Part shown: one piece after another, positions 1 to 50,321 of the stretch
Layout: each line of letters begins with the position of its first letter
Numbering within the stretch: the first letter of the stretch is position 1
Source: Bacteroidales bacterium
GTDB taxonomy: Bacteria > Bacteroidota > Bacteroidia > Bacteroidales > WCHB1-69
Assembly: GCA_017617445.1 (NCBI GenBank)
Contig: JAFZWE010000011.1
Location: 1 to 50,321, forward strand
Direction of reading: 5' to 3'
Length of the DNA stretch: 50,321 nt
The notes under the pieces: generated by a model
The model's input: only the letters and a program-made list of their open reading frames with translations
Database searches by the model: none
What the model was told of the DNA's origin: nothing
Program-made: the position numbers and the translations under genes

Positions 1-490
1 AGCCGTCTTCGTCTTCCTTCTTCACGGTGAGTTTGTCCTTGCCGTCGAATTCCACGCCTGCCACGTAGGAGATCATCGGGGTGTGGAGGTGTTCGGCGAT
101 CTGCGGGCCGACCTGGGCGGTGTCGCCGTCGATGGCCTGGCGGCCGGTGATGACGAGGTCGTGCTCGATGACGCGGAGCGCGCCGGCCAGTGCGTTGGAG
201 GTGGCGAGCGTGTCAGCGCCGGCGAACTTGCGGTCGGTGAGGAGGATGGCGCGGTCGGCACCCATAGCCATGGCCTCGCGGAGGATGGCCTCAGCCTGCG
301 GCGGTCCCATCGTGATGACGGTGACATGTGCGCCAAACTGGTCTTTCAACTGGAGGGCCACTTCAAGGCCGCCCTTATCGTCAGGGTTCATAATGCTCGG
401 CACACCGTCGCGAATCAACGTACCCGTTGCGGGGTTGATCTTGATTTCGGTGGTGTCCGGAACCTGCTTGATACAAACTACTATTTTCAT
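1..490 (-). CDS. etfB: Electron transfer flavoprotein beta subunit (partial, C-terminus off window)
   Basis: The 163 visible residues begin MKIVVCIKQVPDTTE, the standard start of EtfB, and contain the FAD/AMP-domain signature around AIDGDTAQVGPQIAEHL. EtfB pairs with EtfA to carry electrons between flavoenzymes; EtfA would be expected just beyond the left edge. The ATG is at 488-490, 31 bases after the stop of the acyl-CoA dehydrogenase gene, so the two are very probably one operon. In anaerobes this pairing serves butyryl-CoA dehydrogenase/Etf complexes, with or without electron bifurcation; that cannot be settled here. The family is about 260 residues long, so roughly 100 residues are missing. 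Confidence 0.93.
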   Translation of the reverse strand, partial: MKIVVCIKQVPDTTEIKINPATGTLIRDGVPSIMNPDDKGGLEVALQLKDQFGAHVTVITMGPPQAEAILREAMAMGADRAILLTDRKFAGADTLATSNALAGALRVIEHDLVITGRQAIDGDTAQVGPQIAEHLHTPMISYVAGVEFDGKDKLTVKKEDEDG

Positions 491-521
491 ATCTATTTTT
501 TATTTTCTGATTTCTAATTAA

Positions 522-1661
522 TTAAGCGAACAATTTGGCGGCAATGACCATTCTCTGGACCTCGCTGGTGCCTTCGTAAATTTCGGTGATCTTGGCGTCA
601 CGCATCATTCTTTCCACCGGATACTCGCGGGTGTAACCGTAACCGCCGTGGAACTGCACGGCCTTGGTGGTCACCTCCATTGCGGTTTCAGCGGCGAACA
701 GTTTCGCCATGGCTGCGTCGGCAGAGTAGGGGATGTGCATGTCTTTCTTGTAAGAAGCGGAACGAACCAGCAGACGGGCAGCCTGAACCTTGGTTTCGAG
801 GTCGGCCATCTGGAACTGGGTGTTCTGGAACTTGGCGATTGCCTTACCGAACTGTTTACGTTCCTTGGTGTATTTAACCGTCTCATCCATAGCGCCTTGT
901 GCGATACCGAGAGCCTGTGAGGCGATACCGATACGGCCACCGTCGAGGGTCATCATAGCGATTTTGAAACCCTTGCCAAGATCGCCGAGGAGGTTTTCCT
1001 TCGGAACTTCGCAGTTTTCGAAAATCAGCTCGCAGGTAGCGGAGCCGCGGATACCCATCTTCATCTCCTTCTTGCCGATGCTGAAGCCCTTGAAGCCCTT
1101 CTCCACGATGAAGGCGGAGATGCCCTTGGTGCCTTTCGACTTGTCAGTCATGGCCATCACGATGAAAACGGAGGCCTCGCTGGCGTTGGTGATGAAAATC
1201 TTGGAACCGTTGATGATCCATTTGTCGCCGGCATCCACTGCGGTGGTCTGCTGCATGGCGGCGTCGGTACCGGCGTTGGGTTCGGTCAAACCGAAGGCGC
1301 CGATCCACTCACCGGAGGCGAGTTTCGGGAGGTACTTCATCTTCTGCTCCTCGGTGCCGTGCTCCAGGATAGGAGCCATGCAGAGGGAGGTGTGGGCCGA
1401 CACGATGACGCCGGTGGTGGCGCACACGCGGGAGAGTTCCTCCACGGCCATCGAGTACATCTGGTTGGTGCCGCCCTGTCCGCCGTACTGTACGGGAATC
1501 GGGATGCCCATCACGCCGAGTTTGCCGAGCTTCTTCACGGTCTCGATCGGAAATTTCTCTTGTTCGTCAACTTCCGCAGCCAGCGGCTTGACTTCGTTCA
1601 CTGCAAATTCGCGAATCATCTGCAGGAACAACTCTTCTTTTTTTGATAAACTGAAATCCAT
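522..1661 (-). CDS. Short-chain acyl-CoA dehydrogenase (butyryl-CoA dehydrogenase type)
   Basis: A 379-residue cytoplasmic flavoenzyme, full length for the family. The N-terminal helical domain starts MDFSLSKKEELFLQ; the central beta domain has the FAD-contacting AFGLTEPNAGTDA stretch; the C-terminal helical domain has KITEIYEGTSEVQRM, in which the Glu at about residue 363 is the expected catalytic base. It oxidises a short acyl-CoA, or reduces crotonyl-CoA to butyryl-CoA in fermenters, and passes electrons to Etf. The gene lies directly upstream of etfB in the same direction, which supports a Bcd-Etf unit. A TAnnTTTG-type box about 90 bases upstream is a likely promoter. Chain-length preference cannot be read from the sequence. 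Confidence 0.93.
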   Translation of the reverse strand: MDFSLSKKEELFLQMIREFAVNEVKPLAAEVDEQEKFPIETVKKLGKLGVMGIPIPVQYGGQGGTNQMYSMAVEELSRVCATTGVIVSAHTSLCMAPILEHGTEEQKMKYLPKLASGEWIGAFGLTEPNAGTDAAMQQTTAVDAGDKWIINGSKIFITNASEASVFIVMAMTDKSKGTKGISAFIVEKGFKGFSIGKKEMKMGIRGSATCELIFENCEVPKENLLGDLGKGFKIAMMTLDGGRIGIASQALGIAQGAMDETVKYTKERKQFGKAIAKFQNTQFQMADLETKVQAARLLVRSASYKKDMHIPYSADAAMAKLFAAETAMEVTTKAVQFHGGYGYTREYPVERMMRDAKITEIYEGTSEVQRMVIAAKLFA

Positions 1662-1748
1662 TGTATTGATTTAAATTATAATTTGTTTGCTATAAAATGT
1701 TTTGTGGCCGTCAAATGAATGCCGGTCTTCGGATTTAAAAAGCGGGTG

Positions 1749-1782
1749 CAAAAGTAGTAAAAAAAAGTGCATTTGCAGCAAA
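1749..1782 (-). promoter_or_regulatory. Bacteroidota-type promoter for acyl-CoA dehydrogenase/etfB
   Basis: On the minus strand TACTTTTG (plus 1749-1756) fits the -7 consensus TAnnTTTG. A TTTG (plus 1779-1782) lies 22 bases upstream, close to the usual -33 spacing. The resulting leader would be about 80 bases. Confidence 0.4.
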
Positions 1783-1859
1783 AAAATCTGCATATAAGGA
1801 CAACCTATAGATTCCTCCGCACATAAAAGCACGGGGTTCAACTTATGGAGAGCCTGTTA

Positions 1860-3059
1860 CTACCGTTCAATCGGCAGGGGCTCGTCAATGCGCTCGTTCC
1901 ACGGAAGACCGTATTTTCCGATTTCAGCGAGGAACGGATCCGGGTTGAACTCTTCCACATTGAACACGCCCGTGCCCTTCCATTGGCCAGTAAGAATCAT
2001 CTTGGCTCCCAGCATACAAGGCACGCCAGTGGTGTAGGAAACCGCCTGAGCGCCAACCTCTTTGAAACACTCGGCATGGTCGCAGTTGTTCCAAATGTAG
2101 TAGGTAAGCTCCTTACCATCCTTGATGCCGCGCATCTGGCAGCCAATGGAGGTCTGTCCCTTGTAGCCTTCTCCCAAAGAGGAGGGTTCCGGCAGAACGG
2201 CCTTCAGGAACTGCAAAGGAACGATTTCCTTGCCCTCATAGTTGATGGGCTGTATCGAGGTCATCCCCACCTCTTGAAGCACATTCAGCACGGTGAGGTA
2301 TTTCTGGCCGAAAGTCATCCAGAAACGGGCGCGCTTAATGGTTGGGTAGTTCTTGGTAAGAGACTCCAGTTCTTCATGGTAAAGCAGGTAGGACTCCCTG
2401 TCACCGATATTGGGATATTCAACAGCTTTGTGGATGCTCATCGGGTCAATTTCCACCCACTGGCCATTTTCCCAGTACTTGCCACGCTGGGTGATTTCAC
2501 GGATGTTGATCTCAGGATTAAAATTGGTGGCGAAAGCCTTGCCGTGGTCGCCGGCATTGCAGTCCACAATATCCAGATAATGGATTTCATCAAAATGGTG
2601 TTTAGCTGCATAAGCAGTATAAATACTGGTGACACCGGGGTCAAAACCGCAACCAAGGAGGGCCATAATGCCAGCTTCCTTAAAGCGATCCTGATAGGCC
2701 CATTGCCACTTGTACTCGAACTTGGCCACATCTTTGGGTTCATAGTTGGCCGTGTCCATGTAGTTGGTTTTGGTGGCGAGACAGGCGTCCATCAAGGGGA
2801 GGTCTTGATACGGAAGAGCCACATTGATCAAAAGATCGGGCTTCTCTTTTTCCAGCAGTGCGATGGTTTCCGGCACATTGTCGGCATCCACCTGGGCCGT
2901 TCGGATATTCGGGCGGCCTATTTCCGCTGCCAGTTTATCGCACTTGGCCTTCGTACGGCTGGCGATCACGATTTCAGAAAAAACTTCAGGAACGGAAGCA
3001 CATTTGTGTGCCACTACTGCGCCAACTCCTCCGGCGCCGATGATTAATACTTTTGCCAT
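1860..3059 (-). CDS. Saccharopine dehydrogenase-family protein, probable carboxynorspermidine/carboxyspermidine dehydrogenase
   Basis: A 399-residue NAD(P)-dependent enzyme. The Rossmann fold opens with VLIIGAGGVGAVVAHK (GxGGVG, residues 8-13), followed by the catalytic-domain motifs GCGFDPGVTSIY and DIVDCNAGDHGKAFATNFN. In Bacteroidota this family member condenses aspartate semialdehyde with a diamine to make carboxy(nor)spermidine, a step in spermidine synthesis that replaces the SAM-decarboxylase route. The lysine-forming saccharopine dehydrogenase is the alternative, but this sequence looks like the polyamine clade. No polyamine decarboxylase gene is next to it. It lies between the kinase and the acyl-CoA dehydrogenase on the same strand but has its own promoter-like box. 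Confidence 0.88.
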   Translation of the reverse strand: MAKVLIIGAGGVGAVVAHKCASVPEVFSEIVIASRTKAKCDKLAAEIGRPNIRTAQVDADNVPETIALLEKEKPDLLINVALPYQDLPLMDACLATKTNYMDTANYEPKDVAKFEYKWQWAYQDRFKEAGIMALLGCGFDPGVTSIYTAYAAKHHFDEIHYLDIVDCNAGDHGKAFATNFNPEINIREITQRGKYWENGQWVEIDPMSIHKAVEYPNIGDRESYLLYHEELESLTKNYPTIKRARFWMTFGQKYLTVLNVLQEVGMTSIQPINYEGKEIVPLQFLKAVLPEPSSLGEGYKGQTSIGCQMRGIKDGKELTYYIWNNCDHAECFKEVGAQAVSYTTGVPCMLGAKMILTGQWKGTGVFNVEEFNPDPFLAEIGKYGLPWNERIDEPLPIER

Positions 3060-3085
3060 TTGATTTGATATTGAATTTGAGAGTG

Positions 3086-3113
3086 CAAAAGTACAACTTA
3101 ATTGGGAACCAAA
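3086..3113 (-). promoter_or_regulatory. Putative promoter of the carboxynorspermidine dehydrogenase-like gene
   Basis: TACTTTTG on the minus strand (plus 3086-3093) matches TAnnTTTG, with TTTG (plus 3110-3113) 16 bases upstream, a little short for a -33 box. It lies 27 bases before the ATG. The core GTGCAAAAGTA (plus strand) is shared with the acyl-CoA dehydrogenase promoter. Confidence 0.35.
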
Positions 3114-3194
3114 AAACTTTTTTCCCCGCAGCGAAAGATTTTTTTTACCAATGGCATAACAGCTGTTTGGGGAATATCCCGCCTCCCCCTGCGC

Positions 3195-4775
3195 TTACTT
3201 CTCTGGTTGAGAGGGTGACGGGCGACCCATAATGGTGTTTTCATCGCTGGCAGAGAACGAACGTCCCGCAGGAGCTCCCATGACGGTGTTCTCCGCATCA
3301 TCAACAGTATCAAACTTTTTCAAAGAGGGACGCATTTCTGGATTTTTCTCCAAATAGGGTTCCAGTAAACGCTTCCATTCAAGCGGCAGTTTTTCTGTAT
3401 CCAAAGGCACTTCAACAATATTCCTCCGAACCTGATAATCACTGGTGGTAGTCATGTCATACGGAACCCGGCCCGTGAGCAACTGCACGAAAGTCACCGC
3501 GAGCGAATACAGGTCGGTCTTGTAATCAAGATGCTTGGCGTCCATCACTTGCTCGGGACTCATATACATGAGCGTGCCCATCGTGGTGCCGGTTTGTGTT
3601 TTCCCACCGCCGTCGTTCATCTTGGCAATGCCAAAATCAAGCAGTTTCACGTTCCCCTCCTGGTCAATGACAATGTTGGAAGGTTTGATGTCGCGGTGGA
3701 CGATATCCTGGGCGTGGGTGTAATTCAACGCTGACACCAGCTGATTCCACCATTGCCGCAGTTGACTTTGGGTGAACCTCTCTCCTTTTTTCAAACGAGT
3801 GCTAAGGTCTTCGCCCTCCAAGTATTCCATCACGATACAGGGACGCCCCTCCACTTCATCATAGTCGTACACCTGCCGGATATTCGGATGGTTGAGACGC
3901 ACCATCATGTCCGCTTCCTTACGGAAACGATCAGTCACATCCGAATCTTCACAAAATTGTGGCAAAAGGATTTTCACCGCGGCAGGCTTGTGGATCTTGT
4001 TCTCGGCATACCACACCTCCGCCATGCCTCCTTTGCCCAACAAACGAATCAGCTCATAGCCGTTGGCCACCCCTTTCCCTTGCGGAACTACCGGAGAGAC
4101 CTTTCTTTTGTGACTGGATTTTTTTCTGAAAACAAAAAACAGAACCACACCCACAACAACCACCAGCAATATCAACAGCAACAGCCAAATTATCATCGGA
4201 AAACTTTTCCCCTCCCCTTTGTGCTGCAACGGCAATTCCTCTTGTTTCTCCACATCTCCAGTATCTTGAATATTCGTCAGCATACAGCTATCATTCAACA
4301 CCGTCTCTTTCTCCTGCTGGCACAACCCCTCCACTTTTATGTCTAACATTTCATCCACTTGAATACACCAACCGCCAGTACAACTTTGTCCAGTAACATG
4401 ACATGAAACGACAAAACCTTTATCTGTTTTTATCTTAATTCTTTGAATGAATACAGCTTTATCCTTGTAAAAGTAATCAGTGCACCCGAAGATATCATCG
4501 TATTCTTGCTGGGCTTTAGGGGGTCGCATCTTTCCCTGCAGCTGATAATTATCAGATGGAGTGAATGTGATTTCCAATGGTATCATAAAACCATCGGACC
4601 GGTCAACAGCACATAATATCCAGTTTTCCTGTATGATTGCTGTAATCTGAACCTCCGCCTCATCGGCAGAACACATCTGCACAGAACTTTGCCATTCTAC
4701 AGGGCGAACTATTTGTGCTTGTGCCATCAAACAGGTGAGTACCAACAAACTGAAGAGCCAAAATGATTTTTTCAT
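3195..4775 (-). CDS. Receptor-type Ser/Thr protein kinase with DsbD-N-like periplasmic domain
   Basis: 526 residues from the ATG at 4773-4775; an upstream TTG at 4799 would bury the signal peptide. Order: signal peptide MKKSFWLFSLLVLTCLMAQA (1-20); periplasmic domain (about 21-150); linker; transmembrane helix (about 193-216); kinase domain (about 240-485); C-terminal tail. Kinase motifs are complete: GKGGMAEVW loop, Lys268, HRDIKPSN (Asp362), DFG (380-382), and APE-like SPE. The periplasmic part follows the layout of the DsbD N-terminal domain: PVEW start, NWILCAVD, PLEITFTPSDNYQLQGK, EYDDIFG, KAVFIQRIKIKTDKGF and a C-x4-C pair (Cys132, Cys137) where that family has its redox cysteines. I infer a thiol- or redox-responsive receptor kinase. 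The kinase call is certain; the sensor-domain call is by eye. Confidence 0.9.
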   Translation of the reverse strand: MKKSFWLFSLLVLTCLMAQAQIVRPVEWQSSVQMCSADEAEVQITAIIQENWILCAVDRSDGFMIPLEITFTPSDNYQLQGKMRPPKAQQEYDDIFGCTDYFYKDKAVFIQRIKIKTDKGFVVSCHVTGQSCTGGWCIQVDEMLDIKVEGLCQQEKETVLNDSCMLTNIQDTGDVEKQEELPLQHKGEGKSFPMIIWLLLLILLVVVVGVVLFFVFRKKSSHKRKVSPVVPQGKGVANGYELIRLLGKGGMAEVWYAENKIHKPAAVKILLPQFCEDSDVTDRFRKEADMMVRLNHPNIRQVYDYDEVEGRPCIVMEYLEGEDLSTRLKKGERFTQSQLRQWWNQLVSALNYTHAQDIVHRDIKPSNIVIDQEGNVKLLDFGIAKMNDGGGKTQTGTTMGTLMYMSPEQVMDAKHLDYKTDLYSLAVTFVQLLTGRVPYDMTTTSDYQVRRNIVEVPLDTEKLPLEWKRLLEPYLEKNPEMRPSLKKFDTVDDAENTVMGAPAGRSFSASDENTIMGRPSPSQPEK

Positions 4776-4851
4776 CTGATATGCTTTCTTTTTTAACAAT
4801 AAACATTTTGATTAAACATTGCAAAAATACTAAAAAAGCGACAAAATATTG

Positions 4852-4859
4852 TATTTTTG
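4852..4859 (+). promoter_or_regulatory. Putative -7 box for pyrKD
   Basis: TATTTTTG matches TAnnTTTG and ends only 8 bases before the pyrK ATG, so a transcript starting here would be nearly leaderless. No TTTG stands at the expected -33 distance, so the call is weak. Confidence 0.28.
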
Positions 4860-4867
4860 TCAGCGTT

Positions 4868-5596
4868 ATGAATAAATACCTATTAAACATTATTTCAAAT
4901 AGTTGTGTCGCAAAGGATGTATTCCGGATGGAACTCACGGGGGAAATACCGGCTTTGAAATGCGGCAGTTTTGTGGAAATTGCGGTGGAGGGATGTTACC
5001 TGCGCCGCCCCATCTCTGTCTGTGCTTCCTGTGAGGGGCATTTGACACTTGTTTACAAAATTGTGGGCGAAGGCACCCGCAAGATGTCAGAACTCTCTTA
5101 TGGACAAAAGGTCGATCTTATCGGAGGGCTAGGCAACGGATTTTCGCTCTCTCCCCTCCCCGCACATCCGCTGCTCATCGGCGGCGGCATCGGCACCGCA
5201 CCACTCCTCCAACTCGCCACTGACCTCCGCGCTGCAGGAAGTACACCCCTCCTCCTCGCCGGCTTCAACTCCGCCAGCGACATCTTTCTGGAGAAAGAGT
5301 TCACCGACCTGTGTGCACAGGTGATTTTCACCACGCTGGATGGTTCCCGCGGAATCCAAGGCATGGTCACCGAGGTGCTCTCTTCCCTCCATTTTGACTA
5401 CTTCTACGCCTGCGGTCCCATGCCCATGCTAAAAGCCGTCAGCACCGCCATTCCCCACCCCGGCCAACTCAGCCTGGAAGAACGGATGGGCTGCGGGTTC
5501 GGCATCTGTATGGGGTGCAGCATCCAAACCGCCGGCGGACCGAAAAGAATATGCAAAGAAGGACCTGTTTTCAGAAAGGAGGAACTCTTATGGTAA
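4868..5596 (+). CDS. pyrK: Dihydroorotate dehydrogenase B electron transfer subunit
   Basis: 242 residues starting MNKYLLNIIS at the ATG 4868. FAD-binding RRPISVC (residues 46-52), the NAD-binding GGGIGTAPLL (105-114), the ACGPMPML motif, and four C-terminal cysteines (209, 214, 217, 229) in a C-x4-C-x2-C-x11-C array for a 2Fe-2S cluster all fit PyrK. It passes electrons from PyrD-bound FMN to NAD+ during pyrimidine synthesis in the cytoplasm. Its stop lies inside the start of pyrD (7-base overlap), so the two subunits are translationally coupled. The in-frame extension upstream of 4868 has no family similarity. Confidence 0.95.
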   Translation: MNKYLLNIISNSCVAKDVFRMELTGEIPALKCGSFVEIAVEGCYLRRPISVCASCEGHLTLVYKIVGEGTRKMSELSYGQKVDLIGGLGNGFSLSPLPAHPLLIGGGIGTAPLLQLATDLRAAGSTPLLLAGFNSASDIFLEKEFTDLCAQVIFTTLDGSRGIQGMVTEVLSSLHFDYFYACGPMPMLKAVSTAIPHPGQLSLEERMGCGFGICMGCSIQTAGGPKRICKEGPVFRKEELLW

Positions 5597-6495
5597 ATAC
5601 CAGCGTGAACCTATGTGGAATCACCCTACAGAATCCGGTGATTCCGGCCAGCGGCACTTGTGGTTTTGGTGCCGAACTGGCAGAATGGTATGACCTCAAC
5701 CTGCTGGGAGCCATCTCCATCAAAGGCACCACCCTTGAGCCCCGTTTCGGCAACCCTACCCCGCGCATCGCAGAATGCCCCAACGGAATGCTCAATTCCG
5801 TCGGCTTGCAAAACCCCGGCGTGGAGACGGTCGCCGCAGAAGAGATCCCCCGGCTGAAAAAGCACTATCACCAACCCATCATAGCCAATATCAGCGGCTT
5901 TTCCATTGACGAATACACCGCCTGTTGTGAGCGGATTTGCAATTCCGTTGATTTGGTCGAACTCAACATCTCCTGCCCGAACGTACACAACGGGGGAATG
6001 GCTTTCGGCACCTCTGCCACAGAAGCCGCCCGCGTGGTCAGTGCCGTGCGGAAAGTGTGCAGCCGCCCACTGGTGGTCAAACTCACCCCCAATGTGACTG
6101 ACATCACCGTGATAGCCCGTGCCTGCGAAGAAGCCGGTGCCGATGGGCTCACCCTCATCAACACTTTGCTGGGGATGCGCATTGACGTAATGAGAAGAAA
6201 ACCGGTGTTAGCCAATAAGATGGGTGGTTTTTCCGGTGCAGCCGTCTTCCCCATCGCCCTCCGGATGATTTATCAGGTACACCTTGCCTGCCGCATTCCC
6301 ATTATCGGCTGCGGTGGCGTTAGCTCCGCCCGCGATGTGATTGAAATGATGATGGCTGGAGCCACCGCCGTACAGGTGGGGTCGGAAAACCTCAGGAATC
6401 CTTTGGCATGCAAGGAAATCATTGAAAATCTCCCTTTAGAAATGGAAAAATTGCATATATCTGATTTAAAGGAGTTTATTGGTATTATTCAATAA
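5590..6495 (+). CDS. pyrD: Dihydroorotate dehydrogenase, class 1B catalytic subunit
   Basis: 301 residues from the ATG at 5590, which overlaps the pyrK stop. An FMN-binding TIM barrel: NPVIPASGTCGFG near the N-terminus, PNGMLNSVGLQNPG substrate loop, LNISCPNVHNGG with the class-1 catalytic Cys (residue 129), LTPNVTD, and GCGGVSSARDV plus AGATAVQVGS for FMN phosphate. It oxidises dihydroorotate to orotate; presence of PyrK makes this the NAD-linked 1B type. Length is normal. Residues upstream of 5590 in the same frame belong to the pyrK coding region read out of phase and were excluded. Confidence 0.96.
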   Translation: MVNTSVNLCGITLQNPVIPASGTCGFGAELAEWYDLNLLGAISIKGTTLEPRFGNPTPRIAECPNGMLNSVGLQNPGVETVAAEEIPRLKKHYHQPIIANISGFSIDEYTACCERICNSVDLVELNISCPNVHNGGMAFGTSATEAARVVSAVRKVCSRPLVVKLTPNVTDITVIARACEEAGADGLTLINTLLGMRIDVMRRKPVLANKMGGFSGAAVFPIALRMIYQVHLACRIPIIGCGGVSSARDVIEMMMAGATAVQVGSENLRNPLACKEIIENLPLEMEKLHISDLKEFIGIIQ

Positions 6496-6532
6496 ATAAA
6501 ATCAAAAAAAATCCCCTCCGAGGCAACATCAG

Positions 6533-6559
6533 CACCCGAAATTTGTATTTCCACCCGAA
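6533..6559 (+). repeat. Direct repeat CACCCGAA upstream of the ECF sigma gene
   Basis: Two identical copies of CACCCGAA (6533-6540 and 6552-6559), start-to-start 19 bases, end 12 bases before the sigma-factor ATG. Position and spacing (nearly two helical turns) suit a regulator site or an autoregulated promoter element; function is inferred only. Confidence 0.35.
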
Positions 6560-6571
6560 GCGTTTTTATAA

Positions 6572-7168
6572 ATGGTAAGTGACAGAGAGTTAATGCGCAA
6601 GTGCAAAGAGGGCAACCCAAAATACCAAGCCCTTTTGTACGAACAATATTCCAATTACCTGATGGGGGTTTGTATGCGCTACACTCGCAACGAAGAGGAC
6701 GCGAAAGATTTGCTGCAGGATGTTTTCGTGAAAATCTTCACCAATATCGACTCCTGCAAAGAGGATGGGAATATGGCCGGTTGGATACATGCCATCGCTG
6801 TGAATACCGCCATCAACGCCTATCACAAAAAGAAACGCAAAGGAAACACGGTGGACATGGAAGACGTGGAAGAGATGGTGGCCGATATCCATATCCAACA
6901 AAACGACTTTCTGTCAGAAAAAATTCTGATGAAATTCGTGAACGAACTGCCCGACGGCTATCGTACCGTGTTCAACTTATTTGAAATTGACGGATACTCC
7001 CATAGGGAAGTCTCCGAAATGATGGGAAGCTCATACAGCACCGTGCGGTCGCAACTGTTTAAGGCCAAGCGGTCATTGCAGAAAAAAATAGAGGCTTTTT
7101 TAGGAAAAGAACTAAAAGACAAAGGAATAAAAAGCAAAGAAACCACACAAGAACCAACCAGTGAATAA
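6572..7168 (+). CDS. ECF RNA polymerase sigma factor
   Basis: 198 residues. Region 2 is seen in LLYEQYSNYLMGVCMRY and EEDAKDLLQDVFVKIF; region 4 in LPDGYRTVFNLFEIDGYSH and REVSEMMGSSYSTVRSQLF, a helix-turn-helix for the -35 element. This is the usual size and layout of a sigma-70 family ECF factor. The next gene starts 7 bases after the stop and encodes a single-pass membrane protein, the classic place for an anti-sigma factor. The last 20 residues are Lys/Thr-rich and not part of the domain. Its regulon is unknown. Confidence 0.93.
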   Translation: MVSDRELMRKCKEGNPKYQALLYEQYSNYLMGVCMRYTRNEEDAKDLLQDVFVKIFTNIDSCKEDGNMAGWIHAIAVNTAINAYHKKKRKGNTVDMEDVEEMVADIHIQQNDFLSEKILMKFVNELPDGYRTVFNLFEIDGYSHREVSEMMGSSYSTVRSQLFKAKRSLQKKIEAFLGKELKDKGIKSKETTQEPTSE

Positions 7169-7175
7169 TCATATT

Positions 7176-8291
7176 ATGAAACAGGAAGAAGAAATTGGGA
7201 AACTTTTCCACGACAAACTGGCGGGATTTGAGCAGGCTCCGCCAGAAGGAATGTGGAACAGCATTCAAAACAACCCGGACTTAAAGAAATTCAACCGCAG
7301 CCGCCGGTTCCGCAAGACAGCCCTTCGCATGGCGCTTCCGGCCGTTGTCATTCTTATCACTGCCATCACCCTGTTTTTCACACTTTCACCGGAGTCGCCC
7401 CAAAAACCCGGTATCCAAACAAAGCCTGCTACCACTGTACAGAACACGCTTCCTGTTCAGCCGTCCACTCCCTCTGTCACCACCCCCGAACCGGTTTCCA
7501 CCCTTCCCTCCTCCTCCCCGTCCCCTGCCCACACTTCCTCTCTTCCTAACACAGAAAGTCAGAATACAGCTGCCGCCGAAACCTCCGACGCCACCATCAC
7601 TACCCACCCCACCCCCCTCCCCGTCACTCCAGACGAAACCCTCTCTTCTGATAACCACACCCAACCAGCGGTGACCACAAAAAATACTCCTCCCCAAAAA
7701 CAGGGTTTGTCCAGCGTGGCCACTGAAACCTCTCCCGTCACCACACAACACGCTAACCATTCCCCCTCCACCACCCTTCCTACAAACCATAAAACCGGGG
7801 AATTGCCCCTCCGCTTCAGCCACGACACCTCTGTCTGCCGCAATTCAAAAATCACCCTGTTTGTGGAGAATGCCGCAGAAATCCGTTGGAGCACAGGAAC
7901 CCAAATGCCCACTCTCGACCTTTATATCGAAGATCCCATCACCATTTCCGCAGATATCCATACCAAAGAGGATCTGGACACCACCATTTACATCACCATC
8001 AGCGTGTTTGACTGCGGTTTGTTCATTCCCAACGCCTTCACCCCGAATGGAGACGGTTTGAATGACGAATGGTTGGTCTCCGCCCCGATGGGCATCACCA
8101 ATTACGAGTGCGTGGTCTTTGACAAGATGAGCCGGCATCTGTTCCAGTCCAAAAACATCCATGTGGGTTGGAACGGCACCTCCTCCGATGGCAAACTGCT
8201 GCCCCCTGGCGCCTACTTTTATGTGATTACATACTTGGATGAGATGGGCAACAAGCATGTGGAAAAAGGCCAGGTGGTCATTGCCCGGTAA
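7176..8291 (+). CDS. Membrane protein with anti-sigma-like N-terminus, Pro/Thr linker and T9SS type B-like (CHU_C) C-terminal domain
   Basis: 371 residues from the ATG at 7176 (a GTG at 7161 overlaps the sigma gene). Residues 1-50 are cytoplasmic and contain EEEIGKLFHDKLAGFEQAPP and GMWNSI, a short helical motif common in Bacteroidota membrane proteins encoded next to ECF sigma factors. A transmembrane helix spans about 50-70; there is no cleavable signal peptide. Residues about 75-210 are a Thr/Pro/Ser linker. After a short Ig-like stretch, FIPNAFTPNGDGLNDEW to the C-terminus (about 283-371) is the gliding-motility-associated/CHU_C domain. I infer an anti-sigma or sigma-regulating sensor. 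A T9SS sorting domain on a membrane-anchored protein is odd. Confidence 0.75.
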   Translation: MKQEEEIGKLFHDKLAGFEQAPPEGMWNSIQNNPDLKKFNRSRRFRKTALRMALPAVVILITAITLFFTLSPESPQKPGIQTKPATTVQNTLPVQPSTPSVTTPEPVSTLPSSSPSPAHTSSLPNTESQNTAAAETSDATITTHPTPLPVTPDETLSSDNHTQPAVTTKNTPPQKQGLSSVATETSPVTTQHANHSPSTTLPTNHKTGELPLRFSHDTSVCRNSKITLFVENAAEIRWSTGTQMPTLDLYIEDPITISADIHTKEDLDTTIYITISVFDCGLFIPNAFTPNGDGLNDEWLVSAPMGITNYECVVFDKMSRHLFQSKNIHVGWNGTSSDGKLLPPGAYFYVITYLDEMGNKHVEKGQVVIAR

Positions 8292-8385
8292 CTTCACACA
8301 TCTGCATTTCCTGTCTGTGGAAGCCGTATGCTGTGCAAATTGTAAAAAAAGCACACAGAAGTGACGGTTATCTCGGATTTTCCTG

Positions 8386-8393
8386 TAACTTTG
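8386..8393 (+). promoter_or_regulatory. Putative -7 box for the Cys/Met-metabolism gene
   Basis: TAACTTTG followed by CAGC matches TAnnTTTG and lies 58 bases before the ATG. No clear TTTG is at -33. Confidence 0.35.
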
Positions 8394-8451
8394 CAGCTCC
8401 TTTGATAATGATCAATAATTCAATATATCAATTAATTAAAAAATACAATCA

Positions 8452-9651
8452 ATGATGGAAAAATTTGATCCCGCAACCCAAATTCAAGCTATCGACCAAA
8501 AAGACATGAACCGTGGTGTAAACCCGGCCATTTGCGACAGCGCGACATTTATGTTCGAACAAGCCAAAACCATGACCGACACTTTCCATGGTGAGACCGA
8601 AGGCTACTACCTCTATTCCCGCCATTGGAATCCCAGCACCTTTGCCCTCTGCCAGGCCCTGGCTGCCATGGAAGGCACCGAATGCGCATGGGCTACCGGT
8701 TCCGGTATGGCCGCCATCACCGTCGCTTTGCTCCACGAAGTGAAAGCCGGCGACCATATCCTCTCCAGCATGACCACCTACGGTGGAACTTTCGCCTTCT
8801 TGAACAACTACATCAAGAAATTTGGCGTGGAAGTGGATTTCGTCAATATGCAAGATCTGGATGCCGTGAAAAAGGCTATCAAACCCAACACGAAAGTGCT
8901 GTACACGGAAACCATGAACAACCCGTTGCTCCGCATCGCCAACATTCCCGAGCTCTCAAAGATTGCTCACGCTGCTGGCGCCAAACTGTTGGTTGACAAC
9001 ACTTTCACCCCGATGATTTTCTCACCTTACCGTCTGGGCGCCGATGTGGTGATTTACAGTATGACCAAATATGTGAACGGAATGAACGATTGTGTCGCTG
9101 GTGCCATCTGCGGTACAGCCGACTATATCAACTCGCTCATCAATGTGAACGACGGTACCGCCATGCTGCTGGGTCCCGTCCTTGACCCGATGCGTTCCTC
9201 CAGCATTCAGAAGAACCTGCACACCTTGCACATCCGCATGAAAAAACACAGCGAGAATGCCATGTATCTGGCCAAACGCTTCAAAGAAACCGGCATCAAG
9301 TACAACTACCCCGGACTTCCCGAGCATGTGGATCACGAGCTGTTCAAATCCATGATGAATGAAGAGTACGGTTTCGGCGGTATGATTTCCATCGACATGG
9401 GTACGGCTGACCGTGCCAGCGCCATCATGGAAGAGATGCAGCGTCTGGGCGTGGGTTACCTCGCAGTGAGCCTCGGTTACTTCAAGACTTTGTTCAGCAA
9501 CTCCGGGAAATCCACCTCTTCTGAGGTTCCGGAAGACATCCAGAAAGAGATGGGCATGAGCGAAGGCCTCATCCGTTTCTCTGTCGGTTTGGACAACGAT
9601 CCGGAAAGAACCTTCCAATTGATTAAAAAAGCCATTGAAGCTACAAAATAA
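8452..9651 (+). CDS. Cys/Met metabolism PLP-dependent enzyme (methionine gamma-lyase/cystathionine gamma-lyase-like)
   Basis: 399 residues, normal for the family. Motifs: YYLYSRHWNPS (cofactor phosphate contact from the neighbouring subunit), GSGMAAIT, ETMNNPLLRIANI, VDNTFTPMIFSP, and SMTKYVNG with the PLP-binding Lys206. The family splits C-S bonds of methionine, cystathionine or homocysteine. The position corresponding to the methionine gamma-lyase active-site Cys appears to be Gly in TTYGGTFAF, and the usual G-H after the PLP lysine reads NGMND, so the exact substrate is uncertain. The gene is monocistronic: a TAnnTTTG box lies upstream and a strong hairpin terminator downstream. Confidence 0.85.
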   Translation: MMEKFDPATQIQAIDQKDMNRGVNPAICDSATFMFEQAKTMTDTFHGETEGYYLYSRHWNPSTFALCQALAAMEGTECAWATGSGMAAITVALLHEVKAGDHILSSMTTYGGTFAFLNNYIKKFGVEVDFVNMQDLDAVKKAIKPNTKVLYTETMNNPLLRIANIPELSKIAHAAGAKLLVDNTFTPMIFSPYRLGADVVIYSMTKYVNGMNDCVAGAICGTADYINSLINVNDGTAMLLGPVLDPMRSSSIQKNLHTLHIRMKKHSENAMYLAKRFKETGIKYNYPGLPEHVDHELFKSMMNEEYGFGGMISIDMGTADRASAIMEEMQRLGVGYLAVSLGYFKTLFSNSGKSTSSEVPEDIQKEMGMSEGLIRFSVGLDNDPERTFQLIKKAIEATK

Positions 9652-9674
9652 CTAATCCTCCATTGATGGGAAAA

Positions 9675-9714
9675 AGGCCGACTAAAGAGTGATTTTATGT
9701 CGGCCTCTTTTTTT
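9675..9714 (+). terminator. Rho-independent terminator after the PLP enzyme gene
   Basis: AGGCCGAC (9675-9682) pairs with GTCGGCCT (9699-9706) around a 16-base loop and is followed by CTTTTTTT. A run of A on the left side would let it also serve the convergent gene on the minus strand. Confidence 0.8.
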
Positions 9715-9719
9715 ATGCC

Positions 9720-10535
9720 TTAGGAGTGCAGCTTTTTCCAAATACGATGTACAAGAAAATTGGGGAGGGCATTGACCGTCGGTCCAAAAAGAGGGTTCAA
9801 TAAACCCGGGGTTACACACCGACGGCGATGGAACATCGCACGCAACGCTTTCCTTACCAATTTTTCTGGCGAATAAACCAGACCGAACTTTCCCGCAACT
9901 TTTAGAATGCGCACCAGCCCCGGAAGCACGTGATACAACCCCGTATCCACCGCACCCGGACATACTACCGTCACCCCCACCCCATAGGGCCTCATCTCAA
10001 AATAAAGAGATTTTGAGAAACTTCTTAAGTAGGATTTAGTCGCGGCATACATGGTGAGCCCGGGTACCGGCATCCCTGCTGCCACCGAGGAGACATTCAG
10101 TATGAAGCCTCTTCCCCGTAGTTTCATTTGGTTTCCGAACAAAAAACAGAGGCGAGTCGGTGTAACCATGTGAAGGTTCATCATCAAGTCCATGGGAGCT
10201 CTCATCTCCTCCTGCAACTCGCGGAAGAAGAAAATACCGGCATTGTTGATTAATATGTCAATTTCCAGCCCCATTTCCTGACAATAGCGAAATAGTTCAT
10301 CCGCCGCTTCTTCACGCGCCAAATCACAAAATTTGGGCCATACATTCACATGAAATTCCTGTTGTATGGATACTGCCAATTGTTGCAGCTCCAGCTCCTG
10401 GTTGCTCACCATCAGCACCTGGCATCCCGCCGCCGCCAACTCCCGAGCATACGCCAAACCCATACCAGAACTGGCTCCCGTCACCAAAGCTGTACACGGC
10501 AACGCAAAGTTTTTCGGTAAACAGTTTTTTTTCAT
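9720..10535 (-). CDS. Short-chain dehydrogenase/reductase
   Basis: 271 residues from the ATG at 10533-10535. NAD(P)-binding TGASSGMG, NNAG, catalytic Ser in NVSSVAAG, and YAATK (Tyr-x3-Lys) are all present, then CPGAVDTGLY. The C-terminal part (LVRKALRAMFHRRRCVTPG and following hydrophobic residues) resembles membrane-associated SDRs of the 3-ketoacyl/DHRS type that act on lipids. An upstream in-frame ATG at 10601 was rejected because the stretch between encodes the terminator of the preceding gene. Substrate unknown. Confidence 0.85.
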   Translation of the reverse strand: MKKNCLPKNFALPCTALVTGASSGMGLAYARELAAAGCQVLMVSNQELELQQLAVSIQQEFHVNVWPKFCDLAREEAADELFRYCQEMGLEIDILINNAGIFFFRELQEEMRAPMDLMMNLHMVTPTRLCFLFGNQMKLRGRGFILNVSSVAAGMPVPGLTMYAATKSYLRSFSKSLYFEMRPYGVGVTVVCPGAVDTGLYHVLPGLVRILKVAGKFGLVYSPEKLVRKALRAMFHRRRCVTPGLLNPLFGPTVNALPNFLVHRIWKKLHS

Positions 10536-10565
10536 ACCCCTTGACTCCTTTTCATTTGCTTTCTG

Positions 10566-10599
10566 AAAAAAATAAAAAAGGGGTGACTTGCGCCACCCC
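10566..10599 (-). terminator. Rho-independent terminator of the giant repeat-protein gene
   Basis: On the minus strand GGGGTGGC pairs with GTCACCCC (one G-T pair) around a GCAA tetraloop, followed by TTTTTTATTTTTT. It sits 21 bases after the stop of the 3571-codon gene and decides against starting the next SDR gene at 10601. Confidence 0.88.
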
Positions 10600-10620
10600 A
10601 TAATTAGTTATTATCTAATG

Positions 10621-13600
10621 TTATCTTTGAGAAATGCTGACCTTGTAGTTGGCCACCTTGGCTTCTGTCATGACTCTCACAACATAGATGCCATTGGCTG
10701 CATTCAAATTGATAACTGTAGGATTGCTTTGAGCATTGCCTCTGAAGATGACTCTACCATTCATATCGTAAACCTGAACCTCTTGGATTTGTGCATTGCC
10801 ATTGTTCACAACATAAATATCATTACCGTTGCTGTAAACTCTGACATCGCTGATGGTGAGATCCTGGATACCAGGATTGATAGAGGTAGTGTCACCCAAG
10901 GTCACAAAGGTCTGCTGTGAAGTCCAGTTGCTTTCTGCAGTATCGGTGATGCAAACAGATTTCACATTCCATACATAGCGAGTAGCCTCTTCAAGACCCG
11001 TCAGTGTGTAGAAGTTGTCAGTGATATTGGCAACCTCAGTGTAAACAGTGTCGCTGGCTTTCTTGTAACGGACAGTGTAGGAAGTCACATCCATGTCAGT
11101 CCAGTTCAAAGTAGCACCGTCCATAGTGATGTCATCAGCCCATGCATAGGTCGGGACAGGACAGGTAGCGGCAGTAAAGGTCACGCTGATGGTGTGCGGA
11201 GCCATCACATTGGAGAATGTGTAGGTGGTCACCGGAGTGGGAAGAACCACGCTGTCAACCATCACTTCTGCAATTGTATAATACTGATCCGGAGTGATGT
11301 AGTAAGTTACACTTGCACCATAAGAAACAGCAGTGTCACCCAGCGGGCTGATCGTACCATTAGCACCAGCTGTGGAAGTGATGATGAAGGTAGTATCTGC
11401 AATAGCATGGAAGGTCACGTCAATCGTATGATTTCCGTTCACATTTTCAAACAGGTAAGTGTTGGTGTCACCGATAGATTCACCGTCCACCATAACATCT
11501 TCAATTTCATAACCGTTGGCCGGAGTGATGATGTAGAGCTGTGAACCGCCGCATGCCACCAGAGTGGTACCGGCAGGAGAGATATAACCGCCTTCTGTAG
11601 CAGTAGCTACGATGGTATCCATTCTAACAACTGCTGTCACATTGATTACATGGTTAGCAGTGATGGTATCAAGTGTAATTGAATCAACAGCACCCATGCT
11701 TTCGCCATCCACGGTCACATCGCTGATTACATAGCAACTGTCAGCTGTGAAATTGAAGGTGAGAGATGAACCGAATTCAACCAATGTATCACCATCAAAC
11801 GGAGTGATAGTCACACCGGCGTTCGCATAAGCGGAAACCATGAAGGTATCAATACCGAAGTTGGCGATGATTTCATGGTCTTCATGGAGTGAAGCGAAGG
11901 TGTAGGTATTGATGACACCCATGTCAACGCTGTCAACCAAAACATTGATGATGTGATATCCTTCATTCGGAGTGATTTCGTATATCGGAGCAGCACCGCA
12001 ATCGAAGGTGTCGGTAGCAGTGATGGAACCGGCAGCGGGATCATTGACAGAAGCTGTAATGGTATAGGTCTTCATCGTGAAGGTAGCTTCAATGGTATGG
12101 TCAGCACTGATACTGTCAAACGTGATTGTAGTATCGCTCACTTCACAAGAGGTAGATGTACCATCAATCACAATCTCAGTAATGGTGTGACATTCGTCAG
12201 CTGTGATTTGATAAGCAACGGCCGTACCGCAGTTGTAAACACCCGTCTCGGTGATCACACCGCCGTCATTAGCTTCAGCTTCAACTGTGTAGGTCATCAC
12301 CTGGAAGTAAGCCTGAATCGTCATGTCACGCTGGATATCACTAATGGTCAAAGTATTGTTTGCAAAATTAGCACTGTCAAGGTAGGAAATACCATTCACA
12401 AGGAGTTCAGAAACCGTCTGGCAATCATTCGGAGTCAAAGTGTAGGTAACTGTTGAACCGAAGGCCACGGTGGTGTCGCCCATCGGAGTGATGGTACCAT
12501 AGTTGTAAGCTGTAGCATTCAAAGTGTAGTACACAGTGTCAAAGTTCACCTCAACGGTATAGTCTGCAGCAATATTGGAGATGGTATAAGAAGTCGGAGT
12601 TCCAATGTTATGACCATTGACAATCACACTGGTAATCTGGCTACCATCGGCAGGTGTGAAGGTGAAGTCAACCGTGGTATCACAATTGTAGGTGTAGGTG
12701 CCAGCGGTCGGAGTAACGATACCGCTACCATTCACAACCACTTGAACATCGTAGGTGTTGACAGCGAAGTTCACATCAATCGTGTGGTCTGAATCAACAT
12801 TGTTGAATGTATAGACATAGTAGTTGATATTGGTGTCGAATGTGGTATCCACTACGTTGTCCACCAAAATCTCGCTGATATGATAGCAACTGTTGGCCGT
12901 GATAGTGTAGGAAACGCTTTCGCCATAGTTGACGGTAGTGGTACCAGGCATCATAATCGTACCGTTGGTGACTTGACCTGCAGTGATATTATAGGTGTTG
13001 GTCTCGTAATTCACTACCAAAGTATGGTTAGCACTGATGGTGTCAAATAGATAAGGATAAGTAGTGCTGCCAGCAGTGAAATTAGCAGGAACTGTACCGT
13101 CAACCAAGACGCTTCCAATATGATATCCAGTATCCGCAATCATGGTATAGGTTACACTGGCTTCAAACTCTACGGTGGTGTCACCAGGAGTGGTGGCACC
13201 GTTACCGGTAGAAGTGACGTCGATAGTGTAAGTGTTACGTGCGAAATTCACGGTGAGAACTGTATCCTGAGAAGCCACAGTAACATTTCTGTAAGCAATC
13301 ACATCACTGTTATGGTTCAAGGTGTAGGTCACTCCACCGAGAGTGTGGTCTTGGATGTGCCAACCATCGGCAGCAGTCATGGTGTACTGGTAGAATGAAC
13401 CGCAGTCCACTGTGTCAGAGGTAACCGTACCTTCACCGTTGATCACTGTATCCATCACGTAGCGATAGATGGCGAAGTCAGCAGCAATGGTATGAGCTTC
13501 CTGAATATTTTCAAAAGTGTAAGTAGCTTCTGTAATATCATCCACAGCAATGTCTGCGCCATCCACAGTGATACTGTTGATGTAGTAGCAGTCTGCAGGT

Positions 13601-16600
13601 CTAATGGTATAGGTGAGGGTATCACCGTCAGCAACCACAGTGGTGCCCGCAGGTGTTACCGTACCGTTATCGCCTGCAGTGGCAACGATTTCATAGTGGT
13701 TCAAAGCGAAGGTGGCAATCAAGTGGTGATTTTCATGGAAATCAGTAATCGTTACTGTGTGGTGGAGAGAATCAACGCTCGGATCATAGGTAGCGTCATT
13801 GGCGCCATCAAGATTGACAGAAACGATATGATAACCGCGAGTAGCCTGGATATCATAAGTGTATGAACCATCTGTACAAGGAACTGCTGTAGCAGAAGTA
13901 ACTGTACCGAAGGTGGCATCCGGGCGAACCTCTGAGGTGAAATCATAAGTATATTCGGCGAAGAAGGCCTCAATTGTACGGTCGGAGGTTACGTTGGTGA
14001 AGTTGTAAACCACCGGAACTGTGTCATACACATAAGAGGTAGCAATGCCATCCACTACATAGTAGTCAATATAATAGCAAGGAACTTCAGAGGTGATTTC
14101 CACTGTGGTATCCTGACCCCACTGGATGTGGATCGGACCAGAAGTGATGTTGCCATGGTCATGAGCAATTGTAGTGATGTAGTAGTTGTTCAAATCAAAG
14201 GTAGCGCAGATGTTCGGGGTGTCAACCACATTGGTAACAATATAAGCATAGGTAACATCTGAATTGTCGCCCAGGGTCACAGGAGCATTGCCACCAGTGA
14301 TGGTTTCAATATGATAACCATTGGTGGTATTGGCATTAACCGTCACAGTTATATCCTGTCCGTATTCAACGGAATCCGGAACGGTCACCATTGAACCAAT
14401 AGCAGGATCAATGTCGCAAAGAACAACAGGATAAACGTTCTTAGCAAACACTACTCCAAGGATAGTATCGCAAGTAGCGGCAGCAACCGTGACATTCGCG
14501 GTAACGTCATTGTTGGTACCAAGAACAGTGGTGTTTCCACCGATAGTGTAAGATTCAATATGAGAGCCTGTACCAGCTGTAATAGTATAGGTGTAAGGAT
14601 CGTCGCAATTCACCGTAGCCGTTGTAACCGTACCATCGCCCGTGTGAGCTTCACCCATCAAATACTGATAGATAGCGAAGTTGGCTTCAAGGGTTTGGGC
14701 AGCGGTGATACTGTTGAATGTATAGGTCATACCGGTAATATTGTCAATTGTTGCGGTTTCGCCATTGACAAGCAACTCGCTGATGTAATAGCAATGGTCA
14801 GGAGTGATGGTATAAGTGACAGATTCACCATCTTCCAGAACAGTGTCACCAGGAGTGATGGTGCCGTGGTCTCCAGCGGTCACGTCAACCAAGTAATGGT
14901 TGATGGCGAAGGTGGCAATCACATGGTGATCTTCATGGAAGTCTGCGATAGTAACGGTATGCTGCAAAGAGTCAACCGTCGGATCGAAGGTAGCATCGTC
15001 GGTACCGTCCACATTGACAGAAACAATATGATAACCACGAGCAGCTTCAATATTGTAGGTATATGTACCTGTGGTACAACCTACGGCAGAATCACTGGAA
15101 ACAGTACCGAATGTGGGATCCGGCAACACTTGTGAAGTGAAGTCATAGGTATATTCTGCAAAGTAAGCTTCAATGAGATGGTCAGCATGGATATTACGGA
15201 AGGTGTAGCTGTACGGCATACTGTCATTCACAAACGAAGTAGCATTGCTATCAATAACAACACGATCAACATAATAGCAAGGAACATCCGAAGTAATTAC
15301 ATAAACCATACTGTCGCCCCAATTCACATGAGCCACAGTGTCAGGATCAATGTTGCCATTGTCATAAGCGATAGCCGTAATGGTGTAATTGTTCAAAGCA
15401 AATTCAGCGCAAACAGACGGAGTGTCAACCACGTTGGCAACAACATCAGTGAAGGTAACATCATCATTGTTACCAAATGCAGTAGTTGTACCATTCACTG
15501 TCACAGAAACAATGTGATAACCGTTGGCGGCATCTGCCGTAACAGTATAGGTGAAAGAACTGTCGTAAAGAACGGTAGCGGGATCAACCGTAACAGTACC
15601 ACCTACGATAGCATTGCCATCACAGATCTGGACTGTATAAGCATTGCTGGCGAAGATGACATCCAGAGTAGTATCGCTGGAAGCGGCCAACACATCCACG
15701 GTTGCGGTCACATCGTCATTGGTACCCAATGTCGTTGTGTTTCCACCGATAGTATAAGAAGCGATATGCCAGCCCTGTTCAGCAGTGATGGTGTAAGTAT
15801 AGTCCTCACCGCAGTTGACAGCACCATCGGTAACGGTACCTTCTCCTGTGTGGGTTTCAGCCATTTCATAAACAATAGTATCAAATGTAGCAATGATATC
15901 GCCGCTAGCGTTAGCATGCCAAGTGTAAGCATTGTTCTCTACGCTATCAACATATTCCACATCATTAATGGTGAAGGAAACCAGCTCTTGGCAAGCCTCC
16001 GGAGTGAATACGAAATTAAATACAGAGTCATAAATCACATTTGTGAAAACTCCCTCGGGAGAAACCACACCACCTTCATTGTAGGTGATATTGATATCGT
16101 AGTAATCAATTTCAAAGTTCACTCTCACCACATGGATTTCGTGAATATCATTGAACTCAATATCAAGAGAGTCAACATAGAGATCCGTGTATTCAGGAAC
16201 ATTCTCACCGTCAATCATTACCCAATTGACATGATAGCCTTCATTGGCAACAATGTGATAGATGAAGTTTCCGCCGCAGACAGCCTCGCCGGAGTTAATA
16301 GTACCATGGGAACCCATAGCAATACCTGTCATCGTGAACATGGAATCAGCGAAGACCACCTCAATGGTGTGTTCAGCAATTACATTGTTGAAAGTATAGC
16401 TCATGCCCGCTGCGTTGCTCACTGTAGCAGGAATATTGTCAATCAGAATAGAATCAATATATTTGCAGTCATTCGGAGCGATATGGAAGACAACCGTTGC
16501 GCCATATTCCCAATTCTGAGTCAGCGGGTTGACCTCACCAGCGGTTTCGTCAAAGATCACCGTGATCGGGAATTCATTATGTTTAAAGTAAACATAAACA

Positions 16601-19600
16601 TCCGTATCGGAAACCACTTCATTCACAGTGTAAGCATAGGTGATTGCTGCATTGGAATCCAGGGTAACGATATCTTCGCCGCAAGTGATCTTTTCAATAT
16701 GGTAGCCATTGCCAGCATCAGCAGTGAAGTTGATGGTTGCGCTCTGGCCATGATTAACCGTCTGCACGCCTTGGTCGTATGAACCGGCCTGGTGAGCGAT
16801 ATGGGCGGTAACTGTGTAGGTGTTGATGTCAAAGTCAACCGTCAAAGTGTCATCACCCGCAATGGTAGTGGGAACCACCAAAGAGGCAACCACACCGTCA
16901 ACGGTGGTAGTGGTGCCATTCAGAACATAATTGGCAATATGCCAACCCTCTTCGGCGGTCAGCGTATAGCTCTGTTCTGAGCCACAAACTGCTGTGTCAG
17001 CGGAAGCGGTCACTGTACCACCTTCATCATTAGCAACGATGCCTGACATGGTGTAATCAATCAGGTCGAAGGTGGCGGCCACTGTCGTAGCTTCAGTGAT
17101 GTTGTTCACGGTAAGAGCATAACCAGCGGGATTGCCGGTTACAACATGAATGTTATCCAAGAAGAAACGGTTGCGGGAAGCGTTTGCGCTTTCAAATTTG
17201 ATAGTGGTACCGGCCTGTCCATCGGTTCCTGAGATGGTGAAGGTCTGCATATCACAATCTGTTTTCGGAAGATCGGTAACAGTATATTCTGTCGTTCCCA
17301 CAGTTACTTTGATGGTAGTTCCTTCTCTACTGTCATCCCATGCCTTAGCGTCAAAGGTAATGGTGTAAGCACCACCATTGGTGGAGAGGTCAAGAGCCGG
17401 GGTGGTAAGGCTTCCCTTCACACTTGTTGTACCCAGTTTCAATTTTCCATTTGCACCGTAAACTTTGCTACCCTGCCAGCCAGGAAGAACCGTAGTATAA
17501 CTGATTTCATTGGTTGCTGCTTCACACTGCTGTGTGGCGCTGGTGCTCATGTCGGTAACATTGGCAAAATCATAAGTAACCACTTCTGTGATGTTTTCTG
17601 TCACCTCTACTACATCAGCCATAGCACTTACGTTGTTCACCAAAACTTCTGTCAGTTCATAGCAATCGCTTGTAGGAACCATCTGGAAGGAAACAGAACC
17701 ACCATGTTCAACAGATGCAGAAGCGGGATTGATGGTACCATTCGTCGCAGTGGCAGTTACATTGTAATGGTTGAGAGAGGTGTAAGCTGTCAGGTCTTTG
17801 TCCTCTGTCACATTCATCACTACATGGGTTACTTCGCCTTGTTCGCCCGTATAGCTTTCAGCAAACACGCCGTTCACGTAGACGGAATCCACATGATAGT
17901 TGTCGGCAGCAGTGATGGTGTAAGTATAATTGGAGCCGCAAGATGCGGTGGGGTCGCCTGTGACCACTGCACCATTGTCGCCAGACCCTGTCATAGTGTA
18001 TTCAAATACCTCAAAGTAAACATCAACGACATGGTCATTTTCAATATTGGTAAGGTTGACAGAAGCCACCGGTGCGTTGTCCACAACGATGGAGTCAACG
18101 AAAGTACAGGAAGTTCCAGCAGCGGTCAGTGTGAAGTTGTCCCCATACTGAACTGTCACGGTCGGACCAGCAGGAGTGGTAGTGCCCTCTCCATTGGTAT
18201 TGATAGTGATTGTGTATTCGTTGATTTCAAAAGTCACATATACATTGGTATCGGAAATCACGGAACCGAGGGCGAACTCAACGATAGAGTCAGCATTGCC
18301 ATTGATGTTAGTCCATGTTTCTGTACCGCAAGTAATGGTAGCCACATGCCAGCCGTGGTCAGCGATAGCAGTCACAACAGAGGGATCGGTATAATACACG
18401 ATGCTGTCTGCCGGCAGAGCCTGACCCTGACCATCAGTTACACTCGCATAAACGTGGTTGTATTCACGGTTGAAATAAACATCAATCACATGGTTAGTTC
18501 CATCCATAGTGACGGGCAGCAGGTCCATGTGCTGCTGATACTGGGGAGCGTCGCTGGCATTATAAACCAAGCCATTCCATTTCACAGAATCAATTCTTGA
18601 ATGGGTAGTGGCGTCAGCGTCCACATACACGTCACGAACAGTGCTTGCGCAAGTGGCGGTTCCAAACACACCTTCGGGTTGGCCATTCACAGTACCCAGA
18701 CCAGGACCGTGGAACACGGAAGTGAGGTCATACACTGCAGTATCAAACAGCACTTCAATGGTGCTGTTGCTCCACAGGGTGTCGAAAGTATAGGAATCAG
18801 CGATTTCAACTGCTGTTCCATTAACCAAGATGGAATGGATTCCGATGCATTCTTCATACGTGAAAGTATAGGTCGGGAAAGCGTCAAATTCATATGTGGT
18901 GTCACCTACCGGATTGATTGTGCCACCGATGCCAGAAGCAGAGGCGCTCACAGTGAAATGATTTTTGCTATAATATACAGCGATGGAGTGATCTCCGGTC
19001 ATGTTGAAATCCCAGGAGCCGTTGAACCAGGTTTCGTTATAGCTGGCTGTATTGAGAGCGCCATCAATGTAGAGGGAATCAATATGGTAGCCTGTTTCAG
19101 CTGCGAAGGTGTAGTGAGCGGTTTCGCCGCAAGCATAAGTAGCGGAAGCCTCAACGGTACCTGTAGCCGTCACTTCATACTGATATTGAGCAAAGGTGGC
19201 AGCAATAACATGGTTAGCGTGAACGCTGTCAAGTGTGAGGGTCATTCCATCGGGATCGGTGATGGTTTGAGCTGTTCCGTCCAAAGTAACGCTTTCAATA
19301 TAGTAGCAGTTCTCAGGGGTAATCACATAATCATAGTTAGCACCGTGGTTCACTACAGCGGAGCCTTCAATGGTGCCGTTTTCACCGGCTTCGATGTCAA
19401 CGGTGAATGTGCAGGCGTTGGTTTCATTCACAGTCAAGTTCAAAGTGGCAGTGGTGTCGCCGCAAGCGGTGAGGCTTACCACATAGGTTCCTGTAGCATC
19501 GCAGTTTTGTCCATAGAAAACATACGGGGTTTCATTCACACAGATGGTGGTGTCTTTTGTTTCACGGTTATAAACCGGAATGACATTCAGTGTGAAGACC

Positions 19601-21336
19601 ACATTGCTATCGCAACCATTAATGGAGGTTTCATTGTAGTTGAAGGTACCTCCTTCGGTATAGCTATGTCCGCGGAATTCAAAAGTGGCGAGTTCTGCGG
19701 GGCAGATGGTGGTGTCCACTTCTTCGTTATACACGGGAGCTACAACAAGCGTATAGTTCACGATGCTGTCGCAACCGTTCACTGTGGTTTCGGCATAAGT
19801 TTCGCTACCTGCTGCAGTCCATTCATGTCCACGGAACATGTGGGGCAGTGCAGAAGCACAAACTGTTTCGGTGATATCCTCCGCATATATCGGATTGACA
19901 GTGAGTTGGAGGGTCACTGTGCTGTCACAACCAGCAATGCTCTGGAGGTTGTAGGTATATTCACCTGTGGTTGTTCCTGCCTCAACAACAATGTCACCAA
20001 CATTCTGCGGAAGTTGATTTTCGCAGAACGTGGCTTCAACGACTTCGTTGTAAACCGGGCTGATGACCAACGTCAGTGTAACGTTGCTGTCACATCCATT
20101 GACTGTCTCAAAAGTATATTCAAGGTCGTTGTACACCCCAGGTTCGGCATTGGCGTCAAAATGGTAACCAAGAGCCCCTGCTCCGAACTGGTATTCTGTA
20201 CCCTGACAGATGGAATCTGTGATTGTCACGTTATAGGTGGGGTTGACATCCAGATAGAGGACACGTACACTGTCGTGGCCACCCTGAGCAGCGCCTTCTT
20301 TGGTGAACATATATATATTTGTTTCTGTACATATACTATCTATGCCATCAAATGTGGAGAAGGTATAAGATTGGCCTTCGCAGATAGCAGCGACCTCTTC
20401 ATACATTGTGTCGGAAGCAACAACAGGATTAACTGTAACATGAAGCACTACGAAGCTGTCGCAACCGCAGGAGGTTTCATTCCCGTTGTAGTAATGGCTA
20501 TGGTCTCCTGCTGTGCTGATTATATCTCCAGCAAATTCAAAACTTTCTCCTTCATTAATTGTGACATCATATTCATATTCTCCAGGAATAACGGAAAGGT
20601 TAAGCGTCACAATGGTATCACAAGCGCCGCCCACACCGGGAACAGTATCAACATGGGTTCCAGCGTCGGCGGGGAGCAGGTTGGTGCCATAAAAATTGTA
20701 ATAGTCTCTGCTGTGGTCATAGCTGTATTCGCAGATGGAGATGTTATCCGTGCGTGTTTCCGTACAGGGTGCCACATCCACCTTGTAAATGGAAACGGCT
20801 ACCTGGCCTGAAACATAGCAACTGAACAAGTGGCTTGAACTATTATAGCGCAAGGTATTATGAGTATAACTGCCCTGAGCTACAATATCCACCGAGTTCC
20901 CATTCTGTGTAAAACTCCAGGAAGCGTTCGCATCGATTGTGGTCTGCGTTCTCAACCAGTTGCTGCTTGAAGAGGCGGCATACAAGTAGTTGTTCTCTCC
21001 CACATTCATCGCAAACGTGCCTGTCGTACTACCCGCTTTCAAGGTAATCACCTGTACTGTTGTCTCATCAAACGTAATGGTGTTTCCTTCTTTGGTAACA
21101 TTAGCCGTATCACGGTTATTGGTGTTTTGTGTAACGCCCAATGCAACAGCCGCATTAGATGACACAATAATAATCTGGTCTCCAATGGCGAGTGTTGAAG
21201 CATCCGTCACCAGCTGCGCAGTTTGCGCATTTACATTACCTATTGCCATCAGCAAAAGAAGTGCAACGGCAACAAAACTCTTCATCTTGGAAAAGATTCG
21301 GAAATTTTTAGGCTCAAAAGTGTAAAACTTTTTCAT
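10621..21336 (-). CDS. Giant T9SS-exported repeat protein (33 InlB-like modules, GCDS modules, FN3, type A sorting domain)
   Basis: 3571 residues. A signal peptide lies at MKSFVAVALLLLMAIGNVNA (residues 18-37), so ATG 21285 is an alternative start. Order: a beta-rich N-terminal domain (about 38-175); about eight GCDS-type modules (about 190-637; for example GCDSTVTLQLTVNP); about 33 modules of 75-84 residues (638-3388) with the pattern YxITxxxGYHIxSVxVDG ... HxIxAxFA, fitting the divergent InlB B-repeat family; a domain like choice-of-anchor J inserted in module 8 (about 1253-1402); a fibronectin III domain (about 3389-3494); and a T9SS type A sorting domain (about 3495-3571, ending with ANYKVSISQR). 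Probable cell-surface adhesin or fibre. Modules 4-24 show a five-module higher-order period. A hairpin terminator follows; a -7 box lies 123 bases upstream. Confidence 0.9.
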   Translation of the reverse strand: MKKFYTFEPKNFRIFSKMKSFVAVALLLLMAIGNVNAQTAQLVTDASTLAIGDQIIIVSSNAAVALGVTQNTNNRDTANVTKEGNTITFDETTVQVITLKAGSTTGTFAMNVGENNYLYAASSSSNWLRTQTTIDANASWSFTQNGNSVDIVAQGSYTHNTLRYNSSSHLFSCYVSGQVAVSIYKVDVAPCTETRTDNISICEYSYDHSRDYYNFYGTNLLPADAGTHVDTVPGVGGACDTIVTLNLSVIPGEYEYDVTINEGESFEFAGDIISTAGDHSHYYNGNETSCGCDSFVVLHVTVNPVVASDTMYEEVAAICEGQSYTFSTFDGIDSICTETNIYMFTKEGAAQGGHDSVRVLYLDVNPTYNVTITDSICQGTEYQFGAGALGYHFDANAEPGVYNDLEYTFETVNGCDSNVTLTLVISPVYNEVVEATFCENQLPQNVGDIVVEAGTTTGEYTYNLQSIAGCDSTVTLQLTVNPIYAEDITETVCASALPHMFRGHEWTAAGSETYAETTVNGCDSIVNYTLVVAPVYNEEVDTTICPAELATFEFRGHSYTEGGTFNYNETSINGCDSNVVFTLNVIPVYNRETKDTTICVNETPYVFYGQNCDATGTYVVSLTACGDTTATLNLTVNETNACTFTVDIEAGENGTIEGSAVVNHGANYDYVITPENCYYIESVTLDGTAQTITDPDGMTLTLDSVHANHVIAATFAQYQYEVTATGTVEASATYACGETAHYTFAAETGYHIDSLYIDGALNTASYNETWFNGSWDFNMTGDHSIAVYYSKNHFTVSASASGIGGTINPVGDTTYEFDAFPTYTFTYEECIGIHSILVNGTAVEIADSYTFDTLWSNSTIEVLFDTAVYDLTSVFHGPGLGTVNGQPEGVFGTATCASTVRDVYVDADATTHSRIDSVKWNGLVYNASDAPQYQQHMDLLPVTMDGTNHVIDVYFNREYNHVYASVTDGQGQALPADSIVYYTDPSVVTAIADHGWHVATITCGTETWTNINGNADSIVEFALGSVISDTNVYVTFEINEYTITINTNGEGTTTPAGPTVTVQYGDNFTLTAAGTSCTFVDSIVVDNAPVASVNLTNIENDHVVDVYFEVFEYTMTGSGDNGAVVTGDPTASCGSNYTYTITAADNYHVDSVYVNGVFAESYTGEQGEVTHVVMNVTEDKDLTAYTSLNHYNVTATATNGTINPASASVEHGGSVSFQMVPTSDCYELTEVLVNNVSAMADVVEVTENITEVVTYDFANVTDMSTSATQQCEAATNEISYTTVLPGWQGSKVYGANGKLKLGTTSVKGSLTTPALDLSTNGGAYTITFDAKAWDDSREGTTIKVTVGTTEYTVTDLPKTDCDMQTFTISGTDGQAGTTIKFESANASRNRFFLDNIHVVTGNPAGYALTVNNITEATTVAATFDLIDYTMSGIVANDEGGTVTASADTAVCGSEQSYTLTAEEGWHIANYVLNGTTTTVDGVVASLVVPTTIAGDDTLTVDFDINTYTVTAHIAHQAGSYDQGVQTVNHGQSATINFTADAGNGYHIEKITCGEDIVTLDSNAAITYAYTVNEVVSDTDVYVYFKHNEFPITVIFDETAGEVNPLTQNWEYGATVVFHIAPNDCKYIDSILIDNIPATVSNAAGMSYTFNNVIAEHTIEVVFADSMFTMTGIAMGSHGTINSGEAVCGGNFIYHIVANEGYHVNWVMIDGENVPEYTDLYVDSLDIEFNDIHEIHVVRVNFEIDYYDINITYNEGGVVSPEGVFTNVIYDSVFNFVFTPEACQELVSFTINDVEYVDSVENNAYTWHANASGDIIATFDTIVYEMAETHTGEGTVTDGAVNCGEDYTYTITAEQGWHIASYTIGGNTTTLGTNDDVTATVDVLAASSDTTLDVIFASNAYTVQICDGNAIVGGTVTVDPATVLYDSSFTYTVTADAANGYHIVSVTVNGTTTAFGNNDDVTFTDVVANVVDTPSVCAEFALNNYTITAIAYDNGNIDPDTVAHVNWGDSMVYVITSDVPCYYVDRVVIDSNATSFVNDSMPYSYTFRNIHADHLIEAYFAEYTYDFTSQVLPDPTFGTVSSDSAVGCTTGTYTYNIEAARGYHIVSVNVDGTDDATFDPTVDSLQHTVTIADFHEDHHVIATFAINHYLVDVTAGDHGTITPGDTVLEDGESVTYTITPDHCYYISELLVNGETATIDNITGMTYTFNSITAAQTLEANFAIYQYLMGEAHTGDGTVTTATVNCDDPYTYTITAGTGSHIESYTIGGNTTVLGTNNDVTANVTVAAATCDTILGVVFAKNVYPVVLCDIDPAIGSMVTVPDSVEYGQDITVTVNANTTNGYHIETITGGNAPVTLGDNSDVTYAYIVTNVVDTPNICATFDLNNYYITTIAHDHGNITSGPIHIQWGQDTTVEITSEVPCYYIDYYVVDGIATSYVYDTVPVVYNFTNVTSDRTIEAFFAEYTYDFTSEVRPDATFGTVTSATAVPCTDGSYTYDIQATRGYHIVSVNLDGANDATYDPSVDSLHHTVTITDFHENHHLIATFALNHYEIVATAGDNGTVTPAGTTVVADGDTLTYTIRPADCYYINSITVDGADIAVDDITEATYTFENIQEAHTIAADFAIYRYVMDTVINGEGTVTSDTVDCGSFYQYTMTAADGWHIQDHTLGGVTYTLNHNSDVIAYRNVTVASQDTVLTVNFARNTYTIDVTSTGNGATTPGDTTVEFEASVTYTMIADTGYHIGSVLVDGTVPANFTAGSTTYPYLFDTISANHTLVVNYETNTYNITAGQVTNGTIMMPGTTTVNYGESVSYTITANSCYHISEILVDNVVDTTFDTNINYYVYTFNNVDSDHTIDVNFAVNTYDVQVVVNGSGIVTPTAGTYTYNCDTTVDFTFTPADGSQITSVIVNGHNIGTPTSYTISNIAADYTVEVNFDTVYYTLNATAYNYGTITPMGDTTVAFGSTVTYTLTPNDCQTVSELLVNGISYLDSANFANNTLTISDIQRDMTIQAYFQVMTYTVEAEANDGGVITETGVYNCGTAVAYQITADECHTITEIVIDGTSTSCEVSDTTITFDSISADHTIEATFTMKTYTITASVNDPAAGSITATDTFDCGAAPIYEITPNEGYHIINVLVDSVDMGVINTYTFASLHEDHEIIANFGIDTFMVSAYANAGVTITPFDGDTLVEFGSSLTFNFTADSCYVISDVTVDGESMGAVDSITLDTITANHVINVTAVVRMDTIVATATEGGYISPAGTTLVACGGSQLYIITPANGYEIEDVMVDGESIGDTNTYLFENVNGNHTIDVTFHAIADTTFIITSTAGANGTISPLGDTAVSYGASVTYYITPDQYYTIAEVMVDSVVLPTPVTTYTFSNVMAPHTISVTFTAATCPVPTYAWADDITMDGATLNWTDMDVTSYTVRYKKASDTVYTEVANITDNFYTLTGLEEATRYVWNVKSVCITDTAESNWTSQQTFVTLGDTTSINPGIQDLTISDVRVYSNGNDIYVVNNGNAQIQEVQVYDMNGRVIFRGNAQSNPTVINLNAANGIYVVRVMTEAKVANYKVSISQR
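13471..17064 (-). repeat. Three successive five-module cassettes (about 400 residues each)
   Basis: Modules 9-13 (15880-17064, 395 residues), 14-18 (14674-15879, 402 residues) and 19-23 (13471-14673, 401 residues) align module by module. The last two are clearly similar at DNA level too, e.g. around 13700-13860 and 14900-15060. Module 5-type copies share VVSDTDVYVYF/VVDTPNICATF endings; 17 and 22 share EYTYDFTS and GYHIVSVN. Confidence 0.8.
17131..17580 (-). other. Choice-of-anchor J-like domain inserted inside an InlB-like module
   Basis: About 150 residues starting VTYDFANVTD and ending RNRFFLDNIHVVTGN interrupt module 8, whose first half (to SAMADVVEVTEN) and last strand (ALTVNNITEATTVAATFD) flank it. 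The W-Q-G-S, LTTPALDLS, ITFDAKAW and FFLDNI landmarks fit the jelly-roll domains of T9SS cargo proteins. Confidence 0.65.
19426..20780 (-). repeat. GCDS-type module array at the N-terminal part of the giant protein
   Basis: About eight modules of 50-65 residues end with GCDS(I/N/T)V or a variant (CDTIV, CGCDSFV, GHDSV), a short strand such as TLTLVIS or TLQLTVN and P-x-Y, then a Cys-containing start (TICVNETPYVF, TVCASALPHMF). The same module type is found in the second giant gene at 49680-50321. Confidence 0.75.
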
Positions 21337-21459
21337 AAAAATAATGTTTGATTTGTTATTAATTTTCTTTTCTATTTTCTTATCTTTTTTTATTTCAATA
21401 ACTTAAATGATGAATAAATGCGCTTATGAACATTTTATTCACTTTAAACTTAATTCCGA

Positions 21460-21467
21460 CAAAAATA
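21460..21467 (-). promoter_or_regulatory. Putative -7 box for the giant repeat-protein gene
   Basis: TATTTTTG on the minus strand matches TAnnTTTG, 123 bases upstream of the ATG at 21336. No matching TTTG at the -33 distance is evident. Confidence 0.3.
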
Positions 21468-21534
21468 CGAATATTTTTGGTACTACACGCTATTTTCAAA
21501 TGGATTTCCGATTTTTTTTAAACAGCGCAATGTG

Positions 21535-21559
21535 AAAAGCTTGTTGAGAAGTCAACAAG
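21535..21559 (-). terminator. Likely terminator after the endonuclease I gene
   Basis: CTTGTTGA (21540-21547) and TCAACAAG (21552-21559) form a perfect 8-bp stem with a 4-base loop, followed on the minus strand by only CTTTTC. It lies 38 bases after the stop; the weak T tract keeps confidence moderate. Confidence 0.5.
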
Positions 21560-21597
21560 GCATTCTCCGTAAGACAGGAAGAACATAAAAAACAAGC

Positions 21598-22710
21598 TTA
21601 TTTGACTATCAGTTTGATAGTTTCCACGGTTTGGCGAGTATCAACCTGGACAAAATAGATTCCGGAGGGAAGCTTGGTTGTCGGAAGCTCCGTTTGTTTC
21701 GTTCCCACAGCGCTCAAACGTGACACTTGCCTGCCCGCACAATCAAAAATCTCTACCTTATCAATTGGCAAATAGTTGCTGGTCAAGACACACGTGTTTT
21801 CAACCGGGTTGGGATAAATATGGCAGCTCTGTAGTTCTGCCAAATGGTACTCTTCCACAGCTATCGGATCCCAATCCACACAGGTGGGGTACCATGGGTC
21901 TCCCTCGTGTGCGCCAAACAAATATTCCACCAATTCCGGACAATCAATAAAAGGATTTCTGTTATGTTGAAAATTGTTATAAATCACATTATTACGATCT
22001 ATTTCCTTGGCACTGACCGGATCTTCAATATGCCACTCTGTCAACATGTTTTGCACCCATGTCTTCAAAGAAGAGCCATCAAACATGGACTCTGCTGTTT
22101 GCCCGAGGTTTTTGTCCATATAACGCACTGTCATGTAGAAGTAGGTGCGAGCAAGGTCCCCTTTGTAAGCATCAATGGGTTCAAAAACGGTGCCGCTGCA
22201 TTGAGGATAGGCACATGGCCCGACTTTGGAGCCGTTAGAGCTGGTATAGGTAGGGTTCGTCACTTCCCCGTATGCAAAATTTCCGCGTCTATTGTTTACA
22301 TAACCGTCTGTAGGATAAAGGTGAAAAAGATCTGACAGCATGGGAGTGGCATCTCCAAACCATGATTTGGGAATGGTATGCTCCCGATTATAGCAATCCC
22401 CTTCGGAGGAGTAGTTCCCACACTTATCCGTGCCAAAGGTGAAGTAGAATGCAGCCGTACCGCCAGGCACATCGGAATAGATATCCCAAACCTTCCCGCT
22501 TGACATCCGATCCGTATAATAATATGCAGACCAGAGGTCGTCGTATGCCACCACTGTGTGGTTACGAATGATACCAAACAGGGCAGATCTCAACTCTTCA
22601 CCACTTTTGCCCACGGCAGATTGGTAATACCCTGCCGGAACTTGGGATAATGCCGAATAAAAAATCGGGAAAAAACACAAAAAAAGAAAGGTTTTCTTCA
22701 CCTTCGTCAT
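21598..22710 (-). CDS. T9SS-exported endonuclease I family nuclease
   Basis: 370 residues from the ATG at 22708-22710; the extension to 22722 would start with TTG. Signal peptide residues 1-22 (KKTFLFLCFFPIFYSALS). The nuclease domain contains CYNREHTIPKSWF with the catalytic His111 of the beta-beta-alpha-metal fold, SDLFHLYPTDGYVNNRRGN, and VIYNNFQHNRNPFIDCPEL for metal binding. The last about 80 residues (SCHIYPNPVENTCVL ... GIYFVQVDTRQTVETIKLIVK) are a T9SS type A sorting domain, so the enzyme is secreted or held on the surface. It probably degrades extracellular DNA or RNA for nucleotide scavenging. No immunity gene is next to it. Confidence 0.93.
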   Translation of the reverse strand: MTKVKKTFLFLCFFPIFYSALSQVPAGYYQSAVGKSGEELRSALFGIIRNHTVVAYDDLWSAYYYTDRMSSGKVWDIYSDVPGGTAAFYFTFGTDKCGNYSSEGDCYNREHTIPKSWFGDATPMLSDLFHLYPTDGYVNNRRGNFAYGEVTNPTYTSSNGSKVGPCAYPQCSGTVFEPIDAYKGDLARTYFYMTVRYMDKNLGQTAESMFDGSSLKTWVQNMLTEWHIEDPVSAKEIDRNNVIYNNFQHNRNPFIDCPELVEYLFGAHEGDPWYPTCVDWDPIAVEEYHLAELQSCHIYPNPVENTCVLTSNYLPIDKVEIFDCAGRQVSRLSAVGTKQTELPTTKLPSGIYFVQVDTRQTVETIKLIVK

Positions 22711-22719
22711 AATTTTCGG

Positions 22720-22727
22720 CAAAAATA
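22720..22727 (-). promoter_or_regulatory. Putative -7 box for the endonuclease I gene
   Basis: TATTTTTG on the minus strand matches TAnnTTTG and lies 10 bases upstream of the ATG, implying a nearly leaderless transcript if used. It falls in the 63-base gap after folP. Confidence 0.28.
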
Positions 22728-22773
22728 CAACAAAAAGTGCAAAAAAGAGAGGGAAAATGAATTTTTGCCGACT

Positions 22774-23589
22774 TTATTTGCGATAAAGTTCCACCAATTT
22801 TCTGGCTTCCACTGCTTCACGCACATCATGCACCCGCAGAACAGCCGCACCTTTCAGCAGGGCGATGGTGTTCAGTACTGTCGTCCCATTCAAAGCCCAA
22901 CGGGGTTCTGTTTTCAAAGCTTTATAAATCATTGATTTTCTTGAGATACCGACCAGAATAGGCTTTTCAAAAACTTGAAAAACCTGTAATTGGTTTAACA
23001 GCAAATAATTCTGTTCCAATGTTTTCCCAAACCCAAAACCAGGATCAATGATAATATCCTTACATCCTTTTTTTTGGAAGAGTTCAATTCTTTCTCCGAA
23101 AAACCGCAGCATATCGGCGAGCATGTTGTCGCCCATGGTTTCCTGCTGCATCCGGTCGGGTTTGGCAGTAGTATGCATGAGCACATACGGCACACCCATT
23201 TGTCCAACCACATCAGCCATACGGGAATCAAATTGCCCACCGGAAATGTCATTGATAATGGAAGCACCCGCATTCACAGAGCGTTCAGCAACATCGGCAC
23301 GCCATGTGTCCACTGAGATGAGTGTGCCGGGAAATTCACGGGTAATGGCGGCAAGCACGGGTTGGAGGCGGCGCCACTCCTCTTCAGCGGGCACCTCTGC
23401 GCTCCCTGGACGGGTGGAGACGGCTCCCACATCAATGATGTCAGCCCCTTCAGACAGCATCCCCTTCACGCGCTGCATCGCAGCTTCCATACTAACGTAG
23501 CATCCGCCGTCAAAAAAAGAGTCTTCCGTTACATTCAAAATCCCCATGATAGCGGGAGCAGAAAACAACGGATAGGGAAAAGTTTTCAT
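22774..23589 (-). CDS. folP: Dihydropteroate synthase
   Basis: 271 residues from the ATG at 23587-23589. All pterin- and pABA-site motifs are visible: GILNVTEDSFFDGG, IIDVGAVSTRPG, LISVDTW, IINDISGG, IIIDPGFGFGKT, GISRKSMI and LRVHDV near the C-terminus. It condenses dihydropterin pyrophosphate with p-aminobenzoate in folate synthesis, and is the sulfonamide target. An upstream in-frame TTG at 23619 was rejected because the terminator of the preceding gene covers that stretch. Transcribed toward the nuclease gene but with no functional link to it. Confidence 0.96.
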   Translation of the reverse strand: MKTFPYPLFSAPAIMGILNVTEDSFFDGGCYVSMEAAMQRVKGMLSEGADIIDVGAVSTRPGSAEVPAEEEWRRLQPVLAAITREFPGTLISVDTWRADVAERSVNAGASIINDISGGQFDSRMADVVGQMGVPYVLMHTTAKPDRMQQETMGDNMLADMLRFFGERIELFQKKGCKDIIIDPGFGFGKTLEQNYLLLNQLQVFQVFEKPILVGISRKSMIYKALKTEPRWALNGTTVLNTIALLKGAAVLRVHDVREAVEARKLVELYRK

Positions 23590-23602
23590 CGTGAGATACA
23601 GG

Positions 23603-23640
23603 CTAAAAAAATATGGCAACCGCTAAAGCAGTTGCCATAT
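23603..23640 (-). terminator. Rho-independent terminator of the UspA-C69 operon
   Basis: ATATGGCAAC (23611-23620) and GTTGCCATAT (23631-23640) form a perfect 10-bp stem with a 10-base loop; on the minus strand TTTTTTT follows. It lies between the C69 peptidase stop (23656) and the folP start (23589). Confidence 0.87.
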
Positions 23641-23655
23641 CATTTTATCATTCAA

Positions 23656-25404
23656 TTATTTTTGATCTTTGTTTTTAATATTGTCACCGCAATCATCCAC
23701 AATCATCTTGTACCATTTTTCAGGATAGGAAGGATGTTCCGGGTTGGCGCACTGAGGTTTGGTGGTGTCGGTTTTCAAAAAACGGCCGTTCTGTTCTTTT
23801 TTTACGTTACCGTCGTTATATTTAACAAGCAGGTATTCAAAAAGTTGATCCCATGCCTCACACACCTTTTTAGTGGCATCGTGGGAAAATTTTGTCAACT
23901 CACGTTGTGCTTGTGCAGGATTTTCGGCATAGAGTTTCACCATATTGTCTTCCATAGACTTGATTTGTGTGATGAAATTCCCTTCCAGCTGATCTTGCAA
24001 TTCGTTAACATGCTTGATCATATCGCAATAACGCGTGTAAACAAGTTGACTCACTTTGGTGAACCGCCAATAGGCGGCGTCACGAGAGTAATCCACCATG
24101 GAGCCGTTGCCTTCCATCAGTTCGTGGGGAGCGCGGAGGATTCCGCAGAACATGGGGATGTAGCAGGTGGAGGCGGCGTCATCCACGCCGAACCAGAGAA
24201 TACCGCCGAATCCGTCGGGGAGGTTGGGGCGGCACTGGGCGACGAAGGAAAATCCGGTTTGCTGTGTAGCGGTAGCGCGTTCATGGATATAGTCGTTTCC
24301 GTTGTAGCTCCAGGTCATCGGGCGCCAGCGGTAGGGGCAGCCGAAAGGACCGGCACCCAGATCCTGGGTCATATCCATGGAGGAGCCCTCGTAATGGTCG
24401 CGCATCAGCTTCATCACATCCTGCACTTCCAATTTTTTGGCCGGCTTGATCCAAAGAGGGAATCTGTTTTTGAGATTGTCGCCGCGGGCATAATCCTCGT
24501 ATTGTGCCATCAGACCGGGGTTGCAGCGGTAAAAAGCCATCCACACACGGGCATCGCAAAAACGGGCGGATTCAAAATTGATAGGAGCATAGGCGTCGCA
24601 GAAACTAAACTCAGCATCAGGGGCATCCGCGGGGTAGTATCCTTTCAGTTTTGCAAAAGAGATCACATCGGCGGAATAAACGGTTTCCACATTGGGCAGG
24701 AAAATCTTGTCAATTTCCTTGGAAGTGATGGAGGTTTTGCCGTCGCGGAGCGGGAAGGTGGTGATGCGTGCCTGATTCGCATGTCCGCAAATATATCCAT
24801 CGGGAATGCGGCGGGCGACCCACACGGCACCTTTAGACCATCCCTTGACAGTTTTTCCCTTTGCATCTTTCATTTCAGCGCCTTTTCCGATAAGCTCAAA
24901 AATCCATGCTTCGTTGGGGTCAACAATGGAAAAGGACTCGCCTTCACTGCAATATCCGTAGGTGTCCAGCAGTTCACAAATCACCTTGATAGCTTCGCGA
25001 GCATTTTTGGCTCTCTGCAAAGTGATGTAAATCAACGAACCGTAATCAATCAAGCCGGGAGTTTCCCACAATTCCTCACGTCCGCCATAAGTGGTCTCTC
25101 CGATGGCCAGCTGGTGTTCGTTCATGTTTCCCACCACCGCATAGGTATGAGCTACTTCGGGAATTTGTCCCAAACGTTTGCCAGTATCCCATTCAATGAT
25201 ATCACGGAAAGAGCCCGGGGCATGGTCGGCAGCGGCGTAATAATAGAGTTCGCCATAGAGGTTATGAGAGTCTGCGGCGTAAGTCACCATGCAAGAACCG
25301 GTGGTGGTTGCTCCTTTTGTGATGATGAAATTGGTGCAGGCCCAAGACATGTTGAACAACGCGGCACCGAAAATCAATGCAACAACAAGAAAAAATTTCT
25401 TCAT
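23656..25404 (-). CDS. C69-family dipeptidase (exported Ntn-hydrolase)
   Basis: 582 residues. Signal peptide MKKFFLVVALIFGAALFNMS ends just before Cys23 in WACTNFIITKGATT; in peptidase family C69 the mature N-terminal Cys is the nucleophile, and that residue is here. Further family landmarks are YAVVGNMNEHQLAIGETTYG, ESFSIVDPNEAWIFELIGKG and ICGHANQARITTFPL. It probably cleaves dipeptides in the periplasm or on the surface. The gene starts 10 bases after the UspA stop, so the two are one transcript ending at the hairpin at 23611-23640. Length is at the long end for the family. Confidence 0.92.
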   Translation of the reverse strand: MKKFFLVVALIFGAALFNMSWACTNFIITKGATTTGSCMVTYAADSHNLYGELYYYAAADHAPGSFRDIIEWDTGKRLGQIPEVAHTYAVVGNMNEHQLAIGETTYGGREELWETPGLIDYGSLIYITLQRAKNAREAIKVICELLDTYGYCSEGESFSIVDPNEAWIFELIGKGAEMKDAKGKTVKGWSKGAVWVARRIPDGYICGHANQARITTFPLRDGKTSITSKEIDKIFLPNVETVYSADVISFAKLKGYYPADAPDAEFSFCDAYAPINFESARFCDARVWMAFYRCNPGLMAQYEDYARGDNLKNRFPLWIKPAKKLEVQDVMKLMRDHYEGSSMDMTQDLGAGPFGCPYRWRPMTWSYNGNDYIHERATATQQTGFSFVAQCRPNLPDGFGGILWFGVDDAASTCYIPMFCGILRAPHELMEGNGSMVDYSRDAAYWRFTKVSQLVYTRYCDMIKHVNELQDQLEGNFITQIKSMEDNMVKLYAENPAQAQRELTKFSHDATKKVCEAWDQLFEYLLVKYNDGNVKKEQNGRFLKTDTTKPQCANPEHPSYPEKWYKMIVDDCGDNIKNKDQK

Positions 25405-25414
25405 AAAAAATATA

Positions 25415-26263
25415 TTAAATATCTACAGATGAATGATTTACATTAGGAATTACCATCAACGGCATGGGGGCAAGATTCATCATCTGGCGAGTATGACTGC
25501 CCAACCAGAAAGCAGAGATGTCATCTTCTTCCTCGCGCATCACCACAATCAGGTTCACATCCTCATTCTTGGCCCATTCAACGACGGCATCGGGGGTGTT
25601 GCCGTGGATGTCAATGGTGGAGGCTGCACAGCGGACAGCAGCGGCATCGCAAATATTCTTGGCATGGTTGACCTGCACATTGATGGCGTGTTTCACCTCC
25701 GCAGAGCCGGGTTCGCAGAGGCCCAGAATATGCACTTTGGCTGAGAAATAGCGGGCGCACTCGGTAGCCATCTTCATCTTCTGGAGTGTTTCAAAACTCA
25801 TGTCAATGGGGGTCAAGATCTTGGTAAGGTCACGGTTGGCCTTCACATGGCTGCCGATAATCAGAACGGGCACTTTGGTCAAGCCCACCACCTTCATGGT
25901 GTTGCTGCCGATGAACATCTCCTCAAAACCGGAAGCACCATGAGAGCCGACAACCAGAAGGGCATCTGGAATATTGGCCGCATATTGGGTCAGTTTCAAA
26001 TAGGCTTTGCCTTCCAAAATCACGCCCTGAATTTCGTTTTTAGGAGCTTCCATACGTGCATGAGCTACAAATTCATCCAGTTTAACGTGGGCTTTTTTCA
26101 TCATTTCATCCTCATCCTCCACATCCAATTTGGTAGCGGCAGTCGGGGTTTTCACCCATACAATATGAATTTTGGCATTGGATCTCAAGCCGATAGCAAC
26201 CGCGTGACGCAGTGCGTTTTCCGAATTTTGGGAGAAGTCAATCCCCACTACGATATTTTTCAT
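25415..26263 (-). CDS. Tandem universal stress protein (two UspA domains)
   Basis: 282 residues made of two UspA domains (about 1-145 and 150-275). The first starts KNIVVGIDFSQNSENAL and keeps the ATP-binding GSHGASGFEEMFIGSN (G-x2-G-x9-G-S/N); the second (DLTKILTPIDMSFET) has a degenerate loop EEEDDISAFWLGS lacking the first glycines, so probably only one site binds nucleotide. Cytoplasmic. First gene of an operon with the C69 dipeptidase. A -7 box lies about 60 bases upstream. The partner process is unknown. Confidence 0.92.
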   Translation of the reverse strand: MKNIVVGIDFSQNSENALRHAVAIGLRSNAKIHIVWVKTPTAATKLDVEDEDEMMKKAHVKLDEFVAHARMEAPKNEIQGVILEGKAYLKLTQYAANIPDALLVVGSHGASGFEEMFIGSNTMKVVGLTKVPVLIIGSHVKANRDLTKILTPIDMSFETLQKMKMATECARYFSAKVHILGLCEPGSAEVKHAINVQVNHAKNICDAAAVRCAASTIDIHGNTPDAVVEWAKNEDVNLIVVMREEEDDISAFWLGSHTRQMMNLAPMPLMVIPNVNHSSVDI

Positions 26264-26320
26264 AACTATATCTGATTTTAATGATACAATAAATCCAAAA
26301 CGTTTTTCAATTCAAGGCTG

Positions 26321-26328
26321 CAAATATA
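26321..26328 (-). promoter_or_regulatory. Putative -7 box for the UspA-C69 operon
   Basis: TATATTTG followed by CAG on the minus strand matches TAnnTTTG and lies 58 bases before the ATG. No -33 TTTG seen. Confidence 0.35.
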
Positions 26329-26410
26329 CTAATTTATTAACTATCGGGAACGTTGTTTAATAAAATTCTTTGCGAATAACATGTGACGGTTCTACTTCAA
26401 GGGATTGCTG

Positions 26411-26451
26411 CAAAATTCAAAACATCGCAGGATTCTCTCCCGCGATGTTTT
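26411..26451 (-). terminator. Terminator after the frameshifted T9SS cargo gene
   Basis: AAAACATCGC (26419-26428) pairs with GCGATGTTTT (26442-26451), extended inside the loop by GGA/TCC. On the minus strand the stem ends in TTTT and is followed by GAATTTTG. It lies 28 bases past the stop. Confidence 0.65.
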
Positions 26452-26478
26452 AAAACAGTATCGCACAACTGCCAAGGA

Positions 26479-27970
26479 TTATTCCTTCACGACCTTGACG
26501 GTGGTGATGGCGTTGCTCCCTGCGATGCGTATCATATAGATACCTGAAGCGAAACTGCTGAAATCAAGGTCGGTGTATTTGGAGGCGACCTTCGCCGTCA
26601 TCATCAGTTTGCCAAACATGTCAAGCACGGTAAGTTCAGCATTGATTGCATTGCTCTCAACAGTGATATTGCCGGTGGTCGGATTCGGATACACTAATGC
26701 GGAAGGGGCATCTGTCTCTTCTATTCCAATTGCTGCGGGAGTGCCCACGGCAACATCATCCACATACACCCCTTCAGCATCATGGCCCTTGGCCTTGAAT
26801 GCAATTTGGTAGGTGGGCGACGGATTGGGAAGGGCCAGCGAGACGGTTTCGTATCCACCCTCTGTGGGGAAAGGATAGTTGGCCAACATCACCCACTCCT
26901 CTGTAGCGGCGGTACGATACTGGACAGCAAGTTCATCCACGCTGCTCATACCTTGCAACTGCTTGTGTTTGAACACAAGCGTGGGATTTGTGACGGAGGT
27001 GATGTCCAAGGGAGCGGAGACCAGTCGTGCCTCACCACCCAGCCAGATGAAAAATGCTGTGTTGTTGGGATTCAAATAACCGGGGTCCACTACCCAATTG
27101 TCAATGCCTGAAATGATTTCGGAAGTCCAGCACACAAAATCTTCGGAAGATTCAAAATCATCGGTATAGGGATTCTCATCGGTCACTGTGATCACATCAC
27201 ATGCCGTAGTGAAGGAAATCGGGGAAGACCACTCCGACTCATTGTCCGTCGCGCACAGTGCCTTAACCCTGACAGTATAATTGCTTTGTGGCGAAAGGCT
27301 TGTAATCCTGTAGGGGTTGGCATTCACCGTATGATTCACCCCATCCACTTCCAGAATCCATGAACTCTCTCCATTATAAGAGGTCCAGCCTATCAGCACA
27401 TCAGTCGGATGATTCTCCAGAATTTCCAGATCTGTGGGGCGGATGCAGTTTTGAGCGGAGGCCACCCGGATATTATCCAGAAAGATGTAATATCCTCCCA
27501 GCCCTCGTGCCAGAAATGAGATCTGGTAAGTGGAACTGAGGTTGGGCAAAGGCAAAACCGCTTCAAAAGTGTTCGTCCAATCGGAGGTGCTGTACATGGC
27601 CAGCACATGCCACTCGTCCTGCTCCGAACTGCGATAACACGCTTCCAATTCATCATAGTTTGCTAATGCCATCATAGCATATTCAAACGAAAGCACCGCA
27701 CCACCCAGCGCAGACATGTCCAGCACAGGGGAGATCAGCCGGGCTTCCGCACCGATTGCATTTTCCGGATAGGAGAAAGAGGCCACTGTCGTGGAGGCCG
27801 TCATCACAGTCCACTGACCAGCAATCCATTCCGTTGTTTTCAAAACCCTCCACAAAGGGCTGCTCATCTGTGACCGCCACGTCACACTGGGCGAAGGAGA
27901 ATGCAAAGGGGAAAACCACCAGTACAGCCAACGCAAACACACGTTGCAAAAAGGGGAAATCTTTTTTCAT
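26479..27970 (-). pseudogene. T9SS cargo with two choice-of-anchor J-type domains, frameshifted near its 5' end
   Basis: The signal peptide MKKDFPFLQRVFALAVLVVF and the start of the first domain (CDVAVTDEQPFVEGFENNG, then MDCW) are in the frame beginning at ATG 27970. The rest, from about QWTVMTASTTVASFSYPENA to the stop at 26479, is in another frame. The switch is at about 27810-27830. The downstream part has a jelly-roll domain (RLISPVLDMSALG ... YYIFLDNIRVA), a fibronectin III domain, a second similar domain beginning CDVITVTDENPYTDDFE (matching the start of the first), and a type A sorting domain (VYPNPTTGNITVESN ... ITTVKVVKE). Without a shift the main frame has no signal peptide. It could be a true pseudogene, programmed frameshift or assembly error. 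Confidence 0.7.
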
Positions 27971-28008
27971 AACTATTGTCTTTGGTTATACATTTCTTTA
28001 ATGAACGG

Positions 28009-28016
28009 CAAAAATA
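28009..28016 (-). promoter_or_regulatory. Putative -7 box for the frameshifted T9SS cargo gene
   Basis: TATTTTTG on the minus strand matches TAnnTTTG, 39 bases before the ATG at 27970, which supports 27970 as the original start. Confidence 0.3.
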
Positions 28017-28118
28017 AAAATTTTTCCGATTCCTCTCCCATCTAATCATCAGCAACTCGCACAGTCCCAAAAATTGCTTTCAACTTTTTTACGCATACAT
28101 ATCGCGATGTTGCCCTAC

Positions 28119-28158
28119 AAAAAAACGGTGCATCACTTTTTGCAAACCTTATGCACCG
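28119..28158 (-). terminator. Terminator overlapping the stop codon of the Omp28-like gene
   Basis: CGGTGCAT (28126-28133) pairs with ATGCACCG (28151-28158); on the minus strand TTTTTTT follows. The 17-base loop contains the last codons and the TGA stop, so the upstream arm is coding sequence. Confidence 0.72.
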
Positions 28159-29833
28159 CCATATTTTCCCTTGTGAAAACCAACAGAAAATACATACCTG
28201 ACGAATACTCGTCCATAGGAATTTCATTGACCGCACCGTTTGCCGAGAACAGTCTTTTTCCCCTCCCATCAAACAATTCAACTTTCTGAATATCAGTCTC
28301 TGAAAATATATGAAGGGATTCCTTTACCGGATTAGGAAAGACCTTCGTCTGTAATGGCTCTGTCTGTTCTTCCACCCCATCGCTCTCCAAAGAGACCATG
28401 CCCACAAAACGAGCGGTAAAACTTGCTCCCGGGGCATTGAGAACAATCTGGTTGTTGGCATCCATAAGCCGTACATACCCGCTGGAGATTCCGTTTCCGG
28501 CAGCATCCTCCACCACCAAGCGATAACAATCTTCCACGGACAATTCTATTGGAATTTCATTGACCGTATTCGCCGCCAAGTCGTTACCTTGCACAACCAC
28601 TTGATTATCCGATGTCATAAGCATATAAGATGTTTCTGAAGCATGCTGGTCGGTTTTGATTTTGAGCGTCATGGTCCGGGTGCCGGCAGCCACCGACTTG
28701 CTGACGGCAAGTTCAAACGGTTCGCCCGTATAGGCGGTTCCATTGACCTCGTCGATATGTGCCGTAAAGGTTTCGCTGGTATTGGGCATGATGGGGAAAT
28801 TCGGGAGATGGATGGTTACTGTTTCCAAAGGAGGGAGGAGTCCTGTCCATTGATAGGTGTTGGACGCTTGTCCCGACAGGGAATAAACGAAAGAGAGGGA
28901 GGTGAGAGTATCAGCGCCTTGGTTGTCCACCACCACCTCCACGGAAGTTTCGTCGGAACAGTCTTCCGCTTCGGTCTGGCACAGTTGAAAGATGCGGGGA
29001 TGAAGGCCGGGGCGGTTCAAGTGGGTGAGTTCCACCTCGCAGCCGGTGAAAATCTCCTGACGCCCTTGAGAGACGAAGGCAACAAAGGCCAGATCCTCCA
29101 GCTTGGCGGGGATGGGGTTGGGGAATCCCAATTCTTCAGGCAAGATGTATTGATAGTTTCTTTCAATGAAGGAACCCGCCGTTGTCGGAAAAATCTCCTC
29201 GCCCCATTGGTCTTCAATTAGATGGCGCAGCACGTGTCCGTGGCGGTACTGTTCCCCCACGATTTGAGAAGGATTGGCGATGGCACCCGTCTGGGGCCCG
29301 ATGATATTGTTCTGCAATACGGCCACATTCAACCTGTGGGCAGGGCAGGTGTCGCTGGCAGTGTAGTACAATTGTACAGTGATTTGCAGTTCACGTGTAG
29401 CCCAATCCAAAGTACCTTGTGCAGCAATATTGACGGGGGAAACCTGCGACATGATGGAGTCGCAGCAACTTTCCCAGCGATCCCGGCTGACCGCAGTGAT
29501 GGAATCACCGAAAAGGTGACGATTGATCGTTCCTGTCGGAAATCCATAGTGTCCGATCTGATCCAGAAGGTCATTCCCAAAGGCAGTGGTGTACGTATTG
29601 GAAGCAAAACTCCCCACATGAATATTGATGGGGAAAATCCGATTGGGGTATTCTTCAACCAATTGATTTACGATCAAGTGGCCTTCAGGGCAATACACAC
29701 AATTTATTCCGGTGTATTCCTCCAGTATCACATTTTTATAACAGGTATCACAGGAAACAAAATGTTCATTTTGACCATATTGATTCAAACAAAAAAATAG
29801 AAGCCCGACAAGAAACAGTATTATTTTTTTCAT
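28133..29833 (-). CDS. Omp28-like, T9SS-sorted protein with thioredoxin-like CxxC motif
   Basis: 566 residues from the ATG at 29831-29833; signal peptide MKKIILFLVGLLFFCLNQYG. Next comes VILEEYTGINCVYCPEGH, the thioredoxin-fold opening with a C-V-Y-C pair that is typical of Omp28-family outer-membrane proteins, then FPINIHVGSFA and YGFPTGTINR with the cis-Pro region. A middle beta-rich region and a type A sorting domain (TKVFPNPVKESLHIFSE ... MYFLLVFTRENMAVHKVCKK) follow. It is exported and possibly acts on surface or secreted thiols, or is a structural lipoprotein-like antigen; Omp28 function is not established. A terminator overlaps its stop codon. Confidence 0.85.
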   Translation of the reverse strand: MKKIILFLVGLLFFCLNQYGQNEHFVSCDTCYKNVILEEYTGINCVYCPEGHLIVNQLVEEYPNRIFPINIHVGSFASNTYTTAFGNDLLDQIGHYGFPTGTINRHLFGDSITAVSRDRWESCCDSIMSQVSPVNIAAQGTLDWATRELQITVQLYYTASDTCPAHRLNVAVLQNNIIGPQTGAIANPSQIVGEQYRHGHVLRHLIEDQWGEEIFPTTAGSFIERNYQYILPEELGFPNPIPAKLEDLAFVAFVSQGRQEIFTGCEVELTHLNRPGLHPRIFQLCQTEAEDCSDETSVEVVVDNQGADTLTSLSFVYSLSGQASNTYQWTGLLPPLETVTIHLPNFPIMPNTSETFTAHIDEVNGTAYTGEPFELAVSKSVAAGTRTMTLKIKTDQHASETSYMLMTSDNQVVVQGNDLAANTVNEIPIELSVEDCYRLVVEDAAGNGISSGYVRLMDANNQIVLNAPGASFTARFVGMVSLESDGVEEQTEPLQTKVFPNPVKESLHIFSETDIQKVELFDGRGKRLFSANGAVNEIPMDEYSSGMYFLLVFTRENMAVHKVCKK

Positions 29834-29862
29834 ATAGGGAAAAGCTTTTCCGTTTTTGCCCA

Positions 29863-29870
29863 CAAAAATA
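29863..29870 (-). promoter_or_regulatory. Putative -7 box for the Omp28-like gene
   Basis: TATTTTTG on the minus strand matches TAnnTTTG, 29 bases upstream of the ATG 29833. Back to back with the pepT box about 34 bases away. Confidence 0.3.
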
Positions 29871-29903
29871 GAATTATTTATCAGAAAAACCAATATTTTT
29901 GTG

Positions 29904-29911
29904 TACATTTG
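29904..29911 (+). promoter_or_regulatory. Putative -7 box for pepT
   Basis: TACATTTG followed by CGGC is a close match to the Bacteroidota -7 element, 51 bases before the ATG at 29963. A TTTG immediately upstream is too close to be the -33 box. Confidence 0.4.
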
Positions 29912-29962
29912 CGGCTGTTTTTGAAAACCCGATGATATTTTTTCAATTAAAATTATAAGAAT

Positions 29963-31183
29963 ATGAAAAAGAAGATTTTAGAAAGATTTTGCAGTTATAT
30001 GGCCATCGCCACCACCTCGGATGAAAATTCTGAAACCTATCCGAGCACACCCGGACAGCTGGTCTTTGGGGATTTTTTGGTTGAGGAGTTGAAAAGAATC
30101 GGTCTGTCTGATGTCCAGAAAGACCAATACGGCTATGTGACAGCCACTCTGCCTGCCAACTGCGACAAAGTGCTCCCCACTGTGGGGTTCATCTCTCACT
30201 TTGACACAGCACCAGACATGCCTGGAGCGAAAGAGCCGCGTATCATTGAAAATTACGATGGTAAAGACATCATGCTGGATGCTGAAAGCCATACGGCGCT
30301 GACGCTGGTGGATTTTCCCGAACTGGCGGGTTACGCTGGACAGACCCTGCTGGTCACCGATGGGAAGACGCTGTTAGGGGCTGACGACAAGGCGGGCATC
30401 GCGGAAATTGTGACTGCAATGGAATATCTGCTGGCCCATCCTGAAATCAAGCATGGAAAAGTCCGTGTGGGTTTCACGCCCGACGAGGAGATTGGCAAGG
30501 GGGTGGTCCATTTTGATGTGGCCGGTTTCGGTTGCGATTTCGCCTACACCATGGATGGTGGTGCGATTGGAGAGTTGGAGTATGAAAACTTCAACGCTGC
30601 GGCGGCAACCATCAAAATCCAGGGCAGGAACATTCACCCTGGTTATGCCAAAGGCAAGATGGTGAACGCCCAGCTGATTGCAATGGAATTCAACTCCCTG
30701 CTGCCGGAATTTCAAAAGCCTCAATACACCCAGGATTACGAAGGTTTCTACCTTCTCGTTCACATGGATGGAAGTGTGGAAAACGCCACCCTCAACTACA
30801 TCATCCGCGACCACGACCGGGAAAAATTTGAGGCCAAGAAGAAGTTCATGACAAAGGTGACAGATTTTCTGAATGAAAAATATGGCCACCGTGTGGTTTG
30901 TGAAATCAAGGACCAGTATTACAACATGCGGGAGAAGGTGGAACCCGTCTTCCATATTGTCACCTTGGCTGAGGAAGCCATGAAGGAAGTGGGAGTGGAG
31001 CCGCATGTACAGCCCATCCGTGGTGGCACCGACGGCGCCAACCTCTCATTCAAAGGACTACCCTGTCCCAACATTTTCGCCGGCGGTCACAACTTCCACG
31101 GCAAATACGAATACGTGCCGCTGGAATCCATGATCAAAGCCATGGAAGTCGTCACCCGGATCATTGAAAAGATTGCCCGTTAG
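29963..31183 (+). CDS. pepT: Peptidase T (tripeptide aminopeptidase)
   Basis: 406 residues, full length for M20B. Zinc-site residues are visible: His79 in SHFDTAPD, Asp141 in LLGADDKAG, catalytic Glu175-Glu176 in TPDEEIGKG, Asp198 in YTMDGGAIGELE, and the C-terminal His in AGGHNFHGKYE. The dimerisation domain lies between (about 205-315). It removes the N-terminal residue from tripeptides in the cytoplasm. Together with the C69 dipeptidase it fits a peptide-using metabolism. Own promoter-like box upstream; dprA follows 154 bases later with its own box. Confidence 0.96.
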   Translation: MKKKILERFCSYMAIATTSDENSETYPSTPGQLVFGDFLVEELKRIGLSDVQKDQYGYVTATLPANCDKVLPTVGFISHFDTAPDMPGAKEPRIIENYDGKDIMLDAESHTALTLVDFPELAGYAGQTLLVTDGKTLLGADDKAGIAEIVTAMEYLLAHPEIKHGKVRVGFTPDEEIGKGVVHFDVAGFGCDFAYTMDGGAIGELEYENFNAAAATIKIQGRNIHPGYAKGKMVNAQLIAMEFNSLLPEFQKPQYTQDYEGFYLLVHMDGSVENATLNYIIRDHDREKFEAKKKFMTKVTDFLNEKYGHRVVCEIKDQYYNMREKVEPVFHIVTLAEEAMKEVGVEPHVQPIRGGTDGANLSFKGLPCPNIFAGGHNFHGKYEYVPLESMIKAMEVVTRIIEKIAR

Positions 31184-31242
31184 GCTTTCCTGTATTTTCA
31201 GAAAAATTTCCCTCCAGGCCGCAAGGATTTACAAAATATGTA

Positions 31243-31250
31243 TATCTTTG
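31243..31250 (+). promoter_or_regulatory. Putative -7 box for dprA
   Basis: TATCTTTG followed by CGGCC matches TAnnTTTG strongly; 87 bases before the ATG. No clear -33 TTTG. Confidence 0.38.
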
Positions 31251-31337
31251 CGGCCTTTTAACGACAATCTGCGTTTGCAGCCATTTATTTCCTTATGCAG
31301 CACTTTGTACGCTGTTTTATTTTTTAATTATCTAAAA

Positions 31338-32423
31338 ATGAACGAATTATTATACCGTTTATCTTTACAATTCCTGTCCGGAGTGGGACCGGGAAGTATT
31401 CGGAAACTGCTTCAACATTTCGGAAATGCCACTTCTGTTTTCACGGAAAAGCATCTAGCGGGCCCGGCGGGGAGAAAAATCAGTTTGCCGCAGCTCACCG
31501 ATGAGATCCGCCGGCGGGCGGAGCAGGAAGCGGCTTGGATGGAAAAAACGGGAAGCAGACTCTGTTTTTACACAGATGCGGATTTTCCCAAGCGATTGAA
31601 AAACTGTGCCGACAGTCCTTACATGTTTTACTATCGGGGGGAGAACGTGTTCAGCATGCAGAAAATGGTGGCCGTGGTGGGCACGCGGAACATCTCCCCA
31701 TACGGGAAAGACATCACCCGCAAGATTGTCTCCGAGTTGGCGGAACACGATGTATGCATTGTCAGTGGATTGGCGCGCGGGGTGGATGCGGTGGCGCATG
31801 AGCAAGCCGTGGAGAGCGGTTTGAAAACCGCAGCAGTGATGGGGTCCGGGTTGAGCATCATTTACCCTGACACCAACGAGCAGCTGGCGCACCGCATTGT
31901 GGCGGAGGGGGGAGCTCTTTTGTCGGAATTCCCTTTCAAAACCAAACCCGACCGACAGAATTTTCCACAGCGGAACCGCATCATTGCGGGCATGGCGGAT
32001 GCCACCCTTGTGATGGAAACGGCCAACAAAGGAGGCAGTGTGATTACCGCCCACATCGCCCATTCCTATAACCGCGACGTATTTGCAGTGCCCGGCAACA
32101 TTTTTTCCCCCACTTCAGAAGGATGCAACACGCTGATACGCACCAATGTGGCCGCACTTGTCACTTCCGGAAACGATATTGCCGAACTCATGGGATGGGA
32201 TTTGCAACCACAACCCGCAGTACAACGGAATCTTTTTGTAGAACTTTCTGAAAAAGAAAAGGCTGTCACGGAACTCATCACCGCTCACCCCCACATCGCC
32301 ATTGACGACCTGACGGTGTCTCTCCCACAGTTCAGTCCCTCGCAACTGGCGAGTCTTCTGCTCCAGTTAGAGCTGAAGGGCGTGATTCAATGTCTTCCGG
32401 GCAAAACCTTTCGGATGTATTAG
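31338..32423 (+). CDS. dprA: DNA-processing protein DprA
   Basis: 361 residues from the ATG at 31338 (the longer frame to 31164 starts inside pepT). N-terminal HhH/SAM-like domain (FLSGVGPGSIRKLLQHFG), Rossmann-like core with VVGTRNISPYGKDI, SGLARGVDAVAHEQA, VMGSGLSIIYP, FPQRNRIIAGMAD and ANKGGSVITAHIA, and a C-terminal winged-helix (about 300-361). DprA protects incoming single-stranded DNA and loads RecA during natural transformation. Its stop overlaps the stop of the convergent VOC gene by four bases. It lies 3 kb from a HhH-containing outer-membrane protein that could belong to DNA uptake. Confidence 0.96.
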   Translation: MNELLYRLSLQFLSGVGPGSIRKLLQHFGNATSVFTEKHLAGPAGRKISLPQLTDEIRRRAEQEAAWMEKTGSRLCFYTDADFPKRLKNCADSPYMFYYRGENVFSMQKMVAVVGTRNISPYGKDITRKIVSELAEHDVCIVSGLARGVDAVAHEQAVESGLKTAAVMGSGLSIIYPDTNEQLAHRIVAEGGALLSEFPFKTKPDRQNFPQRNRIIAGMADATLVMETANKGGSVITAHIAHSYNRDVFAVPGNIFSPTSEGCNTLIRTNVAALVTSGNDIAELMGWDLQPQPAVQRNLFVELSEKEKAVTELITAHPHIAIDDLTVSLPQFSPSQLASLLLQLELKGVIQCLPGKTFRMY

Positions 32424-33493
32424 TCTGTAAACTTCACTTTGCGCCAGCGAAGGCAGCCCAACAACCACTTGGGTATGGGTTTAACGACATCCCATTTTTT
32501 GAGATTCAAATACCACCCCAGTTTTTTCAGGATAGGGATGCGATGAGTTTCTACAAATTCAATAAGGGTGCCGTCAGGGTCTTCAATATAAGTGAAGTGA
32601 CCCGATGCTTCCCCCATGTCAAACACATTCCCACTGGGACAGCTATCCACGGTAAAGGGGTATCCTTTTTCTGTGCAGAATTTTTCCAAAGCTCTCATAT
32701 TGACCACATCCATACATAATTGGATAAACCCAGGATCTCCCCAGAAGCGGTTCTCAAAAATCTTCCGCGGTTCGCGGTCCAGGGCCACAACCAGCTCAAC
32801 ATAACTCTTGCCGAAGATTTCGGAGAAGTTCCCTTGGCGTGGGCGACTGTGGGTGAGCAGCACACGGCGGTAGGTTTCTTCACTTCCTTCCACAAAACCC
32901 CAGTCGTTGAAAACCCCAGTCTTGTCGTAAATCACCTGGTCATATCCCAAGATGTCACGATAGACGGTCAGTGATTTTTCTATATCGGTCACGCCGATCA
33001 TCACGCCCAACGCCCCGCCGGAATTGCGGTGCATATCCCTATAAACATCTTTGTATTCAACAATTTGAAAATAATTTCCCCACGGGTCTTCTATCCAGAA
33101 AGTTTTCGTTTCGTCCGGAGCGATTTCAATGGCGCTCACCTTGTCATATTTGGCAGTAATCTCTTCGTAAAAAGACTGGGCGTCTCTGCATTTCACCTTG
33201 GCAGCGAAGATGCCGAGGTCGCCGACTTGGATTTTAAAATTTACCGGTATGGGCTTTCTTTCAGAATATTGCCATATTTCAAAGCCGCCGCCGCCCTGCA
33301 TATTAATGGCGATGCACGCATGTCGTTTGTGGGGTTGGTTTCCGGTATAAGGCAGCATGAGTTCCGCCACCGTGTCATCTTCCAAAACCCGGATATTCAT
33401 CTGGAACATTTCGGCATACCATTTCCATGACTCGGTAAAATTCTCCGTGCCCACTCCGACTTGCTGAATGCCTGTAATCAAAAAATTATCCAT
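32420..33493 (-). CDS. VOC-family protein with two glyoxalase/bleomycin-resistance folds
   Basis: 357 residues. Two VOC halves are seen: about 5-150 (ITGIQQVGVGTENFTESWKW ... FWIEDPWGNYFQIVEYKD) and about 160-305 (GVMIGVTDIEKSLTVYRDIL ... FTYIEDPDGTLIEFVETH), each ending with the E-D-P-(W/D)-G motif that carries a metal ligand Glu. The C-terminal 50 residues are basic and hydrophobic (KKWDVVKPIPKWLLGCL), perhaps membrane-associated. Probably a metal-dependent lyase, isomerase or dioxygenase; substrate unknown. The next upstream gene is an SDR 39 bases away; the two may form an operon for one small-molecule conversion. Confidence 0.85.
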   Translation of the reverse strand: MDNFLITGIQQVGVGTENFTESWKWYAEMFQMNIRVLEDDTVAELMLPYTGNQPHKRHACIAINMQGGGGFEIWQYSERKPIPVNFKIQVGDLGIFAAKVKCRDAQSFYEEITAKYDKVSAIEIAPDETKTFWIEDPWGNYFQIVEYKDVYRDMHRNSGGALGVMIGVTDIEKSLTVYRDILGYDQVIYDKTGVFNDWGFVEGSEETYRRVLLTHSRPRQGNFSEIFGKSYVELVVALDREPRKIFENRFWGDPGFIQLCMDVVNMRALEKFCTEKGYPFTVDSCPSGNVFDMGEASGHFTYIEDPDGTLIEFVETHRIPILKKLGWYLNLKKWDVVKPIPKWLLGCLRWRKVKFTD

Positions 33494-33532
33494 GTATGTA
33501 TTTTCTATATGATTATCTATTAAATTACTGAA

Positions 33533-34333
33533 TTACATTGACTTTACCTTTCTTGCGAGGCGGACACACAAACCGGGGAAAAGGCTTTTGATATGAGCCA
33601 TCAGCAGTTCTGTGCTTCCCACCAGCACCTCACGTTTTTTCCGATAAATGGCATTGACGATTTTATCGGCGGCCTTTTGAGGAGTTATTCCGTTGGCTTG
33701 TCCGGCGTCCATCTTGCCATGCTGTTTTCCGCCTTTGTCAAGGGCATAGAAAGAGATGTTGGTTTGCACACGACCCGGACAGACGATAGTGACCCGGATA
33801 TTTTTGTCGTAGTATTCGGCATGAACGGTTTCAAAAAAACCGTAAAGGGCGTGTTTGGCGGAACTGTAAGCACAGCGCAACGGAAAACCAAAGCGACCCG
33901 CAATACTGGTAGTCACGACAAATTGTCCGCCGCCCGCCTCCAACATTTTGGGCAGCAGGGCTTTTGTTATCATCACTGGGGCAAAATAATCCACATCCAT
34001 AATTTTATGGATCATGCTCATTTCTGTGTCAATAGTGTTGGTTCGCTGACTGATGCCTGCATTGTTATACATAATGTCCACGCGGCCGAACTTTTGCCAC
34101 GCTTCTTCTGCCAAAGCTGGAACACCTTCCAAATCAATCAGATTATAGGGGAGGATGGCCACATCAGCGGCGCCCTTGTCCAGGCAAGACTGCTTCACTT
34201 CCTGCAGTTTGTCTTCTTCCAAGGCGGTAAGGATGAGGGTGGCGTTTTCTTCAGCCAGACGGTAAGCGGTAGCTTCTCCGATGCCGGAAGAGGCTCCCGT
34301 AATCCAAATTATTTTTCCTTTAAACTTCTGCAT
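33533..34333 (-). CDS. Short-chain dehydrogenase/reductase (DHRS7-like)
   Basis: 266 residues. ITGASSGIGEATAYR for NAD(P), MYNNAGISQRT, catalytic Ser in TTSIAGRFG, YSSAK (Tyr-x3-Lys), CPGRVQTNIS. The C-terminal VLVGSTELLMAHIKSLFPGL is hydrophobic and basic, as in the membrane-linked DHRS7 group acting on lipids or sterol-like substrates. Lies between rfbA, separated by a hairpin, and the VOC gene. Confidence 0.88.
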   Translation of the reverse strand: MQKFKGKIIWITGASSGIGEATAYRLAEENATLILTALEEDKLQEVKQSCLDKGAADVAILPYNLIDLEGVPALAEEAWQKFGRVDIMYNNAGISQRTNTIDTEMSMIHKIMDVDYFAPVMITKALLPKMLEAGGGQFVVTTSIAGRFGFPLRCAYSSAKHALYGFFETVHAEYYDKNIRVTIVCPGRVQTNISFYALDKGGKQHGKMDAGQANGITPQKAADKIVNAIYRKKREVLVGSTELLMAHIKSLFPGLCVRLARKVKSM

Positions 34334-34339
34334 ATCATT

Positions 34340-34372
34340 AAAATAAGAGAGGAACGCATTGCACTCCTCTCT
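34340..34372 (-). terminator. Probable terminator of rfbA
   Basis: AGAGAGGA (34346-34353) pairs with TCCTCTCT (34365-34372) around an 11-base loop, followed on the minus strand by TATTTTAAT. The T tract is imperfect and it overlaps the leader of the SDR gene, so partial read-through is likely. Confidence 0.55.
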
Positions 34373-34377
34373 GAATA

Positions 34378-35244
34378 TTAATTTTCACTAATCAACTTCA
34401 AAAGATACTCACCGTATCCACTTTTTCGCAACGGCTCGGCAATTTCACGCAATTTTTCAGCACTGATAAACCCCTGTTTGTAAGCAATTTCCTCTATACA
34501 TCCCACCATCAGGCCCTGTCTTTCCTCCACCACTTGCACAAACTGGGTGGCTTCTATCAAGGAACGGAAGGTTCCTGTATCCAGCCAAGCGGTTCCTCTA
34601 TCTATTTTACAGACTTTCAATTTTTTATTTTCCAAATAATAACGGTTGACATCCGTAATCTCATACTCGCCGCGGGCACTGGGTTTGATGTTGGCGGCCA
34701 CCTCCACTACGGAATTGTCGTAAAAGTAAAGTCCGGGAACCGCATAATTGGATTTGGGGTGTTGGGGTTTCTCCTCAATGGAGACGGCATTCATGTTTTC
34801 ATCAAACTCCACCACACCATAACGTTCCGGATCAGAAACATGATAAGCGAAAACGATTCCCCCATCCGGATCATTGTTGAGGTGCAGATTATGTTCAAAC
34901 TCACTCCCATAGAAAATATTGTCCCCCAAAACCAGCGCCACCTTGTCCTTGCCGATAAACTCTTTTCCCAGCACGAAAGCTTGGGCCAATCCGTTGGGCA
35001 CATGCTGTACGACATATTCAAACCGACATCCGAGGCGGCTGCCATCACCGAGGAGGCGTTCAAAATGGGGAAGGTCCACTGGGGTGGAGATGACCAGAAT
35101 CTCCCGTATGCCGGCGGAGAGCAGTGTGGAGAGAGGATAATAGATCATCGGTTTGTTGTAAATAGGCATCAGCTGCTTGCTCATGGCGAGAGTCAAAGGA
35201 TGCAGGCGTGTGCCGGCTCCTCCGGCGAGAATAATTCCTTTCAT
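34378..35244 (-). CDS. rfbA: Glucose-1-phosphate thymidylyltransferase
   Basis: 288 residues from the ATG at 35242-35244. [20 protein letters not shown] followed by [12 protein letters not shown] is the nucleotide-binding signature; [49 protein letters not shown] and TAWLDTGT complete the RmlA set. It makes dTDP-glucose, first step to dTDP-rhamnose and related sugars of surface polysaccharides. The rfbB, C and D genes are not in the window, so rfbA is separate from them here. Confidence 0.96.
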
Positions 35245-35274
35245 ACAATCAGGTCGTGTTAAAATATCACGGTG

Positions 35275-35282
35275 CAAAAATA
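35275..35282 (-). promoter_or_regulatory. Putative -7 box for rfbA
   Basis: TATTTTTG on the minus strand matches TAnnTTTG; 30 bases before the ATG at 35244. No -33 TTTG seen. Confidence 0.3.
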
Positions 35283-35344
35283 CACATAATTATTTGTCTG
35301 GCGAAAGTTTTCTATCATCCTTTTTTACAACTCATTTGATTATA

Positions 35345-35372
35345 ATTCATTGCATGGACCATGCTTGTGAAT
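35345..35372. other. Imperfect 28-base palindrome between DUF721 gene and rfbA
   Basis: ATTCAT-TGCATGG-A-CCATGCTT-GTGAAT is largely self-complementary, with ATTCA/TGAAT-like ends and GCATGG/CCATGC centre. It could be an operator for rfbA or the end of the upstream operon; there is no T tract. Confidence 0.3.
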
Positions 35373-35388
35373 TGACCCACGGTGCATT

Positions 35389-35694
35389 TTACACCAGACA
35401 AATCTCGCGAACAACTTCCTTTCCTACCTTTTGGTTCACCAGATTCACCAAGGAAGAACGCTGGTTCAAAAGTTCAAAGCGGAACGATGCATTGTCTGTT
35501 TTCACAAACAAACGTCCCTTGTCGCACCACACTTTTTTGACCAATATCCGTTGGTTTTCCGGAATGAGTTCCAGCAAAACATTTTTTGCAGCATGTTCCT
35601 GAAACTCATCTTCCCGGTGCACCTGGTTCAGAAACTGCTTCAGTATCGCCGAAAAAGGGGCATCTTCCATATTTCTTTCTATTGCTGCCAACAT
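35389..35694 (-). CDS. DUF721 (DciA-like) protein
   Basis: 101 residues. The pattern FSAILKQFLNQVHREDEF followed by VWCDKGRLFVKTDNASFRFE and LLNQRSSLVNLVNQKVG fits DUF721, a small family with KH-like fold that includes the helicase loader DciA of bacteria lacking DnaC. The N-terminus could instead be Met9 (35670). It is the third gene of an apparent operon (31-base gap) behind two outer-membrane proteins. Whether it loads DnaB here or binds nucleic acid in another role is open. Confidence 0.72.
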   Translation of the reverse strand: MLAAIERNMEDAPFSAILKQFLNQVHREDEFQEHAAKNVLLELIPENQRILVKKVWCDKGRLFVKTDNASFRFELLNQRSSLVNLVNQKVGKEVVREICLV

Positions 35695-35724
35695 AACGAG
35701 AGATTCAGTGAGTTATTATTTTTT

Positions 35725-37788
35725 TTAACGGATATGAAAAATGATTTGTGCAGCCACCTCGCTCTGGGTATGTCCCTTGACGGCTGACAAACCTGAACTG
35801 ATTTCTTCGCGGTCATCGTAACAAGTTTGAGAAAATCGGAACTGTAAATCCAGAAAAGCGATGCCGTAATTGGCCAAAAAAACGTAGCGCATCCCTTTCC
35901 CGTAATGATTTTTGATGGTGAAGGCATACAGCAAATCCGGTTCATAGGCGGGCAACCGTTCCTCATACGAATCGGTATCAAAAAATGCTGCACGCAGTTG
36001 GAAAGAGAGCCCCCATTTTTCTATTTTCACGCCCACGTCTTGGAGAAGCAGCAGTCCGCAGCGAAGCGGTTCGTGCCTGGCGGCATGGAAAAGCCCGGCC
36101 ACCGCGGTTTTCAACTCCAGCCATGACACTGGCTGCCAGAGCAGATTCAGCCGCACCGTATGCTCATCTGTTAAGAGGGTACCATTGTAATATCCATTGA
36201 TTTTCATGTTTTTTTCCTTCCACTTCAAGCGATAACAGAGGGTGGCGGTCAGGCTTTTGAACGGGTTGATGGCGAATTTGGCGCCACCATCAAAGCCCAC
36301 CCCCGGTTTGTCGGCTTGATAGCGCAGCCAAGCCGACCGGTACAAGTCGGCATTCAGGTAGAGGGCGGTGCGGCGACCCGTGACGAAATCGGCGGCAAGA
36401 TAGAGCCCGAGCTCGTTATTTGTATTGCCGCTGCAGAACCCACTGCCGTTCAAAGCCACAAAATGGCGGCTGTAATAGCGGAATAGTGCTGAAATCCTGC
36501 ATCTGGGGTCCACATCGCAAATCCAACCTTGGAGGACAGCTGCGCCAACACGTTCATGATTCACGCTCATTCCGACCTCCCCGAAAAGAATTGTCTTATG
36601 CAGAATTACTTTGTAGTCCGCGCTGATGTTGGCAACACTTTTCCCAGAAAAGGAGTAGCGTTTATACAAGACCTCTGCGGGCAGCACTTCGGCGACGAAC
36701 TGTGTGTGTTGCGCCGTCACCCCCCATTCAAAGATTCTCTTTTTCATCTGGAAATGCGCCCCATACAAACGGTTTCTCAGCACATTTTTCTGAGCATTTT
36801 CCCGTTCGGTGCGATGATAGCCACTCACTGACAGTGAGCCTTCGTAGATGGGGGAACCAGTCTCATCGGAGGAAAGGAGGCCGTCAAAAAAGCGGTGGGA
36901 ATAGAACAGTGTGGCTGAATAGGAGGCATTGCCCAACACCACAGCCACCCCGCGGTGGTTGTCGCTCTCACTCATCGGGGCGGAAGCTCGCAACAGCACT
37001 GGGAAACGACGGATTTGCCCAGCCCCTCCCCCGCGCACTCCCATCGCTTTTCCTCCCATTACCAGCCCCTGCCCGAAATCCAACACATAATCCCCAATTA
37101 CCATATTCTTCAAAACGCCCATATTTTTCAAATTTACATAGAAAGCATAATGGTCAAAACCCTGTTTCTGAGCCCCGCGGAAAAACTGCTCCCCCGCATC
37201 CTTTTCTCCCGAAAGCGCCATTGAGAACCTGTCACCCGACTTATAGGAACATTTGACCGCCAGTCTCATGGGTGAGCCCATATAACCGTTCTCCTTTCCG
37301 GATTCATAACCTGCCTGTTTTTCAATATTCTGCCGATATCTCAGCAGCAGACTTCCTTGCGATGATTTGAAAAAAGAGCTCCACCTCTTCCCCGATGCTG
37401 CGGGGCGCACCTCCACATACGGAAGCATTTTCTCCACCTCCTCCCTTGAAAAACCGTCCACTGCGGCCAGTTCGTACACCGTCACCAAATCCCCGTACAA
37501 CTCCCGATAAAGCTGCAACTGGTAATACTGGTAATCGGTCCATTTCAGTATCGCCTGGGCAATTTCAGCAGAAACATCATTCAAGTTCACCTTCTGTTTT
37601 TCGTATTGCAGCAACTCCTCGCACTGGTCCGACAAATCTACTTGGTCCATTTCCTCCATCAGCTGATCCTGCATGCTTTCAAAAAGCATTTCCCCTTGGC
37701 TTTCCCAAAAGAGCAAAGAGTCTGTTTGGGCAAAAAGCCTGCCACACAGACAGCAGAATATTAAAATGAGCACAAGCAATGGTTTCAT
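35725..37788 (-). CDS. Outer-membrane beta-barrel protein with N-terminal helix-hairpin-helix domain
   Basis: 687 residues from the ATG at 37786-37788 (the frame runs on upstream without a signal peptide). Signal peptide MKPLLVLILIFCCLCGRLFA. Residues about 65-128 (KVNLNDVSAEIAQAI, ELYGDLVTVYELAAVDGFSR) look like the ComEA-type HhH DNA-binding motif. The rest (130-687) is made of alternating aromatic/polar strands with short turns and ends in IIFHIR, typical of an outer-membrane barrel. Operon with the upstream 273-residue outer-membrane protein (11-base gap) and the downstream DUF721 gene. Possible DNA-binding porin; function not established. Confidence 0.75.
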   Translation of the reverse strand: MKPLLVLILIFCCLCGRLFAQTDSLLFWESQGEMLFESMQDQLMEEMDQVDLSDQCEELLQYEKQKVNLNDVSAEIAQAILKWTDYQYYQLQLYRELYGDLVTVYELAAVDGFSREEVEKMLPYVEVRPAASGKRWSSFFKSSQGSLLLRYRQNIEKQAGYESGKENGYMGSPMRLAVKCSYKSGDRFSMALSGEKDAGEQFFRGAQKQGFDHYAFYVNLKNMGVLKNMVIGDYVLDFGQGLVMGGKAMGVRGGGAGQIRRFPVLLRASAPMSESDNHRGVAVVLGNASYSATLFYSHRFFDGLLSSDETGSPIYEGSLSVSGYHRTERENAQKNVLRNRLYGAHFQMKKRIFEWGVTAQHTQFVAEVLPAEVLYKRYSFSGKSVANISADYKVILHKTILFGEVGMSVNHERVGAAVLQGWICDVDPRCRISALFRYYSRHFVALNGSGFCSGNTNNELGLYLAADFVTGRRTALYLNADLYRSAWLRYQADKPGVGFDGGAKFAINPFKSLTATLCYRLKWKEKNMKINGYYNGTLLTDEHTVRLNLLWQPVSWLELKTAVAGLFHAARHEPLRCGLLLLQDVGVKIEKWGLSFQLRAAFFDTDSYEERLPAYEPDLLYAFTIKNHYGKGMRYVFLANYGIAFLDLQFRFSQTCYDDREEISSGLSAVKGHTQSEVAAQIIFHIR

Positions 37789-37799
37789 TATCAAATATA

Positions 37800-38621
37800 T
37801 TAGAAAGCAGAAGATCCAAACCGCCAGAATATTTGTGCTTTGGGGACAAATCCCAATGGAAGGTGGTATTCCCCCGAAACTCCCAACAGAAACTGTCGAT
37901 AGGCGAGCATGATGCTCACTGACATTCTGGGCGTAGGGCAACCTATCTTTAGGGAGAGGCAGAGGCAACGAATCCTGTATTTAGCCCCGACGAAAATCAT
38001 CAGTCGGCTTTGCAACTCTTTCTCCAACTGGGCTGTTAGAAGAATGTTTTTTCCGATTCTGTAATCCCATAAAAGGTTAAATCGCACAGGAAGTTTCTGC
38101 TTTCCAACGATTCCATAACGCAAACCTGCGGGATTCAGAACGGCAAAGCCCAGGCCCATGTTTTTTCCAAGAGCCGCATAGAGGGAGAGGTCAAACGAGA
38201 TGGAATGCAGGGCGGGCATCTCCTGTGCATGTTCCAGATAATAATAGAATTTCAGGCCGACAGAAAGATGTTTCCCGAATCCCCGCGCATAGCCAAAAGC
38301 CACAGAAACCTTTCCATAACGATGGTCTCCAAAGTGGCTCGCCTCTGCCGCAAAAGCATTCTGTCGGTATCGGAAGACGGCACCCACCTCTTCCAACATC
38401 AATGACTTGATACAGAATCTGTTTTCAAAAGAAACATGCAATTGATGAGACGTCAGGAACACCCCAGCCGCTCCATTCTCCAGCACCAAATCTCCATAAT
38501 GAAAATCAGACAGACTGACTGGAGTTTTTTCTTTTTTTAATAAAGTGTCCTGTTGGGCCGGGCATCTAAAAAAAACAAAAAAAAGCAGACAAAACCAGAA
38601 GACAGGGCACAAACGAGACAT
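37800..38621 (-). CDS. Outer-membrane beta-barrel protein of unknown function
   Basis: 273 residues with signal peptide MSRLCPVFWFCLLFFVFFRC ending PAQQ. The remainder shows barrel-like strands (VSVAFGYARGFGKHLSVGLK, LHSISFDLSLYAALGKNMGL, GVSGEYHLPLGFVPKAQIFW). It has some resemblance to the PorP/SprF-PorQ type outer-membrane proteins of Bacteroidota, but no diagnostic motif is seen. First gene of the operon with the HhH barrel protein, and about half the length of a typical large porin. Confidence 0.65.
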   Translation of the reverse strand: MSRLCPVFWFCLLFFVFFRCPAQQDTLLKKEKTPVSLSDFHYGDLVLENGAAGVFLTSHQLHVSFENRFCIKSLMLEEVGAVFRYRQNAFAAEASHFGDHRYGKVSVAFGYARGFGKHLSVGLKFYYYLEHAQEMPALHSISFDLSLYAALGKNMGLGFAVLNPAGLRYGIVGKQKLPVRFNLLWDYRIGKNILLTAQLEKELQSRLMIFVGAKYRIRCLCLSLKIGCPTPRMSVSIMLAYRQFLLGVSGEYHLPLGFVPKAQIFWRFGSSAF

Positions 38622-38643
38622 TGCAGTGATGGATTAGTGACTG

Positions 38644-38672
38644 CAAAGGTAACACCATCCCCCTGCCCCAAA
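38644..38672 (-). promoter_or_regulatory. Putative promoter of the outer-membrane protein/HhH/DUF721 operon
   Basis: TACCTTTG followed by CAG on the minus strand (plus 38644-38651) fits TAnnTTTG; TTTG (plus 38669-38672) lies 17 bases upstream. The ATG is 23 bases downstream. Confidence 0.42.
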
Positions 38673-38741
38673 CAAGGATTGTTCAAAACTTTTTTTCATT
38701 ATCCACTGAAAGCAGTGGACAACCTTCACATTTTTAAAGTT

Positions 38742-39233
38742 TTACTCTGATTCCTTGCGCGGGGTTATCAACACTTCCCGCAAAAGAACGAAATAGAAAA
38801 CCACAAAGGTAATACTCCAAATCACATCCATAAGCTGCATGGAAAGCGGCCCTCCAATAAGGAAATTAAGTCCTGCAAAAGTGAGAATTTGTGCAATGAC
38901 ATAGCAATGGAAACCGGAAGGCTTCATTTTGAGCATCAGGGCGGCACCCACCACGGCGAGCACATAGCACAATGCCAACAGGAAATACTTCCAGCTTGGC
39001 ACTTCCGCCATAAAATCCAAAGTGGTTGAAATCTGTTCATAAGCATCCTCCATGCCCATGCGCCCGTAAACGTCGGCCATGGCGGGGAGTTCGTTCTTGA
39101 CCAAAGGCATTCCCAGATAACTCAATGCCGAGAAGCCCGAATTGACAAAAGTGAGGATGCAGAGCACCACCAGCATAGGCCGCCGTCTCGGGGAATCTTC
39201 TTGAGGAATTGTTTCAGGATCAAATTCTTCCAT
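38742..39233 (-). CDS. Small four-helix membrane protein
   Basis: 163 residues from the ATG at 39231-39233. After an acidic N-terminus (MEEFDPETIPQEDS) come hydrophobic segments PMLVVLCILTFVNSGFSALS, YFLLALCYVLAVVGAALML, YVIAQILTFAGLNFLIGG and IWSITFVVFYFVLLREVL: four likely membrane helices. Family not recognised. Its start overlaps the end of tilS by 14 bases, so it is translationally coupled and last in the elbB-tilS operon. Confidence 0.75.
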   Translation of the reverse strand: MEEFDPETIPQEDSPRRRPMLVVLCILTFVNSGFSALSYLGMPLVKNELPAMADVYGRMGMEDAYEQISTTLDFMAEVPSWKYFLLALCYVLAVVGAALMLKMKPSGFHCYVIAQILTFAGLNFLIGGPLSMQLMDVIWSITFVVFYFVLLREVLITPRKESE

Positions 39234-40545
39234 GATATGTGATTTTATAATAATATTGTGTATGTTCATCGATTTTGAAGCGGCGGTCGGTGCGATGGCC
39301 CACAATCCATGCGATTTCACCGCCAACGCACAGCAATTTCACCTGTTGTTTGCTGAAACGGTCTAATTTATGGTTATTGAAAAAGTCGCTGAGTTTTTGT
39401 TTTCCCTGCATTCCAAAGGGGCAAAAGCTATCGCCGGCATGCCATCCTCGCAGCAGCACTGGAAATTGGAATTTGGCGGCATCTGCCAGCAAAATGTCCG
39501 TTTCTCGGCTGAAAATCGGCGGGATGTTGATGGAAAGAAGCTCCACCTCAAAGCCCTCTCGATCCAGTTCTTCTGCGGAATGGCACCATATCTCGGCCAG
39601 GGGCATCTCTTTTTGGGGCTGCAGTATTAAAAAAGTTCTATCCTTCAACAATTGATAATCTGCAGAATAAAAAAACGCTCCCGACTTTTCCGACAAAGCA
39701 CGGAAAATATTCCGGCACACGTCTTCAGAAAAACCGAATGGTTTGAGTATTTCATACAAGAGCAGAAGTCCATCGGGATGCGATTGCAATTTTTGGATAG
39801 AAATCTGCCATTTTTCACCATTTTTCTGCATTATTTCACTTGAAAAGAGCCTCACTTGCCTTTCATAAAAAGCAAATTGTTGCTGAAAATGTGCAATATT
39901 CTTGGTAAAAGTGGCAATAATTTCAGGATTTATGACACGCAATTCAGGCATCACAGCATGACGGATTCTATTTCTGTGATATTGTTGGGAGAAATTAGAG
40001 GCGTCTGTTCTATAATCAAGATTTTGTTTTTCAATATAATGCAAGATTTCATCCACCGAAAATGGGAGGAAAGGACGCAAGAATTTCCCTTGTAGGGGAG
40101 GGATACCTGTCAAACCTTTCAGTCCGGTGCCGCGGGCGAGGTTCAGGAGCAAGGTTTCAGCATTGTCGTTGGCATGATGGGCGGTCACCACGAAATCATA
40201 GTCTTTGTCCATCTCCGCGAACCAGGCGTAGCGCAAGTCGCGGGCCACCATTTCCACTGATTTCCCGCTGTTTTTCTGCACATCGAGGGTATTAAAGTGC
40301 TTGACATGACATTTTTTTTGGTGTGTTTCCGCCCATTCCCTCACAAAATGTTCATCTTCATTGGAATCCGTTCCCCGGAGGTGAAAATTGCAGTGGGCAA
40401 TTTCAAAATCCAGGTGGCAGGAAAAAAAGAGATGAGCCATAGCGATGGAGTCTTTGCCTCCACTGACGGCGAGCAGGAACCGTTTGGTTTCAGGATGTGG
40501 AACCAATGAACAAAGATGCCGGTAGAAAGACTCTTTCTCCACCAT
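39220..40545 (-). CDS. tilS: tRNA(Ile)-lysidine synthetase
   Basis: 441 residues from the ATG at 40543-40545; an ATG at 40596 would overlap elbB. N-terminal PP-loop ATPase with LLAVSGGKDSIAMAHLF, AHCNFHLRG, VVTAHHANDNAETLLLNL and RPFLPFSVDEI; a central helical domain; and a C-terminal TilS domain (GWHAGDSFCPFGMQGKQKLSD, IAWIVGHRTDRRFKID). It modifies C34 of tRNA-Ile(CAU) to lysidine so that it reads AUA. Essential in most bacteria. Second in the operon, 25 bases after elbB. Confidence 0.95.
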   Translation of the reverse strand: MVEKESFYRHLCSLVPHPETKRFLLAVSGGKDSIAMAHLFFSCHLDFEIAHCNFHLRGTDSNEDEHFVREWAETHQKKCHVKHFNTLDVQKNSGKSVEMVARDLRYAWFAEMDKDYDFVVTAHHANDNAETLLLNLARGTGLKGLTGIPPLQGKFLRPFLPFSVDEILHYIEKQNLDYRTDASNFSQQYHRNRIRHAVMPELRVINPEIIATFTKNIAHFQQQFAFYERQVRLFSSEIMQKNGEKWQISIQKLQSHPDGLLLLYEILKPFGFSEDVCRNIFRALSEKSGAFFYSADYQLLKDRTFLILQPQKEMPLAEIWCHSAEELDREGFEVELLSINIPPIFSRETDILLADAAKFQFPVLLRGWHAGDSFCPFGMQGKQKLSDFFNNHKLDRFSKQQVKLLCVGGEIAWIVGHRTDRRFKIDEHTQYYYKITYHGRI

Positions 40546-40570
40546 GAATCCGGAAGTGGAAGGGCCGAGT

Positions 40571-41218
40571 TTACATATATTCCAGCATGGTCTCAACGAG
40601 ATTTTCAGCGCTGTCGGCGATATCGGAGATGGAAGCGGGAAGCATGTAGCAGGGGGTAGTGAAAATCTTGTTGGGTTTGTCGGATATCACCTCTGTAATC
40701 TGGGTATTCACATGGGAGGCTCCCATTTTTTCCACATCGCTGATGGTGGCCGGATCGGAGCCGACGGTGACGGTAATATCGCCGAGCACCTTGGCGACGA
40801 GCACCGGGGAGATGCAGAGTGCTCCGATGGGTTTTCCTGCCTTGTGGGTCTCCACAATGGCGCGGCGCACAGATTCAAGCACTTGGGCATTGGCGCCGTC
40901 GAAAGCATACGTGAACAGGTTCTTGGCTACACCGAAGCCGCCGGGAAGCATCAAGGCGTCAAAGTCGGCGGGGTTGTATTGGGAAATCTCCTGGATTTCG
41001 CCGCGGGCGATACGGGCGGCTTCCACCAGCATATTGCGGTTACCTTCCATCGGCTGGCGGGTAAGGTGGTTCATCACATGATATTGGGGTTCATCGGGAG
41101 CAAAAATCGTATAGGTGCATTCATTCCTGTCAATGGCCAGCAGAGTCATCACACTCTCATGGATTTCGGAGCCGTCAAGATGCCCGCAGCCGTTTAAAAT
41201 CACTGCAAATTTTTTCAT
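40571..41218 (-). CDS. elbB: ElbB family glyoxalase (DJ-1/PfpI superfamily)
   Basis: 215 residues. KFAVILNGCGHLDGSEIHE, YNPADFDALMLPGGFGVAKN and the nucleophile elbow KPIGALCISPVL with Cys135 match ElbB, a DJ-1-like protein with weak glyoxalase activity linked to isoprenoid production in E. coli. First gene of an operon with tilS and the small membrane protein. Promoter boxes lie 40-68 bases upstream. Confidence 0.93.
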   Translation of the reverse strand: MKKFAVILNGCGHLDGSEIHESVMTLLAIDRNECTYTIFAPDEPQYHVMNHLTRQPMEGNRNMLVEAARIARGEIQEISQYNPADFDALMLPGGFGVAKNLFTYAFDGANAQVLESVRRAIVETHKAGKPIGALCISPVLVAKVLGDITVTVGSDPATISDVEKMGASHVNTQITEVISDKPNKIFTTPCYMLPASISDIADSAENLVETMLEYM

Positions 41219-41257
41219 ATCAAGGGTATTAAAATATATTCTTCAAGAATTCCGGCG

Positions 41258-41286
41258 CAAAGATACACTTTTTTCGGAATATCAAA
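41258..41286 (-). promoter_or_regulatory. Putative promoter of the elbB-tilS operon
   Basis: TATCTTTG followed by CGCC on the minus strand (plus 41258-41265) matches TAnnTTTG, with TTTG (plus 41283-41286) 17 bases upstream. Leader about 35 bases. Confidence 0.45.
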
Positions 41287-41309
41287 AGAGAAGGGGAAAG
41301 TCTTGTTGG

Positions 41310-41885
41310 TTACTCCTGAGATTTTATCTTGCGTACCATGGAAAGTCCGTCCACATACCCCACAATGAAAGTGGTAGGAGTGGATTTTCCATGAACGAAG
41401 TTCTCCAAAAACAACGGCAGTCCAAGAGCAAAATAAAAACAAGTAAAATGATCTCCTGCCCTCAGTTTGGAATTCAATGCTAACTCAACCCGAAAGTGAG
41501 AGTCTCCAAGATAGAGAAACTGGCAAATGCGATTGGGCGGCCACGCTATCTCTATTCTTTCGCCCGGCACCAATTCGCTGACATAAATCACCTGTTGCAT
41601 GTAAGTAGCAGAAGAGAGCTTGTCGCCTTCAGAATCTTTGAGAAAAGACTCCCAATCTTTGTAGCCGACCAATTGTGCCAGCAGAGACATAGTGGAATAA
41701 CGGGGAACATGTTCGCTCCTGTCATAACCCCAAATTCTCTTCAGGGTGGAAACCCCAATGACTGTTCTGCACCGGGTGGTTATTACCTGGGCCAAATATT
41801 GGAAATCAGATGGTGTTTTCATTTTCCGATGGACGGTTTTTTCCACCATCTCCAAAAGCCTTTTGACGTTATTATTATTTATCAT
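41310..41885 (-). CDS. Bacteroidales-type hypothetical protein with HTH-like N-terminus
   Basis: 191 residues from the ATG at 41883-41885; the longer frame overlaps the kinase gene. Residues about 40-85 (GVSTLKRIWGYDRSEHVPRY then STMSLLAQLVGYKDWESFL) look like a helix-turn-helix with a conserved LKRIWGY block found in many Bacteroidales hypotheticals. The C-terminal half (GERIEIAWPPNRICQFLYLG, ELALNSKLRAGDHFTC) is beta-rich, perhaps SH3- or OB-like. No membrane segment. It starts 26 bases after the kinase stop, so the pair is co-transcribed; it may be the kinase's substrate or regulator. Confidence 0.65.
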   Translation of the reverse strand: MINNNNVKRLLEMVEKTVHRKMKTPSDFQYLAQVITTRCRTVIGVSTLKRIWGYDRSEHVPRYSTMSLLAQLVGYKDWESFLKDSEGDKLSSATYMQQVIYVSELVPGERIEIAWPPNRICQFLYLGDSHFRVELALNSKLRAGDHFTCFYFALGLPLFLENFVHGKSTPTTFIVGYVDGLSMVRKIKSQE

Positions 41886-41911
41886 TTCTACAAGTTCATC
41901 AATAACAACGG

Positions 41912-42760
41912 CTATACAATCCAACAATGCAAAAGCCAGTGCAATAGCAGAGACACCAGCACAATGATTCCACCGAGGACAAACATCATCATGAGCCCAT
42001 GCGAAAGAAGCAAATAGAAGATGATGGCCAAAGAACAGCTCAATCTCTTGGAGGGATTTTTTCTCAAACATCTTCTGGTAATGATTGGATAGCGACGCGT
42101 GGCTGTCTGTACAATCTTCCCAAAGGAGTAGATGTCCGCACGGTGGTCTGCAGGTTCAACGCTGTCGCACAATTCAGGTGCCATGAATGGGTTTGTCCCA
42201 ATGGTTTTCTTATAAAAAACAAAATTTTCCGCATCCGCCAGCCCCATATCAATGATTTTGACCACAAACCCATATCGGGAGACGATAATATTATCAGGCT
42301 TCAAATCCCTGTGAATCATACAATTCATGTGTATATACCTCATCCCCTGCAACACATGTATCAAGACCCGCAGCACCTCATACCATTTGTGCCTCTTCTT
42401 CAGGTATTCACCCAAAGTGACACCGTCGATATATTCCATCACAATACATGGGCCAATGACTGGATCCTTGCGCTTCCACAGGGTTTTTACCACATAAGGA
42501 TGATTGAGCCGCTTACCCATTTCAAACTCTTTATAAAGCATCATCTGGTAGTTGGGATTTTCCCTTAACTCTGGTTTCAACCCCTTCAAAATGTACCATT
42601 GTCCACGATATTGGGCTTTGTAAACACTATTAATTATGCCACTTGAAGGAATCTCCGTATAGTTGACAAAACCCTCTGTCCGGGCAAAAAAAAGATCCTC
42701 TATGGTTCCTGACGTGACACTCGGGACGTCAGAAGGCGGTTGACTAGTGTTTTCTAACAT
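41912..42760 (-). CDS. Compact Ser/Thr kinase with C-terminal membrane hairpin
   Basis: 282 residues from the ATG at 42758-42760 (an upstream GTG at 42799 is possible). Kinase motifs: Lys59 in WYILKGLKPE, MEYIDGVTLGEYL, IHRDLKPDN (Asp152, Asn157), DMG in place of DFG (171-173), MAPE, and DHRADIYSFG. The Gly-rich loop is degenerate (PSSGIINSVYKA) and the C-lobe is short, about 20 residues after helix F. The chain ends in about 38 hydrophobic residues (LAIIFYLLLSHGLMMMFVLG and following), enough for two helices, so the kinase is cytoplasmic and tail-anchored. Co-transcribed with the hypothetical gene behind it. Confidence 0.82.
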   Translation of the reverse strand: MLENTSQPPSDVPSVTSGTIEDLFFARTEGFVNYTEIPSSGIINSVYKAQYRGQWYILKGLKPELRENPNYQMMLYKEFEMGKRLNHPYVVKTLWKRKDPVIGPCIVMEYIDGVTLGEYLKKRHKWYEVLRVLIHVLQGMRYIHMNCMIHRDLKPDNIIVSRYGFVVKIIDMGLADAENFVFYKKTIGTNPFMAPELCDSVEPADHRADIYSFGKIVQTATRRYPIITRRCLRKNPSKRLSCSLAIIFYLLLSHGLMMMFVLGGIIVLVSLLLHWLLHCWIV

Positions 42761-43182
42761 GATGCCGTGTTTGGTTTTATAAAAGCCGTTCTTTACCACC
42801 TCCCCCAGAAAAAAACTTCAAACAGAAAGTGTGCACATGGTATCTTCTGTTGAAGTGGAAGAACGGACTCTGCAATAATAATTCTTTTTTTGTAAAAAAA
42901 AATTCCTCCAATAAATTTTCTAACTATATATATTAATTAATCATTGTAATGATTGTTTTCTGACTTTAACTTTTAACATTTTGGGATTTTCATTTTGGGA
43001 ATAATTTTCTCCTTTGTTCCGCGAAAAAAATTTTCTTGCATGTGTTTATTTTGGAAAAAACTAACGCCAAATGCACTTCCATATTATTGTTTAGTAGTGA
43101 ATTTGAATCGATTTGAATTTTTTTTTTTTTGTTTCCCGTGATATGTTTGCAAATTGTTTATAAAAATCATAGCCTATTAATT
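42761..43182. other. AT-rich divergent intergenic region
   Basis: 422 bases between the mini kinase and the second giant gene. Very AT-rich, with a T7/A9 near-palindrome around 42884-42903, a run of 13 T (43118-43130), and a -7 box at 43142. I see no ORF or RNA gene. It must hold promoters for both divergent genes. Confidence 0.6.
43142..43149 (+). promoter_or_regulatory. Putative -7 box for the second giant gene
   Basis: TATGTTTG followed by C matches TAnnTTTG, 33 bases before the ATG. Candidate -33 TTTG elements at 43112-43115 (26 bases away) and 43128-43131 (10 bases away) flank a T13 run, so neither is at the ideal spacing. Confidence 0.35.
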
Positions 43183-46100
43183 ATGTTGTATTTGCAAAAA
43201 ATTTCCCAATCTTTTTTCTGCAAAAAAAAGCAGATTGTGACAAAAATTGCCATTTTTTTTCTCTTGGGAGGCCTCTGCTGGCATGTGCACGGCCAAAATA
43301 ACTGTCCTCTCCTCATCCAAGTAACGACATCCGATGGGGACTGCTACAACAACTGCCAGATTCAAGTGAATCTGATAAACCCTGACAGTTCCCTGATGGA
43401 CACCAATACAACAGATCTTTCAGACTTTAAATTTTACTGCATCAATCTTGCCAGTACGGACACTAATTTTTCCTATCAGAACCAGTTTTATGTGGAGGAA
43501 GGAATCTATAAGGTGGGAGTACAGGCGGTGTGTTACTACTCTGATGACATTGAAAACCGCTATATTCTGCTGGATACCTCAACAGTAGTGACCACGCACT
43601 CCACATACATCACCCCCAGCCTGAGTTCACTGAGCAACATCGTAACTGACAGCGTGAGCTGCGGCATTGTCCCCACCCTTCCCTGCACTCCTACCGGGAG
43701 GGCTCAGCTACATATCATAAACGGAGCCTTCCCTTATTACGTGGCGATATACAACCAGGACACAATACCTATTGACACTCTTGTTTTCACCGGACCCATG
43801 TATTCAGGAAATCAAATGGAACGGTACGACCATAGAGAATATTTCTCTATTGAGGGACTGGCAAAAGGCACCTATTTTTTCCATGTGTGGGACAATTGCG
43901 CCTACCACATGCCTACGACAAAAGCCATCATTGACACGACCCCCGCACCCAAGGTCAGAGCCATGTGCATGTATCATGGAACTGAGAATATGGTGAACGG
44001 CGATTCCAATGTGTTCAAATATTATGTGGAGTTGAATGATTTCAACCATTATTTTGACAACCGGCTTTCTGAAATCATCGAGTTTCGTTTGGTTTATCCT
44101 CCTTTTGACGGGGTTTCGGACACTACAGAATGGATGCACCTGCCCGACCAACCCGACCAAGTCAACAACGGATACTACAAATACAATCTATACGACACGC
44201 TGCACCGCCTGTCCAGATATTGCGATATTTTTGATATGCCCATTCAAATGGAGGCACGAAGCCTGTTATGCCCTGAAAACTACACCAATTCATACACTCC
44301 ATCATCTACTGCTGCCAGTAAATTTCTCCAAAAAAGTCAAAAATATTACAGAACCTCAACCACATATATTCCTGCGTCATACGACACGTGTGGCTCCATA
44401 GCATCCCAAACAATAACCCGGCAAAAAATCGGCTACACCTTAAACTTCGGTAATTATTCAATTATTCCCTGGGGAATCTCCTCCTGTGATGAACACGAAC
44501 GTTATTACAACAGGTATTACACCTATCCACTATATTGGACAATCTTGGACAATAACACCCAGCAAGTGATCAAAATTGACACCATAATGAGCTGGGGAAA
44601 CCAGGACGTCACTACGACAATCGCACCTGAAGATATTGAAAATTTTTACGGCATAGACCTGAGCGACACCTCAATCACGCCGAATATACGTCACATTTTG
44701 CAAGACAACAAAGGATGCGTGCAGCTGGATACTGTTCAACCCTTTTTCTTTTATGAAAACACCTCATCTTCTGGAGGAAATCAACAAACCTATAGCTTTC
44801 GTGCTTATAAGACCTATAGCTCTGATGGGGACAATTATTGTTATGAAAAAGTGAGAACATTGGTATTTTCTACCCAGTCCTCTTCATCAAGTGCCCCGAT
44901 GCCTTATTCGGTGGCAGGAAACTGCATTTTTGAACTGATAGAAAGCCCTGAAAACAACAAATACAACTTCACGGCAACTTATAATCAAGAGACTCAACAA
45001 TGGACCATATTAAGGGATAGCGTAAGCAATCTTGCCGACATGACTTTTGGTACAACTTCTATTTCTTTCTCAATAAGTGACTATTTTCTTCCATCAGGAC
45101 GGTACGTCTTCCGTCTCACCACACCCTGCACCACATATCGAGCCTCATTGCTTGCCAGTTTCAACACAACCTTTCATGAGATTATTCATGAACAACCCGA
45201 GTATGAACTTGTTACAGAGTGTACAGAGATGGTTGTACGGCCCGTGGCGGGCAGTTACTACAGTTTGGAGCACAACCACTATACCAGTGGAGCCAATATA
45301 GGTCAGCCTTATACCGACACCGCTGATTTGGCCGCGAGTTTCACCATTGTCAGTGGTCCTATAGGAGGATACGAAAATTTCAGCATTGGATTAGGTGGAG
45401 AGCTCCGCATCACCCGACCGGGCACATACGTGATAGCCATGTCGCCTATTCGTTCAATGTGCGACAAGCCCATAGTGTATGACACTCTGTATTTTTCAGG
45501 AGGAACGGTGGAATTCAAATATTCCTATGCCTATGTCTGTGACTCCAACTCCACTATAGGCTTTGCCAGAGTAAAAGGGAAGAACGGCACAGAGCCCTAT
45601 ACTTACCGCTTGTTCAGCGGGCCTAATATGACAGGCACGTTGCTGGGCGTAAATGCAACAGGTGTGTTTGACAACCTCCCCATCAGAGATGGGCAGTTCA
45701 TTTCCTGTGAGATCATTGATTCCTGCCTGGCGAGCTTCCATATCAACTTCCAAGTCATGAATTTACAGAGTGCTAAAAAATGCTGGTTTGAAGGCGGGTT
45801 GGTGGCGAAGGAAATCTGCGAAGGCAACTTTGTACAAGTGTATTCACTGGGCACCGATGACGGGGTTTCCTATTTTTGGGAAGGTCCCAATGGATTCACG
45901 GCACATACCAGCACGGCACAAACCTTCATCCCGCGCGGGGCTGAAGGCGGATATTTCAAAGTCACCCTTATTAATACAGGATGCCTTCTCCCCATCTCCG
46001 ACAGCATTTTGCTCGATGTATTACATTCGCCCAGGGTGATCATTGCCGAGGATGCCCTCATTTGTCCCGGAGAAGAGGTACAGCTTTTCTACACAGCTTA

Positions 46101-49100
46101 TGGAGAAGGTACCGTAAACTACACCATCGGCCACAATGAATTGAATTCCGTGACCCATACCCAACACACAGGCTCCGACACTTATACCTACACCCCCTCA
46201 GCCCCCGCTACCTTTTGGGTGGAATCTGTCAGCGACGACCTCTGCACCTATTCTTTCCCATCTGATACGGTAACCATTGCTTTCCGTGAGCGGAAGCAAA
46301 CCGTCTGCGACCTTGTCACCCGACCTGACGATATCTGTATCGGAGAGTCTGCAGCTGTCCACGCGCACTCTTTAAAAGATCCGCCGTATGTCATCAAATG
46401 GTACAAAGATGAAGAGATGGGCACTGCCTTACAAGCCGACACCATCACAGGATTCTCAGATGTCAGCACTTTCAATTTCCCCCAATTGCTAAAAGACACA
46501 CTTGTCTATGTCACTATCTCCGATTCCAACTACTGTGATGCCACTGTGCAGAATGTTTACAAAAGTATTGTCAACATGCAAAACGGAAGCTATTCCATCC
46601 CGTGCGGGGAATCCATTCTTTTCTATGATTCTGGAGGGAAAGACAACCCTTATGGCGATTCAGAACGTCTCACATACACTTTCCATTCTGAAAGTGGGTA
46701 TCCCATTACATTTAAATTAAATGAACTACGTTTAACCAGAACCGATCGTATCTATATTTATTCCGGACCCTATGCCCAGCCTGACTCCTTGCTGGGAAGC
46801 TTCGCCGCCATCTCTACTCCAACACCAATTTCCTCAAGAGGGGCCGATTTAACCATCAAATTCATCAGCACCTATGGAGGACAAGGTTGGGAGGCTGTGG
46901 TCAGTGTGCAAGAAAAGCCGATCGCAGTGCCCGTATCGGTAACCGATAGTGTAAAAGTGCAATTGTATTCTCTGGATCCCCTGCCCGTATCCTACGGGAA
47001 TGCTGTTAATTTAAGGGCTGAAGCGACAGGAGGAAGAGGGGATTTGTACAAATTTGTGTGGGAAGCCAGCACAGACAATATTCTATGGGAAACCGTATCT
47101 GTAGAAAGCAGCACCGGTGTTTCCGAGTACACTCCAACCAACTGCACCCAGGATTTCTACATTAGAGTTATTGTGACCGACACCTCTGAATATGCCTGCA
47201 AGGATTCCGACACCGCCTATATGTTCTTCAATGTTGCGAACATCAAGCTGCAGATGGAGGTAGATGTGACCGCCGGCAAGTGCAGTGCCCCTTCCATTGC
47301 ACAGATTTCCGTACACAACAGCGGCGGAGAAACAGCAGAAGATGTGGTCTGCCGTATTCACCTGCCTGACGATTTCCATCTTTCAGGCGATGCTTCAGAC
47401 GAAATACCGATGGGAAATGTCGCCCCCGGTGAGACCAAATCGATAGAAATGGCCTTTTTCTCCGCGCACTCTTACCCGGCCGGTGGCTCTTTTTGCGTCA
47501 AAGCGCAAATCTGGTCCTGTTTGCAAACCGATTCCACGCCAACCGTGCGCTACGGGGATTGGGACTGGGAAAGAATGCCCCTCCAAATGGACGAGGACAC
47601 TGCTTCATTCCAAATGCTTCCCGCATGGAGACCGGAAGACTATCAACTCTCTACTGTAAACGATACAGTGTGCTATGGCAACGACGCACAACTCTCAGCC
47701 GTTTCCGACCTGCCCTACCCACAATATTTCACTTGGTACAAAGACCCCGCGCTCTCAGAAATCATTCAACGCGACACGCTGACAAACGCCAGCGAGAAAA
47801 CACTTTATGACATCAAAAAACTGCGCACCGACCAAACTGTATATGTCACTGTGGAAAACAACGAAACCTGCCCCCCCACCCATTCAGCCCTACTGCTTGA
47901 CAAATCACACTTGCCCGTGACAGACACCCTGCTGATGTGCAACGGCACAACAGAAGTAAACATGAACAGCCGCATAAAATTCTACGATTCCGGCGGCCCT
48001 GACGGGAATTTCCAACGAAGAGAACGATTCATACACACTTTCCACACTGACGTGGGACAAATCATCCTGAATATCAGTTTGGAATATGCTGCATTCATAA
48101 AAATACATGTTTACGACGGACCCGACATCCAGTCCCCTTTAATCATTGAGTTTGATAGATCTTCAAATTTAATAATCTCCTCCTCCACCGGTTACCTTAC
48201 TGTCCTTTTTGACACACACAGCACAACAGTCAGCAGTACGGGCTGGGTAGGTGAAGTATTCAGCACGGAAACCTATAAAACCGAAGATGCGGAAGCCTAC
48301 GTCAGAGCCGTGGATCCCTCCGTTTCCATCACCGCCCAAAACGACACCGTATGTTATGGGGACACTGCCCATTTGGAGGCCTTCTCCACCATTGATTATC
48401 CGCAATACATAACCTGGCACGATCCTCATACCTTTGATGTCATACAAAATGACACGCTCTACAGCGGGAAATCTGTATTGGAGCTGCCCTATCTTGTGAA
48501 AGACGACTATTACATTGTCAACATCTCCAATGGTGAAACATGTCCAAAATCTTTCGCCAAAGACACACTGATCTCAGATGAAATAATGATGAGCACAGTC
48601 AATATGGGAGATACTGTGGAGATGAGTATTTCCGAACAGATAACCCTAATGCCTAGAAATCCTAATAACGCATTACAACCTGTTCAAACTTACACCCATA
48701 CATTCATCTCCAAGCAGGGAAATTTCTACATCTCCTTTGGCGGATCATACAGCTCTAATACTGTCGATACCCTGCGCATTTTTGACGGACCGGAGGGAGG
48801 CACCCTTTTGGCAGAATTTCACAGGGGAAACGCAACAACGAGCTCAATCTTTCCTTCTCTATTTTCCTCCAGCAACACAATTACAGTGCAATATGTCAAA
48901 TATCAGACTTACAATAACATGAGTTTATACCTTACCATTTCAGTGCTGCCCATGTCCGTAGCAGACACTGCCTACGCATTTATCAAGGAACCCATCGCCA
49001 ACTTCACACTGATCAGCACAGATGACACTGTCTGCCATGACCAAACCGCTCAACTCACGGCGACCTCCAGTTTAGAATATCCGCAATATTACGAATGGTG

Positions 49101-50321
49101 GGATTCATCTCTTGAACACATTCTCTATCAAGACACAGTCACGTCAGGACACTCTCTCTTCAGCCCGGAGCACCAGACCCACGACTCCTTATATTATGTA
49201 CATGTGCACAACCAATATTCTTGTCCTCTGCATCCGGAAAAAATCCACCAGTTGCCCAAAAGGCTGAAGCCCGACATTTTGCTCAACCCTTACTTTAATG
49301 ACACTATTTTTGTGGGGAAACGGGATTCTATTCCTTTTTATGATGCAGGTGGACCTTACAGCAACTCACCCGGTTTCTCAAATAAGTCTTACAATCAATT
49401 TTTTAAAGCAGAGGAGGGTTACCAGATTGTATTGCATTTTGACTATTTCCTTGATTTCAATTTTAGAGTTATGACAGGAACAACCACCTCAAGTATTCCA
49501 TATTCTAACACTCCACGTGACTTCGTCTCCACCAATGGAATCCTTTGTTTTTATGGACCAGCACATAACAAATACACTGGATGGAGCGGTTACATCACGA
49601 CAAACTACGTTGAGGATGAGGTACTTGCCGAATCCGAGGTCAAAGTGCGTGGCGAAGCAACACATGAATATCACAGCTTCACCCTGTGTCAAAATAGGGA
49701 TTTTCCTTTTGTATGGCGCGATACTACCTTCTTTAATAGCATGGATCCCCTACAAGAATTTACTTTCTACAGAACGAATTCTTTGGGTTGCGATTCCATT
49801 GTAACTGTCAACTTGGAGGTGACCTATCCCACCATATATGGTGAGCATGACACCATCTGCCAAAATGATCTGCCCTACACTTGGCGCGACACCACCTTCC
49901 AAATTGGAACCACAAGCGGACGGTATGACTTCTATGGGACGGGGAGCAATGGCTGTGACTCTATAGTATATCTCTTTTTGCATGTCCTTCCATCTTATCA
50001 CCTCGTTGAGTATGACACCATCTGCCAAAATGATCTGCCCTACACTTGGCGCGACACCACCTTCCAAATTGGATCCACAAGCGGACAGTATGACTTCTAC
50101 AGGACGGCGAGCAGTGGCTGTGACTCTTTAGTGGATCTCCATTTGCATGTCCTTCCATCTTATCACCTCGTTGAGACTGCCATCATCTGCCAAAATGATC
50201 TTCCCTACACTTGGCGCGACACCACCTTCCAAATTGGATCCACAAGCGGACAGTATGACTTCTACAGGACGGCGAGCAGTGGCTGTGACTCTTTAGTGGA
50301 TCTCCATTTGCATGTCCTTCC
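43183..50321 (+). CDS. Second giant exported surface protein (Ig-like, CUB-like and GCDS modules), partial at 3' end
   Basis: 2379 codons are open from ATG 43183 to the edge. The N-terminus has a signal peptide (KIAIFFLLGGLCWHVHG, then QNNCPLL). Residues about 30-1130 are beta-rich domains I cannot name. From about 1130 on, CUB-like domains (LFYDSGG ... IYIYSGP; KFYDSGGPDGN ... HVYDGPD; LRIFDGPEGG; PFYDAGG) alternate with Ig-like domains that begin NDTVCYGNDAQLSA, NDTVCYGDTAHLEA and DDTVCHDQTAQLTA, each followed by YPQYxxW. From about residue 2166, GCDS modules (DTICQNDLPYTWRDTTFQIG, GCDSLVDLHLHVLPSYHLVE) run to the edge in 55-residue repeats. A C-terminal T9SS domain is expected beyond the window. 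Probable adhesin or matrix protein. Confidence 0.85.
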   Translation, partial: MLYLQKISQSFFCKKKQIVTKIAIFFLLGGLCWHVHGQNNCPLLIQVTTSDGDCYNNCQIQVNLINPDSSLMDTNTTDLSDFKFYCINLASTDTNFSYQNQFYVEEGIYKVGVQAVCYYSDDIENRYILLDTSTVVTTHSTYITPSLSSLSNIVTDSVSCGIVPTLPCTPTGRAQLHIINGAFPYYVAIYNQDTIPIDTLVFTGPMYSGNQMERYDHREYFSIEGLAKGTYFFHVWDNCAYHMPTTKAIIDTTPAPKVRAMCMYHGTENMVNGDSNVFKYYVELNDFNHYFDNRLSEIIEFRLVYPPFDGVSDTTEWMHLPDQPDQVNNGYYKYNLYDTLHRLSRYCDIFDMPIQMEARSLLCPENYTNSYTPSSTAASKFLQKSQKYYRTSTTYIPASYDTCGSIASQTITRQKIGYTLNFGNYSIIPWGISSCDEHERYYNRYYTYPLYWTILDNNTQQVIKIDTIMSWGNQDVTTTIAPEDIENFYGIDLSDTSITPNIRHILQDNKGCVQLDTVQPFFFYENTSSSGGNQQTYSFRAYKTYSSDGDNYCYEKVRTLVFSTQSSSSSAPMPYSVAGNCIFELIESPENNKYNFTATYNQETQQWTILRDSVSNLADMTFGTTSISFSISDYFLPSGRYVFRLTTPCTTYRASLLASFNTTFHEIIHEQPEYELVTECTEMVVRPVAGSYYSLEHNHYTSGANIGQPYTDTADLAASFTIVSGPIGGYENFSIGLGGELRITRPGTYVIAMSPIRSMCDKPIVYDTLYFSGGTVEFKYSYAYVCDSNSTIGFARVKGKNGTEPYTYRLFSGPNMTGTLLGVNATGVFDNLPIRDGQFISCEIIDSCLASFHINFQVMNLQSAKKCWFEGGLVAKEICEGNFVQVYSLGTDDGVSYFWEGPNGFTAHTSTAQTFIPRGAEGGYFKVTLINTGCLLPISDSILLDVLHSPRVIIAEDALICPGEEVQLFYTAYGEGTVNYTIGHNELNSVTHTQHTGSDTYTYTPSAPATFWVESVSDDLCTYSFPSDTVTIAFRERKQTVCDLVTRPDDICIGESAAVHAHSLKDPPYVIKWYKDEEMGTALQADTITGFSDVSTFNFPQLLKDTLVYVTISDSNYCDATVQNVYKSIVNMQNGSYSIPCGESILFYDSGGKDNPYGDSERLTYTFHSESGYPITFKLNELRLTRTDRIYIYSGPYAQPDSLLGSFAAISTPTPISSRGADLTIKFISTYGGQGWEAVVSVQEKPIAVPVSVTDSVKVQLYSLDPLPVSYGNAVNLRAEATGGRGDLYKFVWEASTDNILWETVSVESSTGVSEYTPTNCTQDFYIRVIVTDTSEYACKDSDTAYMFFNVANIKLQMEVDVTAGKCSAPSIAQISVHNSGGETAEDVVCRIHLPDDFHLSGDASDEIPMGNVAPGETKSIEMAFFSAHSYPAGGSFCVKAQIWSCLQTDSTPTVRYGDWDWERMPLQMDEDTASFQMLPAWRPEDYQLSTVNDTVCYGNDAQLSAVSDLPYPQYFTWYKDPALSEIIQRDTLTNASEKTLYDIKKLRTDQTVYVTVENNETCPPTHSALLLDKSHLPVTDTLLMCNGTTEVNMNSRIKFYDSGGPDGNFQRRERFIHTFHTDVGQIILNISLEYAAFIKIHVYDGPDIQSPLIIEFDRSSNLIISSSTGYLTVLFDTHSTTVSSTGWVGEVFSTETYKTEDAEAYVRAVDPSVSITAQNDTVCYGDTAHLEAFSTIDYPQYITWHDPHTFDVIQNDTLYSGKSVLELPYLVKDDYYIVNISNGETCPKSFAKDTLISDEIMMSTVNMGDTVEMSISEQITLMPRNPNNALQPVQTYTHTFISKQGNFYISFGGSYSSNTVDTLRIFDGPEGGTLLAEFHRGNATTSSIFPSLFSSSNTITVQYVKYQTYNNMSLYLTISVLPMSVADTAYAFIKEPIANFTLISTDDTVCHDQTAQLTATSSLEYPQYYEWWDSSLEHILYQDTVTSGHSLFSPEHQTHDSLYYVHVHNQYSCPLHPEKIHQLPKRLKPDILLNPYFNDTIFVGKRDSIPFYDAGGPYSNSPGFSNKSYNQFFKAEEGYQIVLHFDYFLDFNFRVMTGTTTSSIPYSNTPRDFVSTNGILCFYGPAHNKYTGWSGYITTNYVEDEVLAESEVKVRGEATHEYHSFTLCQNRDFPFVWRDTTFFNSMDPLQEFTFYRTNSLGCDSIVTVNLEVTYPTIYGEHDTICQNDLPYTWRDTTFQIGTTSGRYDFYGTGSNGCDSIVYLFLHVLPSYHLVEYDTICQNDLPYTWRDTTFQIGSTSGQYDFYRTASSGCDSLVDLHLHVLPSYHLVETAIICQNDLPYTWRDTTFQIGSTSGQYDFYRTASSGCDSLVDLHLHVL
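47640..49680 (+). repeat. Three tandem Ig-like + CUB-like dyads
   Basis: Units begin near 47650, 48339 and 49018, about 680 bases each. Each opens with a DTVC(Y/H) motif and YPQY-x2-W, then C-P near the end of the Ig part, then a CUB-like half with a (Y/F)DGP-type motif in the first two. The third CUB is more divergent. Confidence 0.65.
49855..50321 (+). repeat. Nearly identical 165-bp tandem repeat (55 residues) reaching the window edge
   Basis: ATCTGCCAAAATGATCT recurs at 49855, 50020 and 50185, exactly 165 bases apart. Units 2 and 3 differ by one base over the shared region (CTG to CTT) apart from the junction just before 50185; unit 1 is more diverged. The third unit is cut off by the window end, so the array length is unknown. 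Confidence 0.93.

Follow-up and report, generated by a model that had tools for sequence, protein, structure and literature searches.

Domain architecture of a receptor-type kinase

The window (the whole stretch of DNA analysed, 50,321 nucleotides) carries on its reverse strand a gene, P0001, that codes for a predicted receptor Ser/Thr kinase with a DsbD_N-type domain ahead of the kinase. Its start codon is an ATG at 4775 and its stop codon lies at 3195–3197, giving a protein of 526 aa. The features below were assigned by the methods given in parentheses.

3195–4775, reverse strand: whole gene P0001, predicted single-pass receptor Ser/Thr kinase with a DsbD_N sensor, 526 aa (open reading frame and profile scan)
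4716–4775, reverse strand: signal peptide, residues ~1–20, MKKS...MAQA (sequence and hydropathy)
4326–4712, reverse strand: DsbD_N-type periplasmic sensor, residues 22–150 (profile and similarity searches, alignments)
4611–4619, reverse strand: I53-L54-C55, departing from the family (alignment of 110 domains)
4485–4499, reverse strand: cap-loop equivalent, D93-D94-I95-F96-G97 (alignment with E. coli)
4380–4382, reverse strand: Cys132, equivalent to E. coli DsbD C103 (alignment)
4365–4367, reverse strand: Cys137, equivalent to E. coli DsbD C109 (alignment)
4113–4217, reverse strand: transmembrane helix region, residues ~187–221, inner end basic (hydropathy)
3315–4058, reverse strand: Ser/Thr kinase domain, residues 240–487 (Pfam scan)

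Hydropathy places the signal-peptide stretch at about residues 4–23, with AQA-Q at 18–21, and one strong helix at residues 187–221, flanked by the basic segment RKKSSHKRK; about 165 residues lie between them in the predicted periplasm. The kinase domain (Pfam match at residues 240–487, E = 2.9e-52) contains the motifs GKGGMAEV (247), AAVKI (265), HRDIKPSN (360), and DFGIAK (380). With full kinase motifs, an extracytoplasmic domain, and one helix, the topology being that given by hydropathy, P0001 belongs among the transmembrane Hanks-type Ser/Thr kinases. Cysteines occur at residues 15, 35, 55, 98, 125, 132, 137, 152, 164, 275, and 313. An earlier note, written from the DNA without database searches, had given the coordinates, strand, cysteine numbers, and layout correctly, including a C-x4-C pair (Cys132/Cys137) and several further cysteines, as the residue listing confirms. 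In DsbD, membrane and thioredoxin-like domains come after the alpha domain, whereas in P0001 a single helix and a kinase take their place; a Pfam scan of P0001 detected neither the membrane electron-transfer domain nor the C-terminal thioredoxin-like domain of DsbD. The source assembly comprises 51 contigs and 2.07 Mb, is 80% complete, and is the one assembly from which the fusion is known.

Homology of the sensor to DsbD_N

The earlier note had likened the periplasmic domain to the N-terminal domain of DsbD and had named the lack of a match to the Pfam profile PF11412 as grounds for rejecting this. A match was obtained: the isolated domain scores 25.9 bits (E = 1.1e-5, cut-off 25), and PF11412 is the sole Pfam family that it matches at E ≤ 1. 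The whole protein scores 22.4 bits, under the cut-off of 25, and in a scan of its own genome P0001 is the only PF11412 match (25.4 bits, over the cut-off). Searches with the sensor domain returned matches at E ≤ 0.001 in 254 of 295 genomes of the order (best other E = 5.1e-24) and matches in 10 of 13 genomes of the genus (best other E = 5.5e-26, identities 36–42%), the source genome included in both counts. The listed order frames are mostly ~620–755 aa long, the size of DsbD. Of seven matching frames inspected, six contain the CVFPM membrane region, four of these with the CTNC thioredoxin-like end as well; the remaining one (L012) is truncated. A simple pattern found the membrane motif in 123 of the 135 DsbD_N frames from 133 fetched loci, and five DsbD-sized frames had neither a membrane nor a kinase motif by the same pattern. 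Taken with this direct similarity to DsbD, the profile match, although its score is near the cut-off, bears out the proposed homology. Judged by sequence, the periplasmic domain of P0001 is a true DsbD_N (DsbD-alpha) homolog.

The sensor is 34–41% identical to nine DsbD_N domains from the genus, which are 40–96% identical among themselves in the set used for the tree, and sequences from outside the genus reach up to 40% identity to it. In a tree of 52 sensor domains it falls amid DsbD from the genus and family and some others, in a poorly resolved part (support 50/88), and may or may not derive from the dsbD of its own lineage. Compared by profile with the lone E. coli nDsbD sequence, the sensor gave only a weak match (E = 0.0089, probability 4.6%), and a profile search of PDB sequences with the sensor gave no match up to E = 10. 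Searching PDB sequences with the single domain returned small scorpion proteins only (E ≥ 0.13), which were dismissed as chance matches.

Other arrangements of DsbD_N were seen in passing. One locus (L238 in G103, 2–2413, forward strand) encodes a DsbD whose DsbD_N domain is present as a tandem pair, another (L239 in G216, 394–888, reverse strand) a free-standing secreted DsbD_N protein, and the class profile search contained, by our own count, at least 22 DsbD_N frames of 150–175 aa.

Conserved cysteine pair, cap loop, and altered active site

P0001 shares with E. coli nDsbD (PF11412) a homologous domain, a cysteine pair, the Asp and Phe of the cap loop, and a periplasmic position after a signal peptide. 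Residue frequencies were counted in 110 distinct DsbD_N domains, that is, all 112 extracted domains without selection minus two duplicates. The Cys132 and Cys137 columns are Cys in 110 of 110, and E. coli C103 and C109 align with them in an alignment of 86 domains, in agreement with the earlier placement of this pair at the electron-exchanging cysteines of the family. If eight cysteines were scattered at random over 150 residues, the chance of Cys at both given columns would be ~0.0025. Of 80 named loci fetched, 72 contained a DsbD_N domain, and every one of these has a C-x3-6-C pair; the spacing in P0001, C-x4-C, occurs in 38 of the 72. The 86-domain alignment was built from 46 of these 72, hand-picked, and 40 others. 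It has both cysteines in 86 of 86 domains, H (73) or Y (13) at position 53, and Y (79) or F (7) at position 55; each domain contains between two and four cysteines. The 26 domains left out are mostly more divergent and include one with V53, one with H55, and one with five cysteines.

The cap loop is also recognizable. E. coli D68 and E69 align with D93 and D94, and F70 aligns with F96 through a one-residue gap. D93 is conserved in 97 of the 110 domains; at position 96, 78 have F and 13 have W. By alignment P0001 has a cap loop with its shielding aromatic residue (F96). Passages of PMC7347389 describe the E. coli cap loop (residues 68–72) as shielding the pair, rigid when the pair is reduced and able to open when it is oxidized. 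Since pair and cap-loop residues are retained, the domain keeps parts that make a response to its own redox state possible.

The rest of the active site departs from the family. E. coli DsbD has a C-x5-C pair and a WHLY/WYLY motif; P0001 has C-x4-C, WILC in place of the WHLY/WYLY found in most DsbD, and six extra cysteines. Of the 110 domains, 86 have H at position 53, 23 have Y, and one has V; at position 55, 102 have Y, seven have F, and one has H. The alignment-defined H/Y-x-Y motif is absent in P0001, and neither its I53 nor its C55 occurs in any of the 110. At position 85, P0001 has P where 37 of 40 domains have E. The extra cysteines are Cys35, Cys55, Cys98, and Cys125 inside the sensor domain and Cys152 and Cys164 after it; Cys55 takes the position of the Tyr/Phe in the active site, and Cys98 lies after the cap loop. 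Cysteines number two in 78, three in 21, four in 10, and five in 1 of the 110 domains. WILC and the extra cysteines suggest an altered use of the site, for added thiol chemistry or as a metal site, rather than as an efficient electron carrier. A role in simple electron exchange is weakened by the same two features and by the failure to find the rest of DsbD in the genome (below).

Two other uses of the domain bear on these residues. It may have become a sensor of a thiophilic metal (copper, zinc) or a small ligand, bound by the pair together with Cys55, Cys98, and other added cysteines, with binding in place of disulfide exchange switching the kinase. Six cysteines in a domain of 130 residues, plus two after it, would suit such a site when 78 of 110 relatives have just two, as would the positions of Cys55 and Cys98. 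The extra cysteines could equally form structural disulfides, though, and the classical pair is retained at a usual spacing, and we consider this sensor of metal or ligand, the foremost alternative to redox sensing, unlikely. Alternatively, the fold might be kept just for docking or dimerizing with periplasmic proteins, such as the thioredoxin-fold partners of DsbD, and take no part in redox or ligand chemistry. That the near-invariant H/Y53 and Y/F55 have been lost would fit, and nDsbD is described in PMC7347389 as normally binding several thioredoxin-fold partners. Pure docking would not require the two cysteines, yet both are retained, which makes a docking module improbable. Of the possible roles for P0001, thiol-redox sensing appears the likeliest.

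DsbD and candidate partners in the source genome

A query comprising the membrane and thioredoxin-like regions of a sister DsbD matched 9 of 13 genomes of the genus and had no match in the source genome, which is 80% complete. PF02683 (DsbD_TM) likewise had no match there, whereas 10 of 14 control genomes match. Three further genomes of the genus (G295, G299, and G301; 90, 91, and 76% complete) also gave no match to the DsbD membrane/thioredoxin part. Loss of DsbD from the source genome is possible; with an assembly that is 80% complete, dsbD could merely be missing from the assembly. The rest of DsbD is the usual electron donor of its alpha domain. We tentatively suggest that the lineage may have dismantled DsbD, keeping the alpha domain only as the redox receptor of a kinase with its chemistry widened by the new cysteines, so that envelope redox state would be coupled to Ser/Thr phosphorylation, a scenario that we hold to be possible but doubtful. 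Nine AhpC-TSA matches occur in the source genome, six of them over the cut-off, and three AhpC-TSA frames with a WCGPC or WCAPC motif and a start resembling a signal peptide or lipoprotein are possible partners of the sensor.

Search for a second fusion

No second DsbD_N kinase was found among the matches listed for 13 genomes of the genus and 295 of the order (sensor as query), 99 of the family and 395 of the phylum (whole protein as query), and 395 of the class (profile as query). These genome samples overlap. Because the family and phylum searches used the whole protein, a fusion would appear in both parts; the phylum search scored the best three candidates per genome. Most of the matches listed were judged by frame length, and a kinase fusion of DsbD size in rows of the order and class searches left unopened would escape. 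Odd short DsbD_N frames that were opened proved to be DsbD cut by a contig end or broken (G001, G061, G267, G316, G386, G871, G890, and G1061); the frames left unopened are the other ones of ~150–175 aa (order and class searches) and those > 800 aa (class search). Among the 135 DsbD_N frames in the 133 fetched loci, the kinase motif occurs solely in P0001. A genome-collection scan that took just the sensor as query, and whose reach is limited to close relatives, returned no second fusion, and the sensor had no match among 72,556 plasmid records. Whole P0001 matched 51 phage records, and the best 10 of 51 match the kinase part only.

The sensor domain family and the kinase class are both already known; their combination and the domain order are new. 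The earlier note knew of no described kinase of this build, and none appeared among the papers listed in a search of open-access literature.

The kinase module and its paralogs

P0001 resembles the PknB/StkP class in having a full kinase domain, a single membrane helix, and an extracytoplasmic domain, and the solved kinases closest to it in sequence are PknA and PknB. In the well-known kinases of this class the kinase is N-terminal and the sensor C-terminal. P0001 has the reverse order, and its sensor is DsbD_N. Against the PknB/PASTA equivalog NF033483 it scores 249 bits (cut-off 450), and it has no PASTA match. Models from PADLOC for the phage-defense kinase PD-T4-6 match the kinase part (E = 9.8e-74). 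They also match a sister kinase, so they look like general kinase-domain matches, and nothing else points to defense.

The genome holds 26 kinase matches, which by our own count lie in ~23 frames. A close set of 13 frames includes P0001 and 12 others (in L087–L098) that are 63–71% identical to it in the kinase domain; the kinase matches listed from other genomes of the genus are 36–42% identical to P0001. A tree of 19 kinases joins the close set at 100/100 with one kinase from outside the family but within the class (G656, 57% identical), and inner branching of the set is mostly without resolution. The paralogs share the kinase domain with P0001 but carry it near the N-terminus. This holds for 12 of 12, judged from frames between stops, one of which (C29:279) has no ATG before the kinase. 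A helix follows the kinase in 10 of the 12, and none was found in those on C11 and C51. Pfam scans of 10 of the 12 found FGE-sulfatase at the far end of two and Fib_succ_major over the cut-off in two; the far ends of the rest gave matches under the cut-off (Lcl_C, Fib_succ_major, DUF4595) or nothing. DsbD_N was found in 0 of these 10, and P0001 is alone in the close set in having a sensor in front of the kinase. A kinase module that stands in front elsewhere in the genome has here been set behind a DsbD_N domain, and P0001 illustrates how a multiplying kinase module can acquire an enzyme domain as its receptor. The set has the appearance of a lineage-specific burst of one kinase module joined to differing C-terminal domains. 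The window holds a second, more distant kinase frame at 41915–42817 (reverse strand), which measures 301 aa from stop to stop and has a C-terminal segment that is hydrophobic.

With a single source assembly in 51 contigs at 80% completeness, and a kinase family repeated within it, the gene could in principle be an assembly chimera in which the 5' part of a dsbD gene was misjoined to a kinase gene. The kinase domain, at 63–71% identity to its paralogs, is too different from them for repeat collapse. The junction consists of a single helix with a basic flank, not the DsbD CVFPM region or a kinase N-terminus, and the sensor is just 34–41% identical to the nine genus DsbD_N domains. A misjoin is very hard to credit.

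GC content is 41.0% over the signal peptide and sensor and 50.3% over the kinase, a step as in a mosaic. Values of 41–42% also occur in 4 of 8 sister DsbD_N stretches and one of 43.7% in 1 of 7 paralog C-parts, so no donor can be inferred. When six sister regions were compared with nine window genes, all six contained the gene at 1860–3059, which by eye is saccharopine-dehydrogenase-like, and one of the six also contained that at 9720–10601. With just these two of the nine recovered, the insertion site is not readable. A frame of 3571 aa at 10621–21336 (reverse strand) has, by eye, a signal peptide, many similar repeats, and a secretion- or sorting-like tail.

The mosaic-like step within the gene, and the lack of a second example among the matches listed from genus to phylum, would also be expected of a non-functional or short-lived chance fusion drifting in one strain or species. 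The gene nevertheless keeps 526 codons open and encodes kinase motifs, a well-formed signal peptide, and a helix flanked by basic residues; its redox pair is conserved even though the domain is just 34–41% identical to DsbD_N of the genus. Such a drifting fusion seems to us quite improbable.

Proposed role in envelope redox signaling

We propose that P0001 is a type-I single-pass receptor Ser/Thr kinase that reports the thiol state of the envelope to the cytoplasm through its DsbD_N sensor, and we give this reading, which the domain composition and alignments suggest, a probability of roughly 0.55. The alpha domain of a DsbD-type thiol-disulfide reductase would have been joined to the kinase module multiplied in the source genome. 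Cys132 and Cys137 would alternate between dithiol and disulfide through exchange with thioredoxin-fold proteins of the periplasm or with the envelope redox state in general, and the cap loop and nearby cysteines would respond to the change by altering the shape or dimerization of the sensor. The single helix would relay this to the kinase, probably through dimerization, as receptor kinases elsewhere signal in that way. A change in kinase autophosphorylation would then report envelope thiol state to the cytoplasm.

To our knowledge, few of the stimuli to which bacterial receptor Ser/Thr kinases respond are known. The sensor chemistry of P0001 is well studied, so its stimulus can be guessed and the guess tested with cysteine mutants and redox buffers. 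A comparable idea exists in eukaryotes, where, as described in PMC5596557, PDI activates the transmembrane kinase PERK in a redox-sensitive manner. PERK with PDI and P0001 would have in common that the output of a transmembrane kinase is tied to thiol-disulfide chemistry in an oxidizing compartment; for PERK the redox enzyme is a separate protein, whereas in P0001 it is built in. We know of no DsbD_N sensor in PERK. If the proposal is correct, P0001 would be a built-in link from disulfide chemistry in the envelope to phosphorylation in the cytoplasm, comparable as an idea to the action of PDI on PERK.

A diversity-generating retroelement at a sister kinase

The sole reverse transcriptase match in the source genome (PF00078, C37:1106–1786) adjoins one of the sister kinases, with the following features.

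C37 (L137) 890–1993, reverse strand: reverse transcriptase (PF00078 match)
C37 2004–2186, reverse strand: template repeat, 183 bases, between the reverse transcriptase and the kinase (repeat comparison)
C37 2501–4357, reverse strand: sister kinase, retroelement target (variable repeat at gene end)

The variable repeat on C37 had no match in the window at E ≤ 1e-3, and by that test P0001 is not a target. Template and kinase gene end differ at 19 sites, and 19 of 19 lie at template A (48 A among 183 bases; chance ~4e-13). C37 thus carries a diversity-generating retroelement whose target is a receptor-type kinase, in its C-terminal domain. Ser/Thr kinases with C-terminal domains made variable by such retroelements are described for cyanobacteria in portions of PMC7517822. 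Further gene ends in the genome resemble the template, and two of them, on C15 and C49, share the bias toward A. A kinase outside the close set (C15:3002–4825) has mismatches at 24 of 48 A and 9 of 135 other bases, and the kinase gene end on C49 has them at 25 of 48 A and 12 of 135 other bases. Those on C4 (25/48 A versus 26/135) and C32 (32/48 versus 48/135) are more diverged, with a weaker A bias.
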